Shown here piece after piece: positions 1 through 64,000 of a stretch of 64,000 nucleotides of DNA (positions within the stretch are counted from its first letter, which is position 1; the number at the start of each line of letters is the position of its first letter). The DNA is taken from NCBI RefSeq assembly GCF_036178845.1, contig NZ_CP108070.1, forward strand, positions 9,734,001-9,798,000. The letters run 5' to 3'. The notes below the pieces were generated by a model, which saw only the letters and a program-made list of their open reading frames with translations, did no database searches and was not told the origin of the DNA. Position numbers and translations under genes: made by a program. This DNA is from Streptomyces sp. NBC_00271. Lineage in GTDB: Bacteria > Actinomycetota > Actinomycetes > Streptomycetales > Streptomycetaceae.

Positions 1-450
1 GAGGAGGACCTCGGCCGGGAGGTCGCCCTGACGGTCGCCCGCCACCTCGTCGTCTTCCTGCGGCGCCCGGGCAACCAGGCCCAGTTCAGCGCCCAGCTGG
101 CCGCGCAGACTGCGCGGCGCGAACCGCTCCGCGAGGTCCAGCAGTGGATCACCGAGCACCCCGGCGACGACCTGTCCGTCGAGTCGCTCGCCGTCCGCGC
201 CCGGCTCTCGCCGCGGCACTTCGCCCGCGCCTTCCAGACCGAGACGGGCATGACCCCGGGCCGGTACGTCGACCGCGTCCGCCTCGAACACGCCCGGCGC
301 CTCCTGGAGGACACCGCCGACGGAGTCGAGGAGATCTCCCGCGCCTGCGGCTACGGCACCCCCGAGGCGATGCGCCGTGCCTTCGTGAAGACGCTCGGCA
401 CGGCACCGGCGGAGTACCGGCGCCGCTTCCGCCCCGCCCCCACCCGGTGA
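1..450 (+). CDS. AraC/GlxA-family transcriptional regulator, C-terminal part (start outside window)
   Basis: The reading frame is open from base 1 and ends at a TGA at 448-450, so the N-terminus lies upstream of the window. The visible 149 residues hold an AraC-type double helix-turn-helix domain: LSPRHFARAFQTETGMTP is the first recognition helix and turn, and ISRACGYGTPEAMRRAF the second. The short segment before it (VALTVARHLVVFLRRPG) resembles the end of the DJ-1/PfpI-like domain found in GlxA-type regulators. It probably controls the DJ-1 gene that follows 68 bases later on the same strand. The family is secure; the ligand and targets are inferred only from position. Confidence 0.85.
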   Translation, partial: EEDLGREVALTVARHLVVFLRRPGNQAQFSAQLAAQTARREPLREVQQWITEHPGDDLSVESLAVRARLSPRHFARAFQTETGMTPGRYVDRVRLEHARRLLEDTADGVEEISRACGYGTPEAMRRAFVKTLGTAPAEYRRRFRPAPTR

Positions 451-518
451 CCAGCCCCCACCCGTCGACCAGCCCGTACCTGACGTGCCTGCCCCACCCA
501 GCCGTGGAAAGGAACCCG

Positions 519-1154
519 ATGCAGATCGCCATCGTCCTCTTCGACCGCTTCACCGCCCTGGACGCCGTGGGACCCTACGAGACCCTCGGCCGCCTGCCCG
601 ACGCGGAGACCGTCTTCGTCGCCGAGGAGACCGGTCCCGTCCGCAACGACAGCGGCAACCTGGCCCTGACAGCCGACAGGACCCTGGCCGAGGTGCCGCA
701 CCCGGACATCGTCGTGGTCCCCGGCGGACCGGGCCAGACCCCGCAGATGGACAACCGGGTCCTGCTGGACTGGCTGCGGGCCGCCGACGCCACGAGCACC
801 TGGACGACCTCCGTGTGCACCGGCTCCCTGCTGCTGGCCGCCGCAGGGCTGCTCGAGGGCCGCCGGGCCACCTCGCACTGGCTGGCCCTCGACCACCTCG
901 AGCGGTTCGGTGCCGAACCGACCGGAGAGCGGGTGGTGTTCGACGGGAAGTACGTGACCGCGGCCGGCGTGTCGTCCGGCATCGACATGGGGCTCGCCCT
1001 GCTCGGACGGATCGCGGGCGACGAACACGCACAGGCCGTACAGCTGCTGACGGAGTACGACCCGCAGCCGCCCTACGACGCCGGGTCCCCCCAGAAGGCT
1101 CCCGCACATCTCGTGGCGGAGTTCCGGGCGAAGAGCCGCTTCATCATGGAGTAG
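519..1154 (+). CDS. DJ-1/PfpI family protein
   Basis: 211 residues, a complete single-domain DJ-1/PfpI protein of the isonitrile-hydratase-like subgroup. The nucleophile elbow is visible as TSVCTGSLLLAAAGLL with the conserved cysteine, preceded by the beta-strand VVVPGGPG. The ATG at 519 follows a good ribosome site (GGAAAGGA, about 505-512). Such stand-alone DJ-1 proteins often sit beside a GlxA-type AraC regulator, as here, and are thought to be the regulated partner. Actual chemistry (hydratase, glyoxalase or chaperone-like) cannot be decided from sequence. Its last 11 bases overlap the convergent enoyl-CoA hydratase gene. Confidence 0.85.
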   Translation: MQIAIVLFDRFTALDAVGPYETLGRLPDAETVFVAEETGPVRNDSGNLALTADRTLAEVPHPDIVVVPGGPGQTPQMDNRVLLDWLRAADATSTWTTSVCTGSLLLAAAGLLEGRRATSHWLALDHLERFGAEPTGERVVFDGKYVTAAGVSSGIDMGLALLGRIAGDEHAQAVQLLTEYDPQPPYDAGSPQKAPAHLVAEFRAKSRFIME

Positions 1155-1953
1155 TCGCGGTGGACGGCGGAGCGGTCGCGGTGGACGACTTGGTGGTCGC
1201 GGTGGACGGCGGCGTGGTCCAGGTGAAGCGCGGCGGCCGGCGCTCCAGGAACGCGGCGACGCCCTCCGCGGTGTCGTCGCTCCCGCGCGCCTGCTCGGCC
1301 CAGTACGCGTCCCGGTCGGTCCGCCCATGGGCGAATTCCTTGGCGGACGCCTGGGTCAGCAACGACCGCGCGGCCAGGACGCGGGTGAACTCCCCGACCC
1401 GCTTGTCGAGTTCGCCCTCGGGCAGCACCTCGTCCACCAGACCCGTGCGCAGCGCCCGTTCGGTGTCGATCAGCTCGCCCGAGAACAGCAGGTACTTGGC
1501 GGTCGCCGGACCCACCAGCGACACCAGCCGCCGGGTGGCCGAGGCCGCGTAGACGATTCCCAGCTTCGCCGGCGTCACCCCGAACTGAGCACCCTCCTCC
1601 GCGAACCGCAGATCGCAGGCCGCCGCGAGCTGGGACCCGCCGCCGACGCAGTACCCGCGGATCGCCGCGAGCGTCGGTTTGGGGAACGCTGCGAGCGCCT
1701 CCTCGGCGTTCACGGCGAGCCCCTGCGCCTCGTCCGAGGAGCCCCGCAGCGTCGAGATGTCGGCCCCCGCGCAGAAGGTGCCGCCCTCGCCGGTGAGCAC
1801 GAGGACGCGGACGTCCGGGTCGGCGGCGAGCCCGTCGAGCAGGGGCGGCAGCGCCCTCCACATGTCGGCCGTCATGGCGTTCCGCTTGGCCGGGTGGTGA
1901 ATGACGACGGTGGCGACCCCGTCGCCCACGCTGTGCAGCAGCTGCGGCTCCAT
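1144..1953 (-). CDS. enoyl-CoA hydratase/isomerase family protein
   Basis: 269 residues from the ATG at 1953. The crotonase fold is clear: the oxyanion-hole segments are GEGGTFCAGADIS and GYCVGGGSQLAAACDLRF, followed by FGVTPAKLGI and a trimer-forming C-terminal helix (AAFLERRPPRF). It would hydrate or isomerise acyl-CoA substrates in the cytosol; the substrate is unknown. The C-terminal tail is unusual: after WTTPPSTATT the last roughly 24 residues are only T, S, A, P and K. They are encoded by imperfect copies of a gtcgcggtggac unit at about 1155-1222 and look like an added low-complexity extension. The gene is convergent with, and overlaps by 11 bases, the DJ-1 gene. Confidence 0.85.
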   Translation of the reverse strand: MEPQLLHSVGDGVATVVIHHPAKRNAMTADMWRALPPLLDGLAADPDVRVLVLTGEGGTFCAGADISTLRGSSDEAQGLAVNAEEALAAFPKPTLAAIRGYCVGGGSQLAAACDLRFAEEGAQFGVTPAKLGIVYAASATRRLVSLVGPATAKYLLFSGELIDTERALRTGLVDEVLPEGELDKRVGEFTRVLAARSLLTQASAKEFAHGRTDRDAYWAEQARGSDDTAEGVAAFLERRPPRFTWTTPPSTATTKSSTATAPPSTATTP

Positions 1954-2020
1954 ACGCCGGATGCTATCCGCAACCCTCGAACGTACGATCAAGAAGGGGT
2001 CGGGCGCGAGGAGGGCGCTG

Positions 2021-2605
2021 ATGGCCGGAACCAAGGACAGGGCACCGAGCGACGCGACCGCGAAACTGACCCGCGGCTTCAGCTGGACCGCCGCGTTCGG
2101 CGTGATCCTGGTGCTCGCGGGGCTTGTCGGGCTCGTCTACACCGGCGTGGCGACCCTGACCTCGATGATCCTGTTCGGCTGGCTGCTGCTGATCGGCGGC
2201 GCGGTCGGACTGCTGCACGCCGTTCAGGCCCGCGGCACCAACTTCTTCTGGCTCGGGGTGGTGGTCGCGGCCCTGAACATCGCGGCCGGAGTGGTGGTGA
2301 TCCGCCGCCCGGACGCGGCGGCCGAGGCACTCACCATGTTCGCGGCCCTGCTGTTCCTGACCGGCGGGGTGTTCCGGGTGGTCGGCAGCCTCGTGGTGCG
2401 CGGTGCGCAGTTCGGCTGGACCCTCCTGCAGGGCGCCTTCGACCTGCTCCTCGGCATCCTGGTGCTGAACAACTGGCCGAGCAGCAGCAAGTACGTCATC
2501 GGCTGCTTCTTCTCGCTCGCGCTGCTCTTCGACGGGCTGGGTCTGATCGCCACCGGCTTCGGCGGACGGCGCATCGTGCATATGGTCTCGGGGCGCGACC
2601 GGTGA
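2021..2605 (+). CDS. DUF308/HdeD-family integral membrane protein
   Basis: 194 residues from the ATG at 2021, preceded by GGAGG-type pairing at about 2009-2014. About six hydrophobic helices are visible (FGVILVLAGLVGLVYTGVA, MILFGWLLLIGGAVGLLHAV, FFWLGVVVAALNIAAGVVVI, MFAALLFLTGGVFRVVGSLV and others). They alternate in pairs as in the HdeD/DUF308 repeat, first described in an acid-resistance membrane protein of E. coli. The N-terminus is short and charged, with no cleavable signal. The function in Streptomyces is unknown. It stands alone between an outward-facing hydratase gene and the ATPase gene. Confidence 0.75.
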   Translation: MAGTKDRAPSDATAKLTRGFSWTAAFGVILVLAGLVGLVYTGVATLTSMILFGWLLLIGGAVGLLHAVQARGTNFFWLGVVVAALNIAAGVVVIRRPDAAAEALTMFAALLFLTGGVFRVVGSLVVRGAQFGWTLLQGAFDLLLGILVLNNWPSSSKYVIGCFFSLALLFDGLGLIATGFGGRRIVHMVSGRDR

Positions 2606-2826
2606 CGGACGAGACGGGCGAGCCCGGCGCCCAACCCGTACAACCCGAATAGTTCTCGAAGTAGACACCACGCGGACAGGAGTGGTCGCGCGGCCGACCA
2701 TGCCATGCGTCAACGGTCAGAAGCCGTCGATAGTCGCTGACTTCTGGTCAGGGATGCGGTCCGGACCAGCGCGTTACCAACACTCGACGTGTGGTGACAA
2801 TCGAGCGCAAGGGTGGCGACCGGACG

Positions 2827-3333
2827 ATGGAGAACCACGGGCGGGGGTTCGACTCCCGCCCTGAAGGCGCCGGGGATGTGGCTCCCGATCGGAGACCGCC
2901 GGGTCCGCTGCCGTACGAGGGGGTGTGGCGGTTCACCGCTCCCGCCATCGACGCCTCGGTTCCGCAGGCACGACACGCCGTTCGTGACCTGCTCTTCCGT
3001 CAACAAGTGCCCGTCTCGGACGACCTCGTCCACGGGCTTTTGTTGATCGTCTCCGAACTGGTCACGAACGCGGTGCGGCACGCGGCACTGCTGTCCCCGA
3101 TGCTCGCCGTGGAGGTGGCCGTGGGAGCCGAGTGGGTGCGGGTCTCGGTGGAGGACAACCACCCCTACCGTCCCACCGCCCTGGAGGCCGACCACGGCCA
3201 GACCGGCGGCCGGGGGCTGCTGCTGGTGCGGGAGGTCGCCAGGGAGTCGGGCGGGGTGTGCGACGTCGAGCACACGGCGAGTGGCGGCAAGGTGATCTGG
3301 GCCGCCCTGCCGCTCACTGTGAGCATCGTCTAG
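2827..3333 (+). CDS. ATP-binding protein of the anti-sigma/RsbW-like histidine-kinase-fold family
   Basis: 168 residues. A single HATPase_c_2 domain is seen: the N-box VSELVTNAVRHA, the G1 box VEDNHPYRP and the G2 region GGRGLLLVREVA. There is no kinase dimerisation domain and no membrane segment. Streptomyces encode dozens of these; some act as anti-sigma factors or phosphorylate anti-anti-sigma partners. The ATG at 2827 has AAGGGTGG ten bases upstream and is preferred. An in-frame GTG at 2791 would add 12 residues but has no ribosome site. No partner gene lies nearby, so the sigma target is unknown. Confidence 0.8.
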   Translation: MENHGRGFDSRPEGAGDVAPDRRPPGPLPYEGVWRFTAPAIDASVPQARHAVRDLLFRQQVPVSDDLVHGLLLIVSELVTNAVRHAALLSPMLAVEVAVGAEWVRVSVEDNHPYRPTALEADHGQTGGRGLLLVREVARESGGVCDVEHTASGGKVIWAALPLTVSIV

Positions 3334-3373
3334 GGCTTGGCGCTCTCGGGGAGTCTTCGCGAGGACGGGTCCG

Positions 3374-3967
3374 TCACCAGCCGGCGGACGGGCCCGTCAG
3401 CTCCCTGATCGCCGGACGGGCCGCGTCCAGGACCGTCATGAACCACGCCGAGAAGGGGTCCTTCGCGTGCCGCTCCATGAGCTCGGCGGCGGTCACGAAC
3501 GCGGTGTCCCCGACCTCCTCCGGATCGGGGTGCAGCGACGACTGCACCATGCCGACGAAGAGGTGGTTGTACTCCTGCTCCACCAGGCCCGACTCCGGGT
3601 CCGGGTGGTTGTAGCGGACCGTGCCCGCCTCCGCGAGCAGCGAGGGCGAGACGCCGAGCTCCTCGTACGTCCGTCGGGCCGCCGCCGCGAAGGGCGCCTC
3701 GGCGGGGTAGGGGTGGCCGCAGCAGGTGTTGGACCAGACCCCGGGGGAGTGGTACTTGCCCAGGGCACGCTGCTGGAGCAGCAGCCTGCCGTGCTCGTCG
3801 AAGAGGAACACGGAGAAGGCCCGGTGCAGCTGTCCCGGTGGCTGATGGGCGGCGAGCTTCTCCGCCGTGCCGATCGTGTTGCCGTCCTCGTCGACCAACT
3901 CGAGCAAGATCGCTTCAACGGTGCCGTTCGACGAACTGTGCGTCGCGGTGGCAGGTGTGATCGGCAT
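3374..3967 (-). CDS. idi: isopentenyl-diphosphate delta-isomerase, type I
   Basis: 197 residues, the normal length for a type I (Nudix-fold) IPP isomerase. It interconverts IPP and DMAPP for isoprenoid synthesis. The active-site cysteine lies in WSNTCCGHP, the Nudix-like helix is RRTYEELGV, and the metal/acid region is NHPDPESGLVEQEYNHLFVG. The ATG at 3967 has AAGGA five bases upstream, favouring it over the ATG at 3973. Position suggests it supplies DMAPP for the hopanoid operon 11 kb away, which carries ispG and dxs. S. coelicolor has idi at the same place relative to the hopanoid genes, as I recall. Confidence 0.93.
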   Translation of the reverse strand: MPITPATATHSSSNGTVEAILLELVDEDGNTIGTAEKLAAHQPPGQLHRAFSVFLFDEHGRLLLQQRALGKYHSPGVWSNTCCGHPYPAEAPFAAAARRTYEELGVSPSLLAEAGTVRYNHPDPESGLVEQEYNHLFVGMVQSSLHPDPEEVGDTAFVTAAELMERHAKDPFSAWFMTVLDAARPAIRELTGPSAGW

Positions 3968-4322
3968 ACCCATCCTTCGCATCGGTCTTCGAGCCCCAAG
4001 TCTGCCGTACGAAACCGGCACTCCCGGCACTTCGCGGCTCCCCGCATGTCCCGCTCCGGGAGCCCGGAGCGGGACACGCGGCCGACGTCCGTCGGTCACC
4101 GAAAGCGGCCGGACACTTGATCGTGCCCGGTGCCACGGACGGGGAACCGTCCAGGACAGGGGCCATCAGATGTTCGCCCGGCCCCCGGATCCGGTGCTCG
4201 TCCGGCCCGCCGAACCCGGGCCGGATGCCGTAGTCCGCGGCCGGTTCACCGCGGTGCGCGGCGCACCCGCCGTACGGCGACGGACGCAGGCACCGACGCG
4301 GGCACCGGGCGGACGGGACGCG
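3968..4322. other. intergenic region with a 14-bp inverted repeat
   Basis: 355 bases between idi and the upstream methyltransferase gene, both on the minus strand, so it holds the idi promoter. A perfect 14-bp inverted repeat (tgtcccgctccggg at 4047-4060 and its complement at 4063-4076, two bases apart) could be a terminator hairpin or an operator. I see no credible gene here. Confidence 0.55.
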
Positions 4323-5093
4323 TCAGGCGCCGACGGTGACCGGACGCAGGACATAGCCCACGTAGCCGTACTCCCTCCCGTGCTCGCGGCGCATGGCGAT
4401 CTCCGCTCGGGCGCCCGCCACCGCCCAGGCCATGCCGGGCCGGGTGACATCGGCCACGTCGGCGTGGACGCCGAGCGCGTCGTAGTACTCGTCCCAGTCG
4501 GACTCCGGCTGGAGGTACACCCCCAGTACGGAGTACCCGGCGTCGCGTGCGACCCCGGTGTCCTGGTCGGTCGTGCGCAACGAGTCGTCCTCCCAGAACG
4601 CGCGGGCCTGGTCGGACGGCGTGTCGGTGGTCCACACACAGTGGGTGAGGACCAGCGTGCCGCCGGGGGCTAGCAGTCGCCGCCAGTAGCGCAGGGCGGT
4701 GTCGAAACCGATCAGATAGGCCGAGCCCTCGGCCCAGACCAGATCGAACGAACCGTCGGGGTGGGTGAGATCTCCCATGTCCCCGTGGACGGTGTCGATC
4801 GAGGCGCTGAGACCTCGGGCCGCGGCGGCCGTCCGCAGTTCGTCGAGGAACGGTTCGTGCAGGTCGACGGCCGTCACCTCGGCCGCGGCCTCGGCGGCCA
4901 GGAACAGCGCCGAGCGGCCGGGGCCACAGCCCAGGTCGAGCACGCGGGGACGGGCGGGCAGCGGGCCCGCGAGGGAGAGCAGGTGACGGGTGGTGGCGTC
5001 GGAGCCGGGGCTCTGCCGGGGCAGTCGGTGGCGCAGGGTGAAGAAGGCCTTGTGGCGGGCGTCGCGGTCGGAAGAGTCGTGATGCTCGGACAA
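4323..5093 (-). CDS. class I SAM-dependent methyltransferase
   Basis: About 256 residues from a TTG at 5093 (LSEHHDSSDRD at the start), with AAAGG nearby upstream. The frame stays open to 5249, but the extra residues look like non-coding arginine/proline-rich sequence. Motif I is VLDLGCGPGRSALFLA, the acidic post-I residue is in VTAVDLHEPFLDEL, and motif III is LLAPGGTLVLTHCVW. The late segment WEDDSLRTTDQDTG resembles small-molecule methyltransferases rather than RNA or DNA enzymes. The substrate is unknown. The gene lies between the CDF transporter and idi on the same strand, with 216 bases separating it from the transporter. Confidence 0.75.
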   Translation of the reverse strand: MSEHHDSSDRDARHKAFFTLRHRLPRQSPGSDATTRHLLSLAGPLPARPRVLDLGCGPGRSALFLAAEAAAEVTAVDLHEPFLDELRTAAAARGLSASIDTVHGDMGDLTHPDGSFDLVWAEGSAYLIGFDTALRYWRRLLAPGGTLVLTHCVWTTDTPSDQARAFWEDDSLRTTDQDTGVARDAGYSVLGVYLQPESDWDEYYDALGVHADVADVTRPGMAWAVAGARAEIAMRREHGREYGYVGYVLRPVTVGA

Positions 5094-5309
5094 CGTGGGA
5101 AACCTTTGGATGCGGGGCCCGGGCCGCCGCGCACGCCGCTCGGCGTGGGTCAGCCGTGGACCCGGAGGATGGGGACGCACCTGTGGCCGCGCGCAGCGGC
5201 ACCGAACTCGACAGTCATCAACCCACCTCTTCCTCGGATCGGCGGCCACGCTAGCACCGGAGCCGCCGGTCGCACCCGCGAATTAATCGCCTGCTGGATC
5301 AGGAACCTG

Positions 5310-6248
5310 TCAGTGGCAGAGCTTCGCCTCGTGCTCCGCGTGCCCGCTCGGTTCCAGCTGGAAGGTGCAGTGCTCCACGTCGAAGTGGTGGCCCAGACAG
5401 CCCTGGAGTTCGTGGAGCATCTTCTCGTGGCCGATGGCGTTCAGGACCTCGGAGCTGACGACCACATGGGCGGAGAGGACGGGCATGCCCGAGGTGATGG
5501 TCCAGGCGTGCAGGTCGTGCACGTCCTCGACGCCGGACAGGGCCAGGATGTGGGCGCGCACCTCCGCCATGTCGACGTTCTTGGGCGCCGCCTCCAGGAG
5601 CACGTCGAGCGTCTCGTGGAGCAGCCTCCAGGTGCGCGGGACGATCATGATGCTGATGAGGATCGAGGCGATCGGGTCGGCCGCCTGCCAGCCGGTGGTC
5701 ATGATGACCGCGGCGGAGATGATCACCGCCACCGAACCCAGCGCGTCCGCGACCACCTCCAGGAAGGCGCCGCGCACGTTCAGGCTGTCCTTCTGACCGC
5801 GCAGCAGCAGCATGAGCGAGATCGTGTTCGCGACCAGACCGATCAGACCGAAGACGATGGTCAGACCGCCCTCGGTGTCCGCGGGTGTCACGAAGCGGTG
5901 GATCGCCTCGTACAGGACGTAGCCGCCGACCCCGAGCAGCAGCAGACAGTTGGCGAGCGCGGCGAGGATCTCGGCCCGTGCGTAGCCGAACGTGCGGTTG
6001 CCGCTGGGCGGCCGGTTGGCGAAGTGGATCGCGAGGAGCGCCATGCCCAGCCCCACCGCGTCCGTCGCCATGTGCGCCGCGTCGGCCACGAGCGCGAGGG
6101 AATCGGCCATGAGGCCGCCGACGATCTCGACCACCATCACGGTGAGCGTGATCGACAGCGCGACCCGCAGCCTCCCGCGGTACGCGGCCGCCGCCGTGCC
6201 GGTGGCGGGCGCGCCATGGGCGTGCCCGTGATCGTGTCCAGCCCCCAT
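5310..6248 (-). CDS. cation diffusion facilitator (zinc/cobalt efflux) transporter
   Basis: 312 residues from the ATG at 6248, preceded by AGGAGG eight bases away. A histidine-rich N-terminus (GHDHGHAHG) precedes six transmembrane helices. The intramembrane metal site is seen as SLALVADAAHMATD in helix 2 and EVVADALGS in helix 5. The cytoplasmic C-terminal domain carries DVHDLHAWTI and ends HAEHEAKLCH, rich in potential metal ligands. The family exports Zn2+, Co2+ or similar ions by proton antiport; the CzcD-like layout favours zinc. It follows galE on the minus strand, separated by a strong hairpin, so it is probably transcribed separately. Confidence 0.9.
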   Translation of the reverse strand: MGAGHDHGHAHGAPATGTAAAAYRGRLRVALSITLTVMVVEIVGGLMADSLALVADAAHMATDAVGLGMALLAIHFANRPPSGNRTFGYARAEILAALANCLLLLGVGGYVLYEAIHRFVTPADTEGGLTIVFGLIGLVANTISLMLLLRGQKDSLNVRGAFLEVVADALGSVAVIISAAVIMTTGWQAADPIASILISIMIVPRTWRLLHETLDVLLEAAPKNVDMAEVRAHILALSGVEDVHDLHAWTITSGMPVLSAHVVVSSEVLNAIGHEKMLHELQGCLGHHFDVEHCTFQLEPSGHAEHEAKLCH

Positions 6249-6335
6249 GGAAGCCGCCTCCTGTGCTCTGCCCGGGATCACAGTGAACTACGGGTGGGGG
6301 GTATCGGGCAACGCGGCACTGAACACCGTTGTCAT

Positions 6336-6374
6336 ATGCTCTGACCTGCGGAAACGATCCGCAGGTCAGAGCAT
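6336..6374 (-). terminator. strong hairpin terminator after galE
   Basis: A perfect 16-bp inverted repeat (arms 6336-6351 and 6359-6374, arm core gctctgacctgcgg) with a 7-base loop aaacgat lies immediately past the galE stop at 6377. There is no long T-run, as is usual in Streptomyces. It separates galE from the CDF transporter gene. Confidence 0.8.
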
Positions 6375-6376
6375 GG

Positions 6377-7363
6377 TCAAGATCGTTGATCCAGCGCCCG
6401 GGGGTGATGCAGCACCCATCCCTGCCACGCCGACTCCACCATCTCCCGGACCCCGCGCCGCGCGCTCCAGTCGAGTTCCCGCGCGGCCAGGTCGGCCGAG
6501 GCGACCGCGCGCGGCGCGTCCCCGGGCCGGCGCGGCTCGACGACCGGTCGCCGGGTGTCCCCGCTGACCTCGCCGATCAGCGTGAGCAGTGCACGTACCG
6601 AGACCCCTTCGCCGCGGCCGATGTTCGCCGTGAGGTCGCCGCTCGCGCCGCCGGCCAGCCGCCGGGCCGCCGCGAGGTGTGCCTCGGCGAGGTCGGCGAC
6701 ATGGATGTAGTCACGGACGCAGGTGCCGTCCGGCGTCGGGTAGTCGTCGCCGAAGATCCGCGGGGCCTCGTCGCGGGTGAGGCGGTCGAAGACCATCGGG
6801 ATCACGTTGAACACACCGGTGTCGGCCAGCTCGGGCGTGGCCGCACCCGCCACGTTGAAGTAGCGCAGGCACACGGTCGCGATGCCGTGGGCCCGGCCCG
6901 CCGCGCGGACCAGCCACTCCCCGGCGAGCTTCGTCTCGCCGTACGGGCTCATGGGCGCACAGGGGGTGTCCTCCGTGATGAGGTCCACATCCGGGTTGCC
7001 GTAGACGGCGGCGGACGAGGAGAAGACGAAGCGCTTGACGCCGGCCCCGGCGACCGCCTCCAGGAGCGTCGCGAGCCCGCCCACGTTCTCCTGGTAGTAG
7101 CGCGTCGGCTGGGCCACGGACTCGCCGACCTGCTTGCGCGCGGCGAGATGCACCACACCCGTCACCGCGTGCTCCGCGAGGACCCGCTTGAGCAGGTCCC
7201 CGTCCAGCGACGAGCCCTGTACCAGCGGGATGCTCTCCGGAAGCCGGTTCGGAACCCCGGCCGAGAGGTCGTCGAGGGCGACGACGCGCTCCCCGGCCTC
7301 CGCCATCGCCCGCGCCACGTGTGCCCCGATGTATCCGGCCCCGCCTGTGATCAGCCATGTCAT
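6377..7363 (-). CDS. galE: UDP-glucose 4-epimerase
   Basis: 328 residues, a short-chain dehydrogenase fold of normal GalE length. The NAD site is GGAGYIG at residues 7-13, the catalytic serine lies in SSSAAVYG, and the Tyr-x3-Lys pair in SPYGETK. The sugar-nucleotide segment TCVRDYIHVADLAEAH is typical. It interconverts UDP-glucose and UDP-galactose in the cytosol. It is divergent from the phosphotransferase/glycosyltransferase run starting at 7622 and may feed UDP-galactose to that pathway. The minus-strand frame continues open far upstream to 9592, but that is GC-driven antisense; the ATG at 7363 begins the recognisable domain. Confidence 0.92.
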   Translation of the reverse strand: MTWLITGGAGYIGAHVARAMAEAGERVVALDDLSAGVPNRLPESIPLVQGSSLDGDLLKRVLAEHAVTGVVHLAARKQVGESVAQPTRYYQENVGGLATLLEAVAGAGVKRFVFSSSAAVYGNPDVDLITEDTPCAPMSPYGETKLAGEWLVRAAGRAHGIATVCLRYFNVAGAATPELADTGVFNVIPMVFDRLTRDEAPRIFGDDYPTPDGTCVRDYIHVADLAEAHLAAARRLAGGASGDLTANIGRGEGVSVRALLTLIGEVSGDTRRPVVEPRRPGDAPRAVASADLAARELDWSARRGVREMVESAWQGWVLHHPRALDQRS

Positions 7364-7607
7364 GGACGACCACCCTATGTCGGTCCGCGGCCGGTGGCGC
7401 CGCTGCCGGCCATCGATCCGACCGCCCTGCCCCGCTACGGGACGGTCTGGAAGGGAGTCGCGATCAATGACGCGAATAGTGCGTTCTGCGAGTGCGGGTT
7501 TGTGGCGGGACCCCCGGATCACGGATGATGATCGCGGCGGAGGCGCTACGCAGATGTGGTTGATCGCGCAGTGAACGGGCGGTGAACGCCTGCTTCTCAT
7601 CATCCGA

Positions 7608-7613
7608 TAGCCT
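7608..7613 (+). promoter_or_regulatory. putative -10 element for the phosphotransferase operon (possibly leaderless)
   Basis: TAGCCT at 7608-7613 lies only eight bases before the ATG at 7622. A TGAAC-like -35 candidate occurs near 7583. If used, transcription would start at or next to the ATG, giving a leaderless mRNA, which fits the lack of a ribosome site before 7622. Confidence 0.35.
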
Positions 7614-7621
7614 CTGCCGAC

Positions 7622-9529
7622 ATGCCGCCCAGCGGCCTGAGCCCCCTCGGGCCTGGGGCCGGGGCCTTCCCACCACGTACACGCCCGGCGCGAGGCCGCG
7701 TCGGCACCCAGGGAGTGAGTTCGCTGTCGACCGCCATCCTCACCGGCCAGCCGGTCCCCGGATCGTCGCTCGAGAGCGATCTGCGGTCGCTCGGCTTCGA
7801 CGTGCGGCTCGCCGGCGAAGCCGGTGACGCCGAGACACTGCTGGCCGCCGTACCGGCGGACCAGCGGGTCGCCGTCGTCGACGCCCGCTTCGTGGGGCAC
7901 CTGCACGCACTGCGCCTCGGCCTCACGGACCCACGGTTCGCGGCCTCCGCACTGCCCGGCGCCGTATCGGTACAGCCCGAGGCCCGCCGGGCGCTGACCC
8001 GTGCCGTGGCCCGTGAGAGCTCCGCCTCCGGCGGCCTCGCCGTCGCCACCGACAACCTCGCCGAGCGCCTCACCGCGGCCCTCGACGCGGACGGCGTCGC
8101 CGTGTTCCGCCCCGAGCTCGGCACGCTCGTCGCCGTGGTCCCCACCGACCCGCAGGAGCGCAACGAGGCCCGGCAGGCCGTCTCCGCCGTGGACGACGAG
8201 GCCGTGCGCCTGCGCAGCGCGGTCAAGGCCCGCGACGGCTTCTTCACCACGTACTGCATCAGCCCGTACTCGCGCTACATCGCCCGCTGGTGCGCCCGTC
8301 GCGGCCTGACACCGAACCAGGTCACCACCGCTTCCCTGCTCACCGCGCTGATCGCCGCGGGCTGCGCCGCCACCGGCACCCGCGCCGGATTCGTCGCGGC
8401 CGGGCTGCTGCTCCTGTTCTCCTTCGTCCTGGACTGCACGGACGGGCAGCTCGCCCGCTACTCGCTCCAGTACTCGACGCTCGGCGCCTGGCTGGACGCG
8501 ACCTTCGACCGCGCCAAGGAGTACGCCTACTACGCGGGCCTCGCCCTCGGAGCCGCCCGCGGCGGCGACGACGTATGGGCCCTGGCGCTCGGCGCGATGA
8601 TCCTCCAGACCTGCCGGCACGTCGTGGACTTCTCCTTCAACGAGGCGAACCACGACGCCACCGCCAGCACCAGCCCCACCGCCGCCCTCTCGGACAAGCT
8701 CGACAGCGTCGGCTGGACGGTCTGGGTGCGCCAGATGATAGTGCTGCCCATCGGCGAACGATGGGCGATGATCGCCGTCCTCACGGCGCTGACGACCCCC
8801 CGCATCACCTTCTACGCGCTGCTCGTCGGCTGCGCGTTCGCCGCGACGTACACCACGGCGGGCCGGGTACTGCGCTCGCTGACCCGCAAGGCGCGGCGGA
8901 CCGACCGCGCGGCGCAGGCGCTGGCGGACCTCGCCGACTCGGGCCCCATCGCCGAGGCTGTGGCCTCGGGACCGGTCCGCAGGGCGAAGGCCCGCGCTTA
9001 TTCCGCGCCGCTTTGGGCCGCACTGGGCACCGTGATCCTGCTGGTCGACGTGTCGTTCCGGCAGTTCGGAAACTGGCAGATGATCGTCGGCGCCCTCGTC
9101 TACGCGGCCTGCGCGGGCCGCGCGGTCGCGCGCCCTCTCAAGGGCCCCCTCGACTGGCTGGTGCCCCCCTTCTTCCGCGCCGCCGAATACCTCACCGTTC
9201 TGGTACTGGCGGCTAAAGCCGATGTGAACGGAGCACTTCCTGCGGCTTTCGGCCTGGTGGCCGCCGTCGCCTACCATCACTACGACACGGTGTACCGCAT
9301 CCGCGGCAACGCCGGAGCCCCCCCGTACTGGCTGGTGCGGGCGATCGGCGGGCACGAAGGCAGGACGCTGCTGGTCACCGTCCTGGCCGTGCTGCTCACC
9401 GCCGCACAGTTCAAGGTCGCGCTCACGGTGCTCGCCGTGGCCGTGGCGCTGCTGGTGCTCGTCGAGAGCATCCGCTTCTGGGTGTCCTCCGGGGCCCCCG
9501 CCGTACACGATGAAGGAGAACCCGCATGA
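7622..9529 (+). CDS. large CDP-alcohol phosphatidyltransferase (DUF5941-type)
   Basis: 635 residues from the ATG at 7622; an in-frame GTG at 7715 would remove 31 poorly conserved residues. Residues about 35-195 form an N-terminal globular domain with weak nucleotidyltransferase character (AVVDARFVGHLHALRLG). Then comes the CDP-alcohol phosphotransferase motif DCTDGQLARYSLQYSTLG with DATFD, giving the D-x2-D-G-x2-A-R-x8-G-x3-D-x3-D metal site. The C-terminal half is a second block of hydrophobic helices, the layout I remember for DUF5941 proteins. It should transfer a phospho-alcohol from a CDP-alcohol to an acceptor at the membrane. It overlaps the next gene by ATGA, so the two are coupled. 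The substrate is not known. Confidence 0.8.
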   Translation: MPPSGLSPLGPGAGAFPPRTRPARGRVGTQGVSSLSTAILTGQPVPGSSLESDLRSLGFDVRLAGEAGDAETLLAAVPADQRVAVVDARFVGHLHALRLGLTDPRFAASALPGAVSVQPEARRALTRAVARESSASGGLAVATDNLAERLTAALDADGVAVFRPELGTLVAVVPTDPQERNEARQAVSAVDDEAVRLRSAVKARDGFFTTYCISPYSRYIARWCARRGLTPNQVTTASLLTALIAAGCAATGTRAGFVAAGLLLLFSFVLDCTDGQLARYSLQYSTLGAWLDATFDRAKEYAYYAGLALGAARGGDDVWALALGAMILQTCRHVVDFSFNEANHDATASTSPTAALSDKLDSVGWTVWVRQMIVLPIGERWAMIAVLTALTTPRITFYALLVGCAFAATYTTAGRVLRSLTRKARRTDRAAQALADLADSGPIAEAVASGPVRRAKARAYSAPLWAALGTVILLVDVSFRQFGNWQMIVGALVYAACAGRAVARPLKGPLDWLVPPFFRAAEYLTVLVLAAKADVNGALPAAFGLVAAVAYHHYDTVYRIRGNAGAPPYWLVRAIGGHEGRTLLVTVLAVLLTAAQFKVALTVLAVAVALLVLVESIRFWVSSGAPAVHDEGEPA

Positions 9530-10278
9530 TCGGCCTCGTGCTGGCGGCCGGCGCCGGACGGCGTCTGCGTCCCTACACCGACAGCCTCCCAAAGGCTCTG
9601 GTGCCGGTGGGACCCGAGGGCATGGAGGACAGCATCACGGTCCTGGACCTGACCCTCGGCAACTTCGCCGAGATCGGTCTGACCGAGGTCGGGATCATCG
9701 TCGGCTACCGCAAGGAAGCCGTGTACGACCGCAAGGACGCCCTGGAGGCCAAGTACGGCCTCAAGATCACCCTCATCGACAACGACAAGGCCGAGGAGTG
9801 GAACAACGCCTACTCCCTGTGGTGCGGCCGTGACGCCCTCAAGGACGGTGTGATCCTCGCCAACGGCGACACCGTGCACCCGGTCTCCGTCGAGAAGACG
9901 CTGCTGGCCGCCCGCGGCGACGGCAAGCGGATCATCCTCGCCCTCGACACGGTGAAGAAGCTCGCCGACGAGGAGATGAAGGTCGTCGTCGACCCCGACA
10001 AGGGCGTCCGGAAGATCACCAAGCTGATGGAGCCCACCGAGGCCACCGGCGAGTACATCGGTGTCACCCTCATCGAGGGCGACGCCGCCGCCGACCTGGC
10101 CGACGCCCTGGAGACGGTGTGGGAGACAGACCCGCAGCAGTTCTACGAGCACGGTTACCAGGAGCTCGTCAACCGCGGCTTCAAGATCGACGTGGCACCG
10201 ATCGGCGACGTCAAGTGGGTCGAGATCGACAACCACGACGACCTCGCCAAGGGACGGGAGATCGCGTGCCAGTACTGA
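9526..10278 (+). CDS. sugar/alcohol-phosphate nucleotidyltransferase (LicC/NTP_transferase family)
   Basis: 250 residues. The nucleotide-binding signature is at the very N-terminus: LVLAAGAGRRLRPYTDSLPKALVPVG (G-x-G-x-R-x2-P-x-T...P-K). The metal-binding aspartate is in ILANGDTVHP, and NAYSLWCGRD matches the phosphocholine cytidylyltransferase (LicC) subgroup. The predicted reaction is NTP plus a phospho-alcohol or sugar-phosphate giving a nucleotide-activated donor and PPi. With two CDP-alcohol phosphotransferases and a glycerol-1-phosphate-dehydrogenase-like enzyme beside it, CTP is the likely nucleotide and a polyol phosphate the likely substrate (inference). It overlaps its upstream neighbour by 4 bases and the downstream one by 13. 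Confidence 0.8.
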   Translation: MIGLVLAAGAGRRLRPYTDSLPKALVPVGPEGMEDSITVLDLTLGNFAEIGLTEVGIIVGYRKEAVYDRKDALEAKYGLKITLIDNDKAEEWNNAYSLWCGRDALKDGVILANGDTVHPVSVEKTLLAARGDGKRIILALDTVKKLADEEMKVVVDPDKGVRKITKLMEPTEATGEYIGVTLIEGDAAADLADALETVWETDPQQFYEHGYQELVNRGFKIDVAPIGDVKWVEIDNHDDLAKGREIACQY

Positions 10279-11327
10279 CAAGGCTCATCCCCTCGCCGGT
10301 CGTCGTCGACATCCGCGCGGGTGCCCTGGACGACCTGGCGAGCGTGCTCTCCGACCAGCGGATCTCGCACTCCGGGAAGCTGGCCGTCGCCGTGAGCAAC
10401 GGCTCCGGCGCGAAGCTGCGCGAGCGGATCGCCCCGGCCCTGCCCAGCGCCACCTGGTACGAGGTCGGCGGCGGCACCCTCGACGACGCGATCCGGCTGG
10501 CCGGTGCCATCAAGGCCGGCCACTACGACGCGGTCGTGGGCCTGGGCGGCGGCAAGATCATCGACTGCGCGAAGTTCGCCGCGGCGCGCGTCGGCCTCCC
10601 GCTGGTCGCCGTGCCCACCAACCTCGCGCACGACGGCCTGTGCTCGCCCGTCGCGACCCTCGACAACGACGCGGGCCGCGGCTCCTACGGTGTGCCGAAC
10701 CCGATCGCGGTCGTCATCGACCTCGATGTGATCCGGGACGCCCCCGCACGGTTCGTGCGCTCCGGCATCGGCGACGCCGTCTCCAACATCTCCGCGATCG
10801 CGGACTGGGAGCTGGCCAACCGCGTCAACGGCGAGAAGATCGACGGTCTCGCGGCCGCGATGGCACGCCAGGCCGGAGAGGCCGTACTGCGCCACCCCGG
10901 CGGCATCGGCGACAACGACTTCCTCCAGGTGCTCGCCGAGGCACTGGTCCTCAGCGGGATCGCCATGTCGGTGTCGGGCGACTCACGGCCCTCGTCGGGC
11001 GCCTGCCACGAGATCAACCACGCCTTCGACCTCCTCTTCCCCAAGCGCGCGGCCAGCCACGGCGAGCAGTGCGGTCTGGGCGCGGCCTTCGCGATGTACC
11101 TGCGGGGGGCGCACGAGGAGTCGGCGTACATGGCCGAGGTGCTGCACCGGCACGGGCTGCCGGTGCTGTCCGAGGAGATCGGGTTCACCGTGGACGAGTT
11201 CGTACAGGTCGTGGAGTTCGCTCCGCAGACCCGGCCGGGCCGGTACACGATCCTCGAACACCTCGACCTGAAAACCAACCAGATCAAGGACATCTACTCC
11301 GACTATGCCAAGGCCATCAGTAGCTGA
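10266..11327 (+). CDS. iron-containing/glycerol-1-phosphate dehydrogenase-like enzyme
   Basis: 353 residues from the GTG at 10266, inside the previous gene. The dehydroquinate-synthase-like fold is shown by the NAD(P) site VVGLGGGKIIDCAKFAA, the substrate loop VPTNLAHDGLCSPVA and metal ligands in SSGACHEINHAFD and ASHGEQCG. This pattern matches sn-glycerol-1-phosphate dehydrogenase (EgsA/AraM) better than glycerol dehydrogenase or alcohol dehydrogenase IV. It would reduce dihydroxyacetone phosphate to sn-glycerol-1-phosphate, the enantiomer not used in ordinary bacterial lipids. The flanking CDP-alcohol enzymes suggest that this polyol phosphate is activated and polymerised or lipid-linked. 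The assignment is by motif; stereochemistry needs assay. Confidence 0.75.
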   Translation: MPVLTRLIPSPVVVDIRAGALDDLASVLSDQRISHSGKLAVAVSNGSGAKLRERIAPALPSATWYEVGGGTLDDAIRLAGAIKAGHYDAVVGLGGGKIIDCAKFAAARVGLPLVAVPTNLAHDGLCSPVATLDNDAGRGSYGVPNPIAVVIDLDVIRDAPARFVRSGIGDAVSNISAIADWELANRVNGEKIDGLAAAMARQAGEAVLRHPGGIGDNDFLQVLAEALVLSGIAMSVSGDSRPSSGACHEINHAFDLLFPKRAASHGEQCGLGAAFAMYLRGAHEESAYMAEVLHRHGLPVLSEEIGFTVDEFVQVVEFAPQTRPGRYTILEHLDLKTNQIKDIYSDYAKAISS

Positions 11328-12084
11328 ACTCCGCCCCGTCGTTCATCCCGCAGGGGTGAAGGACCGGCGCAGCGGTGAGCATTGGGCGGGACGCCTGTAC
11401 ATGCGAGAGATCTCGCTGCGCTGCGACCGCTACCTGGTGAACACCAGGATCACGCCCAACCAGCTCACGTACCTGATGACTGTCTTCGGCGTGCTCGCCG
11501 CCCCGGCCCTGCTGGTGCCGGGGATCCCGGGCGCCGTGCTCGGCGTGCTCATGGTCCAGCTCTACCTGCTGCTCGACTGTGTCGACGGTGAGATAGCGCG
11601 CTGGAAGAAGCAGTTCTCGCTCGGCGGGGTCTACCTGGACCGGGTCGGTGCCTATCTGACCGACGCCGCGGTGCTCGTGGGCTTCGGCCTGCGCGCCGCC
11701 GATCCCTGGGGTTCCGGGCGGATCGACTGGCTCTGGGCCTTCCTCGGCACCCTGGCGGCCCTCGGCGCGATCCTGATCAAGGCCGAGACCGACCTCGTCG
11801 GTGTCGCCCGCCACCAGGGCGGCCTGCCGCCGGTCAAGGAGTCGGCGTCCGAGCCGCGCTCGTCCGGCATGGCGCTGGCCCGCAGGGCCGCCGCCGCGCT
11901 GAAGTTCCACCGGCTGGTGCTCGGCATCGAGGCGTCCCTGCTGATCCTGGTGCTGGCCATCGTGGACTCGGTGCGCGGAGACCTGTTCTTCAGCCGCCTC
12001 GGCGTCGCGGTCCTGGCCGGCATCGCCATCCTCCAGACCGTGCTGCACCTCGTGTCCATCCTTGCCTCCAGCAGGCTGAAGTGA
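11305..12084 (+). CDS. CDP-alcohol phosphatidyltransferase family membrane protein
   Basis: 259 residues. The signature DCVDGEIARWKKQFSLGG followed by YLDRVGAYLTD gives the full D-x2-D-G-x2-A-R-x8-G-x3-D-x3-D set. About five or six hydrophobic helices surround it. It starts at an ATG 23 bases inside the dehydrogenase gene, so translation is coupled. This is the second such enzyme within 4 kb. Having two suggests sequential transfers, for example a priming phospho-alcohol onto a lipid and then chain units. The acceptor cannot be told from sequence. Confidence 0.82.
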   Translation: MPRPSVAELRPVVHPAGVKDRRSGEHWAGRLYMREISLRCDRYLVNTRITPNQLTYLMTVFGVLAAPALLVPGIPGAVLGVLMVQLYLLLDCVDGEIARWKKQFSLGGVYLDRVGAYLTDAAVLVGFGLRAADPWGSGRIDWLWAFLGTLAALGAILIKAETDLVGVARHQGGLPPVKESASEPRSSGMALARRAAAALKFHRLVLGIEASLLILVLAIVDSVRGDLFFSRLGVAVLAGIAILQTVLHLVSILASSRLK

Positions 12085-12965
12085 GTACGGCGATGAAGGT
12101 CGGCGCGGTCATCATCACCATGGGCAACCGCCCCGACGAACTCCGAGCCCTGCTGGACTCCGTCGCCAAGCAGGACGGCGACCGGGTCGAGGTGGTCGTG
12201 GTCGGCAACGGCTCGCCCGTGCCGGACGTCCCCGACGGCGTACGCACGGTCGAGCTGCCCGAGAACCTCGGCATACCCGGCGGCCGCAACGTGGGCATCG
12301 AGGCCTTCGGCCCCGGTGGCACGGACGTCGACATCCTGCTCTTCCTCGACGACGACGGCCTCCTCGCCACCCACGACACCGCCGAGCTGTGCCGCCTGGC
12401 CTTCGCCGCCGACCCCGAGCTCGGCATCATCAGCTTCCGGATCGCGGACCCCGAGACCAAGGAGACCCAGCGCCGCCACGTACCGCGGCTGCGCGCCTCC
12501 GACCCGATGCGCTCCTCGCGCGTGACCACCTTCCTCGGTGGCGCCAACGCGGTCCGTACGAAGGTCTTCGCCGAGGTCGGCGGACTTCCGGACGAGTTCT
12601 TCTACGCCCACGAGGAAACCGACCTGGCATGGCGGGCCCTCGACTCGGGCTGGATGATCGACTACCGGTCCGACATGGTGCTGTACCACCCCACGACCGC
12701 CCCTTCGCGGCACGCGGTCTACCACCGCATGGTGGCCCGCAACCGCGTCTGGCTCGCGCGCCGAAACCTTCCCGCACCGCTCGTCCCCGTCTACCTCGGC
12801 GTCTGGATGCTCCTGACCCTGGCCCGCCGTCCCTCCGGACCTGCCCTGAAGGCGTGGTTCGGCGGTTTCAAGGAGGGCTGGACCAGTTCCTGCGGGCCCC
12901 GGCGTCCCATGAAGTGGCGTACGGTGTGGCGGCTGACCCGCCTCGGTCGTCCTCCTGTCATCTGA
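12081..12965 (+). CDS. glycosyltransferase family 2 protein
   Basis: 294 residues from a GTG that overlaps the upstream stop (GTGA). The GT-A fold is seen in VGAVIITMGNRPDELRALL, the DXD-like FLDDDG, the acceptor loop FLGGANAVRTKVF and the catalytic ED-like segment YAHEETDLAWRALDSG. It most resembles rhamnosyl/galactofuranosyl-type GT2 enzymes that elongate surface glycans on the cytoplasmic face. A short amphipathic or hydrophobic stretch near the C-terminus (LVPVYLGVWMLLTLA) may anchor it to the membrane. Gene order puts it just ahead of the exporter, consistent with glycan assembly. Confidence 0.85.
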   Translation: MSTAMKVGAVIITMGNRPDELRALLDSVAKQDGDRVEVVVVGNGSPVPDVPDGVRTVELPENLGIPGGRNVGIEAFGPGGTDVDILLFLDDDGLLATHDTAELCRLAFAADPELGIISFRIADPETKETQRRHVPRLRASDPMRSSRVTTFLGGANAVRTKVFAEVGGLPDEFFYAHEETDLAWRALDSGWMIDYRSDMVLYHPTTAPSRHAVYHRMVARNRVWLARRNLPAPLVPVYLGVWMLLTLARRPSGPALKAWFGGFKEGWTSSCGPRRPMKWRTVWRLTRLGRPPVI

Positions 12966-12990
12966 CAAGCGGCTACGCCATCTGACAAGC
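12959..12990 (+). repeat. 12-bp direct repeat before the ABC exporter genes
   Basis: catctgacaagc occurs at 12959-12970 and again at 12979-12990, an exact repeat with a 20-bp period. The first copy contains the stop codon of the glycosyltransferase gene. It may be a small duplication or a binding site on one face of the helix. Confidence 0.6.
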
Positions 12991-13087
12991 TCGTTTCCGG
13001 GAGCACGTTCGCCGTACTCCGGTGTCCCGTGCCCTCAGCCCCTGCCCGACCAGGCCGTGCGCATCATGAAGACGAAGGTTTCCATTT

Positions 13088-14017
13088 GTGAGTGAGACAA
13101 CGCATGACGGAGCTGTCGCGGTGAGCGACCGTCCGTCCCCCGATGACGGGCTCTCCGCGGCCGACCTGGCCGCCAAGTACGGGCTCGCGGTGAGCGGCGC
13201 CCGGCCCGGACTCGTCGAGTACGTGCGTCAGCTGTGGGGGCGGCGGCACTTCATCCTCGCCTTCTCGCAGGCAAAACTCACCGCGCAGTACAGCCAGGCC
13301 AAGCTCGGCCAGCTGTGGCAGGTGGCGACGCCACTGCTGAACGCGGCCGTGTACTACTTCATCTTCGGCGTGATCCTCAAGGCCAGCCGGGGCATGTCGC
13401 ACGACACCTACATCCCGTTCCTGGTGACCGGTGTGTTCGTCTTCACGTTCACGCAGAGCTCGATCATGGCGGGCGTCCGTGCGATCTCGGGCAACCTGGG
13501 GCTGGTGCGCGCGCTGCACTTCCCGCGCGCCTCGCTGCCCATCTCCTTCGCGCTCCAGCAGCTCCAGCAGCTGCTGTTCTCGATGATCGTGCTGTTCGTC
13601 GTGGTGCTCGGTTTCGGCAGCGCGCCGGGTCTGTCCTGGCTGCTGATCGTCCCGGTGCTGGTGCTGCAGTTCCTCTTCAACACCGGCCTCGCGCTGATCG
13701 TGGCGCGCATGGGCGCCAAGACGCCGGACCTCGCCCAGCTGATGCCGTTCATCCTGCGGACCTGGATGTACACATCGGGCGTCATGTTCTCCATCAGCAA
13801 CGTGCTCGTCGGACGGCCCGAGTGGTTCATCCGCGCGCTCCAGGTGAACCCGGCCGCGATCTACATGGACCTGATGCGCTTCGCCCTCATCGACGGCTAC
13901 GGCGCCTCGAACCTGCCGCCCCATGTGTGGGCCATCGCCACCTTCTGGGCCGTGGTCGTCGCCGCCGGCGGGTTCGTGTACTTCTGGAAGGCGGAAGAGA
14001 GGTACGGCCGTGGCTGA
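13088..14017 (+). CDS. ABC-2 type polysaccharide/teichoic-acid export permease (TagG/Wzm-like)
   Basis: 309 residues starting at a GTG at 13088. Six membrane helices are visible after a charged N-terminal region. The early segment RHFILAFSQAKLTAQYSQAKLGQLWQ matches the amphipathic interface helix of Wzm/TagG permeases. Helices include LLNAAVYYFIFGVIL, YIPFLVTGVFVFTF, SMIVLFVVVLGFG and FWAVVVAAGGFVYFW. It pairs with the ATPase encoded directly after it (8-base overlap) to export a lipid-linked glycan or teichoic-acid-like polymer across the cytoplasmic membrane. The upstream synthesis genes supply the probable substrate. Confidence 0.88.
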   Translation: MSETTHDGAVAVSDRPSPDDGLSAADLAAKYGLAVSGARPGLVEYVRQLWGRRHFILAFSQAKLTAQYSQAKLGQLWQVATPLLNAAVYYFIFGVILKASRGMSHDTYIPFLVTGVFVFTFTQSSIMAGVRAISGNLGLVRALHFPRASLPISFALQQLQQLLFSMIVLFVVVLGFGSAPGLSWLLIVPVLVLQFLFNTGLALIVARMGAKTPDLAQLMPFILRTWMYTSGVMFSISNVLVGRPEWFIRALQVNPAAIYMDLMRFALIDGYGASNLPPHVWAIATFWAVVVAAGGFVYFWKAEERYGRG

Positions 14018-14783
14018 GCAGGCATCCTCCATCCCGACCGTGATCGCGGACGAGCTGCACATCGTCTACCGCGTGAACGGCGCCAAGACCGGCAAGGGCA
14101 GCGCCACCGCCGCCCTCAGCCGCATCATCAAGCGCGGCGAGGAGCGGGGCGTACGCAAGGTGCACGCCGTCAGGGGCGTCTCCTTCACGGCCTATCGCGG
14201 CGAGGCCATCGGCCTGATCGGCTCCAACGGCTCCGGCAAGTCCACGCTCCTGCGTGCCATCGCCGGTCTGTTGCCCGCCGAGAAGGGCAAGGTCTACACC
14301 GACGGCCAGCCCTCGCTGCTCGGCGTGAACGCGGCCCTGATGAACGACCTCACGGGCGAACGCAACGTCATATTGGGCGGGCTCGCGATGGGCATGTCCC
14401 GCGAGCAGATCAGGGAGCGCTACCAGGAGATCGTCGACTTCTCGGGCATCAACGAGAAGGGCGACTTCATCACCCTGCCGATGCGCACCTACTCCTCCGG
14501 CATGGCGGCGCGGCTGCGCTTCTCCATCGCGGCCGCCAAGGACCACGACGTCCTCATGATCGACGAGGCCCTCGCCACCGGAGACCGCTCCTTCCAGAAG
14601 CGCTCCGAGGAGCGGATCCGCGAGCTGCGCAAGAGCGCGGGCACGGTGTTTCTGGTCAGCCACAACAACAAGTCGATCCGCGACACCTGCGACCGCGTGC
14701 TCTGGCTGGAGCGCGGTGAGCTGCGGATGGACGGTCCGACCGAAGAGGTCCTCAAGGAGTACGAGAAGTTCACGGGCAAGTAG
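14010..14783 (+). CDS. ABC transporter ATP-binding protein (TagH/Wzt-like)
   Basis: 257 residues from the GTG at 14010, with AGAGG upstream. Walker A is GSNGSGKSTLLRA, the signature is YSSGMAARLRFSIA, and Walker B is DVLMIDEALATGD with the switch histidine in FLVSHNNKSI. The N-terminal extension before Walker A and the YSSGM signature variant are characteristic of Wzt/TagH exporters of O-antigen and teichoic acids. There is no C-terminal carbohydrate-binding domain, so recognition would be of the TagH/KpsT kind. It powers the adjacent permease. A strong hairpin follows immediately, ending this transcription unit. Confidence 0.9.
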   Translation: MAEQASSIPTVIADELHIVYRVNGAKTGKGSATAALSRIIKRGEERGVRKVHAVRGVSFTAYRGEAIGLIGSNGSGKSTLLRAIAGLLPAEKGKVYTDGQPSLLGVNAALMNDLTGERNVILGGLAMGMSREQIRERYQEIVDFSGINEKGDFITLPMRTYSSGMAARLRFSIAAAKDHDVLMIDEALATGDRSFQKRSEERIRELRKSAGTVFLVSHNNKSIRDTCDRVLWLERGELRMDGPTEEVLKEYEKFTGK

Positions 14784-14794
14784 CTCGTAGTAGC

Positions 14795-14828
14795 CAGGGC
14801 CCCGCCGCAACGATTCGGCGGGGCCCTG
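14795..14828 (+). terminator. rho-independent-type hairpin after the exporter operon
   Basis: Perfect 13-bp arms (cagggccccgccg at 14795-14807, complement at 14816-14828) with an 8-base loop, 12 bases past the ATPase stop codon. It isolates the glycan-export operon from the hopanoid operon. Confidence 0.85.
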
Positions 14829-15079
14829 CGTCTGCAAAGGAAACGCCAACTCCTGCTGGCCTTAGGAATCTTGACACCAATCGGTGTGTTGTTGTGATGT
14901 GCAGGACACCCCGACGAACCTTGCTGCGTTGTACAACGTAAGCTGTACCGGTGCTGAATCGCGGCAAGTGGGGCGATACTGCGCGACACCCGGCACCGGC
15001 GCGCCGCGCGGAGTCCCGGGCGGCGTGTCCGAAAAGGGCACCATTGGGTCGGCAGTGTAGAACGGGAGATGTGACGGCA
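14829..15079 (+). promoter_or_regulatory. promoter region of the hopanoid operon, with a 12-bp palindrome
   Basis: This stretch lies between the terminator and the first hopanoid ORF. A TTGACA at 14871-14876 could be a -35 box, but no good -10 follows at 17-18 bases. A perfect 12-bp palindrome cgttgtacaacg at 14927-14938 is a candidate operator. I see no gene in it. Confidence 0.4.
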
Positions 15080-15145
15080 ATGGCTACGGAAACTCTCCAG
15101 CTCCGCGACGCGTGTGCCGTCCCCGCGCCGGGCGGCGAGCGGTGA
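15080..15145 (+). CDS. possible 21-residue leader peptide coupled to hpnC
   Basis: An ATG at 15080, preceded by GGGAG at about 15064-15068, opens a 21-codon frame (MATETLQLRDACAVPAPGGER). Its TGA overlaps the GTG start of hpnC as GTGA. The overlap is the same kind that links the rest of the operon, so ribosomes may reach hpnC by coupling. It could also be chance; the peptide is too short for family recognition. The frame is open upstream to a GTG at 14951. Confidence 0.4.
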   Translation: MATETLQLRDACAVPAPGGER

Positions 15146-16044
15146 CCCAAGCCGGTACGGCGCGCACGGGTGAGACGGAGCGCGGAACGCTCGACAAGGC
15201 CGCGGGCGAGAACTTCCCCGTGGCACCCTTCTTCCTGCCCCAGGCCTGGCGCGACGATCTGATGGCCGTCTACGGCTTCGCGCGCCTCGTCGACGACATC
15301 GGTGACGGCGACCTCGCCCCGGGCGGCGCGGACGCCAGGTTGCTCGGCGTGTCGCCCGAAGAGGCCGAGGACCGTCTCGTCCTCCTGGACGCCTTCGAGG
15401 CTGACCTGCACCGCGTGTTCGATTCGACGCCGCACCACCCGCTGCTGCGCCGCCTGCAGCCCACGGTCCGCCGCGCGGACCTCACCCCCGAACCCTTCCT
15501 CGGGCTGATCGCGGCCAACCGTCAGGACCAGCTGATCAAGCGCTACGAGACCTATGGCGACCTCGTGGCCTACTGCGAGCTGTCCGCCAACCCCGTCGGC
15601 CGCCTGGTGCTGTCCGTCACCGGCACCTCCACGCCCGAGCGGATCCGCCGCTCGGACGCGGTGTGCACGGCGCTGCAGATCGTCGAGCACCTCCAAGACG
15701 TCGCCGAGGACCTCGGCCGCGACCGCATCTACCTGCCGGCCGAGGACATGAAGCGCTTCCATGTCCAGGAGGCGGATCTCGCCACGGCCACAGCGGGCGC
15801 ATCGGTGCGCGCGCTGGTTGCCTACGAAACAGAACGCGCGCGCCACCTCCTGAATGAAGGCACCCCCCTCGTGGGTAGCGTCCACGGCAGGTTGAAGCTG
15901 CTGCTCGCGGGGTTCGTGGCAGGGGGAAGGGCGGCGATCCGCGCGATCGCCGCCGCCGAATACGACGTACTTCCCGGCCCGCCCAAGCCCGGCAAGCTCC
16001 AGTTGCTGCGCGAGGTGGGAGTGACTCTGCGAGGAGAGGGGTGA
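15142..16044 (+). CDS. hpnC: squalene synthase component HpnC (hydroxysqualene synthase)
   Basis: 300 residues from the GTG at 15142. The trans-isoprenyl-diphosphate synthase fold is shown by FARLVDDIGDGD (first Asp-rich site) and LQIVEHLQDVAEDLGRDRIYLP (second site). HpnC works with HpnD and HpnE: HpnD makes presqualene diphosphate from two farnesyl diphosphates, HpnC turns it into hydroxysqualene and HpnE reduces that to squalene. This is the first enzyme of the hopanoid operon and overlaps hpnD by GTGA. The start could also lie at 15112 upstream, but the sequence there has no similarity. Confidence 0.92.
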   Translation: MTQAGTARTGETERGTLDKAAGENFPVAPFFLPQAWRDDLMAVYGFARLVDDIGDGDLAPGGADARLLGVSPEEAEDRLVLLDAFEADLHRVFDSTPHHPLLRRLQPTVRRADLTPEPFLGLIAANRQDQLIKRYETYGDLVAYCELSANPVGRLVLSVTGTSTPERIRRSDAVCTALQIVEHLQDVAEDLGRDRIYLPAEDMKRFHVQEADLATATAGASVRALVAYETERARHLLNEGTPLVGSVHGRLKLLLAGFVAGGRAAIRAIAAAEYDVLPGPPKPGKLQLLREVGVTLRGEG

Positions 16045-16991
16045 TCCGGACCGTGGAGTCGGAACAACACGTGTCCGCACCGGTACTCGCCGCTTACAGC
16101 TACTGCGAGGCAGTGACCGGTCAGCAGGCTCGTAATTTCGCCTATGGCATCAGACTTCTGCCGACGCCCAAGCGTCGTGCGATGTCGGCGCTCTACGCGT
16201 TCTCACGGCGTGTCGACGACATCGGCGACGGCGCGCTGGCAACGGATGTGAAGGCGGCGCGGCTCGAGGACACCCGGGCTCTGCTCGCCCGGGTCCGCGA
16301 GGGCCGGGTCGACGAGGACGACACCGACCCGGTCGCGGTCGCGCTCAGCCACAGCGCCGCGTACTTCCCGGTGCCGCTGGGTGGCCTCGACGAACTCATC
16401 GACGGCGTCCTGATGGACGTACGCGGTGAGACGTACGAGACCTGGGACGACCTGAAGGTGTACTGCCGGTGCGTGGCCGGGGCGATCGGGCGGCTCTCGC
16501 TCGGCGTGTTCGGTACGGAACCGGGGGCGCGCGGCGCCGAGCGCGCGCCGGAGTATGCGGACACGCTCGGGCTCGCGCTCCAGCTCACCAACATCCTGCG
16601 GGACGTACGGGAGGACGCCGCCGGCGGGCGCACCTATCTGCCCGCCGACGACCTCGCGAAGTTCGGCTGCTCGGCCGGGTTCAACGGCCCGACCCCGCCC
16701 GAGGGCTCCGACTTCGCGGGCCTCGTCCACTTCGAAGTGCGACGGGCCCGCACCCTTTTCGCCGAGGGCTACCGGCTGCTGCCCATGCTCGACCGGCGCA
16801 GCGGCGCCTGCGTCGCGGCCATGGCCGGCATCTACCGCCGGCTTCTCGACCGCATCGAGCGGGAGCCGGAGGCCGTGCTGCGCGGCCGCGTCTCGCTGCC
16901 GGGGCGCGAGAAGGCGTACGTCGCCGTGCGCGGCCTCTCCGGTCTGGACGCCCGGCATGTCTCCCGGCGTACCGTCAGGAGGCGTACCTGA
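16041..16991 (+). CDS. hpnD: presqualene diphosphate synthase HpnD
   Basis: 316 residues. The two aspartate-rich sites are FSRRVDDIGDGAL and LTNILRDVREDAAGGRTYLP, typical of HpnD. It condenses two farnesyl diphosphates to presqualene diphosphate. An N-terminal motif SYCEAVTGQQARNFAYGIRLLP is characteristic of the family. It begins within the hpnC stop (GTGA), and its own TGA overlaps the ATG of a 46-residue ORF (TGATG), so the three are translationally linked. The protein has the usual length and no oddities. Confidence 0.93.
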   Translation: MIRTVESEQHVSAPVLAAYSYCEAVTGQQARNFAYGIRLLPTPKRRAMSALYAFSRRVDDIGDGALATDVKAARLEDTRALLARVREGRVDEDDTDPVAVALSHSAAYFPVPLGGLDELIDGVLMDVRGETYETWDDLKVYCRCVAGAIGRLSLGVFGTEPGARGAERAPEYADTLGLALQLTNILRDVREDAAGGRTYLPADDLAKFGCSAGFNGPTPPEGSDFAGLVHFEVRRARTLFAEGYRLLPMLDRRSGACVAAMAGIYRRLLDRIEREPEAVLRGRVSLPGREKAYVAVRGLSGLDARHVSRRTVRRRT

Positions 16992-17131
16992 TGGACAATA
17001 TGGGCCAAGGTGATTCCATCGGCGAAAAGCGGCACGCAACCCTCCGGCGCCGGGTGGCGTCCCTGACTGCGATGGCCTGCCGTGCACCGTTCAATCACCG
17101 CGGCACGGCCGCTGGGGAGGGTGCACGATGA
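16991..17131 (+). CDS. small DUF6380-type protein between hpnD and hpnE
   Basis: 46 residues (starts MDNMGQGDSIGEKRHATLRR, ends GTAAGEGAR). The ATG shares one base with the hpnD stop, and its TGA overlaps the hpnE ATG (ATGA at 17128-17131), so it fills the gap exactly and is coupled on both sides. It is basic, with no signal peptide or membrane helix. The sequence matches my memory of the DUF6380 family of short Streptomyces proteins, whose function is unknown. Position suggests a role in, or regulation of, squalene formation by HpnCDE, perhaps as a small partner. That role is an inference. Confidence 0.7.
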   Translation: MDNMGQGDSIGEKRHATLRRRVASLTAMACRAPFNHRGTAAGEGAR

Positions 17132-18543
17132 GCGAGGACACGCAGCCCACGGGGGCTTCGGGCCGCCCGGAAGGGGCCGGCGCCGTAGTGGTCGGCGGCG
17201 GGCTGGCCGGAATCACCGCCGCGCTCGCACTGGCCGACGCCGGGGTGCGTGTCACCCTGCTCGAAGGTCGGCCGCGGCTCGGCGGGCTCGCCTTCTCCTT
17301 CCAGCGCGGCGAACTCACCGTGGACAACGGACAGCATGTGTATCTGCGCTGCTGCACCGCCTACCGCTGGTTCCTCGACCGCATCGACGGGGCCTCGCTC
17401 GCGCCCCTGCAGGATCGTCTCGACGTGCCCGTTCTCGACGCCGAGGCGAAACCCGGGCGGCGGCTCGGCAGAATCGGCCGCAGCGCGCTGCCCGTACCTC
17501 TGCATCTCGCGCGCAGCCTGGCGACCTATCAGCATCTGTCGCTCGCCGAGCGCGCCAAGGTCGGCCGTGCCGCACTGGCGCTCAAAGCGCTCGATCTCGA
17601 CGATCCGGCCCTCGACGACCAGAACTTCGGCCAATGGCTCGCCGCACACGGTCAGTCGGAGCGTGCCGTCGAGGCACTGTGGGACCTGGTGGGGGTCGCC
17701 ACCCTCAACGCGGTGGCCGGCGACTCCTCGCTCGGGCTCGCCGCGATGGTGTTCAAGACCGGTCTGCTGTCCGACCCGGGCGCGGCCGACATCGGCTGGG
17801 CGCGCGTCCCGCTGGGCGAACTGCACGACACCCTGGCCCGCAAGGCGCTCGACTCCGCGGGCGTGCGTACCGAAGTCCGTACACGCGTCACCTCCATCTC
17901 CCCTAACGAGAACGGGCGTTGGAGCGTTCAGGTTCCCGGAGAGACGCTCGACGCCGACACCGTCGTCCTCGCCGTACCCCAGCGCGAGGCCCACGATCTG
18001 CTGCCCGAGGGAGCGCTCGACGCCCCCGAACGGCTGCTGGAGATCGGCACCGCGCCGATCCTCAACGTCCATGTCGTCTACGACCGGAAGGTGCTCGCGC
18101 GACCCTTCTTCGCCGCCCTCGGCTCCCCGGTGCAGTGGGTCTTCGACCGCACCGACGCGTCCGGACTGAGGGAAGGGCAGTACCTCGCCCTGTCGCAGTC
18201 GGCCGCCCAGGACGAGATCGACGAACCCGTCGCCGTGCTGCGCGAGCGCTATCTGCCGGAGCTGGAGCGGCTGCTGCCCGCCGCGCGCGGCGCGGAGGTG
18301 AAGGACTTCTTCGTGACCAGGGAGCGCACCGCGACGTTCGCCCCCACCCCAGGCGTCGGGCGGCTGCGGCCCGGCGCTCGCACCAGAGCCCCCGGCCTGT
18401 ATCTGGCCGGCGCGTGGACCGCCACCGGGTGGCCCGCGACCATGGAGAGTGCGGTCCGCAGCGGCGCCGGTGCGGCGCGAACCGCACTGGGGGCCCTGGG
18501 CCGGCCCCGCGACCACCTCCTCGCGTTCGAGGAGGCGGCCTGA
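17128..18543 (+). CDS. hpnE: hydroxysqualene dehydroxylase HpnE
   Basis: 471 residues of the flavin amine-oxidase fold. The FAD dinucleotide site is AVVVGGGLAGITAALALADAG followed by LEGRPRLGGLAFSF, and the C-terminal FAD motif is APGLYLAGAWTATGWPATMESAVRSG. HpnE reduces hydroxysqualene to squalene using FADH2, finishing the three-enzyme bacterial route. It begins inside the DUF6380 stop and ends TGATG, sharing one base with the next start. The first 20 residues are a flexible Gly/Pro-rich segment. Confidence 0.92.
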   Translation: MSEDTQPTGASGRPEGAGAVVVGGGLAGITAALALADAGVRVTLLEGRPRLGGLAFSFQRGELTVDNGQHVYLRCCTAYRWFLDRIDGASLAPLQDRLDVPVLDAEAKPGRRLGRIGRSALPVPLHLARSLATYQHLSLAERAKVGRAALALKALDLDDPALDDQNFGQWLAAHGQSERAVEALWDLVGVATLNAVAGDSSLGLAAMVFKTGLLSDPGAADIGWARVPLGELHDTLARKALDSAGVRTEVRTRVTSISPNENGRWSVQVPGETLDADTVVLAVPQREAHDLLPEGALDAPERLLEIGTAPILNVHVVYDRKVLARPFFAALGSPVQWVFDRTDASGLREGQYLALSQSAAQDEIDEPVAVLRERYLPELERLLPAARGAEVKDFFVTRERTATFAPTPGVGRLRPGARTRAPGLYLAGAWTATGWPATMESAVRSGAGAARTALGALGRPRDHLLAFEEAA

Positions 18544-19670
18544 TGCTCGACGAGCGCGCGGCAGACCCCCGCACCCCCGGTACCGCAACAAGAGGAGAGA
18601 CTGTGCCCACTGTGCCCCCGGCCGACAAGGCTGCCGACGCGGTGGACGTGACCGCGCTCCTGGAGCGCGGCCGGACCCTGGCCACACCGGTGCTGAAGGC
18701 GGCCGTCGACCGCCTGGCGTCGCCCATGGACACCGTCGCCGCCTACCACTTCGGCTGGATCGACGCCCAGGGCAACCCCGCGGACGGCGACGGCGGCAAG
18801 GCCGTACGCCCCGCGCTGGCCGTGCTCTCCGCGCAGGCCGCCGGTGCCGCCCCCGAGGTCGGCGTGCCCGGCGCGGTCGCGGTCGAGCTGGTGCACAACT
18901 TCTCCCTGCTGCACGACGACCTGATGGACGGCGACGAACAGCGCCGCCACCGCGACACCGTCTGGAAGGTGCACGGCCCCGCCCAGGCGATCCTCGTCGG
19001 TGACGCCCTGTTCGCGCTGGCCAACGAGATCCTCCTCGAACTCGGCACCGTCGAGGCCGGCCGCGCCACCCGCCGGCTGACCAGCGCCACCCGCGCCCTC
19101 ATCGACGGCCAGGCCCAGGACATCTCCTACGAGCACCGCGACCGCGTCAGCGTCGAGGAGTGCCTGGAGATGGAGGGCAACAAGACGGGCGCCCTGCTCG
19201 CCTGCGCCTGCTCCATCGGCGCGGTCCTCGGCGGCGCGGACGACCGCACCGCGGACACGCTGGAGAAGTACGGCTACCACCTCGGCCTGGCCTTCCAGGC
19301 CGTCGACGACCTCCTCGGCATCTGGGGCGACCCGGAGGCCACCGGCAAGCAGACCTGGAGCGATCTGCGCCAGCGCAAGAAGTCCCTGCCGGTCGTGGCG
19401 GCGCTCGCCGCGGGCGGGCCCGCCTCCGAGCGGCTCGGCGAACTGCTCGCCGAGGACGCCAAGGCCAGCGACTTCGAGAACTTCTCCGAGGAGGAGTTCG
19501 CCGTGCGCGCCGCGCTCATCGAGGAGGCGGGCGGCCGCGAGTGGACCGCCCAGGAGGCACGCCGCCAGCACACCATCGCCATCGAAGCCCTGGACGCCGT
19601 GGAGATGCCCGACCAGGTGCGGGCCCAGCTCGTGGCGCTCGCCGACTTCGTCGTCGTACGGAAGAGATGA
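18543..19670 (+). CDS. polyprenyl (farnesyl/geranylgeranyl) diphosphate synthase
   Basis: 375 residues from the ATG at 18543 (GAGGAGG upstream). A GTG at 18603 with AGAGGAGA just before it gives 355 residues and is equally plausible. The first Asp-rich motif is LLHDDLMDGDEQRRHRDTVW. The second is the variant FQAVDDLLGIWGD, with DDxxG instead of DDxxD. It extends DMAPP with IPP; operon context suggests farnesyl diphosphate for HpnD, although homologues are often called geranylgeranyl diphosphate synthases. Chain length depends on residues before the first motif (VELVHNFSLLHDD), which do not settle it. Confidence 0.88.
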   Translation: MLDERAADPRTPGTATRGETVPTVPPADKAADAVDVTALLERGRTLATPVLKAAVDRLASPMDTVAAYHFGWIDAQGNPADGDGGKAVRPALAVLSAQAAGAAPEVGVPGAVAVELVHNFSLLHDDLMDGDEQRRHRDTVWKVHGPAQAILVGDALFALANEILLELGTVEAGRATRRLTSATRALIDGQAQDISYEHRDRVSVEECLEMEGNKTGALLACACSIGAVLGGADDRTADTLEKYGYHLGLAFQAVDDLLGIWGDPEATGKQTWSDLRQRKKSLPVVAALAAGGPASERLGELLAEDAKASDFENFSEEEFAVRAALIEEAGGREWTAQEARRQHTIAIEALDAVEMPDQVRAQLVALADFVVVRKR

Positions 19671-19781
19671 TCACTATCGGTCGAATAAACCTCGCGTAGT
19701 CGCCGGCCGGTGCCGCGGAGGACACACGCACCGGCCGACGGCGGACCCAGCAGAGTCGTACCACTGCACGAAGGGGAAGCC

Positions 19782-21806
19782 ATGACAGCGACGACCGACG
19801 GAAGCACCGGGGCACTGCCGCCCCGCGCTGCCGCGGCCAGCGAAATCCACCCAGAGACGACTCCCGTGGCGGCCGGGACAGTCGAGACCCGAGACGTCGC
19901 CACGCACGCCATACAGCGCGCCACCGATTTCCTGCTCTCACGGCAGGACGCGGAGGGCTGGTGGAAGGGCGACCTCGAGACGAACGTCACGATGGACGCC
20001 GAGGACCTGCTCCTCCGCCAGTTCCTGGGAATCCGCGACGAGACGACCACACGCGCCGCCGGACTGTTCATCCGCGGCGAGCAGCGCGAGGACGGCACCT
20101 GGGCCACCTTCTACGGCGGCCCCGGCGAACTCTCCACCACCATCGAGGCGTACGTCGCCCTGCGGCTGGCCGGGGACGGCCCGGACGAGCCGCACATGGC
20201 GAGGGCGGCCGCCTGGATCCGCGAGCGGGGCGGCATCGCCTCGGCCCGCGTCTTCACCCGGATCTGGCTCGCCCTGTTCGGCTGGTGGAAGTGGGACGAC
20301 CTGCCCGAACTCCCGCCGGAACTCATCTACTTCCCGAAGTGGATGCCGCTCAACATCTACGACTTCGGCTGCTGGGCGCGGCAGACGATCGTGCCGCTCA
20401 CCGTCGTCTCCGCGAAGCGCCCGGTGCGGCCCGCGCCGTTCCCGCTCGACGAGCTGCACACCGACGCCGACAACCCCAACCCGGTCAAACCCCTCGCTCC
20501 CGTGGCGAGTTGGGACGGGGCCTTCCAGCGTCTCGACAAGGCCCTGCATCAGTACCGCAAGGTCGTCCCGCGCAGGCTGCGCCGGGCCGCGATGAACACG
20601 GCGGCGCGCTGGATCATCGAACGGCAGGAGAACGACGGCTGCTGGGGTGGCATCCAGCCACCCGCGGTGTACTCGGTCATCGCGCTGCACCTGCTCGGCT
20701 ACGACCTCCAACACCCCGTGATGCGTGAGGGGTTGGCGTCGCTGGACCGGTTCGCCGTCTGGCGCGAGGACGGCGCCCGGATGATCGAGGCCTGTCAGTC
20801 GCCGGTCTGGGACACCTGCCTCGCCACCATCGCGCTCGCCGACGCGGGCCTGCCCGCCGACCATCCGCAGCTGGTCAAGGCCGCGGACTGGATGCTCGGC
20901 GAGGAGATCGTGCGGCCCGGGGACTGGGCGGTGAAGCGGCCCCACCTTCCGCCCGGGGGTTGGGCCTTCGAGTTCCACAACGACAACTACCCCGACATCG
21001 ACGACACCGCCGAGGTCGCCCTCGCGCTGCGCCGCGTCCGCCACCACGACCCGGAGCGCGTCGAGCACGCCATCGGGCGCGGGGTGCGCTGGAACCTCGG
21101 TATGCAGTCCAAGGACGGCGGCTGGGGCGCCTTCGACGTCGACAACACCAGCGCCTTCCCCAACCGGCTCCCGTTCTGCGACTTCGGGGAGGTCATCGAC
21201 CCACCGTCCGCCGACGTCACCGCCCATGTGGTGGAGATGCTCGCGGTCGAGGGGCTCTCGCACGACCCGCGCACCCGCCGGGGCATCGAGTGGCTGCTCG
21301 CCCACCAGGAGCCGGACGGCTCGTGGTTCGGGCGCTGGGGCGTCAACTACGTCTACGGAACGGGGTCGGTGCTCCCGGCGCTGGTGGCCGCCGGACTGCC
21401 CGCCTCGCATCCGGCGATCCGCCGGGCCGTCGCCTGGCTGGAAACCGTCCAGAACGACGACGGCGGCTGGGGCGAGGACCTGCGCTCCTACCACGAGGCC
21501 GCCGAGTGGAGCGGCCACGGCGCCTCGACGGCCTCCCAGACCGGCTGGGCGCTGCTCGCCCTGCTGGCCGCGGGGGAGCGGGACTCCAAGGCGGTGGAAC
21601 GCGGGATCGCCTGGCTCGCGGAGACCCAGCTGGCGGACGGCTCCTGGGACGAGCCGTACTTCACTGGCACCGGGTTCCCGTGGGACTTCTCGATCAACTA
21701 CCACCTCTACCGGCAGGTCTTCCCGCTCACCGCGCTCGGCCGCTATGTCCACGGTGAACCGAGCTTCGTCCACGGCGAGTCGTTCGCCGAGGTCAAGGGG
21801 GGTTGA
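19782..21806 (+). CDS. shc: squalene-hopene cyclase
   Basis: 674 residues, a normal length for the cyclase. It cyclises squalene to hopene and hopanol on the membrane surface. The catalytic DxDD motif is D405-I-D407-D408 in NYPDIDDTAEVAL. QW-type repeats are frequent (for example QDAEGWW, QENDGCWGG, QSKDGGWGAFD, QNDDGGWGED, QLADGSWDE). The ATG at 19782 has AAGGGG upstream. 111 bases separate it from the prenyl synthase, the largest gap in the operon, so a secondary promoter is possible. Its TGA overlaps the next ATG. Confidence 0.96.
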   Translation: MTATTDGSTGALPPRAAAASEIHPETTPVAAGTVETRDVATHAIQRATDFLLSRQDAEGWWKGDLETNVTMDAEDLLLRQFLGIRDETTTRAAGLFIRGEQREDGTWATFYGGPGELSTTIEAYVALRLAGDGPDEPHMARAAAWIRERGGIASARVFTRIWLALFGWWKWDDLPELPPELIYFPKWMPLNIYDFGCWARQTIVPLTVVSAKRPVRPAPFPLDELHTDADNPNPVKPLAPVASWDGAFQRLDKALHQYRKVVPRRLRRAAMNTAARWIIERQENDGCWGGIQPPAVYSVIALHLLGYDLQHPVMREGLASLDRFAVWREDGARMIEACQSPVWDTCLATIALADAGLPADHPQLVKAADWMLGEEIVRPGDWAVKRPHLPPGGWAFEFHNDNYPDIDDTAEVALALRRVRHHDPERVEHAIGRGVRWNLGMQSKDGGWGAFDVDNTSAFPNRLPFCDFGEVIDPPSADVTAHVVEMLAVEGLSHDPRTRRGIEWLLAHQEPDGSWFGRWGVNYVYGTGSVLPALVAAGLPASHPAIRRAVAWLETVQNDDGGWGEDLRSYHEAAEWSGHGASTASQTGWALLALLAAGERDSKAVERGIAWLAETQLADGSWDEPYFTGTGFPWDFSINYHLYRQVFPLTALGRYVHGEPSFVHGESFAEVKGG

Positions 21807-22447
21807 TGAGCACAAAGCCCGATCCGGCCCCGCTGCTGATCGCCTGCGCGCTCGGCATCGAGCACCTCGCCCTGCGCAGCGGCGACCGCACCGGGGCCGA
21901 CGGGCCCGTCACCGTGCTGCGCACCGGCATGGGGCCCAAGGCCGCCGAACGTTCGCTCACCCGGATCCTGGCCGACCCGGCGCTGAGGGAGGCAGCCGTC
22001 CTGGCCACGGGCTTCTGCGCGGGGCTCGCCCCGGGCATGCACCCCGGTGACCTGGTGGTCGCCGAGGAGACCCGGGACCCACGCGGCAGCACTCCGTGCG
22101 TGGGCACCGAACTGCTCGTCAAGGAACTACTGCGTACCGTGCCCGGGCGCACCGTCCACACCGGGCCACTCACCGGCTCCGATCACGTCGTCCGAGGTCA
22201 CGAGCGGTCCGATCTGCTCGCGACCGGCGCGATCGCGGTCGACATGGAATCCGCGGCCACGCTCCACAGCGCCGTGCGAGCGGGCGTGCGCCCGGTTGCG
22301 GCCGTACGGGTGGTCGTGGACGCTCCAGAACATGAACTCGTCCGAATCGGCACAGTACGCGGTGGAATATCAGCTTTCCGTGTTCTTCGTGCCGTCCTTC
22401 CCGCTTTCTTTGAATGGCACCGTTCTTTGTTGCTCCCCCGGAGGTGA
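21806..22447 (+). CDS. hpnG: adenosylhopane nucleosidase/phosphorylase HpnG-like
   Basis: 213 residues of the phosphorylase/nucleosidase superfamily. Signature segments are VLRTGMGPKAAERSL, LATGFCAGLAPGMHPGDLVVAEE and AIAVDMESAATLHSAV, the last carrying the Met-Glu ribose-binding pair. In hopanoid synthesis HpnG removes adenine from adenosylhopane made by HpnH, leading to ribosylhopane. The start overlaps the shc stop (one base), and hpnH follows after 5 bases. The last segment (SAFRVLRAVLPAFFEWH) is less GC-rich than its neighbours. Confidence 0.88.
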   Translation: MSTKPDPAPLLIACALGIEHLALRSGDRTGADGPVTVLRTGMGPKAAERSLTRILADPALREAAVLATGFCAGLAPGMHPGDLVVAEETRDPRGSTPCVGTELLVKELLRTVPGRTVHTGPLTGSDHVVRGHERSDLLATGAIAVDMESAATLHSAVRAGVRPVAAVRVVVDAPEHELVRIGTVRGGISAFRVLRAVLPAFFEWHRSLLLPRR

Positions 22448-22452
22448 GCCAG

Positions 22453-23475
22453 ATGGCCATGCCGCTTCGGCAGTCCATGAAGGTCGCTGCGTACCTGTTT
22501 GAACAGAAGCTCAGGAAGCGGGACAAGTTCGCGCTGCTGGTGGAATTGGAACCCCTCTTCGCCTGCAACCTCAAATGTGAGGGCTGCGGCAAGATCCAGC
22601 ACCCGGCGGGGGTGCTCAAGCAGCGCATGCCCGTTGCCCAAGCGGTGGGAGCGGTCCTCGAATCCGGCGCGCCGATGGTGTCCATCGCCGGCGGCGAACC
22701 GCTGATGCACCCGCAGATCGACGAGATCGTGCGGCAGTTGGTGGCCAAGAAGAAGTTCGTCTTCCTGTGCACGAACGCGCTGTTGATGCGCAAGAAGATG
22801 GACAAGTTCAAGCCCTCGCCGTATTTCGCCTGGGCCGTGCACATCGACGGGCTGCGCGAGCGGCACGACGAGTCGGTGGCCAAGGAGGGCACCTTCGACG
22901 AGGCGGTCGCGGCCATAAAGGAGGCCAAGCGGCGTGGCTTCCGGGTCACCACCAACTCGACCTTCTTCAACACCGACACCCCGCAGACCGTCATCGAGGT
23001 CCTCAACTTCCTCAATGACGACCTGAAGGTGGACGAGATGATGCTCTCGCCCGCCTACGCCTACGAGAAGGCGCCCGACCAGGAGCACTTCCTCGGCGTC
23101 CAGCAGACCCGGGAGCTGTTCAAGAAGGCCTTCTCGGGCGGCAACCGGCGCCGCTGGCGGCTCAACCAGAGCCCGCTCTTCCTGGACTTCCTGGAAGGCA
23201 AGGTCGACTTCCCGTGCACCGCGTGGGCGATCCCCAGCTACTCGCTCTTCGGCTGGCAGCGGCCCTGCTACCTGATGAGCGACGGGTACGTGCAGACGTA
23301 CAAGCAGCTCCTGGAGGAAACCGACTGGGACTCCTACGGGCGAGGCAAGGACGAACGGTGCGCGAACTGCATGGCGCACTGCGGCTACGAGCCGACCGCC
23401 GTCCTCGCCACGATGGGCTCCCTCAAGGAGTCGATCCGGGCCGCCCGCGAGACCTTCACGGAAAGCCGCGGGTGA
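22453..23475 (+). CDS. hpnH: adenosyl-hopene transferase HpnH (radical SAM)
   Basis: 340 residues from the ATG at 22453, with GGAGGTGA just upstream. The [4Fe-4S] radical-SAM motif is C38-N-L-K-C42-E-G-C45. SAM-binding GGEP appears in [14 protein letters not shown]-terminal auxiliary cysteine region [17 protein letters not shown] is typical of HpnH (SPASM-like). It adds the 5'-deoxyadenosyl radical to hopene (diploptene) to give adenosylhopane, the first step to C35 bacteriohopanepolyols. The core is followed closely by ispG. Confidence 0.95.
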
Positions 23476-23479
23476 CGAC

Positions 23480-24637
<1,158 letters not shown>

Positions 24638-24665
24638 TCAGCACGGACCGAGAGGGGGCCCGAGC

Positions 24666-26594
24666 GTGACGATTCTGGAGAGCATCCGGGGACCACGCGA
24701 CCTGAAGGCGCTGTCCGAGGCGGACGTCGGTGAACTGGCGGAAGAGATCAGGGAGTTCCTGGTGCACGCGGTCGCCAGGACCGGCGGTCACCTCGGACCC
24801 AATCTGGGGGTGGTGGAACTCTCCATCGCGCTCCACCGGGTCTTCGAGTCACCCGTCGACCGCATCCTGTGGGACACCGGCCACCAGAGCTACGTACACA
24901 AGCTGCTGACGGGACGCCAGGACTTCTCCAAGCTGCGCGGAAAGGGTGGCCTGTCCGGCTATCCCTCGCGTGAGGAGTCCGAGCACGACATCATCGAGAA
25001 CAGCCACGCCTCCACGGCGCTCGGCTGGGCTGACGGGCTCGCCAAGGCCCGTCAGGTGCAGGGCGAGAAGGGCCATGTCGTCGCGGTCATCGGCGACGGC
25101 GCGCTGACCGGCGGCATGGCGTGGGAGGCGCTGAACAACATCGCCGCCGCCAAGGACCGCCCGCTGATCATCGTCGTCAACGACAACGAACGCTCGTACG
25201 CGCCGACCATAGGTGGCCTCGCCAACCACCTCGCGACCCTGCGGACGACCGACAGTTACGAGAAGGTCCTCGCCTGGGGCAAGGACGTACTGCTGCGCAC
25301 CCCCGTCGTCGGACACACCCTCTACGAGTCGCTGCACGGCGCGAAGAAGGGGTTCAAGGACGCCTTCGCGCCGCAGGGCATGTTCGAGGACCTGGGGCTC
25401 AAGTACGTCGGGCCGATCGACGGGCACGACGTCGGGGCCGTGGAGTCCGCGCTGCGCCGCGCGAAACGTTTCCACGGGCCGGTGCTGGTGCACTGCCTGA
25501 CCGAGAAGGGGCGCGGTTACGAGCCCGCGCTCGCGCACGAGGAGGACCACTTCCACACGGTCGGTGTGATGGATCCGCTGACGTGCGAGCCGCTCGCGCC
25601 CTCGGGCGGGCCGTCCTGGACCTCGGTGTTCGGGGACGAGATCCTCCGGATCGGCGAGGAGCGGGACGACGTCGTGGCGATCACGGCGGCCATGCTGCAC
25701 CCGGTGGGGCTCGGGAAGTTCGCCGAGCGGTTCCCCGACCGGGTGTGGGACGTCGGGATCGCCGAACAGCACGCCACGGTGTCGGCGGCCGGGCTCGCCA
25801 CCGGCGGTCTCCACCCGGTCGTCGCCGTCTACGCGACCTTCCTCAACCGGGCCTTCGACCAGCTCCTCATGGACGTCGCGCTGCACCGCTGCGGAGTGAC
25901 CTTCGTGCTGGACCGGGCGGGGGTCACCGGCGTCGACGGGGCCTCGCACAACGGCATGTGGGACATGTCGATCCTCCAGGTCGTGCCGGGCCTGAGGATC
26001 GCCGCGCCGCGCGACGCCGACCAGCTGCGGGCCCAGCTGCGGGAGGCGGTCGCCGTCGACGACGCGCCGACGATGATCCGCTTCCCGAAGGAGTCGGTGG
26101 GCCCCGCGATCCCGGCGGTCGACCATCTGGGCGGACTCGACGTCCTGCACCGCTCCGACGACACCCCGCAGGTCCTCCTGGTCGCCGTCGGCGTGATGGC
26201 GCCGGTCTGCCTCCAGGCGGCCGAGCTGCTGGAGGCCCGTGGTGTCGGCTGCACGGTCGTCGACCCGCGCTGGGTCAAACCCGTCGACCCCGCGCTGCCC
26301 GGCCTCGCCGCCGAGCACCGGCTCGTCGCGGTCGTCGAGGACAACAGCCGGGCGGCCGGCGTCGGAGCGGCGGTCGCGCTGGCGCTCGGGGACGCCGAGG
26401 TCGACGTGCCCGTACGGCGCTTCGGCATCCCGGATCAGTTCCTCGCGCACGCCAAGCGCGGGGAGGTGCTGGCCGACATAGGTCTCACGCCCGTCGAGAT
26501 CGCCGGGCGGATCAGCGCCGGTCTGGCCGTCAAGGACGCGCTGTCGAAGGACATGCCGTTCGAGGATGAGTTGTCCAAGGAGAAACAGGAATGA
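24666..26594 (+). CDS. dxs: 1-deoxy-D-xylulose-5-phosphate synthase
   Basis: 642 residues. The ThDP-binding motif runs from [17 protein letters not shown] to [15 protein letters not shown], and the N-terminal [18 protein letters not shown] with the catalytic histidine region [15 protein letters not shown] is standard. The second domain contains [17 protein letters not shown], whose Glu activates the cofactor. It condenses pyruvate and glyceraldehyde-3-phosphate, the first MEP step. The last about 20 residues ([17 protein letters not shown]) are a charged tail. Its stop overlaps the aminotransferase ATG (ATGA). Confidence 0.95.
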
Positions 26595-27991
26595 CCGACC
26601 CTGCGGAGAAGGGGGAGTTCGACCTCGGCGCGCTCCTCGCCGAGCGCGGAGCCGAGCGCTACGAGCTGCACACCAAGTACCTCAACCACCAGCTCCCGCG
26701 CATGCTGCACACCATCGGCTTCGACAAGGTGTACGAGAGGGCCGAGGGGGCGCACTTCTGGGACGCGGACGGCAATGACTACCTGGACATGCTCGCCGGG
26801 TTCGGAGTGATGGGTCTTGGCCGCCACCACCCCGTCGTCCGCAAGGCGCTGCACGACGTCCTGGACGCCTCGCTCGCCGACCTCACCCGCTTCGACTGCC
26901 AGCCGCTGCCCGGGCTCCTCGCCGAGAGGCTGCTCGCCCACAGTCCCCACCTGGACCGGGTGTTCTTCGGCAACAGCGGTACGGAGGCGGTGGAGACCGC
27001 GCTCAAGTTCGCTCGGTACGCCACCGGGAGGCCGAGGATCCTCTACTGCTCCCACGCCTTCCACGGGCTGACCACCGGCTCGCTGTCCGTCAACGGCGAG
27101 GACGGCTTCCGCGACGGCTTCGCCCCGCTGCTGCCCGACACCGCCGTTCCGCTCGGTGACCTGGACGCTCTGGCCCGGGAGCTCAAGAAGGGGGATGTCG
27201 CCGGGCTGATCGTCGAGCCCATCCAGGGCAAGGGCGTGCACGAGGCCCCACCCGGATATCTGCGTGCCGCGCAGGAGCTGCTGCACCGGCACAAGGCGCT
27301 GCTCATCGCGGACGAGGTGCAGACGGGCCTCGGGCGGACCGGGGACTTCTACGCCTACCAGCACGAGGAGGGCGTCGAACCGGACCTGGTGTGCGTGGCG
27401 AAGGCGCTGTCCGGCGGCTATGTGCCGGTCGGCGCGACGCTCGGCAAGGACTGGATCTTCAAGAAGGTCTACTCGTCCATGGACCGGGTCCTCGTGCACT
27501 CGGCGAGCTTCGGCTCGAACGCGCAGGCCATGGCGGCGGGCCTCGCCGTGCTCTCCGTGATGGAGAACGAACAGATCGTCGCCAACGCCCGGGCCACGGG
27601 AGAGCAACTCAGGTCCCGGCTCGCGGCGCTCATCGACAAGTACGAGCTGCTGAGCGACGTACGCGGCCGGGGCCTGATGATCGGCATCGAGTTCGGTCGG
27701 CCCAAGTCGCTCAAGCTGCGCAGCCGGTGGACCATGCTGCAGGCCGCGCGCAAGGGCCTGTTCGCGCAGATGGTCGTCGTCCCGCTGCTCCAGCGGCACC
27801 GCATCCTCACCCAGGTCTCCGGCGACCACCTGGAGGTGATCAAGCTGATCCCGCCGCTGATCATCGGCGAACGGGACGTGGACCGGTTCGTGGAGGCCTT
27901 CACCGACGTGATGGACGACGCGCACAGCGGCGGCGGCCTGATGTGGGACTTCGGAAAAACCCTGGTCAAGCAGGCGGTCGCCAACCGCTAG
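26591..27991 (+). CDS. class III aminotransferase of the hopanoid operon (HpnO-like)
   Basis: 466 residues, a PLP fold type I class III enzyme. The cofactor lysine lies in [16 protein letters not shown], the phosphate-binding region is [17 protein letters not shown], and the PLP aspartate is in [15 protein letters not shown]. Hopanoid-cluster aminotransferases of this kind convert ribosylhopane to aminobacteriohopanetriol, and I assign that role by context. General acetylornithine/ornithine aminotransferases are close relatives, so the family is certain and the substrate inferred. It is coupled to dxs by a 4-base overlap and is the last gene of the operon. Confidence 0.88.
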
Positions 27992-28045
27992 CCCTGCGGC
28001 ACGAAGAGGCGGGGCGGGCTCGAAGCAGGGGCCCGTCCGGATCGG

Positions 28046-28070
28046 GGCGGGCTCGAAGTACGGGCCCGCC
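28046..28070 (+). terminator. hairpin after the hopanoid operon, in the second of two direct repeats
   Basis: A 28-base sequence beginning cggggcgggctcgaag occurs at about 28010-28037 and 28043-28070 with a few differences. The second copy folds as ggcgggc/gcccgcc (7-bp stem, 11-base loop). It lies about 55 bases after the aminotransferase stop and is a plausible weak terminator. Confidence 0.5.
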
Positions 28071-28089
28071 TCGACGAGGGCCGGCGGTT

Positions 28090-28124
28090 TTGCCTCTGGG
28101 GCAACAAATTTGCCCGAGAGGCAA
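28090..28124 (+). promoter_or_regulatory. twin operator TTGCC-N5-GGCAA, two copies
   Basis: Two 15-bp palindromes of the same form, TTGCC-N5-GGCAA, lie at 28090-28104 and 28110-28124. Their centres are 20 bp apart, about two helix turns. The outer arms also pair (ttgcctct with agaggcaa). They end 20 bases before the start of the XRE-cupin gene, the right place for autoregulation by its product. Confidence 0.7.
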
Positions 28125-28144
28125 GGGTGCGGCTCAATGGAGTC

Positions 28145-28798
28145 ATGAGCCCTGTCGAGTCGGGGGCGGCCGCCACACCGCCCGAGTCCGCAGCAGCCGA
28201 GGCGCTGCCCGCCGTCGCACCGCAACTGCGTGCGCTGCGCCGCCGGGCCTCGCTGACCCTGGAGGCCGCGGCCCGCGCCGCCGGCCTTTCGGCTGCCCAC
28301 CTCTCCCGACTGGAGACGGGACAGCGCCAGCCCTCGCTGCCGATGCTCCTCGCACTCGCTCGTATCTACGGTACGACGGTCTCGGAGCTGCTGGGCGAGA
28401 CGGTCGCCGAACGGGACGCGATCGTCCGGGCCGCCGACATGGAGCCGACGAAGGCGGGCGGCTGGACCTACTGGCAGGCCGGTGCCCCGGGCCGCGGAAT
28501 GCAGGCCCTGCGGGTGCACGTCCCCTACGGCTCGCAGGGCGACGTCGTGCGCGTCCACCCCGGCGAGGAGTGGCTCTACGTCCTCCAGGGGCGGCTGCGG
28601 CTGCGCCTCGGGGACACCGCCCAGGTGCTCGCGCCCGGGGACAGCGCGCACTTCGACTCGCTGACCCCGCACCGCATCGCGGCCGCCGATCAGTCGGGGG
28701 CCGAACTCCTCTTCGTACACACCCTGCTGCAGAGCCCCACCGCCGCGCTGTGCCTCGGCCCGGCGGCAGGGCACCCGACCATGGGAGAGCTGTCATGA
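28145..28798 (+). CDS. XRE-family regulator with C-terminal cupin sensor domain
   Basis: 217 residues from the ATG at 28145 (GGAG upstream). Residues about 30-85 form a Cro/C1-type helix-turn-helix (LTLEAAARAAGLSAAHLSRLETGQRQPSLPMLLALA). Residues about 120-205 form a cupin (VVRVHPGEEWLYVLQGRLRLRLGDTAQVLAPGDSAHFDSLTPHRI) with the His/Glu-type ligand positions partly kept. These regulators bind a small molecule in the cupin and often control themselves and the next gene. The twin operators directly upstream support autoregulation. The gene overlaps the downstream DUF6126 gene by ATGA. Confidence 0.85.
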   Translation: MSPVESGAAATPPESAAAEALPAVAPQLRALRRRASLTLEAAARAAGLSAAHLSRLETGQRQPSLPMLLALARIYGTTVSELLGETVAERDAIVRAADMEPTKAGGWTYWQAGAPGRGMQALRVHVPYGSQGDVVRVHPGEEWLYVLQGRLRLRLGDTAQVLAPGDSAHFDSLTPHRIAAADQSGAELLFVHTLLQSPTAALCLGPAAGHPTMGELS

Positions 28799-28974
28799 CG
28801 GAATCCACACAACCCTCGGAGCCCACCGAATCAGCCGACCCCGCCACGCGGCGGCGCATGGTCGAGAAGTTCCCCCGCGCCCTGTGGGTGCGGCTCTTCA
28901 TCTACATCGCCGTCGGCCATCTCTTCGCGGCCTTCATCTATCTGCTGTTCGAGCTGGGCGGGCAGAACCAGTAG
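28795..28974 (+). CDS. small single-pass membrane protein (DUF6126-type)
   Basis: 59 residues: an acidic, soluble N-terminus (TESTQPSEPTESADPATRR), a basic stretch, then one hydrophobic helix (RLFIYIAVGHLFAAFIYLLFEL) and a four-residue tail. It starts within the stop codon of the XRE-cupin gene, so the pair is coupled. This layout (cupin regulator followed by a tiny membrane protein) recurs in Streptomyces and corresponds, from memory, to DUF6126. The function is unknown; the membrane protein may be the regulated output of, or a sensor for, the cupin regulator. Confidence 0.75.
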   Translation: MTESTQPSEPTESADPATRRRMVEKFPRALWVRLFIYIAVGHLFAAFIYLLFELGGQNQ

Positions 28975-29011
28975 CCCAGGGTTCGGGCCCCAGGCTTCGG
29001 ACCGCCGCGTT

Positions 29012-29887
29012 TCAGTCCAGCAGGCGCTCGCGCAGCCGCTCCCGCTGCTCGGGCGTGACCCCCAGCCCCCGCTCCAGGTAGGCGTCGATGCCGCCCCAGG
29101 TCTCCTCGATCGTCTCGAAGGCCGCGGTCAGATACTCGGCGCGGGCGTCGAACAGGGGACTGAGCAGCTCCATGACCTCGGGGGAGCGGGCCGTTTCCGA
29201 GGAGCCGTTGCGGCGCACCTTGTAGCGGCGGTGCGTCGCGTTCGACTCCAGGTAGTCGGCCACGATCGCGTCGCGCTCGACGTCGAGGGCGAGGAGCGTC
29301 ACGGCTATGGAGAGGCCCGCGCGGTCCTTGCCCGCCGCGCAGTGCATCAGCGCGGGCACGCTGTCCTCGGCCAGGGCGTGCAGCACGTGCGCGTGCTCGG
29401 CCGTGCGCTCCTTGACGATCGTGCGGTAGGAACCGATCATCCGGTTCGCCCCCTTGCCGTCGCCGAGGTGCCCGCGCAGCTCTTCGATGTCGCCGTCGCG
29501 GACCATCTTCCAGAACTCGCTGCCGTCGGCAGGGTCGGTGAGCGGAAGGTTCACGTTCCGTACACCCGGCAGCTCGACGTCCGGACCCTCCAGCTTCTGG
29601 TCCGCGGCATTGCGGAAGTCGAAGATCGTGTGCAGCCCGAGGGAGGAGAGGAACGCGGCGTCCTCCTCCGTGGCGTGCGCGAGATGACCGCTGCGGAACA
29701 GCCGTCCGTAGCGCACCCGGCGGCCGTCCACGGTGGGCAGGCCGCCCACGTCTCGGAAGTTGCGCACTCCGGCCAGCTCCGGCTCGGTCGACGGGACCTG
29801 CTGCGTCACGGGGGCTCCTCCCATTGGACCGCCGGCGCTGCTCGGCGACGCTCGCCGACGGGAATCGCGCCTTCGACGATACGACAT
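29012..29887 (-). CDS. tyrosine-protein phosphatase (PF13350-like)
   Basis: 291 residues from the ATG at 29887 (GAGGAA upstream). The phosphatase loop is HCAAGKDRAG with the nucleophilic cysteine and arginine, preceded by the family opening GVRNFRDVGGLPTVDGRRVRYGRLFRSG. The first 35 residues are arginine/serine-rich and poorly conserved, and the true start could be the ATG at 29824. It is predicted to be cytosolic. Relatives act on phosphotyrosine or phosphoinositides; the substrate here is unknown. The gene is divergent from the alpha-galactosidase with about 100 bases between them. Confidence 0.88.
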   Translation of the reverse strand: MSYRRRRDSRRRASPSSAGGPMGGAPVTQQVPSTEPELAGVRNFRDVGGLPTVDGRRVRYGRLFRSGHLAHATEEDAAFLSSLGLHTIFDFRNAADQKLEGPDVELPGVRNVNLPLTDPADGSEFWKMVRDGDIEELRGHLGDGKGANRMIGSYRTIVKERTAEHAHVLHALAEDSVPALMHCAAGKDRAGLSIAVTLLALDVERDAIVADYLESNATHRRYKVRRNGSSETARSPEVMELLSPLFDARAEYLTAAFETIEETWGGIDAYLERGLGVTPEQRERLRERLLD

Positions 29888-29991
29888 GGGTTCCTCAGGC
29901 AATGAAGTTGTCCACAGCCGTTGCCTCCCGGGTGAGACGCCGTTGATGATGTTGGTGATTGAGTGCGGATGTTCGAATCTGTGAGGGTTTG

Positions 29992-32061
29992 ATGATCGAA
30001 ATCGGCGAAGATGGTCGTACGTGGCTTCTTTCGGGCCCCACGAGCAGCTACGCACTGCGGCTGACCGACCTCGACGAACTGCTCCATCTCCACTGGGGGC
30101 CACGGATCACCCTCGCCGACGCCGAGTCGCTGGCCGCCCTGCCCGGCCCGCCGTACCGGCCCTTCGAGTCCCGGCTCGACGGGCGCGAGGAGTATCCCGT
30201 CGAGGGCGGCCCCCGCTTCGTACGTCCGGCGCTGTCCGTACGGACGCAGGAGCGGCGCGGCACCGAATGGCGTTTCGAGTCGTACGAGGCCGACAGTGAC
30301 GAACTGCGGCTGCGCTTCGCGGACGGCGGGCTCGGCGTCACCCTGCACTACCGGATGCGCGGCGACGTCGTCGAGCGCTGGGTGACCCTGGCCAACGAAG
30401 GACCTTCCCTGGAGCTGCTGCGCGCGGACTCCGCGACCTGGACGCTGCCCGAGCGCGACGGTTGGCGCCTCTCCCAGCTGCACGGGCGGTGGGCGGCCGA
30501 GTCCCGGCTCGCCCGCTCCCCCCTCACCTACGGTGAGAAGGTCATCGGCAGCCGTCGCGGGCACACCGGGCACCAGCACCTGCCGTGGGTCGCGCTGGAC
30601 AGCGGGGCGAGCGAGGAGAGCGGCGAGGTCTACGGGTGCGCGCTGGGCTGGTCGGGCTCGTGGCGGATCTGCGTGGCCCAACTCCCCGACGCGCGCGTGC
30701 AGATCTCCGGCGGCGCGGGATACGACGACTCCGGACTGTTGCGTCTGGAGCCGGGGGAGTCGTTCACCACCCCCGTCTTCGCGGGGCTGTGGAGCGACGG
30801 CGGCTTCGGCGCGGCGAGCCGGACGTGGCACACCTACCAGCGGGCGTACGTGATCCCGGACGCGGACCAGGACCGGCCGGTGCTCTTCAACTCCTGGGAG
30901 GCCACCCACTTCGACATCTCCGAGGAGCGGCAGCGGGAGCTGGCCCGGCGGGCCGCGGAGATGGGCGTCGAGCTGTTCGTCGTCGACGACGGCTGGTTCG
31001 GGGCGCGGACGAGCGACCGCGCCGGGCTCGGCGACTGGACCCCCAACCCGGAGCGCTTCCCGCAGGGACTGAAGCCGCTCGCCGACGACGTGCACGCGCT
31101 CGGCATGCAGTTCGGGATCTGGGTCGAGCCGGAGATGGTCAATCCGGACAGTGAGCTGTACCGCGCGCACCCCGACTGGGTGCAGTTCCAGCCGGGGCGG
31201 ACCAGGACGGAGTTCCGCAACCAGCTCGTACTCAATCTCGCCCGCCCGGATGTCCAGGAGTACCTGTGGGAGCAGCTCGACGGTCTGCTCTCGAGCGCCC
31301 CGATCGACTATGTGAAGTGGGACTTCAACCGCTGCTTCACGGACGCCGGTTGGCCCGGTGAGCCGTACCCGCAGAAGCTGTGGGTCGAGCACGTGGAGGC
31401 CCTGTACGGGCTCCTGGACCGGCTGCGGGCCGAGCATCCCGGGGTAGCCTTCGAGTCCTGCTCGGGCGGTGGCGGCCGGATCGACCTCGGCGTCATGGCA
31501 CGCACGGACCAGGTGTGGACCTCCGACAACACCGACCCGCTCGACCGGCTCGCCATCCAGCACGGCTTCAGCCAGATCCACCCGGCCCGGATCATGGCCG
31601 CCTGGGTCACGGACAGTCCGAACGCGCAGCTCAACGGTCGGATCAGCTCGCTGCGCTTCCGGTTCGTGAGCGCCATGGCCGGGGTGCTGGGGGTCGGCGG
31701 TGACCTGGCCGACTGGAGCGAGGCGGAGCTCGTCGAGGCGCGGGAGTGGGTGGACCTCTACAAGGAGATCCGGCCGGTCGTGCAGCGCGGCGACCTCTAC
31801 CGGCTGCGGCCTCCGGAGGGCGGGCTGAGCGCCGTGCAGTACGTCCGCGGCGACGAGACCGTCGTCCTCGCCCTGCTCCAGGCGCAGCATCACGGCGAGC
31901 CGGTCGCCCCGCTCCGGTTGCGTGGGCTCGATCCGAGCGCCGCGTACGAATGCCGCGAAACGGGTGAAGTGCACCGAGGTGCGGTGCTGTTGCATCACGG
32001 GTTGCGGACGGGGCTGCGCGGGGACTTCGATGCGGCAGTTATCCGACTGCGTCGCATGTGA
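29992..32061 (+). CDS. alpha-galactosidase, glycoside hydrolase family 36
   Basis: 689 residues from the ATG at 29992 (GAGGG upstream). The N-terminal beta-sandwich is followed by a (beta/alpha)8 barrel. The barrel has the marker FVVDDGWFG, the nucleophile aspartate in YVKWDFNR, the substrate-binding ESCSGGGGRIDLG and the acid/base aspartate in TSDNTD. A short C-terminal beta domain ends the protein. There is no signal peptide, so it acts inside the cell on imported alpha-galactosides such as melibiose or raffinose. No sugar transporter lies next to it. Neighbours downstream are also carbohydrate-directed, but on other strands or operons. Confidence 0.93.
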   Translation: MIEIGEDGRTWLLSGPTSSYALRLTDLDELLHLHWGPRITLADAESLAALPGPPYRPFESRLDGREEYPVEGGPRFVRPALSVRTQERRGTEWRFESYEADSDELRLRFADGGLGVTLHYRMRGDVVERWVTLANEGPSLELLRADSATWTLPERDGWRLSQLHGRWAAESRLARSPLTYGEKVIGSRRGHTGHQHLPWVALDSGASEESGEVYGCALGWSGSWRICVAQLPDARVQISGGAGYDDSGLLRLEPGESFTTPVFAGLWSDGGFGAASRTWHTYQRAYVIPDADQDRPVLFNSWEATHFDISEERQRELARRAAEMGVELFVVDDGWFGARTSDRAGLGDWTPNPERFPQGLKPLADDVHALGMQFGIWVEPEMVNPDSELYRAHPDWVQFQPGRTRTEFRNQLVLNLARPDVQEYLWEQLDGLLSSAPIDYVKWDFNRCFTDAGWPGEPYPQKLWVEHVEALYGLLDRLRAEHPGVAFESCSGGGGRIDLGVMARTDQVWTSDNTDPLDRLAIQHGFSQIHPARIMAAWVTDSPNAQLNGRISSLRFRFVSAMAGVLGVGGDLADWSEAELVEAREWVDLYKEIRPVVQRGDLYRLRPPEGGLSAVQYVRGDETVVLALLQAQHHGEPVAPLRLRGLDPSAAYECRETGEVHRGAVLLHHGLRTGLRGDFDAAVIRLRRM

Positions 32062-32329
32062 GCGTTCTGTCCCTATTGATGCCTTAATTCCAACTGGCCC
32101 TGGAATAAAAGACCGTGGTGTGACGTGCGTGAGCAGCGTCATATTCGTGACGATGCGTTGCCGGCCCGCTTTCTCGATCCGCCCGAATTTCCGGGCGGAT
32201 TGAGGGGCGGGGGAGATCATTGTCCACGGAGGGTGACCGGAATTCCGGCATGGATCAAGAATGGCACGCGCACAGAAAAGCGACATGGTTGGCGATGCGC
32301 CCCCATGTCGCTTACGTTCGCCCTCAATC
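32062..32329 (+). other. intergenic region: promoter side of the riboswitch-controlled hydrolase
   Basis: Relatively AT-rich for this genome (for example cttaattccaactgg, ggaataaaagaccg). It presumably holds the promoter of the LysM-M23 gene. I recognise no specific -10/-35 pair and no gene. Confidence 0.4.
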
Positions 32330-32516
32330 CGGACGGACGCCCAATCCTGCCGCCGCCCGGTATCCGCACACCCACCGGTAACCGGCAGGAGCGGGGGACC
32401 CACAGGTACCACGCCTGTTCCGGTCTCCGGAACGGCTAGGGGTATAGCCGCGCAGCCGCGTGGCCGGGCATCTCCAGCCCGCACCCGACAGCTCACCTCG
32501 CAGGCGCCGGAGAGGA
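32330..32516 (+). ncRNA. c-di-AMP riboswitch (ydaO/yuaA-type leader)
   Basis: The leader contains the hallmark blocks of the ydaO aptamer as I remember them: acgcccaatcctgccg near 32337-32352, gcaggagcgggggacccaca at 32385-32404, and the 3' block gacagctcacctcgcaggcg at about 32487-32506. The last of these is followed by the ribosome site gagagga. It lies directly upstream of a LysM-M23 cell-wall hydrolase; c-di-AMP riboswitches commonly precede Rpf and other muralytic enzymes in Streptomyces. High c-di-AMP is known to lower expression through this class. Exact ends are approximate. An Infernal search with RF00379 would confirm it. Confidence 0.85.
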
Positions 32517-32523
32517 ATTCTTC

Positions 32524-33525
32524 ATGCCCGCGAAGGGTAAGCACCGCCGACCCAAGTCCCAGCGTTTCTCCCGCTCGATCGCCGTGGCCGGAACCGGTGG
32601 CGCCGCCCTCGCGCTGCCGCTGATGGGGGCCGCCGGTGCCCATGCCGTGACGCCGACGGCCGCGGTTTCGTCCACTGCGGAAAAGACCGCGACGATTTCC
32701 GGCGCGACGGTTTCCGAAAAGACCGCGACGGTTTCCGAAAGGACCGCGACGGTTTCGGAAGAGACCGCGTCGACCTCCACGGCCTCGACGAAGACCTATT
32801 CGGTGAAGGCCGGCGACTGGCTCTCCAAGATCGCCGAGCGGCAGCACCTCCGCGGCGGCTGGCAGAAGCTCTACTCCGACAACCGTCAGGTCATCGGCAG
32901 CGACCCCTCGATGATCCACCCCGGCCTGAAGCTCACGATCGGCGTGAGGGCCGCGTCGACCGACGACACCAAGCCGTCGACCAAGCCGTCCACGCAGTCG
33001 TCCGCCAAGACGTCCACGCGATCGTCGGCGCAGTCGGCCGCCGGATCGTCCGGCGCGGCGGACGCGCCCAAGACCCAGGCCGCCACCACCCGGGCCACCG
33101 GCACCGCCACCCACACCGGTTACACCCTGCCGGTCGGGGGCGCCACCATCGGCACCGGCTACAAGGTCGCCGGCAGCATGTGGTCCAGCGGCTACCACAC
33201 CGGCGTGGACTTCGTGGTCCCGACCGGCACCACCATCAAGGCCATTGCCGCCGGTACCGTCGTATCGGCCGGCTGGGGCGGCGCGTACGGCAACCAGGTC
33301 GTCATCCAGCACGCCGACGGCCGGTACTCGCAGTACGCTCACCTGTCCGCCCTGTCCGTCTCGGCGGGCCAGACCATGACCAATGGCCAGCAGATCGGCC
33401 TCTCCGGCGCGACCGGCAACGTCACCGGTCCGCACCTGCACTTCGAGATCCGCACCACCCCGAACTACGGCTCGGACATGGACCCGGTCGCGTACCTTCG
33501 CTCGCACGGTGTCGCCGTCGGCTGA
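32524..33525 (+). CDS. secreted LysM and M23-family peptidoglycan hydrolase
   Basis: 333 residues. The N-terminus is basic (KGKHRRPKSQRFSRS) followed by a hydrophobic signal (AALALPLMGAAGAHA). Residues about 88-140 form a LysM domain (TKTYSVKAGDWLSKIAE...IHPGLKLTIG). A Ser/Thr/Lys-rich linker leads to the M23 LytM domain at about 200-330, with zinc ligands in YHTGVDF and PHLHFEI. It should bind and cut peptidoglycan peptide bridges outside the cell. A short tandem repeat (TATVSE) lies between signal and LysM. Control by the upstream c-di-AMP riboswitch fits growth-linked wall remodelling. Confidence 0.92.
   Translation: MPAKGKHRRPKSQRFSRSIAVAGTGGAALALPLMGAAGAHAVTPTAAVSSTAEKTATISGATVSEKTATVSERTATVSEETASTSTASTKTYSVKAGDWLSKIAERQHLRGGWQKLYSDNRQVIGSDPSMIHPGLKLTIGVRAASTDDTKPSTKPSTQSSAKTSTRSSAQSAAGSSGAADAPKTQAATTRATGTATHTGYTLPVGGATIGTGYKVAGSMWSSGYHTGVDFVVPTGTTIKAIAAGTVVSAGWGGAYGNQVVIQHADGRYSQYAHLSALSVSAGQTMTNGQQIGLSGATGNVTGPHLHFEIRTTPNYGSDMDPVAYLRSHGVAVG
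32680..32769 (+). repeat. in-frame 21-bp tandem repeat coding EKTATVS-like units
   Basis: About four imperfect copies of gaaaagaccgcgacggtttc (one shortened) encode TATISGATVSEKTATVSERT-like sequence between the signal peptide and the LysM domain. Because the period is a multiple of three, copy number can change without frameshift. It probably acts as a flexible spacer. Confidence 0.75.
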
Positions 33526-33550
33526 CGTCCGCCGCGCCTCTCACATCTTC

Positions 33551-33586
33551 GAGGGCCGGACCCCGCGATCGCGGGGTCCGGCCCTC
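33551..33586 (+). terminator. strong palindromic terminator after the LysM-M23 gene
   Basis: A perfect 36-bp palindrome, each arm 18 bases (gagggccggaccccgcga at 33551-33568), followed by ggcttttc. It lies 26 bases past the stop codon. Confidence 0.88.
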
Positions 33587-33699
33587 GGCTTTTCTCCACG
33601 CGTCCCGGCGTGGTCCTTTCATGATCGGCACATTGCGGTCTTGTGGCACCGGCGAACGAGGTCTCGACACGGTGCGAGAGTGGCTCCACAGTGATCTCC

Positions 33700-33711
33700 G
33701 TAAGCGCTTTC
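33700..33711 (+). promoter_or_regulatory. LacI-type operator candidate before the rhamnogalacturonan lyase
   Basis: gtaagcgctttc at 33700-33711 is a near-palindrome with the CG-centred core AAGCGCTT typical of LacI-family sugar regulators. It lies 57 bases before the lyase start. No LacI gene is in the window. Confidence 0.55.
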
Positions 33712-33767
33712 TATGTCTTCGGCGGCGGCACCGCGGCCGTCGTCGCCACCGCAAGGAGCACGCCATC

Positions 33768-35693
33768 GTGAGACCTCGAAGACTCGGCGTCGTCACCGCC
33801 GCCGCGCTGCTGGCCGGTCTGGTCGCCGCGCCCTCGCACGCCACCGAACGGCATCCGCCGCCGCGCCGGATCGTGGAGAACCTGGACCGCGGCCTGGTCG
33901 CCGTCCCCTCGGGCAAGGGCACCTTCCTGAGCTGGCGGTTACTCGGCACGGAGTACGCACTCCCCCAAGTTCTCGGCTCCGCTCGAACAGGGGGTACCCC
34001 CACCGGGGACGCGATCGCGTTCAACGTGTACAAGGGCGGACGGCGGCTCAACCAGGCGCCGGTCACCCGGTCGACCACGTACCAGGACGACACCCGGGGC
34101 ACCGGCACCTACACCGTGCGTGCCGTCGTCAACGGCCGTGAGCGGAAACCGAGTTCGGCGGCGCTCGACTTCGTGCGGGGTTACGCCGAGGTTCCGCTGG
34201 CCGCCGCCGACGGATACACCGTGCAACACGCCTGGCCCGGCGACCTCGACGGCGACGGACGCTACGAACTCGTCGTCAGCCGGCTCGCGCAGACCCGCGA
34301 CAAGCCCGACCTCCTGGAGGCGTACACGCTCACCGGCGCGCGGCTGTGGCGCGTCGACCTCGGCCCGGGCTCGTACACCCAGGTCGGCGGGAACGGCGCC
34401 AACGATCCCGCGCCCGCCGCGATCAGCGGCTCGACGCCGATCGGCGGCTACCGCAACGACGACAACGTCACCGTGTACGACCTCGACCGCGACGGCAAGG
34501 CCGAGGTGCTGGTGCACACGGCCGACGGGACCACCTTCGCGGACGGCGCGAAGGTGACCGCCGACTCGCCCGCCGACCAGTTCATTTCGGTGATCGACGG
34601 GAAGACGGGCAGCGAGCGCACCCGGCAGCCCGTGCCCGACGACCTCGTCGCCGACGGCCCCTCCGGCGGACACTTCGGCATCGCGTACCTCGACGGCGTA
34701 CATCCCAGCCTCGTCACGAAGTTGGTCACCCGGGTCGGCGCCAAACGCGGAGCCTTCCGGATCCTCTTCCAGACCTGGGACTTCAACGGCACGGATCTGA
34801 ACCGGCGTTGGAAGTACGTCGTCCCGGTCGGCAGCGGCGCCACCAGCTTCCACCAGATCCGGACCGTCGACGTCGACCAGGACGGCAAGGACGAGATCGC
34901 CGACGGCAACTACGTCGTGGGCAGCGACGGCACGCTGCGCTATGTCGTCGACGGTGCCGGACACGGCGACCGTTTCGACATCGCCGACCTCGACCCCGAC
35001 CGGCCCGGCCTGGAGGGCTTCGCGATCCAGCAGTCCGAACTGGGCGTCGTATCGAGGTTCCCCTGGTACTACTACGACGCCGACACCGGGCAGCGCCTGG
35101 TGACCGGCGAGCACCCGGCCGACCCGACGAGCGAATCCGACCTCGACGTCGGCCGGGGCAGCGCCGCCGACATCGACCCCGGCCACCCCGGCTACGAGTA
35201 CTGGACCTCCACCGCCGACGTCACCCGCCCCGGCGCGGGCGTCTTCAACGTCCAGGACGGAAAGGTCTCCACGACCACGCCCAGCGTCAACTTCCGTATC
35301 TGGTGGGACGGCGACAAGGGCGCCGAACTCCTCGACTCCACGCATGTCGACAAGTGGGACCCGAAGGCCGAGACCAGCACGCGCCTCTTCGACCCGGACG
35401 GTGTCGTCTCCGGCGCCCGCAACGCGACCCCCTTCTACGGCGACCTCCTCGGCGACTGGCGCGAGGAGATCCTCGCCGAGACCGGCGACCACACCGCGCT
35501 GCGCCTGTACACCACCACCGAACCGACGAAGACCCGCATCTACACGCTCGCCCAGAACCCCGGCTACCGCCTCGGCTGGACCGTGCGCGGCTATCTCCAG
35601 TCGACGTACACGGACTACTACCTGGGCACCGAGACCCGGCGGGTGCCGAAACCTGCCATCACCACCACCGCTCGCACGGAAGGAACCTCATGA
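33768..35693 (+). CDS. rhamnogalacturonan lyase, polysaccharide lyase family 11
   Basis: 641 residues from the GTG at 33768 (AAGGAG upstream). A signal peptide (LGVVTAAALLAGLVAAPSHA) is followed by the family opening RIVENLDRGLVAVPSGKGTFLSWRLLGT. An eight-bladed propeller has calcium-binding repeats such as DLDGDGRYELVV, DLDRDGKAEVLV and DVDQDGKDEIADG. It cleaves the rhamnogalacturonan I backbone of pectin outside the cell. One oddity: near residue 65 about 17 residues (YALPQVLGSARTGGTPT) interrupt the normal N-terminal strand, encoded by a small dispersed-type repeat at 33959-34003. It overlaps the DUF6250 gene by ATGA. Confidence 0.92.
   Translation: MRPRRLGVVTAAALLAGLVAAPSHATERHPPPRRIVENLDRGLVAVPSGKGTFLSWRLLGTEYALPQVLGSARTGGTPTGDAIAFNVYKGGRRLNQAPVTRSTTYQDDTRGTGTYTVRAVVNGRERKPSSAALDFVRGYAEVPLAAADGYTVQHAWPGDLDGDGRYELVVSRLAQTRDKPDLLEAYTLTGARLWRVDLGPGSYTQVGGNGANDPAPAAISGSTPIGGYRNDDNVTVYDLDRDGKAEVLVHTADGTTFADGAKVTADSPADQFISVIDGKTGSERTRQPVPDDLVADGPSGGHFGIAYLDGVHPSLVTKLVTRVGAKRGAFRILFQTWDFNGTDLNRRWKYVVPVGSGATSFHQIRTVDVDQDGKDEIADGNYVVGSDGTLRYVVDGAGHGDRFDIADLDPDRPGLEGFAIQQSELGVVSRFPWYYYDADTGQRLVTGEHPADPTSESDLDVGRGSAADIDPGHPGYEYWTSTADVTRPGAGVFNVQDGKVSTTTPSVNFRIWWDGDKGAELLDSTHVDKWDPKAETSTRLFDPDGVVSGARNATPFYGDLLGDWREEILAETGDHTALRLYTTTEPTKTRIYTLAQNPGYRLGWTVRGYLQSTYTDYYLGTETRRVPKPAITTTARTEGTS
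33959..34003 (+). repeat. small dispersed-type palindromic repeat inserted in frame in the lyase gene
   Basis: actcccccaagttctcggct at 33959-33978, continuing through cgctcgaacagggggtaccc, can fold with tccccc pairing aggggg. This element resembles a short repeat I recall from many Streptomyces intergenic regions. Here it lies inside a coding region and keeps the frame open. No other copy was noticed in the window. Confidence 0.65.
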
Positions 35694-36406
35694 CCACCCG
35701 CAGAGCCTTCGCGACCCTCGCCGCCGGTGCCGCGCTGTCGACGCTCGCCCCGGCCACCACCGCGAGCGCCTCGCCGCGCCACCGCCGCGGCCGACTCATC
35801 GCCCACGACGGCTTCCGCCGCGGTCTCGGCCAGTGGGTCACCGAACTGCAGGACGGCGGCACGGTCACCGCCTCGCACGGCGTCCTGGAGATCGACGTAC
35901 CGAGCGGTGCGACGGTCTGGTTCAAGCAGCGGCTCGAAGGGCCCTACGTCATCGAGTACACCGCCACACCGGTCTCCGAGGGCGGCCTCAACGACCGGGT
36001 CTCCGACCTCAACAACTTCTGGAACGCCATCGACGTCCGCTCCCCGGACGACCTCTTCGCCACACCCCGGGGCGGCGCCCTGGCCGAATACGACTACCTG
36101 AAGACGTACTACGTCGGATACGGCGCCAACACCAACACGACCACGCGGCTGCGCCGGTACGTGGGGGAGCCGGGCGTCCGCCCGCTCGTCTACGACTACA
36201 CGGAGCCGCTGCTCACGGCCAACGAGCCGAACCGTGTCCGGATCGTCTCGGACGGTTCCACGGTCCGCTGGTGGAACAACGGACGGCTCGTTTTCGACTA
36301 CGGCGACCCGGAGCCGTACGCGAGCGGGCACTTCGCGTTCCGGACCACATGGAGCCACTTCCGGATCGAGGGCTTCCGGGTGTGGCGGCTGTTCAACCAC
36401 TCCTGA
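35690..36406 (+). CDS. Tat-exported DUF6250-type protein, likely carbohydrate-related
   Basis: 238 residues. The N-terminus has a twin-arginine signal (TTRRAFATLAAGAALSTLAP, cleaved after about ASA). The body is a concanavalin-like beta-sandwich, with opening HDGFRRGLGQWVTELQDGG, central FWNAIDVRSPDDLF and end HFAFRTTWSHFRIEGFRVWRL. This matches DUF6250/DUF1961 proteins that accompany pectin and other glycan-degrading genes. It is translationally coupled to the rhamnogalacturonan lyase, so it probably binds or degrades the same polymer. No catalytic residues can be named. Confidence 0.78.
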   Translation: MTTRRAFATLAAGAALSTLAPATTASASPRHRRGRLIAHDGFRRGLGQWVTELQDGGTVTASHGVLEIDVPSGATVWFKQRLEGPYVIEYTATPVSEGGLNDRVSDLNNFWNAIDVRSPDDLFATPRGGALAEYDYLKTYYVGYGANTNTTTRLRRYVGEPGVRPLVYDYTEPLLTANEPNRVRIVSDGSTVRWWNNGRLVFDYGDPEPYASGHFAFRTTWSHFRIEGFRVWRLFNHS

Positions 36407-36516
36407 CAGGGCCTTATTCCGGGTTCGGTCACACTTTACGAGTGGCTTATCTCACCACCCGTCAACCCCTTCCTACGGTCGCGTAGCTCACATCGAAAGG
36501 TGAATCATGGGCCGAT

Positions 36517-37335
36517 GTGGCAGACGATTCGAAGAGTGACAACAGATCAGTGATCGGGTCGTACGTGGCGGTGGGGGACAGCTTCACCGAAGGCGTCGGC
36601 GACCCCGGCCCCGACGGGGCCTTCGTCGGGTGGGCCGACCGGTTCGCCGTGCTCCTCGCCGACCGGCGGCCCGAGGGCGACTTCACCTACACCAACCTCG
36701 CCGTACGCGGAAAGCTGCTCGACCAGATCGTCGAGGACCAGCTCCGGGGCGCCAAGGAACTCGCCCCCGACCTGGTCTCCTTCTGCGCGGGCGGCAACGA
36801 CATCATCCGGCCAGGCACCGACCCCGACGAGGTCGCCGAGCGCTTCGAGCGCGCGGTCGCCGACCTCACCTCCGCCGTCGGCACCGTCTTGGTGACGACC
36901 GGCTTCGACACCCGTACCGTCCCCGTGCTGAAGCATCTGCGCGGCAAGATCGCCACGTACAACGGGCACGTGCGGGCCATCGCGGACCGGTACGGCTGTC
37001 CGGTCCTCGACCTGTGGTCCCTGAAGACGATCCAGGACCGACGCGCCTGGGACGGCGACCGTTTGCACCTCTCGCCCGAGGGCCACACCCGGGTCGCGCT
37101 GCGCGCCGGCCAGGTCCTCGGTCTCGAAGTGCCCGCGGACCCCGACCAGCCCTGGCCTCCGCTGCCGCCCCGCGGCACGCTCGAGGTCCGGCGCGACAAC
37201 ATCCACTGGGCACGCGAGTACCTCGTCCCGTGGATCGGGCGCCGACTGCGCGGGGAGTCCTCCGGCGACCACGTGGCCGCCAAGGGCAGCCTCTCGCCGG
37301 ACGACATCAAGATGCGGATCGAGTCGGTGGCCTGA
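36517..37335 (+). CDS. SGNH/GDSL hydrolase family protein
   Basis: 272 residues from the GTG at 36517. SGNH blocks are in order: YVAVGDSFTEGVGD (block I, catalytic serine), LAVRGKLLDQIVEDQ (block II glycine), FCAGGNDIIRPG (block III Asn) and WDGDRLHLSPEGH (block V Asp-x2-His). There is no signal peptide, so it is probably a cytoplasmic esterase or acylhydrolase. The C-terminal 60 residues (ARGTLEVRRDNIHWAREYLVPWIGR-like) are conserved in Streptomyces homologues as I recall. The nearby ATG at 36507 opens only a 10-codon frame. Substrate unknown. Confidence 0.85.
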   Translation: MADDSKSDNRSVIGSYVAVGDSFTEGVGDPGPDGAFVGWADRFAVLLADRRPEGDFTYTNLAVRGKLLDQIVEDQLRGAKELAPDLVSFCAGGNDIIRPGTDPDEVAERFERAVADLTSAVGTVLVTTGFDTRTVPVLKHLRGKIATYNGHVRAIADRYGCPVLDLWSLKTIQDRRAWDGDRLHLSPEGHTRVALRAGQVLGLEVPADPDQPWPPLPPRGTLEVRRDNIHWAREYLVPWIGRRLRGESSGDHVAAKGSLSPDDIKMRIESVA

Positions 37336-37832
37336 ACGACGGGTCTCCGACGTGCCGGTGGCTTGGAGGCAGTGGGCGCGGGGGCCGGAGGCGTGATGCG
37401 CGGGGCCGTCGTCGGTGTCGGCTTCACCGTGCGTGGGCAGGGAGTCGGTGTCCGTCGTGTCATCGGCGCATCAACGCATTGCCGGCAGCCGGGTGGCGGG
37501 ACGTGCCGTCCGTCACGGACCCGCATCGGTGGCGTGCCCGCCAGGCGGGCTCGGGCCGAACTTGCCCCCGCGCCTGCGGCCCTCGTGGCGCGGCGGTGTC
37601 GTCGCGCGTCGACATGGCGCGGCGGCTGTCGCCGGGTCGGGTCGGCCGTGCCCCGTACACGCCTCCCCGGTGGCTCGGCGGTGGGCGGAGCCGACTCTGG
37701 TGGCAGTGATCCGGCGGCCGACGAGGTGAACGGCCCGGGGTGGGCCGGCAGCAGCCGAACCGACCCGCTCGGTGGGCGGTGGAGCGGCGACGGCCGAGCC
37801 GAACCGTCCGGGCGCGCGCCCCGGCGTGCGCC
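37336..37832. other. 497-bp intergenic region without a recognisable gene
   Basis: The region lies between the convergent SGNH hydrolase and TetR genes. Open frames exist on both strands but are arginine/glycine/proline-rich translations with no ribosome sites or familiar motifs. I see no clear terminator, repeat or RNA gene. Confidence 0.5.
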
Positions 37833-38453
37833 TCAGCGCACCGCCGCCGTCAACGCCTCCCGCGCGAGCCCCAGTTCCCGGGCGAGCGCCTCGTCCACCC
37901 ACTCCTGGGCCCGCGCCCGCGACACCGCTCCCGTGTAGGCGGTCATCTGCACGGCGAGCCCGTCGAGCAGCGCCGTCAGCCGCAGGGCGGCACCCGTGGG
38001 ATCCGGGCACTCGAACTCGCCAGCCGCCACTCCCTCCGCGATCACCTCGGTGATCGCGGCCTTCCACTGCTTGTCGAGATCACGCGTGACCTCCTGAAGC
38101 GCGGGCTCGCGCAGGGCGGCCGCCCAGCCCTCGATCCACAGCCGCCAGCCCTTGGCCTGACCGGTCGGCGCGTACCAGCGCACGGCGGCGCGCAGCCTGC
38201 GCAGCGCCGACGTCCGACGGCCGAGCAGCTTGCGCAGATGGGCGAGGTCGTCCTCGGCCGCGTAGGTGAACGCGGCGGCGACCAGCTTCTCCTTGGTGGA
38301 GAAGTGGTACAGCACCAACGCGTTGCTCACCCCGAGCACCGAGGCCACGTCGGCGATCCGCACCGCCGCCACGCCCCGCGCCTCGATCTGCTCGATGGCG
38401 GCGCGCAGCAACTCCTCGCGCCGTTCCGCCACGCTCAACCGCACCCTCGCCAC
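37833..38453 (-). CDS. TetR-family transcriptional regulator (BetI-like)
   Basis: 206 residues. The N-terminal helix-turn-helix is IADVASVLGVSNALVLYHFSTKEKLVAAAF. The C-terminal ligand domain (about 90-200) carries ALRLTALLDGLAVQMTAYTG, as in BetI-like TetR proteins. It is the last of four minus-strand genes and follows the SnoaL-like gene by 25 bases, so it may be cotranscribed with the decarboxylase/dehydrogenase operon. The paired 20-bp palindromes at 41989 and 42037 are good candidate binding sites (inference). The ligand could be an amine or an aldehyde derived from the pathway. Confidence 0.88.
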   Translation of the reverse strand: MARVRLSVAERREELLRAAIEQIEARGVAAVRIADVASVLGVSNALVLYHFSTKEKLVAAAFTYAAEDDLAHLRKLLGRRTSALRRLRAAVRWYAPTGQAKGWRLWIEGWAAALREPALQEVTRDLDKQWKAAITEVIAEGVAAGEFECPDPTGAALRLTALLDGLAVQMTAYTGAVSRARAQEWVDEALARELGLAREALTAAVR

Positions 38454-38478
38454 GCGGTAACCCTAATGCTCGACAGGG

Positions 38479-38898
38479 TCAGTCGACGAACTGGTAGTCA
38501 AACCGGATGCGGCCGTCCTCGTCGAGGACCAGGAACTCCCGGCCACCGCCCGTGGCCCGTCCCTCCCCGGTGTGGAAGGACTCCCAGCGGAACGTGATGA
38601 CGTCCCGCAGCTGTTGGGCCGGTTCCTGGATCCGGAAGACGTAGGTCCCCGGAGCGACGAATTCGTCGTGGGCGCGGGTCACGCGCGTGTGCAGCTCGTC
38701 GTGGCCACGGGCCTCCAGGGCGGCGGTGGTGAAGCCGAGGCCCACCGCGGTGTCCCGCATCTGCTGGGGCGGCCGGAGGACGTGCAGACCGTCCTGAGCC
38801 CAGAGTTCGTCCACGGTCTTGCGGCGGATCTCGGGATCGGGCTCGTTCCAGACGCCGATGTAGCGCTCGATCAGGTCCTGCGGGTCGATGGTGGGCAT
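38479..38898 (-). CDS. SnoaL/NTF2-like domain protein
   Basis: 139 residues from the ATG at 38898 (GGGAG upstream). The fold is suggested by the opening DPQDLIERYIGVWNEPDPEIRR, central VGLGFTTAALEARGHDELHTRV and the strand-rich end GGGREFLVLDEDGRIRFDYQFV. SnoaL-like proteins are small cone-shaped barrels that may be isomerases or binding proteins; no catalytic pair can be identified. It lies 146 bases after the dehydrogenase gene and 25 before TetR. The function within the operon is unknown. Confidence 0.75.
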   Translation of the reverse strand: MPTIDPQDLIERYIGVWNEPDPEIRRKTVDELWAQDGLHVLRPPQQMRDTAVGLGFTTAALEARGHDELHTRVTRAHDEFVAPGTYVFRIQEPAQQLRDVITFRWESFHTGEGRATGGGREFLVLDEDGRIRFDYQFVD

Positions 38899-39044
38899 GG
38901 ATGCTCCCGGTACGAGTCGGACTTCGTGTGGGGAGGGGCGGTCACTCGCGCTCGCGCGCCCTCGCTGCACCGACTCTGCTGTCACCGGCCCCGCGCCTCA
39001 ATTCCCCAGGAGGAATGACGCGGGGGCCGCGAGACGGGTGCCCG

Positions 39045-40283
39045 TCAGCGGTACCACCCGAACCGCTCCGCGATCACCGGCAGCCGGTCGGCGACGATGG
39101 CGTGCGCCGCGGCCCGTGGTGTCGTCCCGTCGGCCTCCGCGCGGGCCAGCATCCGGTCGATCAGGTCGCGCATGGAACGCCGGGTGTATGCGAACGCCTC
39201 GTCCGCGTCCGCGCCGATGTCGCCGAAGAGCGTCCACCACCACCAGGCGTTCGTACCGGAGTTGACCACGACGTCCGGCAGCACGACGACCCCGCGCGCG
39301 GCGAGCAGTTCCTCCGCCTCGGGCAGTACGGGCATGTTGGCCGCCTCGACGATCCAGCGGGCGCCGATCTGCCGCTGGTTCTCGGTGTCGATGGCGTACG
39401 AGACCGCCGCGGGAACCAGCACCTCCGCGTCCATGGACAGCCAGGCGTCGCCCGGGAGTTCCTGGTCGGCCGGGCGCAGCGCGCCGCGGTCGACCGTCCC
39501 GTAGGCGTCCCGCGCCGCGAGCAGCGCGTCGATGTCCAGCCCGTCCGGGTTCGCGATCGTGCCCTTGACGTCCGCGACGGCGACGATGGCCAGGCCCGCG
39601 CGGGAGAGGAAGCGGGCCGTGGCTCCGCCCATGGTGCCCAGGCCCTGCACGGCCACGCGCGTCCCCGCGTGTGCCACCCCGGCCCGGTCCAGGGCCGCGA
39701 GCACCGACTCGGCGACACCGCAGCCGCCGACCAGTTCGTCGAGCCCGATCCCGTCCACGTCGACCGCGAAGGCGTCCGCGAGCCGCCGACGGGCCGTCGT
39801 CTCGTCGTCGAGCAGCGGGTACACGGCCTGGATGGACGAGACGAGCCCCGCCTCCTCGGCGGCCCGGTCGACCAGGTCCTGGGTGAGCCCGAGGTCCTCA
39901 CCCGTGGTCCAGAAGCTCTCGATGTAGGGGCGCATGGCGCGCAGGTAACGCACCAGCAGGCCGTACGCCGCCGGGTCCTGGGGATCGCAGTCGATGCCGC
40001 CCTTGGCGCCGCCCAGCGGGATGTAGCGGCCCTCGGGGTTGTAGTGCAGGGCCTCCTTCATCGTCATCCCGCGGGCGAGCCCGGCGACCTCGTCCAGGGT
40101 GCAGCCCGCGCGCATCCGCAGGCCGCCGCTGGAGACGCCCCGGACGAGCCGGTCGACCACGAGATAGCCCGGTCTGCCCGTGACGTGGTCGGTCCAGGTG
40201 AGCGTGATCAGGGGCGCGGTCGAAGGCGGGGTGGGCGGCGCGGCCGACGGTGCGGTCGGGGGCGTGGTCGTGGGCGTGGTCAT
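39045..40283 (-). CDS. Glu/Leu/Phe/Val dehydrogenase family protein
   Basis: 412 residues from the ATG at 40283 (GAGGAG upstream). The catalytic lysine lies in YIPLGGAKGGIDCDP, the substrate region in GLARGMTMKEALHYNPEG, and the NAD site is VAVQGLGTMGGATARFL. It would oxidatively deaminate an amino acid to the 2-oxo acid. The first 25 residues are Thr/Pro/Ala-rich low complexity (TTPTTTPPTAPSAAPPTPPS). Its start overlaps the stop of the 2-oxoacid decarboxylase gene (ATGA), so the two act in sequence: deamination, then decarboxylation to an aldehyde (inference). The exact amino acid is unknown. Confidence 0.85.
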   Translation of the reverse strand: MTTPTTTPPTAPSAAPPTPPSTAPLITLTWTDHVTGRPGYLVVDRLVRGVSSGGLRMRAGCTLDEVAGLARGMTMKEALHYNPEGRYIPLGGAKGGIDCDPQDPAAYGLLVRYLRAMRPYIESFWTTGEDLGLTQDLVDRAAEEAGLVSSIQAVYPLLDDETTARRRLADAFAVDVDGIGLDELVGGCGVAESVLAALDRAGVAHAGTRVAVQGLGTMGGATARFLSRAGLAIVAVADVKGTIANPDGLDIDALLAARDAYGTVDRGALRPADQELPGDAWLSMDAEVLVPAAVSYAIDTENQRQIGARWIVEAANMPVLPEAEELLAARGVVVLPDVVVNSGTNAWWWWTLFGDIGADADEAFAYTRRSMRDLIDRMLARAEADGTTPRAAAHAIVADRLPVIAERFGWYR

Positions 40284-41935
40284 CGGGTCTCCTCGGGGAC
40301 GGCGATCAGGGTGGGACCAGGCGTGCGCAGCGCCTCGGTGAGAGCGAGGGCCAGCTCGTCGGGGTGGCACACGCGTGTGCCCTGTCCTCCGTAGGCGCGG
40401 GCCAGGGCGGGCAGATCGACCGGCGCGAGGTCCACCGCGGTCGGGCGGTCGCCACGGGCGGCCATCTCGTCGCGGATCTCTCCGTAGCCGCCGTTGTCGA
40501 ACACCACGACGGGCAGCGGGAGTCGCAGCTGCGCGGCGGTCGCCAGCTCCTGCACCGTGAACTGGAGGCCGCCGTCCCCGCTCAGCGCCACCACCTGGCG
40601 CTCCGGGCACGCCACCTTGGCGCCGAGCGCCGCGGGCAGCGCGTAGCCGAGCGTGCCGAAGCCGGTCGGGTGGAGATAGCGTCCCGCCGGGCCCAGCGGG
40701 AGGTGCGGGAGCGCGCCGTAGTAGCAGCACTGGGCGCTGTCCGAGGTGATGACCGCGTCGTCGGCCAGGACGGCGCGGATCGCCCGCAGGTACGGGATCC
40801 AGCGCGCGTCGCGCGCGGCACTCCCGGCGTACCGCGCGTCCCGCACCGCGGCGACCTCGTCGACGCCGCCTCGTGGGCCGGGGATGTCGTGCCGCACGCG
40901 CGCGTGGAGGCCCATTTCCGACAACAGTCCCTCCAGGGAGGCCCGTGCGTCGCCGACGAGCGCGATGTCCGTGGGCAGCCCGGAGTGCATCTGGTCCGGG
41001 TCGAGGTCGGCCCGGACGAGCGTGCCCCCGAGGGCGGGCGGCGGCGACCAGAAATCGGACTCGGCCAGCTCCGTGCCCACGGCGAGGACGACATCGCGAC
41101 CCACCAGCCACTTCTGCACCGACTCAGTGTGCAGCGAGACGCCGAGCGAGAGCGGATGCCGCTCGGGTACGACGCCCTTGCCGTTGGCGGTCGTCACGAC
41201 GGGCGCGCCGCACGCCTCCGCGAGAGTGAGACAGGCGGTCGCGGCGCCGCGCGCGCCACCGCCGAGCACCAGTGCGGGCCGCCGCGCCTCCCGCAGGGCG
41301 CGCGCGGCCCGTCGTACGGCCTCGGCGTCCGGCAGGGTCGGCGCGGTGGCCGGGGCGAGCCGCACCGGCCCGGCGGTCTCGGCCGCCGTCAGCACGTCCA
41401 GCGGCACCTCGAGGTGCACCGGCCGGGGTCGCCGCGTACGGAAGAGGGTGAACGCGCGCGCCACGGCGGCGCCGATCTCGGCCACCGAGGAGACCCGGTG
41501 GCTGAACGCGGCGACGCCCCGCAGCGCCTCGGTCTGGCTGCGCATCTCGTGCAGCAGCCCGGTCGACAGCCGGGGGTGGCGCAGCGGCATACCCGGGGAG
41601 ACGACCAGCAGGGGCACGCTGTCCGAGTAGGCCTGCCCGACGGCGGCCGTGACGTTGAGGAGCGCGGGACCGGTGGTCGTGATCACGACACCGGGGCGGC
41701 CCGTCACGCGCGCGTACCCGTCGGCGGCGTAGCCGGCGCCCTGTTCGTGGCGCGGGGTCGCGTGCCGGACGCCGTACGCCGCCAGGTGCCGGTAGATCTC
41801 CAGGTTGTGCGTGCCGGGGATGCCGAACGCCTGTGTCACGTCATGCGCGGCGAGCGCCCGGACGAGCGCCTCGCCACCGGTGAGCACGCCGGTGCGCGAG
41901 TCGGTGCGCAGGTCAGTGCGCGGGTCGGCCTCCAT
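40280..41935 (-). CDS. ThDP-dependent 2-oxoacid decarboxylase (AruI-like)
   Basis: 551 residues from the ATG at 41935 (GGAGG upstream). The N-terminal PYR domain has AFGIPGTHNLEIYRHL and the cofactor glutamate in RHEQGAGYAADGYARV. The central domain follows. The C-terminal PP domain has SGDGGLQFTVQELATAAQ...VVFDNGGYGEI, the GDG...N ThDP motif. Closest by memory are 5-guanidino-2-oxopentanoate decarboxylases of arginine catabolism, but benzoylformate decarboxylase or acetolactate-synthase-like enzymes are alternatives. It is the first gene of a minus-strand operon with the amino-acid dehydrogenase. Two palindromic operators lie upstream. Confidence 0.8.
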   Translation of the reverse strand: MEADPRTDLRTDSRTGVLTGGEALVRALAAHDVTQAFGIPGTHNLEIYRHLAAYGVRHATPRHEQGAGYAADGYARVTGRPGVVITTTGPALLNVTAAVGQAYSDSVPLLVVSPGMPLRHPRLSTGLLHEMRSQTEALRGVAAFSHRVSSVAEIGAAVARAFTLFRTRRPRPVHLEVPLDVLTAAETAGPVRLAPATAPTLPDAEAVRRAARALREARRPALVLGGGARGAATACLTLAEACGAPVVTTANGKGVVPERHPLSLGVSLHTESVQKWLVGRDVVLAVGTELAESDFWSPPPALGGTLVRADLDPDQMHSGLPTDIALVGDARASLEGLLSEMGLHARVRHDIPGPRGGVDEVAAVRDARYAGSAARDARWIPYLRAIRAVLADDAVITSDSAQCCYYGALPHLPLGPAGRYLHPTGFGTLGYALPAALGAKVACPERQVVALSGDGGLQFTVQELATAAQLRLPLPVVVFDNGGYGEIRDEMAARGDRPTAVDLAPVDLPALARAYGGQGTRVCHPDELALALTEALRTPGPTLIAVPEETR

Positions 41936-41988
41936 GGTGCCTCCAGGTGCGGAACGAGCGGCGCGACCGAAGACCCACCGGCAATCTT

Positions 41989-42008
41989 TACTGAATCGCC
42001 ATTCAGTA
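41989..42008. promoter_or_regulatory. perfect 20-bp operator, TACTGAAT-N4-ATTCAGTA
   Basis: Perfect 8-bp arms (41989-41996 and 42001-42008) around cgcc. It lies 54 bases upstream of the decarboxylase start. The length and symmetry fit a TetR-family dimer site. Confidence 0.75.
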
Positions 42009-42036
42009 TCGGGAGCGGCCCCGAAGTCTGTCAATT

Positions 42037-42056
42037 TACTGAACGGATCATCAGTA
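42037..42056. promoter_or_regulatory. second 20-bp operator copy, TACTGA-N8-TCAGTA
   Basis: Same overall length and outer arms as the site at 41989, with six perfect base pairs and a diverged centre. The two centres are 48 bp apart. Such pairing suggests cooperative or graded binding. Confidence 0.65.
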
Positions 42057-42360
42057 GGGGGTCTGAGGCGCACCCCCCGTCCCGCCCGCAGCCCTCCGGG
42101 GTCCCGGGTGTCCGTCGACTCGCCGGAGCGCCAGGAGCACCCGCGGAAGAAGAGCGTGCGCCGCGAGGTTAGGGAAATGCGGGTCATGGGGGCCACCTGA
42201 TGTGATCTTGGGCCCCAGGTGTGTCACCCCCAGGTGTGTCGCACCAGGGCCCGGATCTCGCGGTGTGTACCGGGGACATCGCGCTGTGACACCGTCGACC
42301 CGGCGCTGTCAGAGGGGCCGACCATAATGGGAGGCCTGACCGACTCCACTTGGAGGTACC

Positions 42361-43593
42361 GTGACCGGTTTCCGTACGTTGAGCTCCGGGCTCCGCGCGT
42401 TGCAGCCCGCCGCCTTCGGCGCGGACCCCGGCGGTGAGCGCATGGAGCGCATCCGCAGATCGCCGAATTTCGCGGACGGTGTCTTCCAGAACCCGGTGAG
42501 TGCCCGGACCCGCCCCGACGGCTCCATGCTCGAGTTCGCGAAGATCTTCTTCCGCAAGGAGGAGCGCGCCCACCGCGCCCCGGCGGGCACGGTGCCGGTG
42601 TACCCCACGACGCTCGCCGACCTCGCCAAGCCCGCGGCGAGCCGGTTGCGGATCACCTGGATGGGGCACTCCAGTGTGCTCGCCGAGATAGACGGGCACC
42701 GGGTGCTGTTCGACCCCGTATGGGGCGAGCGCTGTTCCCCCTTCAACTTCGTCGGGCCCAAGCGGCTGCACCCGGTGCCCCTGCCGCTGGCCGCGCTCGG
42801 CCCCGTCGACGTCGTCGTCATCTCGCACGACCACTACGACCATCTCGACCTGCCCTCCATCAAGGCCCTGGCCGACACGGACACGGTCTTCGCGGTGCCG
42901 CTCGGCGTCGGCGCCCACCTGGAGCACTGGGGCGTCTCGCCCGACCGCGTGCGCGAGCTGGACTGGAACGAGAGCACCAAGGTCGGCGGCATCTCCCTGA
43001 CCGCGACACCCGCCCGGCACTTCTGCGGCCGCGGCCTGCGCAACACCCAGCACACGCTCTGGGCCTCCTGGGTGGTGACGGGTGACGAGCACCGGATCTA
43101 CCACAGCGGGGACACCGGCTACTTCGAGGGCTTCAAGGACATCGGCGCCGAGCACGGCCCCTTCGACATCACGATGATCCAGATCGGGGCGTACAGCGAG
43201 TTCTGGCCCGACATCCACATGACGCCCGAGGAGGGTATGCGCACCCACCTGGACCTCCAGGGCGGGCAGCCCACCGGCGTGATGCTGCCCATCCACTGGG
43301 CCACGTTCAACCTGGCGACCCACCCGTGGGTGGAGCCGGGCGAGGGCACGATGGCAGCCGCGCACGCGGTGGGCGCCCGTGTCGCACTGCCCCGCCCCGG
43401 CCAGCCCTTCGAGCCCACCGCCGGGACCGTCCCGGCCGAGCCCTGGTGGCGCGGTGTGGCCGTGCCGCCGAGGGGTGGCTGGCCCGCCGTCGAGAAGTCC
43501 GGAGTGGATGCCTCCGCTTCCAATACTCCGAGTGATGTCATGGGTGAAGCTTCCGAAGGCACCGGAGAGCCGGAGACGGTGCCCGCGAGCTGA
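42361..43593 (+). CDS. MBL-fold metallo-hydrolase (NAPE-PLD/UlaG-like)
   Basis: 410 residues from the GTG at 42361, with GGAGG four bases upstream. The metal motif is VVVISHDHYDHLDLPS (HxHxDH), with further ligands in TPARHFCGRG, YHSGDTGYFEG and LPIHWATFNLA. It most resembles the NAPE-phospholipase-D-like branch of the beta-lactamase superfamily. There is no signal peptide. The first 75 residues (with RIRRSPNFADGVFQNPV) match the N-terminal extension of that branch. The last about 40 residues are Ser/Gly/Glu-rich and look unstructured. The substrate is unknown; a role in lipid head-group cleavage is possible. Confidence 0.85.
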   Translation: MTGFRTLSSGLRALQPAAFGADPGGERMERIRRSPNFADGVFQNPVSARTRPDGSMLEFAKIFFRKEERAHRAPAGTVPVYPTTLADLAKPAASRLRITWMGHSSVLAEIDGHRVLFDPVWGERCSPFNFVGPKRLHPVPLPLAALGPVDVVVISHDHYDHLDLPSIKALADTDTVFAVPLGVGAHLEHWGVSPDRVRELDWNESTKVGGISLTATPARHFCGRGLRNTQHTLWASWVVTGDEHRIYHSGDTGYFEGFKDIGAEHGPFDITMIQIGAYSEFWPDIHMTPEEGMRTHLDLQGGQPTGVMLPIHWATFNLATHPWVEPGEGTMAAAHAVGARVALPRPGQPFEPTAGTVPAEPWWRGVAVPPRGGWPAVEKSGVDASASNTPSDVMGEASEGTGEPETVPAS

Positions 43594-43607
43594 ATTTCCT
43601 GAATGTC

Positions 43608-43664
43608 CGAACAAACGGCGAGGGTCGGGGAGCGAGCTGCTCCCCGACCCTCGCCGTTTGTTCG
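43608..43664 (+). terminator. very long perfect hairpin after the MBL gene
   Basis: 26-bp perfect arms (core acaaacggcgagggtcgggg) around a 5-base loop gagct, 14 bases after the stop. It is the strongest hairpin in the window. The remaining 287 bases up to 43951 hold the conservon promoter and no recognised gene. Confidence 0.92.
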
Positions 43665-43951
43665 CGACCGGTTCTGACCAGCTCTGATCGGATCGATGAC
43701 GCAAGGGAACGTGCGTCCGAAGGGGATATCGGTCTGCCGTGCGAGGCCTCATACCAGAGCGGGACGCCTTCCGGGGGAGTTTGTCAACTGCCCACCGCAC
43801 ATGATGGGTTGGCGACTACTGTCAGTTGCCGCCGGGCGACGCGGGGCCGATTTTTTCGGCTCTCTCGACCGGCATCGCGATGGCGCACGCCCGAGTCGCG
43901 CAGACCCGCGGGAGCCCCCGTGGCCCCCGACGCACCAGTACGAGGACGCAG

Positions 43952-45973
43952 ATGTCTCACCTCCGCGCACCGGCCGCACGCGCAGACCGCCGTGAGGGCG
44001 GGCGGCACGGGCGGCCGGTCGCCCGCACGGTCCACCCGCAGCCCGAGGCCCGCCTACGGCCCCAGTTGCTGCGGCTGGCGGTCCTGCCGCCGATCGCGGT
44101 GGCGCTCAGCGGCGTTGCGGCCGTGCTGTTCACCGTCCGCTCCACCGGCGCACGCCCCGGCGTCGTCCTGTGGGCGGTGCTCGCCGGCGCCGGGTGCGTG
44201 GCCCTCGCGGGCATCCTGATCGCCGCCGTCGGCGCCGACCGGGCCGCCACGTCCGTGCGGGAACGCATCGGCACCCTGCGCCGCGGCAGCGCCCGTACCG
44301 AGGCCGACCTGCGCGCCGTCGTCGAGGGCCTGCGCCGGGGCGAGAGCCCTCCCACGCCCAAGCCGCGCCAACGGCCCAAGCCGGACGCCGACGAGTTCGA
44401 GCTGCTCGCCGCCGACCTCTCCCGCGCGCACGACGGCGCCGTCACCGCCGTCGTGCAGGCGGCCCAACTCTCCAGCCAGGCGGGCAGCGAGCAGAAGGTC
44501 GAGGTCTTCGTCAATCTCGCGCGGCGGCTTCAGTCCCTCGTGCACCGCGAGATCTCGATCCTCGACGAGCTGGAGAACGAGATCGAGGACCCGGACCTGC
44601 TCAAGGGCCTCTTCCACGTCGACCACCTCGCCACCCGCATCCGCCGGCACGCCGAGAACCTCGCCGTGCTCGGCGGCGCCGTCTCACGCCGCCAGTGGAG
44701 CAACCCCGTCTCCATGACCGAGGTGCTGCGGTCCGCGATCGCCGAGGTCGAGCAGTACTCGCGGGTCAAGCTGGTGCCCCCGATCGACGGCACCCTGCGC
44801 GGGCACGCCGTCGCCGACGTCATCCACCTGCTGGCCGAACTCGTCGAGAACGCCACGGTGTTCTCCGCCCCGCACACCCAAGTCCTGCTGCGCGCGGGCC
44901 TCGTCACCTCCGGCCTCGCGGTCGAGGTCGAGGACCGGGGCCTGGGCATGCCCCTGGGCGAACAGAACAAGATGAACGCGCTGCTCACCGACCCCGATCA
45001 GGTGAATGTCGCCAGCCTCCTCCAGGACGGCCGGATCGGTCTGTTCGTGGTGTCCCAGCTCGCCCGGCGGCACGGCATCCACGTACGGCTCCAGACCAAC
45101 ATCTACGGCGGTGTCCAGGCCGTACTCGTCGTACCGCAGGCGCTGTTGGGCGCGGCGCCGGGCGCCCTCGGCGACGTATCGCAAGCGCAGTCCCAGCAGA
45201 CACAGCAGCCCAAGGCCCGCGGCCCGCGTCCGCCCGCCGGACCACAGGCAGGGCCGACCGCGCCCGTGTCGTCCGCCGGCGCGACGGTGGCCTCCGTGCC
45301 ACGGCAGGCGCAGCGGGACCAGATGCCGCCCGCCGCGCTCGGTACGGGCGGCAGCGGCCCGGCACCGCTCCCCGTGCGCGGCGCCCGAGCGGAGCGGCCC
45401 AATCCGGCCGAGGCGCTGCCCGGCATCCGCCCCGACGACCGGCCCGCGGTCGCGGAGAACGCGGCCATGCCGCCCACTCCCCGCAAGGGCGCGGTGCGCG
45501 GCACCATGGGCAAGCCCCAACTGCCCAAACGACGCGCCCAGGAGCACATCGCACCCCAACTGCGCGACGGGCCCGTGCCCCGCCAGGATCCGGAGCAGGT
45601 CGTCGGCCACGACCCCGGCCTGATGGCGGCGTTCCAGCGGGGGATCGGGCTCGCGGAGGCCCAGCACGCCGAGAAACGGCGCACGGAGGCACCGCACATC
45701 GAGGCACCGCCCATGGACCGGCCGCACCCCGATCTGCCGCACTCCGACCTGCTGTACGGGGACCCGCCGCACCCGGATCTGCGGCACCTGGACCCGTTGC
45801 CGCCGCTGGATGTGATCCGCGTCGACCAGACGTCCACGGGCGCGCCCCGCATAGCCGACGCCCACACGGCGCACGCGCCCGCCCCGCGCGAGGCGCACGG
45901 GACCCCCGACAACGCACCCGCGCCCGGACACGACCACACGGCCCGGCACGACGGGAGCACAGCGGCCGGATGA
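43952..45973 (+). CDS. conservon sensor-like histidine kinase (CvnA family)
   Basis: 673 residues from the ATG at 43952 (GAGGA upstream). Two membrane helices near residues 35-90 (LLRLAVLPPIAVALSGVAAVLF and VVLWAVLAGAGCVALAGILIAA) leave no large extracellular sensor. The HATPase domain has N-box LLAELVENATVFSAPHTQ and G1 VEDRGLGMPLG. The final 260 residues are low-complexity, rich in Pro, Ala, Gln, Asp and His, with loose repeats of the type HPDLPHSDLL. In conservons this protein forms a membrane complex with the roadblock protein, the DUF742 protein and the small GTPase encoded next. There is no phospho-acceptor histidine box that I can identify. Confidence 0.85.
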   Translation: MSHLRAPAARADRREGGRHGRPVARTVHPQPEARLRPQLLRLAVLPPIAVALSGVAAVLFTVRSTGARPGVVLWAVLAGAGCVALAGILIAAVGADRAATSVRERIGTLRRGSARTEADLRAVVEGLRRGESPPTPKPRQRPKPDADEFELLAADLSRAHDGAVTAVVQAAQLSSQAGSEQKVEVFVNLARRLQSLVHREISILDELENEIEDPDLLKGLFHVDHLATRIRRHAENLAVLGGAVSRRQWSNPVSMTEVLRSAIAEVEQYSRVKLVPPIDGTLRGHAVADVIHLLAELVENATVFSAPHTQVLLRAGLVTSGLAVEVEDRGLGMPLGEQNKMNALLTDPDQVNVASLLQDGRIGLFVVSQLARRHGIHVRLQTNIYGGVQAVLVVPQALLGAAPGALGDVSQAQSQQTQQPKARGPRPPAGPQAGPTAPVSSAGATVASVPRQAQRDQMPPAALGTGGSGPAPLPVRGARAERPNPAEALPGIRPDDRPAVAENAAMPPTPRKGAVRGTMGKPQLPKRRAQEHIAPQLRDGPVPRQDPEQVVGHDPGLMAAFQRGIGLAEAQHAEKRRTEAPHIEAPPMDRPHPDLPHSDLLYGDPPHPDLRHLDPLPPLDVIRVDQTSTGAPRIADAHTAHAPAPREAHGTPDNAPAPGHDHTARHDGSTAAG

Positions 45974-46068
45974 CCACCACCCCCCTGACGACCCCCACCC
46001 GCACGCCCTCCCACACCCCCACACCCTGCGCTCCGGCAGACCTTCGTACTTCAAGGAGTCGATCCACC

Positions 46069-46509
46069 ATGGCGAGCGACGCGCCGACCGCCCACGCCCA
46101 TGTATCCGATCTCGACTGGCTGATGAGCGGCCTCGTACAGCGCGTACCGCACACCACCAGCGCGGTACTCCTCTCCTGCGACGGACTCGTGAAGTCGGTC
46201 CACGGACTCGACCCGGACAGCGCCGACCACATGGCGGCGCTCGCCTCCGGCCTCTACTCGCTCGGCCGCAGCGCGGGCGTGCGCTTCGGCGACGGCGGTG
46301 AGGTACGCCAGGTCGTCGTCGAACTCGACTCGACCCTGCTGTTCGTCTCCACCGCGGGCTCCGGCACCTGTCTCGCCGTGCTCGCCGGCCGCGAGGCCGA
46401 CGCGGCGGTGCTCGGCTACGAGATGGCGATGCTGGTCAAGAGCGTCCGTCCGTATCTGATGACCGCGCCCCGGCAGGCCGCCGTGGAACCGCCGGCGATG
46501 AGGCCTTGA
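46069..46509 (+). CDS. conservon roadblock/LC7-domain protein (CvnB family)
   Basis: 146 residues from the ATG at 46069, with AAGGAG eight bases upstream. The roadblock fold is seen in LDWLMSGLVQRVPHTTSAVLLSCDGLV, SGLYSLGRSAGVRFG and GEVRQVVVELDSTLLFVSTA. Homologues bind the CvnD GTPase and may act as its regulator, as MglB does for MglA. An in-frame ATG at 45970 overlaps the cvnA stop, but the 33 added residues are Thr/Pro-rich and unlikely. It overlaps the DUF742 gene. Confidence 0.88.
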   Translation: MASDAPTAHAHVSDLDWLMSGLVQRVPHTTSAVLLSCDGLVKSVHGLDPDSADHMAALASGLYSLGRSAGVRFGDGGEVRQVVVELDSTLLFVSTAGSGTCLAVLAGREADAAVLGYEMAMLVKSVRPYLMTAPRQAAVEPPAMRP

Positions 46510-46883
46510 GCGTGGCCGCGGCCGGCGACGGGCCCTGGCTCGACGACGCGGCCGGACGGCTGGTGCGCCCCTACACGGTCAGCAACGGCCGGACCCGGCC
46601 GACCACCGCCCTCGACCTGCTGTCGCAGGTGATGGCCACCGGGGCAACACCTCTGGGCTACCTCGGCCCCGAGCACACCCAGGCACTCGAACTGTGCCGG
46701 GCGCCCGTCTCGGTCGCGGAGATCGCCGCACACCTGAAGCTGCCCGCGGCGGTCACCAAGGTGCTGCTCTCCGACCTCGTCGACTGCGGGGCACTGACCA
46801 CCAAGCCGCCCGAGTTCCACCACAACCCCACTGACCGGTCTCTTCTGGAGGCAGTGCTCGATGGACTACGACGACAGCTCTGA
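46506..46883 (+). CDS. conservon DUF742 protein (CvnC family)
   Basis: 125 residues from a TTG overlapping the upstream stop; a GTG at 46512 is an equally good start. DUF742 marks are GRLVRPYTVSNGRTRP near the N-terminus and a winged-helix-like region LCRAPVSVAEIAAHLKLPAAVTKVLLSDLVDCGAL. It is the third member of the conservon complex, probably bridging CvnA and CvnD. It overlaps the GTPase gene by 23 bases. Confidence 0.85.
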   Translation: MSVAAAGDGPWLDDAAGRLVRPYTVSNGRTRPTTALDLLSQVMATGATPLGYLGPEHTQALELCRAPVSVAEIAAHLKLPAAVTKVLLSDLVDCGALTTKPPEFHHNPTDRSLLEAVLDGLRRQL

Positions 46884-47448
46884 TCCCTTCCCCACCGCGC
46901 TGAAGATCCTGGTGGCCGGAGGGTTCGGGGTCGGCAAGACGACCTTCGTGGGCGCGGTGAGCGAGATCGCGCCGCTCAGCACGGAGGAGCTGCTCACCAC
47001 GGTCAGCGCCGCGACCGACAATCTCGACGGCGTCGAGAACAAGGTCGAGACCACCGTGGCGATGGACTTCGGCCGCATCACCCTCGATCCGGAACACGTC
47101 CTGTATCTGTTCGGCACACCCGGGCAGCAGCGGTTCTGGTTCATGTGGGACGAGCTGTCCGAGGGCGCGCTCGGTGCGGTGATCCTCGCCGACACCCGTC
47201 GCCTGGAGGACTGTTTCGCGGCCGTCGACTTCTTCGAGCAGCGCGGTCTCGGCTTCATCGTCGCCGTCAACGAGTTCGACGGTGCCTACCGCTACGACCC
47301 CGAGGAGGTGCGCGCGGCCATCGACCTCGACCCCGAGATCCCCATCGTGCGCTGTGACGCCCGGATCTCCAGTTCGGGCGTGCAGACCCTGCTCACCCTG
47401 GTCCGCCACCTCCTCGCCCACGCACCGACGCACGCACCCAGCCGCTGA
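46861..47448 (+). CDS. conservon small GTPase (CvnD family)
   Basis: 195 residues. G1 is GGFGVGKTTFVGA, the switch II/G3 equivalent is YLFGTPGQQRFWFMW, and G4 is AVNEFD. The gene follows the usual cvnA-B-C-D order. It belongs to the MglA-like bacterial small GTPases, whose nucleotide state in conservons is read by CvnA and CvnB. The G3 motif lacks the usual DxxG aspartate (FGTPG), as is normal for CvnD proteins. The end of the gene is duplicated just downstream. Confidence 0.9.
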   Translation: MDYDDSSDPFPTALKILVAGGFGVGKTTFVGAVSEIAPLSTEELLTTVSAATDNLDGVENKVETTVAMDFGRITLDPEHVLYLFGTPGQQRFWFMWDELSEGALGAVILADTRRLEDCFAAVDFFEQRGLGFIVAVNEFDGAYRYDPEEVRAAIDLDPEIPIVRCDARISSSGVQTLLTLVRHLLAHAPTHAPSR

Positions 47449-47491
47449 GCCCGCACCCGGCGTACGCCGTCGACCGCTGAGCCCGCACCCG
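47442..47491 (+). repeat. 18-bp direct repeat covering the cvnD stop codon
   Basis: ccgctgagcccgcacccg occurs at 47442-47459 and 47474-47491. The first copy contains the last codons and stop of the GTPase gene, the second lies in the intergenic region. It looks like a small local duplication. Confidence 0.65.
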
Positions 47492-47555
47492 ACCCACGTC
47501 CCCCGCCACGGAGCCCACACACCATGACGCCCGCCCCGCACCAGGGAGCCCGTAG

Positions 47556-48146
47556 ATGAGTTACGACCCGCCGCGCCCGGCCGGTCGTCTGCTGCTGACC
47601 CCGGAGGACAAGGACGCCCCCGCCCGGGTCGGCCGACTGCGCCGACTGGGCCTGGGGGAGCACACGGAACCCGCCTTCGACGCCTTCGCGGACCGGCTCG
47701 CCGAGGTCGCCGCGGTGCCGTACTCGATGGTCAACTTCATCGACGAGAACCGGCAGTTCTTCGCGGGCCTGCACACCCCGGACGGAAACGTCTCGGTCAC
47801 CCGGCCGCTCCCGGCCGCCCCGGACGGCACCGTGAAGGTCGTCGGGCGCTACATGACCCGCGACTACGGGTTCTGCCCCCATGTGGTGGTCCGCCGCAGG
47901 GCGCTGGTCCTGGAGGACGTCTGCGACTACCCGCGTTTCGCCGGCAACCCGGTCGTCGACGAGATCGGCGTCCGTTCCTACCTGGGGGCCCCGCTCATCG
48001 ACCACACCGGCATCGCCCTCGGGACGATCTGCGTCGTCGACCTCGAACCGCGCCCGTGGGGGAAGGCGGGCCTGGAGACCATCAAGTCGATGGCCGCGGA
48101 ACTGGTCGAGCAGATCGAGCGCAGGGAGGACACCGGGGGGATCTGA
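47556..48146 (+). CDS. GAF-domain protein associated with conservon 1
   Basis: 196 residues from the ATG at 47556. A single GAF domain spans about 40-185: FADRLAEVAAVPYSMVNFIDENRQFFAGL, YGFCPHVVVRRRALVLEDV, SYLGAPLIDHTGIALGTICVVD. The C-P-H near residue 108 is shared with many stand-alone GAF proteins and could bind a ligand. There is no output domain. It follows conservon 1 by 107 bases on the same strand; GAF proteins often accompany conservons as an extra component, but its role is not established. Confidence 0.82.
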   Translation: MSYDPPRPAGRLLLTPEDKDAPARVGRLRRLGLGEHTEPAFDAFADRLAEVAAVPYSMVNFIDENRQFFAGLHTPDGNVSVTRPLPAAPDGTVKVVGRYMTRDYGFCPHVVVRRRALVLEDVCDYPRFAGNPVVDEIGVRSYLGAPLIDHTGIALGTICVVDLEPRPWGKAGLETIKSMAAELVEQIERREDTGGI

Positions 48147-48227
48147 CGCCCGCGGCCGGAGGCGTGAAGGAAAGCTGCGGCAGCGCTTAAGAAATCCTCG
48201 ATGGACCAACGGCGCCCCTGTGCGGCA

Positions 48228-48244
48228 GATTTCTCCGGGAAATC
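48228..48244 (+). promoter_or_regulatory. short inverted repeat upstream of tdh
   Basis: gatttc-tccgg-gaaatc at 48228-48244, in the 165 bases between the GAF gene and tdh. It may be an operator for the threonine-degradation operon. Weak evidence from symmetry alone. Confidence 0.3.
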
Positions 48245-48311
48245 ACCCCTCTCCCCGGTACGGGCCCCTTCGGCGTGCCCTGCTCCGGGACCTCACCACG
48301 GGAGCCGCAGC

Positions 48312-49340
48312 TTGAAGGCGCTGGTCAAGGAGAAGGCGGAGCCCGGGCTCTGGTTGACGGACGTCCCGGAACCGGAGATCGGCCCCGGCGACGTACTGAT
48401 CAAGGTCCTCAGGACCGGGATCTGCGGCACCGACCTGCACATCCGCAACTGGGACGGCTGGGCGCAGCAGGCCATCCGCACGCCGCTCGTCCTCGGCCAC
48501 GAGTTCGTCGGAGAGGTCGTCGAGACGGGCCGCGACGTCGCCGACATCAAGGCGGGCGACCGCGTGAGCGGCGAGGGCCACCTCGTGTGCGGCAAGTGCC
48601 GCAACTGCCTGGCCGGGCGCCGCCACCTGTGCCGTGCCACGGTCGGCCTGGGCGTCGGCCGCGACGGCGCGTTCGCCGAGTACGTGGCCCTGCCCGCCGC
48701 CAACGTGTGGGTGCACCGCGTCCCGGTCGACCTCGACGTCGCCGCGATCTTCGACCCGTTCGGCAACGCCGTGCACACGGCGCTGTCCTTCCCCCTGGTC
48801 GGCGAGGACGTCCTCATCACGGGCGCGGGCCCGATCGGTCTGATGGCCGCGGCCGTGGCCCGGCACGCGGGTGCCCGCAACGTCGTCATCACCGACGTCA
48901 GCGAGGAGCGCCTCGACCTCGCCCGCAAGATCGGCGTCAGCCTCGCGCTGAACGTCGCGGAGTCGACCATCGCCGACGGACAGCGCGCCCTCGGCCTGCG
49001 CGAGGGCTTCGACATCGGCCTGGAGATGTCCGGCCGCCCCGAGGCCATGCGCGACATGATCGCCAACATGACGCACGGCGGCCGGATCGCGATGCTCGGC
49101 CTGCCCGCCGAGGAGTTCCCGGTCGACTGGTCCCGGATCGTCACCTCCATGATCACGATCAAGGGCATCTACGGCCGTGAGATGTTCGAGACCTGGTACG
49201 CGATGTCCGTCCTCCTCGAAGGCGGCCTCGACCTCGCGCCGGTCATCACCGGCCGCTACGGCTACCGCGACTACGAGGCGGCCTTCGCGGACGCCGCGAG
49301 CGGCCGCGGCGGCAAGGTCATCCTCGACTGGAGCGCGTGA
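48312..49340 (+). CDS. tdh: L-threonine 3-dehydrogenase
   Basis: 342 residues, close to the E. coli length, from a TTG at 48312 with GGGAG upstream. It oxidises threonine to 2-amino-3-ketobutyrate with NAD+. Catalytic zinc ligands are in [11 protein letters not shown] and [11 protein letters not shown], structural zinc cysteines in [15 protein letters not shown], and the NAD fold in [16 protein letters not shown]. The next gene, 49 bases downstream, encodes the enzyme that uses its product. The upstream frame extends to 48201 but lacks similarity. Confidence 0.93.
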
Positions 49341-49389
49341 GCGTCCGCAAGAGCCACTCCGAACCGCGTAACCCCCTAGGAGCCCCTCC

Positions 49390-50583
49390 ATGTTCGACTC
49401 CGTGCGCGACGACCTCCGCACCACCCTCGACGAGATCCGCGCCGCCGGTCTGCACAAGCCCGAGCGCGTCATCGGCACCCCGCAGTCCGCGACCGTGAGC
49501 GTCACCGCGGGCGGCCGCCCCGGCGAGGTCCTCAACTTCTGCGCGAACAACTACCTCGGCCTCGCCGACCACCCCGAGGTCGTCTCCGCCGCCCACGCGG
49601 CCCTGGACCGCTGGGGCTACGGCATGGCGTCCGTCCGCTTCATCTGCGGTACGCAGGAGGTGCACAAGGAGCTGGAAGCGCGCCTGTCCGCGTTCCTCGG
49701 CCAGGAGGACACGATCCTCTACTCCTCCTGCTTCGACGCCAACGGCGGCGTCTTCGAGACCCTCCTCGGCGCCGAGGACGCGGTCATCTCCGACGCCCTC
49801 AACCACGCCTCGATCATCGACGGCATCCGCCTCTCCAAGGCTCGCCGCTTCCGGTACGCCAACCGCGACATGGCCGACCTGGAGGCCCAGCTCAAGGAGG
49901 CGTCCGACGCGCGCCGCCGGCTGATCGTCACCGACGGCGTCTTCTCGATGGACGGCTATGTCGCGCCCCTGAAGGAGATCTGCGACCTCGCCGACCGCTA
50001 CGACGCCATGGTCATGGTCGACGACTCGCACGCCGTCGGCTTCGTCGGCCCCGGTGGCCGCGGCACCCCCGAGCTGCACGGTGTCATGGACCGCGTCGAC
50101 ATCATCACCGGCACCCTCGGCAAGGCGCTCGGCGGCGCCTCCGGCGGCTATGTCGCCGCTCGCGCCGAGATCGTCGCGCTGCTGCGCCAGCGCTCGCGCC
50201 CGTACCTCTTCTCGAACACGCTCGCCCCGGTGATCGCGGCGGCCTCCCTGAAGGTGCTCGACCTGCTGGAGTCGGCCGACGACCTGCGTATCCGCCTCGC
50301 GGAGAACACCGCGCTGTTCCGTTCCCGGATGACCGCGGAGGGCTTCGACATCCTCCCCGGTGACCACGCGATCGCCCCCGTCATGATCGGTGACGCGTCC
50401 GTCGCCGGACGTATGGCCGAGCTCCTCCTGGAGCGCGGCGTCTACGTGATCGGCTTCTCCTACCCGGTCGTCCCGCAGGGCCAGGCCCGGATCCGGGTCC
50501 AGCTCTCGGCCGCGCACTCGACGCAGGACGTGAACCGGGCGGTCGACGCGTTCGTGTCCGCCCGCGCGGAGCTCGAGGGCTGA
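49390..50583 (+). CDS. kbl: glycine C-acetyltransferase (2-amino-3-ketobutyrate CoA ligase)
   Basis: 397 residues, fold type I PLP enzyme of the alpha-oxoamine synthase family. The cofactor lysine is in [15 protein letters not shown], the PLP aspartate in [13 protein letters not shown], and the family opening is [18 protein letters not shown]. It splits 2-amino-3-ketobutyrate with CoA into glycine and acetyl-CoA, completing the threonine-to-glycine route begun by Tdh. Length and all key residues are normal. AGGAGCCCCTCC precedes the ATG. Confidence 0.95.
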
Positions 50584-50591
50584 AAGACGCC

Positions 50592-50615
50592 TGTGACCTG
50601 AGAGAATCGGTCACA
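50592..50615 (+). promoter_or_regulatory. inverted repeat over the LysR start, TGTGACC-N10-GGTCACA
   Basis: Perfect 7-bp arms at 50592-50598 and 50609-50615, the second touching the LysR ATG. A -10-like gagaat lies between them. It is a candidate autoregulatory site and suggests a short or absent 5' leader. Confidence 0.55.
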
Positions 50616-51520
50616 TGATCGAAGCGCGGCGGCTCCACATCCTCCGTGCGGTGGCCGACCACCGCACGGTCACGGCGGCGGCCGCCGCGCTCTATCTCAC
50701 CCCCTCGGCCGTCTCCCAACAGCTGACCGCGCTGGAGCAGGAGACCGGCCACCGGCTCGTCGAGCGCGGCGCCAAGGGCGTACGGCTGACTCCGGCCGGC
50801 GAGATCCTGCTCAGCCACACCAACGAGGTGCTGGCCCAACTGGAGCGCGCCGAGGCGGAGTTGGCCGCCTACAGTGCGGGTTCGGCGGGCACGGTCACCG
50901 TCGCCTCCTTTGCGACCGGCATCGGCCTGGTGGTGGCTCCCGCGCTGGCCCGCCTCGCCCGCACGGCACCCGGCATCCACGTCCGCGTCCAGGACGCCGA
51001 GGGCGACGCCAGTCTGCCGATGGTGCTCGACCGGCTGGTCGACATCGCGGTCGCCGTCGAGTACCGGGGCGCCCCGGACGCGGACGACCCGCGCCTGACC
51101 CCCGTAGCCCTGTACGCCGAGCCCTTCGACGCGGTCGTCCCGCTCGGTCACCGGCTCGCCGACGCCACCGAGGTCCCGCTCGCCGAGCTGGCCAAGGACC
51201 CGTGGATCGGCCCGTACCCCGGCAACCCCTGCCATGACGTGGTCGTCCTGGCCTGCGAGAACGCCGGATTCCAACCCCGCCTCGAACACTCCTCCGACGA
51301 CTTCCGGGCCGTCGTAGCCCTCGCCTCGGCCGACGCGGGTGTCGCCCTGGTGCCTCGTTCCGCCCTGCGCGGCATGGACCTCACGGGCGTGCTGGTCCGA
51401 CCGGTCGACGGCGTCGCGCCCACGCGCCGAGTCTTCGCGGCCGTACGCCGGGGCGCGGAGGGGCATCCGCTGATCCGCCCGGTGCTGGATGCGCTGGCGG
51501 AAGCCGCGACGGTGGACTGA
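50615..51520 (+). CDS. LysR-family transcriptional regulator
   Basis: 301 residues. The winged helix-turn-helix is at the N-terminus (LHILRAVADHRTVTAAAAALYLTPSAVSQQLTALEQETGHRLVERG). It is followed by a periplasmic-binding-like effector domain (VTVASFATGIGLVVAPALARL...AVVALASADAGVALVPRSAL). It is 31 bases downstream of kbl on the same strand with its own candidate operator. It could regulate the threonine-degradation genes, but LysR proteins usually control divergent genes, and none is here, so the target is uncertain. Confidence 0.9.
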   Translation: MIEARRLHILRAVADHRTVTAAAAALYLTPSAVSQQLTALEQETGHRLVERGAKGVRLTPAGEILLSHTNEVLAQLERAEAELAAYSAGSAGTVTVASFATGIGLVVAPALARLARTAPGIHVRVQDAEGDASLPMVLDRLVDIAVAVEYRGAPDADDPRLTPVALYAEPFDAVVPLGHRLADATEVPLAELAKDPWIGPYPGNPCHDVVVLACENAGFQPRLEHSSDDFRAVVALASADAGVALVPRSALRGMDLTGVLVRPVDGVAPTRRVFAAVRRGAEGHPLIRPVLDALAEAATVD

Positions 51521-51583
51521 GGGAAGCGGTCGGAGAGGGGAGTGGTCGGAGGGGAGTGGTCGGCGGAGCACCCTACTGTTTTC

Positions 51584-51608
51584 ATATCTGGGATAACATC
51601 CCGAATAT
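51584..51608 (+). promoter_or_regulatory. near-palindromic operator over the XRE start codon
   Basis: ATATCTGGGAT-aac-ATCCCGAATAT at 51584-51608, with 9 of 11 arm positions symmetric, covers the ATG at 51607. It is the most AT-rich segment nearby and probably also contains the -10 (ggataac). Likely an autoregulatory site. Confidence 0.6.
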
Positions 51609-52182
51609 GGGAAACAATGGGGAGCTCGATGGGGTCGATGTCCGGCTCGGGGCCCGACTGGCCGAGCTGCGCTCCGAACGTGGCTGGTCCCTGGGGGAGT
51701 TGGCGGAGCGCAGCGGGGTCAGCCGCTCCACACTGTCCCGTGCCGAGCGGGCCGAGATCAGCGCCACGGCCTCGCTCCTGAACCGGCTGTGCGCCGTGTA
51801 CGGACGCACCATGTCTCAGCTGCTCAGCGAGGTCGAGGCGGAACCCGTTGCGGTGGTGCGGGCGGCCGACCAGACGGTCTGGGCCGACGCAGCCTCCGGA
51901 TTCGTACGACGATCGGTGTCCGCGCCGCACGCCGGGCTGCGCGGCGAACTGGTCGAGGGGCGGCTCAGGGCCGGCGCCGACATCGCCTACGACCGGCCTC
52001 CCGTGCCCGGCCTGGAGCAGCACATCTGGGTCCTCGACGGAACGCTGGAGGTGACCGCGCAGGACGTCGAACACCGGCTCGACGCCGGGGACTGTCTGCG
52101 GCTGCGGGTGTGGGGGCCCACCCGCTTCCGGTGTCCCGGCCCCGAGGACGTACGGTACGCGCTCGTGGTGGTGCTGCCGTGA
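51607..52182 (+). CDS. XRE-family regulator with cupin-like C-terminal domain
   Basis: 191 residues from the ATG at 51607. Residues about 10-65 form the helix-turn-helix (VRLGARLAELRSERGWSLGELAERSGVSRSTLSRAERAEISATASLL). The rest is a cupin-like barrel (GLRGELVEGRLRAGADIAYDRP, HIWVLDGTLEVTAQDVEHRLDAGDCLRL), without a clear metal-binding set. It overlaps the GNAT gene by GTGA, so regulator and acetyltransferase are made together. Such XRE-GNAT pairs are common in Streptomyces; the acetyltransferase may be the regulated function. Confidence 0.86.
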   Translation: MGNNGELDGVDVRLGARLAELRSERGWSLGELAERSGVSRSTLSRAERAEISATASLLNRLCAVYGRTMSQLLSEVEAEPVAVVRAADQTVWADAASGFVRRSVSAPHAGLRGELVEGRLRAGADIAYDRPPVPGLEQHIWVLDGTLEVTAQDVEHRLDAGDCLRLRVWGPTRFRCPGPEDVRYALVVVLP

Positions 52183-52715
52183 CCACCGTCTCCCGGCTGG
52201 ACGCCCGGCGCCTTCGCGCCTCGGTGGGAGAGTTGGCCGAGCTGCTGATCGACACCGTGGAGGGTGGGGCCTCGATCGGCTTCCTCGCCCCGTTGGAGCG
52301 GACGACGGCCGTCGCCTGGTGGGAGGAGCGCGTGGACGCGGTGTCGGCCGGACGCCTCGCCGTGTGGGTGGCGCACACCGCGGACCGGATCCTGGGCACC
52401 GTCAGCCTCGTCTTCCCCGACAAACCCAACAGCCGCCACCGTGCCGAGCTGGTGAAGCTGATGGTGCACCGCGACGGCCGCGGACAGGGCCTCGGCCGGG
52501 GCCTTTTGACCACCGCCGAGCACGCGGCCGCCACCGCCGGAATCACCCTCCTGCATCTGGACACCGAGACCGACAGCCCCGCCGAGTCCCTCTACCGCTC
52601 CGCGGGCTGGACCCGGCTCGGGGCGATACCCGACTACGCGGCGACGCCGTCGGGTGAGCTGCGCCCGACGACGATCTTCTACAAGCGGGTGGGAGCGACG
52701 GTCCCCGGCGCGTGA
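52179..52715 (+). CDS. GNAT-family N-acetyltransferase
   Basis: 178 residues from a GTG in the stop of the XRE gene. The acetyl-CoA motif A is VKLMVHRDGRGQGLGRGLL (R/Q-x2-G-x-G/A), with motif B ESLYRSAGWTRLG. The substrate is not predictable. It ends only 22 bases from the convergent gene downstream. Cytosolic, no signal. Confidence 0.87.
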   Translation: MTTVSRLDARRLRASVGELAELLIDTVEGGASIGFLAPLERTTAVAWWEERVDAVSAGRLAVWVAHTADRILGTVSLVFPDKPNSRHRAELVKLMVHRDGRGQGLGRGLLTTAEHAAATAGITLLHLDTETDSPAESLYRSAGWTRLGAIPDYAATPSGELRPTTIFYKRVGATVPGA

Positions 52716-52717
52716 AG

Positions 52718-52739
52718 AGCCGCCGCTCCCACCGCGGCT
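52718..52739. terminator. short hairpin between convergent genes
   Basis: agccgc-N10-gcggct at 52718-52739, in the 22-base gap between the GNAT gene and the minus-strand unknown gene. It could serve both directions. Confidence 0.4.
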
Positions 52740-53409
52740 ACAGCAGGGAGGTCAGGTGGCGCAGCTCCTTCACGAGAGGTGGCCGGGGGAGCGGGACGAT
52801 GCCGATCTCCGGGTGGTGCGGGCGGGCGATGTGCGGGTGGACGTGGTCGATGAACGCCGGATTCACCAACGGGGCGGTGACGCGTTCGCCGCACATATAG
52901 GTGGGTTCGAAGTGCTCGCGCACCAGCTGCGTGCGCCAGTGGTCGGCGTCGTGGTACTCACCGCTGTGGGCGTGTTCGAGGAACAGGCAGTACTCGGCGA
53001 CCTGGTGGCCGACCCCGGCCGCGAAACGCCACCAGAAGCGCGCCCCGCTGCTGTCGCCCGCCACGTGCAGCAGACATGCGAAGACCAGGGCGCCGGTCTT
53101 GTCCGCGTACTGGCTGTCGATGAACTCGCTCAGATGACGGTCGGCGTCCGGCCCGAACAGCACCAGCAGGCTCACGGCGTTCAGGTCCCACCAGGCACGG
53201 TCCGCGTCCGGAGTGCGGTCGTCCTCGGGGGTGGTCCACACGGCTCGGACGAGCGCGGCATCGGGGTTGCGCGGGCGGTGCCGGGCCGCCTGACGGCTGC
53301 GCAGACGGGCTTCGGAGGCCGCGAGGTCGTAGTCGGCGTAACGATCCTGCGTACGCGCTTTGGCCAACAGGTCGTCGATGGTGCGGCGGTCGGACGGCAG
53401 GGTGCTCAT
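52738..53409 (-). CDS. uncharacterised protein coupled to a sigma factor
   Basis: 223 residues, not recognised. It starts STLPSDRRTIDDLLAKARTQ and continues with a helical segment of Arg/Ala-rich sequence. Tetratricopeptide-like helices follow (ADRHLSEFIDSQYADKTGALVFACLLHVAG, ARFWWRFAAGVGHQVAEYCLFLEHAHSG), then a histidine/proline-rich end (HVHPHIARPHHPEIGIVPLPRP). There is no signal or membrane helix. Its ATG overlaps the sigma-factor stop by 4 bases, so it is made from the same mRNA. It could be a regulator or scaffold of that sigma factor; the histidine cluster could bind metal. Both are inferences. Confidence 0.7.
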   Translation of the reverse strand: MSTLPSDRRTIDDLLAKARTQDRYADYDLAASEARLRSRQAARHRPRNPDAALVRAVWTTPEDDRTPDADRAWWDLNAVSLLVLFGPDADRHLSEFIDSQYADKTGALVFACLLHVAGDSSGARFWWRFAAGVGHQVAEYCLFLEHAHSGEYHDADHWRTQLVREHFEPTYMCGERVTAPLVNPAFIDHVHPHIARPHHPEIGIVPLPRPPLVKELRHLTSLL

Positions 53410-54014
53410 CGGGGGTTCTTCCCGTCGGAGTGCTCCGGGCAGCGGAGTTTGAGCAAGGTGGCGAGGCGCCGCCGGCCGGTACGGAGCTGGGAGCGGACGG
53501 TGGCCTCCTCGTTGCCCATGAGTACGGCGGCTTCGGCGGCCGTGAAACCTATGCCGTAGTAGAGGAGGATCGCGTCCCGCTGCCGCTCGCTCAGGGAGCC
53601 GACCGCGACGTACAGGGCGATGGCGTCGGTGAGCGTGTCGTACGGATCCTCGGCCGGGTCGGCGAGCGCCGCCTCGAAGGCGGCGATCTCCATCAGCTCC
53701 GGGCGACGCCGTCGCTTGCGGTGCATGTCGATGATGCGGCGCTTGAGGATCGTCCAGGCGTAGCCCTCCAGGTTCTCCATCCGCAGCATCCGCGGCCAGC
53801 GGTCCATGACCTGGTCGAAGGTCAGGTCCACGGCCTCCTCCGCGTCGGCGTCGGAGCCGAGCTGGAGATAGGCGTAGCGCATGTAGTCCTGGCGGCGCTG
53901 ATGGTGGAAACCCCAGTACGCCATCTGCACGGTGGGGTGCCATTGGTCGATGGGCACCACCCGCGGTGTGCCGACGGCCCCGCCGGTCTCCTCCGGCCCG
54001 CCGTCGCCGTTCAC
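53406..54014 (-). CDS. RNA polymerase sigma-70 (ECF-like) factor
   Basis: 202 residues from a GTG at 54014 that overlaps the stop of the small upstream gene. Region 2 is YAYLQLGSDADAEEAVDLTFDQVMDRWP...ENLEGYAWTILKRRIIDMHRK. Region 4 is LSERQRDAILLYYGIGFTAAEAAVLMGNEEATVRSQLRTGRRRLA. It should direct RNA polymerase to a small regulon. No anti-sigma factor is recognisable beside it; the two unknown coupled proteins on either side are the candidates for control. The frame extends upstream to 54254, but similarity starts near VVPIDQW. Confidence 0.85.
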   Translation of the reverse strand: MNGDGGPEETGGAVGTPRVVPIDQWHPTVQMAYWGFHHQRRQDYMRYAYLQLGSDADAEEAVDLTFDQVMDRWPRMLRMENLEGYAWTILKRRIIDMHRKRRRRPELMEIAAFEAALADPAEDPYDTLTDAIALYVAVGSLSERQRDAILLYYGIGFTAAEAAVLMGNEEATVRSQLRTGRRRLATLLKLRCPEHSDGKNPR

Positions 54015-54190
54015 GGGACGTCCCGGGTCGACTCGGCGGAGCGGGACGGGGCGCGGGTGCCGGTCAGTCCGGTGATGCCGATCCGTACGCCGGCCGTCAG
54101 GAGCCGACGGCAGCCACGGACGACGTCCGGGCCGAACACCCTCATGCCAAGCGCGATCTCGAACAACCACGCGGCAGCGCTCTGCTGCAC
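54011..54190 (-). CDS. small uncharacterised protein upstream of and coupled to the sigma factor
   Basis: 59 residues from a GTG at 54190 preceded by GGGGAGG six bases away, one of the best ribosome sites in the window. The sequence begins MQQSAAAWLFEIALGMRVFG and ends with a Ser/Arg-rich tail. It has a mildly hydrophobic N-terminal half but no clear membrane helix. Its stop overlaps the sigma-factor GTG (GTGA), giving a three-gene coupled unit. No family recognised; it could be a leader protein or a small anti-sigma-type partner. Confidence 0.55.
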   Translation of the reverse strand: MQQSAAAWLFEIALGMRVFGPDVVRGCRRLLTAGVRIGITGLTGTRAPSRSAESTRDVP

Positions 54191-54438
54191 GGGGTCCTCC
54201 CCTGTACCTGTGCTGATCGAAGGTGCCGTGTCCCCACCCCGGCACCAGAGGCACCGTCCGCCTCCACCCATGAAGCGTCCGGGGCGACCCGAACGTGCAG
54301 CCGGTGCTCGAAAAATATTACGGTCAGTATCGATCTGATTGCAGCTGGTTCAATCATCGATCGTCTCGGACGGGAGCCGGGAGCGACCGGACCCGCCGCC
54401 CCCTGTCGATGTCAGTGCCTTTGGCTACCGTGCCTCTC

Positions 54439-54798
54439 ATGCCGGATGCCGACGACGTACGCCGTACCGCCCTCTCCCTGCCGGACACCGCGGAGAAGAT
54501 CGCCTGGAGCATGCCCACCTTCCGGGTCGCGGGGAAGATGTTCGCCACGCTGCCCGAGGAGGAGACGTCCATCGCGGTGCGCTGCCCGAAGGAGGAGCGC
54601 GACGAACTCGTCCTGGCGGAGCCCGGCAAGTTCTGGATCGCCGACCACGAGGCGGGTTTCGCCTGGGTCAGGGTCCGGCTCGCCGCCCTGGAGGACGGCG
54701 ACGAACTCCGCGACATCCTGGCCGACTCCTGGCGCCAGGCGGCTCCGCCCCGGCTGCTCGATGCCTACCCGGAGCTGGGACTTCCGAGGGCCGACTGA
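54439..54798 (+). CDS. MmcQ/YjbR family protein
   Basis: 119 residues from the ATG at 54439, the usual length. The fold is shown by DDVRRTALSLPDTAEKIAWSMPTFRVAGKMFATLP, where E. coli YjbR has a similar opening, and by WVRVRLAALEDGDELRDILADSWRQAAPPRLL. YjbR-type proteins have a CyaY-like, double-wing fold suggested to bind DNA; their cellular role is unknown. An ATG at 54409 is in frame but has no better ribosome site. Confidence 0.82.
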   Translation: MPDADDVRRTALSLPDTAEKIAWSMPTFRVAGKMFATLPEEETSIAVRCPKEERDELVLAEPGKFWIADHEAGFAWVRVRLAALEDGDELRDILADSWRQAAPPRLLDAYPELGLPRAD

Positions 54799-54843
54799 CA
54801 CGCATGTCCGCTCGGGTCCCCGCGGGTCCGCGTGGGGGCGGAC

Positions 54844-55761
54844 TCAGGGGCGCGGTCGGCCCGAGGCGCTCAGGAAGCCGCCGATCCGCTCGCGCAGGGA
54901 TCCCGCGTCGAGGCCGTGCGCGGTCAGGTGCTCGTCCACGGTCCCGTACCTGCGCAGCTCACGCCGACGGACTCCGAGGCCGAGGACACGGTGGGGTACG
55001 TCGGCGAGCGCGTCGCCCGCGGCGGCCGTGGACGTACCGGCCAGGTACGGCTCGACGAGGACGACGTCGGTGCCCGCCGCCTCCGTGGCGCGGCGCAGGG
55101 CCTGCCCGTCGAAGGGCCTCACGGTGGCCGCGTACAGGACGGTGACGTCGAGTCCCTCCGTGGCGGCGAGTACGGCGTCGAGCATCGGCCCGACGGCGAC
55201 GACGACCCCTGCGCGCCCTTCCCGGACGGTACGGAAACGGGCCCCGTCGACCGGCAGGCCCTGCGCGTTGGACTGCACGGACAACCGCACGTACACCTTG
55301 TCGTCCCCGGCGGCGACCGCCTGCCGCAGCAGCTGCTCGGCCTCGTCCGGATGGCCGGGAACGTGCACGGTCCAGCCGTCCAGTGTGTCGAGCAGGGCCA
55401 CGTCGCCGGGTGCCATGTGGGTGAAGCCTCCGGCGGGCCAGTCGAAGGACGCGGCAGCGCTCACCAGCACCGCGCCCACGTCCTGGTGTCCGAGGTCCAG
55501 CTTGACCTGCTCGAACGGCCGCTCGACGAGGAAGCTGGCGAAGGTGTGCACGACGGGCCGCAGACCGGTCAGCGCCAGGCCCGCGCCCGCCCCGACCAGG
55601 AGCTGTTCGCGGATCCCGACGTTGATCACCCGATCGGGATGCCTGCGCCGGGCTTCCGTGAAACCGTCCTTGCCGATCTCGGCGAGGACGACCGCGACCC
55701 GAGGGTCCTCGTCGAGCAGCCGCGTCATGACGGGGGCGAAACGATCACGCATGGTGTCCAT
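54844..55761 (-). CDS. transketolase C-terminal subunit
   Basis: 305 residues from the ATG at 55761. It has the pyrimidine-binding domain (HPDRVINVGIREQLLVGAGAGLALTGLRPVVHTFASFLVERPFEQ), where the Glu in GIREQ activates ThDP, and the C-terminal transketolase domain (VVVAVGPMLDAVLAATEGLDVTVLYAATVRPFDGQAL). It forms the enzyme together with the separately encoded N-terminal half upstream. Split transketolases occur in sugar-phosphate or secondary metabolic pathways. The gap between the two halves is 131 bases. Substrate unknown. Confidence 0.88.
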   Translation of the reverse strand: MDTMRDRFAPVMTRLLDEDPRVAVVLAEIGKDGFTEARRRHPDRVINVGIREQLLVGAGAGLALTGLRPVVHTFASFLVERPFEQVKLDLGHQDVGAVLVSAAASFDWPAGGFTHMAPGDVALLDTLDGWTVHVPGHPDEAEQLLRQAVAAGDDKVYVRLSVQSNAQGLPVDGARFRTVREGRAGVVVAVGPMLDAVLAATEGLDVTVLYAATVRPFDGQALRRATEAAGTDVVLVEPYLAGTSTAAAGDALADVPHRVLGLGVRRRELRRYGTVDEHLTAHGLDAGSLRERIGGFLSASGRPRP

Positions 55762-55817
55762 GGAAGGGGGTCCTTTCGGGGGAGGGGGCACGGGATGAGG
55801 AGAGGGGTGCGTCCGGA

Positions 55818-55898
55818 GCCGCAGATGCCTTGCATGTCTCAGGTGCCGCAGGTGCCTCAGTCGTCCCGGGCGTCTCGGGCGTCTCGGATGCCTCAGGC
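55818..55898. repeat. degenerate 9-bp tandem repeat between the transketolase halves
   Basis: About nine loosely conserved nine-base units (types gtctcgggc, gcctcaggc, gccgcaggt) run from 55818 to 55898, touching the 3' end of the N-terminal-subunit gene. It looks like microsatellite expansion in intergenic DNA. Confidence 0.55.
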
Positions 55899-56597
55899 GG
55901 ACTTGGGCTCGACCCGGGCGACCACCACGTGCGGGCGACCCGGGTGGGGCGCGGTGAAGGCGGCGTACAGCGCCTCGTGGTCACGGCCGTCGACGGTCAG
56001 GGCGGACCAGCCCGCGGCCTCGAACCGGGCGGCGATACCGCCGGGCCGGGCATGACTGGCGGAGGAGTTGTCGATCACCACGGTGTGCAGCCGGTCGAGA
56101 CCGGTCGGCCCGGCGTACGCGATCGCCTCGTGGTTGCTGCCCTCGTCCAGCTCCGCGTCGCCGACCAGCACCCACACACGGGGCTCGCCCAGCCCCTGCG
56201 CGCGCAGGCCCAGCGCGGTGCCGACAGCGATCGGCAGCCCGTGCCCCAGCGACCCGCTGCCGATCTCGGCACCGGGTACCAGCACCCGGTCCGGGTGGTG
56301 TCCGAGCGGTGAGTCGTACGCGCCGAAGTCCGACAGCCACTCCACGGGCACGAAGCCCTTGGCCGCGAGCACCGCGTAGTACGCCATCGGCCCGTGCCCC
56401 TTGGAGAGCAGGAACCGGTCCCGCTCCGGATCGTCCATCCGCTCGGGCCCGACCCGCAGCACCCGGTCGTAGAGCACCCACAGCGCGTCCAGCGTGGACG
56501 TCGCCGCGGGTCCGTGCTTCTCGTCGCCGGTCATCAGCCCCATCAGGCGGGGCAGGTCCTGGTACGGGTGTCGGCGTTCTGCCTCGATGATCGTCAT
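55893..56597 (-). CDS. transketolase N-terminal (ThDP-binding) subunit
   Basis: 234 residues from the ATG at 56597. The segment DRDRFLLSKGHGPMAYYAVLAAKGF is the transketolase N-terminal signature. The ThDP pyrophosphate motif is VGDAELDEGSNHEAIAY (GDA instead of GDG) leading to VVIDNSSASH. It pairs with the downstream C-terminal subunit. The first gene of its operon, it has a MerR-type promoter that would place the transcript start at or next to the ATG. Confidence 0.88.
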   Translation of the reverse strand: MTIIEAERRHPYQDLPRLMGLMTGDEKHGPAATSTLDALWVLYDRVLRVGPERMDDPERDRFLLSKGHGPMAYYAVLAAKGFVPVEWLSDFGAYDSPLGHHPDRVLVPGAEIGSGSLGHGLPIAVGTALGLRAQGLGEPRVWVLVGDAELDEGSNHEAIAYAGPTGLDRLHTVVIDNSSASHARPGGIAARFEAAGWSALTVDGRDHEALYAAFTAPHPGRPHVVVARVEPKSA

Positions 56598-56604
56598 GCC
56601 GACG

Positions 56605-56635
56605 ATCGTGCAACCTCAATCAAACTTCAGGTCAA
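56605..56635 (-). promoter_or_regulatory. MerR/SoxR-type promoter with 19-bp spacer for the transketolase genes
   Basis: Read on the minus strand: TTGACC (56635-56630), a 19-base spacer, then CACGAT (56610-56605). The 20-base ACCTGAAGTTTGATTGAGGT (56632-56613) fills the spacer and is an imperfect palindrome of the ACCTCAA...TTGAGGT type bound by MerR-family activators. A 19-bp spacer is the hallmark of MerR control. No merR gene lies in the window. Confidence 0.65.
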
Positions 56636-56773
56636 GTGTCGCCTCGAAGTCTCCTCCCCCCGTGGCCCCGCGCCCCGGTCGGCCCCGAATAAACGGATGC
56701 GCGACCATCGCCCCGAGTGCGGTATTGTTTCCGTGCGCGTTCGGCCAGGGGAAACCCCAGGTCAGACGGGCAA

Positions 56774-56850
<77 letters not shown>

Positions 56851-56869
56851 GCTTCACAGCAGGTCGGAG

Positions 56870-56897
56870 GCCGTCTTCTCGGCGATGAGAAGACGGC
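56870..56897 (+). terminator. hairpin terminator after tRNA-Pro
   Basis: 11-bp perfect arms (gccgtcttctc at 56870-56880, gagaagacggc at 56887-56897) with a 6-base loop, then tttg. Confidence 0.85.
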
Positions 56898-56935
56898 TTT
56901 GTCGTGTCCGCTCCTTCACGGATCTCCAGGAGCCA

Positions 56936-57660
56936 CCAGGTGACGGGCAGCTCGTAGATGCCGTACGCCTGTGAGTCCTCCTTGAACTTCAGCTCCGAGA
57001 CGTCGACCGCGAGCCGCAGGGTCGGCACCCGACGGAACAGTGTGCTGAACACGATGTGGAGTTCGATACGGGCCAGCCGTTGCCCGATGCACTGGTCCGA
57101 GCCCCAGCTGAACGCGACATGCTGCGCCGCCCGGCGGGCGAGGTCGAGCTTCTCGGGCTCGGGGAACGCCGGCGGATCCCGGTCGGCGGCCGACAGGGCC
57201 GCGAGCTGGTCGGGGTTCTGGAGCAGCAGCGCGGTGCCCAGAGTGATCATGTTGGCGCTGGTGTCGCGGCCGGCGACGAGCAGGATGTGCTGCCCCAGGG
57301 AAGTGGCCTCCGCCAGGCTGAGATCGCCCTCCTTGAGGCGCGCGGCAAGGTCGGACAGGACGTCCTCGGCGGGGTCGTCCATCGTGGCCTCGATGAGCCC
57401 GGAGATGTAGCGGCGCAGCTCCCTTGTCGTCTCGGCTGCGTCTTGCGGTGTCTTGAACCGCGCGTTGGTGACGCCGGCGTGCTCCTGGAAGAACTCGTGG
57501 TCCTCGTAGGGCACTCCGAGCAGCTCACAGATCATCAGTGACGGCAGGGGCAGGGGCAGGGGCAGGAGGCAGGGCCGTGTTGAGGTCGGTGGGGTCGGGT
57601 CCCGCCGGCATCTTGTCGATGAGGTCGTCGGTGATCTGCAGAAAAGACTGCGCGGAAGAG
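56936..57660 (-). pseudogene. decayed cytochrome P450 (frameshifted, internally deleted, truncated)
   Basis: The translated remains are unmistakably P450: SLMICELLGVPYEDHEFFQEH (F/G region), HILLVAGRDTSANMITLG (I-helix) and HVAFSWGSDQCIGQRLAR (haem-binding loop with the cysteine). The first part (FLQITDDLIDKMPAGPDPTDL, about 57600-57660) is in a different frame; the shift lies in a ctgccc hexamer run near 57545-57570. About 70-80 residues, including the K-helix ExxR, are missing between LAAL and the text SAADRDPPAFPEP. The N-terminal third is gone, and the stop after VTW is lost so the frame runs into the tRNA. Most like CYP105-type bacterial P450s. No function is expected. Confidence 0.88.
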
Positions 57661-57988
57661 GCACGCGGGCGCATCGGGAAGGGTGCGATCGGGCCGCCCG
57701 GGCTCAGGGGCACACGCCTGTTCGGCCGGGTCGCGCAGGCGTGCGACGTGCGCCGTTGGCCGATAAAAACGCTTGGACTGCGCGGGAACCCTCGCGGGAC
57801 ACTGCCATTCCTGGCCCGCCGTACTCGCACGTGGGTGTCGCCGCGGGCCCGTCGTCGTACCCCGCCCATCGCAGGACGACCCGAGCGAACGCGCTCACTC
57901 GAAACCGAAGCTCCACAAGGCCACTGAGGCAACGGAATCTCCCCGGAGAAGCACGCGGCAGGCTGCCGCACGACCACACAGGGTTGGG

Positions 57989-59803
57989 ATGGGATCGCCT
58001 GAATCGCGCGAGGGTTCACCGAGCAAAGGCTCGGTGCTCCTCGCCCTTCGCTATTACGGACGGGAGTTGGCCCGGCTCCGACGGCTGACCGCCCCCGCCA
58101 TGCTGCTGCCGGCGCTCGGCAACATCGGCATCAACTACATCGCGCCTCTGATCGTCGCGAAGCTCGTCGGCCGGATCGCCGGCGACGCCGGCATCTCCAT
58201 CGGCTCGACGCTGCCGTACGTCCTCGGCTTCGGCGGCGTCCTGCTGCTCGCGGAGATGCTGTGGCGCCTCGGCCTGCACTGCCTGAACCGTCTCGACGCC
58301 CTCGGTATCGAGCAGTTGTACGTCATCGGCATGGACGAGCTGTTCGCCAAGGACGCCGCGTTCTTCCACGACAACTTCGCCGGGTCACTGACCAAGCGGG
58401 TGCTGAGCTTCGCCTCCCGCTTCGAGGAGTTCGTCGACACGATGACGTTCCAGGTCGTGGGCAGCTTCGTGCCGCTGGTGTTCGGGGCGGTGGTGCTGTG
58501 GCGCTACGAACCGCTGCTCGTCGTCGGGCTCCTGGCGATGATCGCGCTGACGGCGGTTTGCGTGCTACCCCTCATCCGCCGCCGTCAGGCGCTCGTCGAT
58601 CAGCGCGAGGAGGCGATCGCCCGGGTGTCGGGCCATGTCGCCGACAGCCTGATGAACATGGACACGGTCCGGGCGTTCGCCGCCGAGGAGCGTGAGGCCG
58701 CCGAGCACCGGTCCCGTGTCGCGGCCTCGCGGCGGCTCATGCTGCGGTCGTGGGACTACGGCAACCTGCGCATCGACACACTGGTCGCGCCGATGTCCGT
58801 ACTGACCAACGCGCTGGGCCTGCTGCTCGCGGTCGCGCTCGGCGGAGGCAGCCAGGGCGTCGAGGCGGTCGTGGTCGCCTTCACGTACTACAGCAACGCG
58901 ACGCGGATCATGTTCGAGTTCAACCAGATCTACCGCCGCCTGGAGAGCTCGATGACGGAGGCCGCGCAGTTCACCGAACTGCTGCTGAAGCCGCCGACCG
59001 TACTCGACCCGAAGGCGCCGGAAGCGCTGCTGTCCCGGGCCGCCGACGTCCGCTTCGAGCAGGTGACCTTCGCCCACGCGGGCGCGCAGCCGCTCTTCGA
59101 GGGACTCGACCTGGCCGTGCCCAGCGGGGCGAAGATCGGTCTCGTCGGCCGGTCCGGCGGGGGCAAGACCACGCTGGCCCGGCTGCTGCTGAGGATGACG
59201 GACATCGACTCCGGACGCATCCTGATCGGAGGGCAGGACATCAGCAGGCTGCGCCAGGCCGACCTGCGCGGGCTGATGGCCTACGTGCCGCAGGACCCGG
59301 CGATGTTCCACCGCACCCTGCGGGACAACATCGCCTTCGCCCGGCCGGACGCCACCGAGGCCGAGATCCGTCGCGCTGCTGAGGCGGCGCATGTCACGGA
59401 GTTCGCCGACGCGCTGCCGGACGGCTTCGACACCATGGTGGGCGAGCGCGGGGTCAAGCTGTCCGGCGGACAGCGCCAGCGGGTCGCACTCGCCAGGGCG
59501 ATCCTGCGCGACGCACCGATCCTGCTGCTCGACGAGGCGACCAGCGCGCTGGACTCCGAGAGCGAGATCCTCGTACAAGAAGCGCTGTGGCGGCTCATGG
59601 AGGGCCGGACGGCGCTCGTCGTGGCGCACCGACTGAGCACGGTCGCCACCATGGACCGGCTCGTCGTCCTCGACCGCGGACGCATCATCGAGCAGGGCAC
59701 GCATCAGGAACTGCTCGCGTCGGAAGGCGCCTACGCGAAGCTGTGGCAGCACCAGTCGGGCGGTTTCCTCGACGACAGCCAGGAGCCGGCCGACCTGCAC
59801 TGA
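57989..59803 (+). CDS. ABC transporter, fused membrane and ATPase domains
   Basis: 604 residues from the ATG at 57989 (weak GGGTTGGG upstream). About six membrane helices in the first 330 residues (for example APAMLLPALGNIGINYIAPLIVAKL, SFVPLVFGAVVLWRY, LVVGLLAMIALTAVCVLPLI) are followed by the ATPase. Walker A is GLVGRSGGGKTTLARLLL, the signature GVKLSGGQRQRVALARA, Walker B APILLLDEATSALDSES and the H-loop VVAHRLSTV. It is a half-transporter of the lipid/peptide/drug exporter type and should act as a homodimer. No biosynthetic partner lies beside it. Confidence 0.9.
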   Translation: MGSPESREGSPSKGSVLLALRYYGRELARLRRLTAPAMLLPALGNIGINYIAPLIVAKLVGRIAGDAGISIGSTLPYVLGFGGVLLLAEMLWRLGLHCLNRLDALGIEQLYVIGMDELFAKDAAFFHDNFAGSLTKRVLSFASRFEEFVDTMTFQVVGSFVPLVFGAVVLWRYEPLLVVGLLAMIALTAVCVLPLIRRRQALVDQREEAIARVSGHVADSLMNMDTVRAFAAEEREAAEHRSRVAASRRLMLRSWDYGNLRIDTLVAPMSVLTNALGLLLAVALGGGSQGVEAVVVAFTYYSNATRIMFEFNQIYRRLESSMTEAAQFTELLLKPPTVLDPKAPEALLSRAADVRFEQVTFAHAGAQPLFEGLDLAVPSGAKIGLVGRSGGGKTTLARLLLRMTDIDSGRILIGGQDISRLRQADLRGLMAYVPQDPAMFHRTLRDNIAFARPDATEAEIRRAAEAAHVTEFADALPDGFDTMVGERGVKLSGGQRQRVALARAILRDAPILLLDEATSALDSESEILVQEALWRLMEGRTALVVAHRLSTVATMDRLVVLDRGRIIEQGTHQELLASEGAYAKLWQHQSGGFLDDSQEPADLH

Positions 59804-59814
59804 ACGCGAACCCG

Positions 59815-59841
59815 GCGGGCGTGGGGTCCCCCCGCGCCCGC
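59815..59841 (+). terminator. hairpin after the ABC transporter
   Basis: gcgggcgtgggg and ccccgcgcccgc form a 12-bp stem with one G-T pair around a 3-base loop, 12 bases past the stop. Confidence 0.75.
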
Positions 59842-60173
59842 TCGGCGGCACCCGCTCCCCGATGTCCACTCCGGTGTCCACTCCGGGCACCGATTGACGA
59901 AAGCCGCAGAGCCCCCTTTTCGGATGTCGTTGAGGATCTGACTACTCATCAATGTTCGCAAGTACTCCTCATATTGACGGTCCGTCACGAGTTGGGGCGA
60001 TGATACGATCGCCGCACTTGCCGAGCGGGCTATGGGCACAAAACGACTCTTCCGGCCAAACGACTCTTCTGGCCAACTGTGCGGCCCGAACGGTAAACCC
60101 TGCGCAGTGGGCTGTCGGCCCGCCGCGCTGACGGATTTCAGTAGCTGGCTGTCAGTCGCTTGAAGAGAGTCTT
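59842..60173 (+). promoter_or_regulatory. upstream region of conservon 2 with a 17-bp tandem repeat
   Basis: A 332-base gene-free stretch, AT-richer than average near 59930-60010. Two tandem 17-base copies, aaacgactcttccggcc (60041-60057) and aaacgactcttctggcc (60058-60074), differ at one base and end about 100 bases before the rarA-like start. They are candidate binding sites for a regulator of the rar-type operon. A TTGACG at 59974 could be a -35 box. Confidence 0.5.
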
Positions 60174-61361
60174 ATGACGCAATACATGCAGGACCCGGCT
60201 CTCTGGGCTCTTATCGCTGGTACTCCGCTTGCAGCTACCGCCATTATTCGCGGAAAGCGGTCTGCGCGGAGTTTAAGGCAGGGAAATCAAGAACTCAGGG
60301 ATCACTACGCTGAGCTTGAGAATCAATATTCGGCCTCGGTGAAGAAGGCTCAGGAGCAAGCCGAAGAAGCAACGAGAACCGCGCTCAAATCGGCGATGCG
60401 GACGCTTCAGGGTCTCGCCGCCGAACAGCAGTTGGCCATTTCCAAACTGCAGAGCAAGTATGGCGAGTCGGTGATTCTCCAGGACCTCCTGGAAATCGAC
60501 CACATGAACTCGCAGTTCGGGCGGCGCGCACAGTCCATCGCGGTGCTCTGCGAAGGCTGGCTGGGACGGCAGCGTGACGTCGCGTCGGTATACGACGTGG
60601 TCCGCAGCGCGCAGGGCAGGATCCGGCACTTCCAGCGGGTCGAAATCCTTTCGCAGGTCGATTTCGCGGTCACCAACCGAGCCGTCGAACCGGTGGCGCT
60701 GGCCCTTGCGGAACTGCTCGACAACGCCACGAGCTACTCGGCACCGGAAACCAGTGTCGAGATCAATGTCCGTGCCGTACCCAAGGGCATCTGCATCGTC
60801 GTCGACGACGCCGGTGTCGGCATGAACGAGGAGGAGAAGGCCCGAGCGGCGAAACTCCTTTCGAGTGAGCGGGCCTCGGGTGTCTCCGGGCTCGGCAATC
60901 CTCCGCAGTTCGGCTTCGCGGTGATCGGTGTGCTCTGTGAGCGCTACGGCTTCACGGTGTCCGTCGACTCGACCTCTCCCTACGGGGGTGTGCGAGCGGT
61001 GGTCCTGCTGCCGGACGAGCTGCTCACGAGCATGCCGCAACCAAAGGAGCGAGCACAGACTGTGAGCACTGTTCCCTCGCTGAACCCGAGCGGCCCGGAA
61101 CCCGCCGCGGCCGTGTCCACGACCGCCGACGGTCTTCCCAAGCGCCGCCGCAGGCGGGCCATGGCCATCGTGCCGCCGAGTTCCGAAACCACGGGCGCCC
61201 CCATGACCACGGGCACCCCGATCCGCTCCGAAGAGGAGACCGCCTCGATCATGGGTGCCTTCCAGCGCGGCACGCAGTCCGGTCGAGCCGCGCTCCCGGA
61301 GCCTGCGGGCCGCACGAGCAACGCACATGACGCAAGCAGCGAAGGGCATGAGGTTTCGTGA
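60174..61361 (+). CDS. rarA: conservon 2 sensor-like histidine kinase (RarA/CvnA9-like)
   Basis: 395 residues. There is one N-terminal membrane helix (LWALIAGTPLAATAIIRG) and a coiled-coil stretch (SLRQGNQELRDHYAELENQYSASVKKAQEQAEEA). The HATPase domain has N-box LALAELLDNATSYSAPETS and G1 VVDDAGVGMNEEE. The C-terminal 90 residues are linker-like. Much shorter than CvnA of conservon 1 and with one helix, it fits the RarA type of the rarABCDE operon, in which this protein and its partners repress aerial-mycelium formation in S. coelicolor and S. griseus. The AT-richer first 60 codons contrast with the rest. Confidence 0.85.
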   Translation: MTQYMQDPALWALIAGTPLAATAIIRGKRSARSLRQGNQELRDHYAELENQYSASVKKAQEQAEEATRTALKSAMRTLQGLAAEQQLAISKLQSKYGESVILQDLLEIDHMNSQFGRRAQSIAVLCEGWLGRQRDVASVYDVVRSAQGRIRHFQRVEILSQVDFAVTNRAVEPVALALAELLDNATSYSAPETSVEINVRAVPKGICIVVDDAGVGMNEEEKARAAKLLSSERASGVSGLGNPPQFGFAVIGVLCERYGFTVSVDSTSPYGGVRAVVLLPDELLTSMPQPKERAQTVSTVPSLNPSGPEPAAAVSTTADGLPKRRRRRAMAIVPPSSETTGAPMTTGTPIRSEEETASIMGAFQRGTQSGRAALPEPAGRTSNAHDASSEGHEVS

Positions 61362-61759
61362 ACAACGATCTGTCATGGATGCTTGACGGCGTCCTGGAGA
61401 TTCCCGGGGCTCTGCACGCGGTCCTGGTCTCCGCCGACGGGCTCTTGATGGCGTCCTCGAAGGGGGTCGGAAGGGACCACGCGGACACCGTCGCCGCCGC
61501 GATGAGCGGTGTGCAGTCACTGAGCCGCTCGATCGGGTTCTTCTGCGACGGGTCCGATCTGAAGTGGCGGCAGACGCTCGTCGAGTTCGACGGTGGCTGG
61601 GTCTTCCTGATCTCCGCCGGTGACGGCGCGTACCTCGCGGTCTCGGCCTCTCCCGACGTCGAGATGGGGGAGATCACCTTCCGTATGCAGCAGCTCGTCG
61701 GCCAGCTGGGCAAGGCGCTGACGACTCCGCCGCGCGAGAACATCGGCGCACGCCAGTGA
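61358..61759 (+). CDS. rarB: conservon 2 roadblock/LC7 protein (RarB-like)
   Basis: 133 residues from a GTG overlapping the rarA stop. Roadblock signatures are LSWMLDGVLEIPGALHAVLVSADGLLMASSKGVG, AAAMSGVQSLSRSIGFF and WVFLISAGDGAYLAVSASPD. It should bind the RarD GTPase. It overlaps rarC by GTGA. Length and order match RarB/CvnB proteins. Confidence 0.88.
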   Translation: MNNDLSWMLDGVLEIPGALHAVLVSADGLLMASSKGVGRDHADTVAAAMSGVQSLSRSIGFFCDGSDLKWRQTLVEFDGGWVFLISAGDGAYLAVSASPDVEMGEITFRMQQLVGQLGKALTTPPRENIGARQ

Positions 61760-62133
61760 CCGATTCCGAGCGGCAGGAGCCCGAGGCCGCGGAGTTAGTG
61801 CGGCCGTACGTCATCACCAATGGCCGGGATCTTCCCGACGGCGACCAGTTCTCCCTGATCACGCTGGTCACGGCGGCCGCCGACCATCAGCAGCGGCCGG
61901 CCCGGCTCTCCCCGGAGGAACAGAGCCTGCTGGAGATGTGCTCCGGCGGCTACCTCTCGGTCGCCGAGATCGCGGGACACCTGCGCCTGCCCATGGGCGT
62001 GGTGAAGATCCTTCTCAATGCCCTCGCCGAAGGCGGTTACCTCATCACGCGCGCGCCGGTGGCGCGCGCCCGCCTGGTCGACGAGCAGATTCTTCAGGAG
62101 GTGCTGGATGGTCTCCGGGCCCGTTTTGGATGA
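61756..62133 (+). CDS. rarC: conservon 2 DUF742 protein (RarC-like)
   Basis: 125 residues from the GTG at 61756. DUF742 marks are AAELVRPYVITNGRDLPDGDQF and the winged-helix-like CSGGYLSVAEIAGHLRLPMGVVKILLNALAEGGYLI. It is the third component of the rar complex. Its 3' end overlaps rarD by 26 bases. Confidence 0.86.
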   Translation: MTDSERQEPEAAELVRPYVITNGRDLPDGDQFSLITLVTAAADHQQRPARLSPEEQSLLEMCSGGYLSVAEIAGHLRLPMGVVKILLNALAEGGYLITRAPVARARLVDEQILQEVLDGLRARFG

Positions 62134-62701
62134 GAAGGCGTACGTCCGCGGTGGAGCGGCGCAGACCGCCGTGAAGATCCTGATCGTCGGGCACTTCGCG
62201 GTGGGCAAGACCACCTTCGTCGGGACGATGTCGGAGATTCCTCCGCTGTCCACGGAGGAGACGATGACGCAGGCCGGCGAGGAGATCGACGACCTCAAGG
62301 GCGTCCGCGGCAAGACCACCACCACGGTGGCCATGGACTTCGGACGCCTCACGATCAGTGATCACGTCGTGCTGTACCTGTTCGGTACGCCGGGCCAGCA
62401 GCGGTTCGTGCAGATGTGGGAGGACATGGCGCGCGGCGCTCTCGGGGCGCTCGTGCTGGTCGACCCCGAGCGGCTGGCGGATTCCTTCGCCGTCATCGAC
62501 CTGATCGAGCAGTACGGACTCGCCTACGCCATTGCCGTGAACCACTTCGACGGCACGCCGCTTCGTGGCGAAGAGGCGCTGCGTGAGGCGCTGGACCTGC
62601 TCCCCGACACCCCGGTCGTCACCTGCGACGCTCGCGACGAGAATTCATCAGCAAGCGCCCTGATCACCCTCGTTCACTATTTGCAGGACCGTGCCCGCTA
62701 G
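62108..62701 (+). CDS. rarD: conservon 2 small GTPase (RarD-like)
   Basis: 197 residues from the ATG at 62108. G1 is VGHFAVGKTTFVGTMSE, the G3 equivalent LYLFGTPGQQRFVQMW, and G4 VNHFDG. It is close to CvnD of conservon 1 in length and layout, so the two conservons carry paralogous GTPases. In the rar system this protein switches the complex between nucleotide states. The next gene, an apparent P450, follows after 8 bases. Confidence 0.9.
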   Translation: MVSGPVLDEKAYVRGGAAQTAVKILIVGHFAVGKTTFVGTMSEIPPLSTEETMTQAGEEIDDLKGVRGKTTTTVAMDFGRLTISDHVVLYLFGTPGQQRFVQMWEDMARGALGALVLVDPERLADSFAVIDLIEQYGLAYAIAVNHFDGTPLRGEEALREALDLLPDTPVVTCDARDENSSASALITLVHYLQDRAR

Positions 62702-62709
62702 GAGCAAGC

Positions 62710-64000
62710 ATGAACACTGAATCCACCGTCCCCGTGCCACCACCCGGCTGCCCGGCTCATGCCACGGGTGAGCCGGTGCCGTTGCACGGGGCGGAGTTCG
62801 CGGCCGATCCGCAAGCCTATTACGAGTACATGCGTCACTACGGGCCGACCGCTCCGGTCGAACTCGCCCCCGGTGTCGAGGCGACCCTTGTCACGGATTA
62901 CTCGGCGGCGCTCCAGCTGCTCCAGAACGCGGGTGCCTTCCGGAAGGACTCGCGCCGCTGGCGGGATTTCAACGAGGGCGAGATCAGTCCGGACAGTCCG
63001 GTGCTTCCGCTTCTCGTGTACCGGCCCAACGCCATGTTCAGTGACGGGGCCGACCACATGCGGCTGCGGCAGGCCATCACGGACAGCTTCGCGCGTGTCG
63101 ATTCGCATTGGCTGAGCCAGAGCGCCGAGCGGGTCTCCAATTACCTCATCGCCCAGTTCCACACCCGTGGCTCGGCCGATCTGCTCAACGACTACGCCAA
63201 GCTGCTGCCGCTTTTCGTGTTCAACGAACTCTTCGGCTGCCCCGCGGAGATCGGCGACCGGGTCCTCTTCGGTATATCCGGCATTTTCGACGGTGTGAAT
63301 GCCGAGAAGGCGAACGAGGTACTGGGTCAGGCCGTGGGCGAGCTGGTGGCCCTCAAGCGGTCCCGGCCCGGCGACGACGTCACCTCCTGGCTGATGCAGC
63401 ATCAGGCGCGCCTGACCAACGAGGAGATGGCCCATCAACTCGTCCTGCTCCTGGGCGCCGGTGCGGAGCCGCTGCGCAACCTCATCTCCAACACCCTGCA
63501 TCTGCTGCTGACCAACGACCGTTACGCGGCAGGCGGGTTGATCGAAGAGGCCATCGACACCACGCTGTGGAAGAACCCGCCCATGGCGAACTACGCGCCG
63601 CACTACCCGGCGGCCGACATGGAGTTCGGGGGACAGAAGCTGGCGGCGGGCGACCTCGTGCTGGTCAGCTTCGCGGCCGCCAACTCCGACCCGGCGCTCG
63701 CGGCGTCCCGGCACGCGTCGAGCAACCGCTCCCACCTGGCGTGGAGCGCGGGACCGCACGCCTGCCCGGCCAAGGACCCCGCCCGGCTCATCACCGTGAC
63801 GGCCATCGAGAACCTCTTCAACCGGCTGCCCGACGTCGAACTGGCCATACCCGAGGACAGTCTGACCTGGCGTCCGGGTCCCTTCAACCGGGCGCTGGCC
63901 GCGCTTCCGGCCCGTTTCACCCCCGTACGGGCCGCCCGGCAGCCCGACCCGCAGCACCGCCCGGAGACCACGGCGCGCGGCGACCAAGGAGGTGCGCAGG
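62710..64000 (+). CDS. rarE: cytochrome P450 of the rar operon (RarE/CYP157-like), 3' end outside window
   Basis: 430 codons are visible from the ATG at 62710 (AGGAGCAAGC upstream) with no stop before 64000. P450 landmarks are MFSDGADHMRLRQAITDSF (C-helix), LVLLLGAGAEPLRNLISN (I-helix, atypical) and HLAWSAGPHACPAKDPARLI with the haem cysteine. The K-helix ExxR is absent: EEAIDTTLWKNPP stands at that place, so both the Glu-Arg pair and the Gly after the cysteine are changed. CYP157 family members are known to lack ExxR, and RarE is of that family, so this is a family trait, not decay. It may be a signalling or non-oxidative P450. Confidence 0.87.
   Translation, partial: MNTESTVPVPPPGCPAHATGEPVPLHGAEFAADPQAYYEYMRHYGPTAPVELAPGVEATLVTDYSAALQLLQNAGAFRKDSRRWRDFNEGEISPDSPVLPLLVYRPNAMFSDGADHMRLRQAITDSFARVDSHWLSQSAERVSNYLIAQFHTRGSADLLNDYAKLLPLFVFNELFGCPAEIGDRVLFGISGIFDGVNAEKANEVLGQAVGELVALKRSRPGDDVTSWLMQHQARLTNEEMAHQLVLLLGAGAEPLRNLISNTLHLLLTNDRYAAGGLIEEAIDTTLWKNPPMANYAPHYPAADMEFGGQKLAAGDLVLVSFAAANSDPALAASRHASSNRSHLAWSAGPHACPAKDPARLITVTAIENLFNRLPDVELAIPEDSLTWRPGPFNRALAALPARFTPVRAARQPDPQHRPETTARGDQGGAQ

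Follow-up and report, generated by a model that had tools for sequence, protein, structure and literature searches.

Several described systems resemble parts of the locus analysed here. Wall teichoic acid synthesis in Bacillus (TagD–TagB/F–TagGH) combines a cytosolic CDP-glycerol-type donor, glycerophosphate transfer and TagGH-type export, and the scheme that we predict below for a Streptomyces gene cluster has the same three elements. It differs in that two proteins, here designated B and C, and predicted sn-glycerol-1-phosphate (G1P) replace TagD and sn-glycerol-3-phosphate (G3P), and in that the block encodes membrane CDP-alcohol phosphotransferases (A and D) but no TagF-like protein; TagF-like genes accompany C at the genome level. 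C falls within the dehydrogenase family of Bacillus subtilis AraM and archaeal EgsA but has no suggested use of the PcrB type, its partner being a cytidylyltransferase-like protein. The best solved relative of B is the CTP:phosphocholine cytidylyltransferase LicC (1JYK, E 5.4e-12), with which it has an ND-x-NN-x-YSL stretch in common, although the genes partnering B point to glycerol phosphate. A and D share their fold and CDP-alcohol donor type with AF2299 and IPCT-DIPPS of Archaeoglobus (4O6M, 4MND), whose nucleotidyltransferase-like N-terminal domain is also present in A; here, however, B is encoded separately, the fourth Asp of the family motif is missing from D and A carries DUF5941. Finally, the entire membrane part of CHPT1/CEPT1 aligns with A plus DUF5941, but at only ~10–13% identity, and A is bacterial, has an extra N-terminal domain and has CDP-glycerol as its predicted donor.

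The cluster lies in a 64,000-nucleotide stretch of the Streptomyces sp. NBC_00271 genome (the window), where a sequence-only reading had predicted seven genes. Checking A to G by Pfam, NCBIfam and PDB sequence comparison confirmed that the cluster is present as predicted and bore out the enzyme classes assigned to it:

6377..7363, minus strand: galE, divergent neighbour, possibly for UDP-sugar supply (TIGR01179, 315.7 bits, above cut-off)
7622..9529, plus strand: A, CDP-alcohol phosphotransferase flanked by an N-terminal nucleotidyltransferase-like domain and a C-terminal DUF5941 (Pfam CDP-OH_P_transf and DUF5941); start perhaps at 7715
9526..10278, plus strand: B, LicC-like nucleotidyltransferase, putative CTP:glycerol-1-phosphate cytidylyltransferase (Pfam NTP_transferase)
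10266..11327, plus strand: C, EgsA/AraM-type sn-glycerol-1-phosphate dehydrogenase (Pfam Fe-ADH_2)
11305..12084, plus strand: D, variant CDP-alcohol phosphotransferase with the fourth motif Asp replaced (Pfam CDP-OH_P_transf)
12081..12965, plus strand: E, family 2 glycosyltransferase, GT2 (Pfam Glycos_transf_2)
13088..14017, plus strand: F, Wzm/TagG-type ABC permease (Pfam ABC2_membrane)
13983..14783, plus strand: G, Wzt/TagH-type ATPase (Pfam ABC_tran); the open reading frame opens at 13923, with a likely start at ~14010

The genes had been described as tightly overlapping, and this is true of A to E (4 nt for A/B, 13 nt for B/C, 23 nt for C/D and 4 nt for D/E) and of F and G, which overlap by 8 nt if G begins at 14010, a likelier start than 13923, which falls within F. 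It does not extend across E and F, which are separated by 122 nt. A scan of 7350–15300 for sigma-70-like promoters found none, and two terminator-like sites (14845–14887) scored no better than chance.

Membership of C in the Fe-ADH_2 family is clear (97.7 bits against a cut-off of 28), and a PDB sequence search matched it to Methanocaldococcus jannaschii G1P dehydrogenase (4RGQ) at E 2.6e-42. Alignment with that enzyme shows that the HDG and SRP-SG stretches typical of G1P dehydrogenases are retained, and D123, H248, H265, R241 and P242 are present in all 58 aligned C proteins, the window's included; the first three we take to be the metal site of the fold. Because its score against the NCBIfam equivalog for G1P dehydrogenase (NF002022) is 244 bits, below the cut-off of 413, we term C a G1P dehydrogenase-type enzyme rather than a certified G1P dehydrogenase. 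An earlier alignment of G1P dehydrogenases already included one Streptomyces sequence (PMC5059525). In B, W92-N93-N94 is kept in 56/56 aligned proteins, again including the window's; its substrate and nucleotide, which cannot be read from the sequence, are predictions.

The two CDP-alcohol phosphotransferases noted at the outset are both members of the family, but they are not equivalent. The motif of A is canonical (DCTDGQLAR-x8-G-x3-D-x3-D), and D-x2-D-G-x2-A-R-x8-G-x3-D-x3-D is matched by the window's A and by 20/20 further Streptomyces A proteins. D has the fold and the Pfam CDP-OH_P_transf match but departs from the motif at the fourth Asp, the supposed catalytic base of CDP-alcohol phosphotransferases, which is His in 100 and Ala in 6 of 106 relatives (Ala116 in the window); D as a fourth-Asp variant is new here. 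Every locus with a degenerate A (13) or in which no A was seen (9) has a His-type D, and all 22 loci with an Ala-type D have a canonical A (Fisher P 2.5e-6 with the window pooled in and relatedness ignored). The change to Ala seems to have happened on just a few occasions, and D may simply be inactive. D offers a natural test of whether His can take the place of the fourth Asp, or the residue be lost. The AlphaFold model of A (pLDDT 87.8 overall, below 50 for residues 1–33) has PDB likenesses to AF2299 and CHPT1, with residues 33–190 like IspD; that A including DUF5941 resembles cholinephosphotransferase, as this model suggests, is likewise new. DUF5941 was tried as a marker of C loci and rejected, since a five-sequence profile also matches the A proteins encoded in loci with TagD and in others.

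Of the 80 named D loci, 69 have a match to E. G scores 183.6 bits against the NCBIfam TagH model PRK13546, below its cut-off of 320, although this is still its top-scoring family. A permease 71% identical to F is encoded elsewhere in the same genome, in a locus that also holds TagF-like genes. We rejected the idea that F and G are the known TagG/TagH of Streptomyces roseosporus: those two genes come with a TetR gene of their own, tagR, and the present genome has a TetR–TagG–TagH group elsewhere (L172), to whose permease F is only 71% identical.

B adjoins C in 55/57 fetched loci, and the same gene order recurs in one Solirubrobacterales contig. In a sample of the class, each of the 40 genomes from this genus has both C and D; since the arrangement also recurs, in parts or whole, in other families, the cluster is not a chance assembly. 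Locus counts are not fully independent, because two loci (L067 and L142) very probably come from one and the same contig. The neighbours in related loci (TagF-like, LCP-like, TarI-like, WecB/WecC-like, GlfT2 and LicD-family genes) lend weight to the original surface-glycan interpretation. The Streptomyces coelicolor counterpart is presumably SCO6752–6758, judging by gene numbering and by two flanking genes, SCO6750 and SCO6751, of which SCO6750 encodes an IPP isomerase (PMC6767563). Synteny of Streptomyces genes labelled araM, tagG and tagH has already been published (PMC13118837).

Further clues to function come from the genes that would make the donor. The 80 named D loci contain B and C in 17 cases, TagD in 14, another NTP transferase ('CurtoNTP') in 32 and none that was seen in 17; in no case do C and TagD occur together. 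Among 394 genomes, 100 have C and 30 have TagD with no overlap (P 1.3e-4; P values here ignore relatedness, genus and family counts excepted). TagD was counted at 100 bits or more against TIGR01518, which excluded the weaker matches in 34 of 64 genomes; leaving out G343, whose match to C is weak (31% over part), likewise gave 100 of 101. At a looser TIGR01518 limit, C and 'TagD' coincide in 18 genomes, namely the 18/40 Streptomyces genomes with a weak relative (~63–68 bits) that lies just as near to the heptose adenylyltransferase model. One genus label (g39) holds both systems, with TagD in 14 genomes and C without TagD in two (G342 and G365), and one TagD locus (L203) has the order TagF-like, tagD, galE, D, E. 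TagF-like enzymes are encoded by 94/100 genomes with C and 63/294 others (by genus, 32/34 and 28/103); six of the 100 have no TagF-like gene at E 1e-20. Other donors must exist, because C and TagD are both missing from 42/157 genomes with TagF-like genes. In the window's own genome we found one clear IspD, six matches of the TagF-like type and no TIGR01518 match at E 1e-3 or below. B and C thus seem to stand in for TagD, the enzyme making the building block of Bacillus wall teichoic acid. That these donor-making genes do not mix is new here, and a literature search of partial coverage, which included the locus tags SCO6752–6758, found no paper proposing a donor role for B and C, judging for those tags by the listing.

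On balance, we think it probable that B and C supply CDP-sn-glycerol-1-phosphate for a teichoic-acid-like glycopolymer, replacing TagD in lineages that carry the pair. C would reduce DHAP to G1P, which B would join with CTP to give CDP-glycerol of the enantiomer opposite to the TagD product. A and/or D would then transfer the phosphoglycerol unit to a lipid-linked acceptor at the inner membrane face, E would add sugar afterwards, and F and G would export the product, forming all or part of a wall or lipid-anchored glycopolymer that resembles teichoic acid. The gene content supports the sequence of G1P formation, activation, transfer, glycosylation and export first put forward; the identity of the substrates, nucleotide, acceptor and cargo, the stereochemistry and the order of the steps are predictions from it. 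The donor may also feed TagF-like enzymes encoded elsewhere, and two TagF-like capsule polymerases are reported to take both CDP-glycerol enantiomers (PMC5974469). G1P had been called unusual in bacterial surface polymers, which is incorrect in that lipoteichoic acid is an sn-glycerol-1-phosphate polymer (PMC7086022); the stereospecific enzyme GlpQ is described there as cutting the sn-3 polymer and leaving intact sn-1 polymer uncut. The unusual feature would be a cytosolic, CDP-activated G1P donor.

Streptomyces walls are described as containing mainly teichulosonic acid and poly(diglycosyl phosphate) (PMC11481543), and because neither is glycerol-phosphate-based, the product in this genus may be a minor component, a linker or of some other kind. 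It is conceivable, though rather unlikely, that CDP-G1P serves to make not bulk polymer but a minor lipid-linked primer, linkage unit or phosphoglycerol glycolipid, with A acting on a lipid alcohol in the manner of a cholinephosphotransferase. Foldseek, however, places AF2299 first for the A model (E 3.4e-9) and 8ERO far below (E 5e-3), and the strong TagF-like association suggests a polymer donor. A membrane-lipid pathway was set aside, the cholinephosphotransferase likeness of the A model being its one specific support.

The breadth of the alcohol dehydrogenase IV superfamily, the sub-threshold equivalog score of C and the presence of 'CurtoNTP' beside D, which makes the D module compatible with other donor enzymes, would all suit a donor other than CDP-G1P, with B and C acting on another polyol phosphate, or B using G3P directly and C having a separate task. 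We regard this as improbable: D123, H248, H265 and SRP-SG are invariant among the C proteins, whose best specific matches are G1P dehydrogenases, and the pair exchanges with TagD, itself a glycerol-phosphate enzyme. Least likely is that the cluster belongs to hopanoid metabolism, F and G exporting a phosphoglycerol-hopanoid. The window's cluster does sit directly upstream of hpnC, which is also next in 7/17 named C loci (Kitasatospora and Streptomyces) and in L080, but the remaining 10/17 have no hpn match, nor do 39/40 loci of another set (within ~10 kb), where wall-glycan genes are the neighbours. Among the loci seen, hpnC linkage is confined to Streptomyces and Kitasatospora, and hopanoid export was rejected.

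Returning to the glycopolymer reading, a broader proposal can be made tentatively: Streptomyces and many other actinobacteria may make a mirror-image polymer of the teichoic type, an sn-1 polyglycerol phosphate, in the cytosol from CDP-sn-glycerol-1-phosphate supplied by B and C, started by the cholinephosphotransferase-like A or a His-variant D. This would explain how the lipoteichoic and wall teichoic acids of Streptomyces hygroscopicus can be almost identical in structure although LtaS is reportedly absent from the phylum (PMC3196553), and in genomes with no clear TagD. If true, the donor module that a lineage carries would decide which stereochemistry a Gram-positive surface polymer has, and a very large group of bacteria would be making the 'archaeal' enantiomer deliberately, within the cytosol. 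The source of CDP-glycerol for Streptomyces TagF-like enzymes in genomes without a clear TagD also becomes testable. Three Streptomyces genomes carry additional copies of C, and those in two of the three (G133 and G269) lie ~10 kb or less from TagF-like genes.

The sequence-only reading had assigned each gene of the block to a family, and all of these assignments hold against Pfam and NCBIfam. The host genome is 12.28 Mb in size, and the block is flanked by a divergent galE before it and hpnC of a hopanoid cluster after it:

7622-14783, + strand, seven genes: A (CDP-alcohol phosphotransferase with DUF5941), B (LicC-like nucleotidyltransferase), C (EgsA/AraM-type sn-glycerol-1-phosphate, G1P, dehydrogenase), D (second, variant CDP-alcohol phosphotransferase), E (GT2), F and G (Wzm/Wzt exporter)

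Neighbouring genes among A-E share 4-23 nt and a 122-nt gap separates E from F. The hopanoid cluster directly 3' (15112-24637; hpnC, hpnD, hpnE, prenyl transferase, shc, hpnG, hpnH and ispG, named by eye save two SQS_PSY genes) is of the standard Streptomyces type.

B and C are predicted to supply CDP-activated G1P for a teichoic-acid-like polymer, and the strongest single argument for this is that they replace TagD beside the same D-E pair, with the same TagF-like enzymes. A search for D in named genomes gave at least 571 relatives; in the best 80, within the stretches examined, the donor module was B and C in 17, TagD in 14, another LicC/GlmU-like NTP transferase in 32 and none in 17, with two modules together in none of the 80. 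Of four proteins used to verify the TagD assignments, two scored above the 165.4-bit cut-off (210 and 205) and two below (159 and 124); one locus (L203) reads TagF-like, tagD, galE, D, E. The third donor-type enzyme, near LicC/GlmU, replaces B and C or TagD beside D-E in L097 (15036-15731) and 31 other D loci, from Microbacteriaceae, Nanopelagicales and others. Related loci also hold LCP-like, TarI-like, WecB/WecC-like and Wzm/Wzt genes (several named by eye), some adding GlfT2, LicD-family and pyruvyltransferase genes (by Pfam), and a Solirubrobacterales contig (L088) keeps the order A, DUF5941, B, C, D, E, F, G.

Distribution was also counted across 394 genomes of the class. Here C gave 101 matches at E 1e-20 (100 retained), D 137, TagF-like PF04464 157 at E 1e-20 and the TagD model TIGR01518 64 at E 1e-15, 30 of which reach 100 bits. 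No genome is shared between the 100 with C and these 30 (P 1.3e-4). TagF-like enzymes are found in 94 of the 100 C genomes versus 63/294 others, in 32/34 C genera versus 28/103 (P 1.8e-12) and, with 48 families taken, in 9/10 C families versus 13/38 (P 0.003). D is present in 91/100 C genomes, and C or TagD in 115 of the 157 genomes with TagF-like enzymes. A looser limit brings in weak TIGR01518 relatives (about 63-68 bits) in 18/40 Streptomyces genomes; for one of these (L198:508-1017) a heptose adenylyltransferase model ties, at 67.8 versus 67.8 bits. This protein adjoins another CDP-alcohol phosphotransferase-like frame (by eye), possibly a separate CDP-alcohol pathway.

C is similar in sequence to G1P dehydrogenase of M. 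jannaschii (E 2.6e-42) and scores 244 bits against the NCBIfam G1PDH model, under its 413 cut-off; its named top homologues are from Streptomyces. D123, H248, H265, R241 and P242 are invariant in C and 57 relatives, and H122 is present in 57/58. The predicted stereochemistry of the product has the family membership of C as its sole basis. B, whose best solved relative is LicC, keeps W92, N93, N94, N113, D115 and D235 in 56/56 aligned proteins, its N-terminal loop being cut off by the chosen start in up to 11 of the called genes, and directly adjoins C in 55/57 loci (exceptions L072 and L078). TagF-like polymerases can accept both enantiomers (PMC5974469), and the proposed scheme is therefore chemically plausible.

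The closest PDB entries to both A and D are AF2299 and IPCT-DIPPS. The canonical motif is intact in the window's A, whilst D has its first three Asp and a replaced fourth: His in 100 and Ala in six of 106 D proteins (loci L041-L160), all 106 with an acidic residue eight positions past the third Asp. Within the window's genus Ala is found in 27/30 loci and His in 3/30. In 13 loci (L053:7439-8278 and 12 others) A lacks every motif residue, apparently a pseudoenzyme; it still adjoins DUF5941-like genes. Nine further loci have no A upstream of D, with more than 4 kb covered. D carries His in all 22 loci where A is motif-less or unseen, and A is canonical in 22/22 with Ala (the window, L063, L080, L153, L159 and 17 more Streptomyces), kinship being ignored in both counts. 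From this pattern across loci, we read that one or both of A and D must retain a working site, and that His can substitute. The rule does not run the other way, since A is likewise canonical in the three Streptomyces whose D has His. A second D-family gene lies elsewhere in the window's genome (L173:9415-10176; G000:C1 about 5773414), with A, B, C and E absent from the surrounding 19.5 kb.

Some of this has been published: a 2016 phylogeny includes a Streptomyces EgsA/AraM (PMC5059525), and a 2026 pan-genome paper notes the Streptomyces synteny and its teichoic acid link and finds the nucleotidyltransferase duplicated in 76 genomes (PMC13118837). For the exchange with TagD, the variant motif of D, the A/D pattern and the CHPT1-like architecture we found no earlier account in the literature searched.

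The window's genome has six PF04464 matches, no TIGR01518 match, one clear IspD plus one 34-bit match, and no second full-length C relative, two other matches being weak (E ~1e-4). One TagF-like group (L171-L172) includes a second TagG/TagH with a TetR gene, and another (L174) adjoins obg-rplU-rne. In three other Streptomyces genomes (L077, L078, L079) an extra C lies between an rne-like gene and rplU, with B alongside in two and TagF-like genes close by in two.
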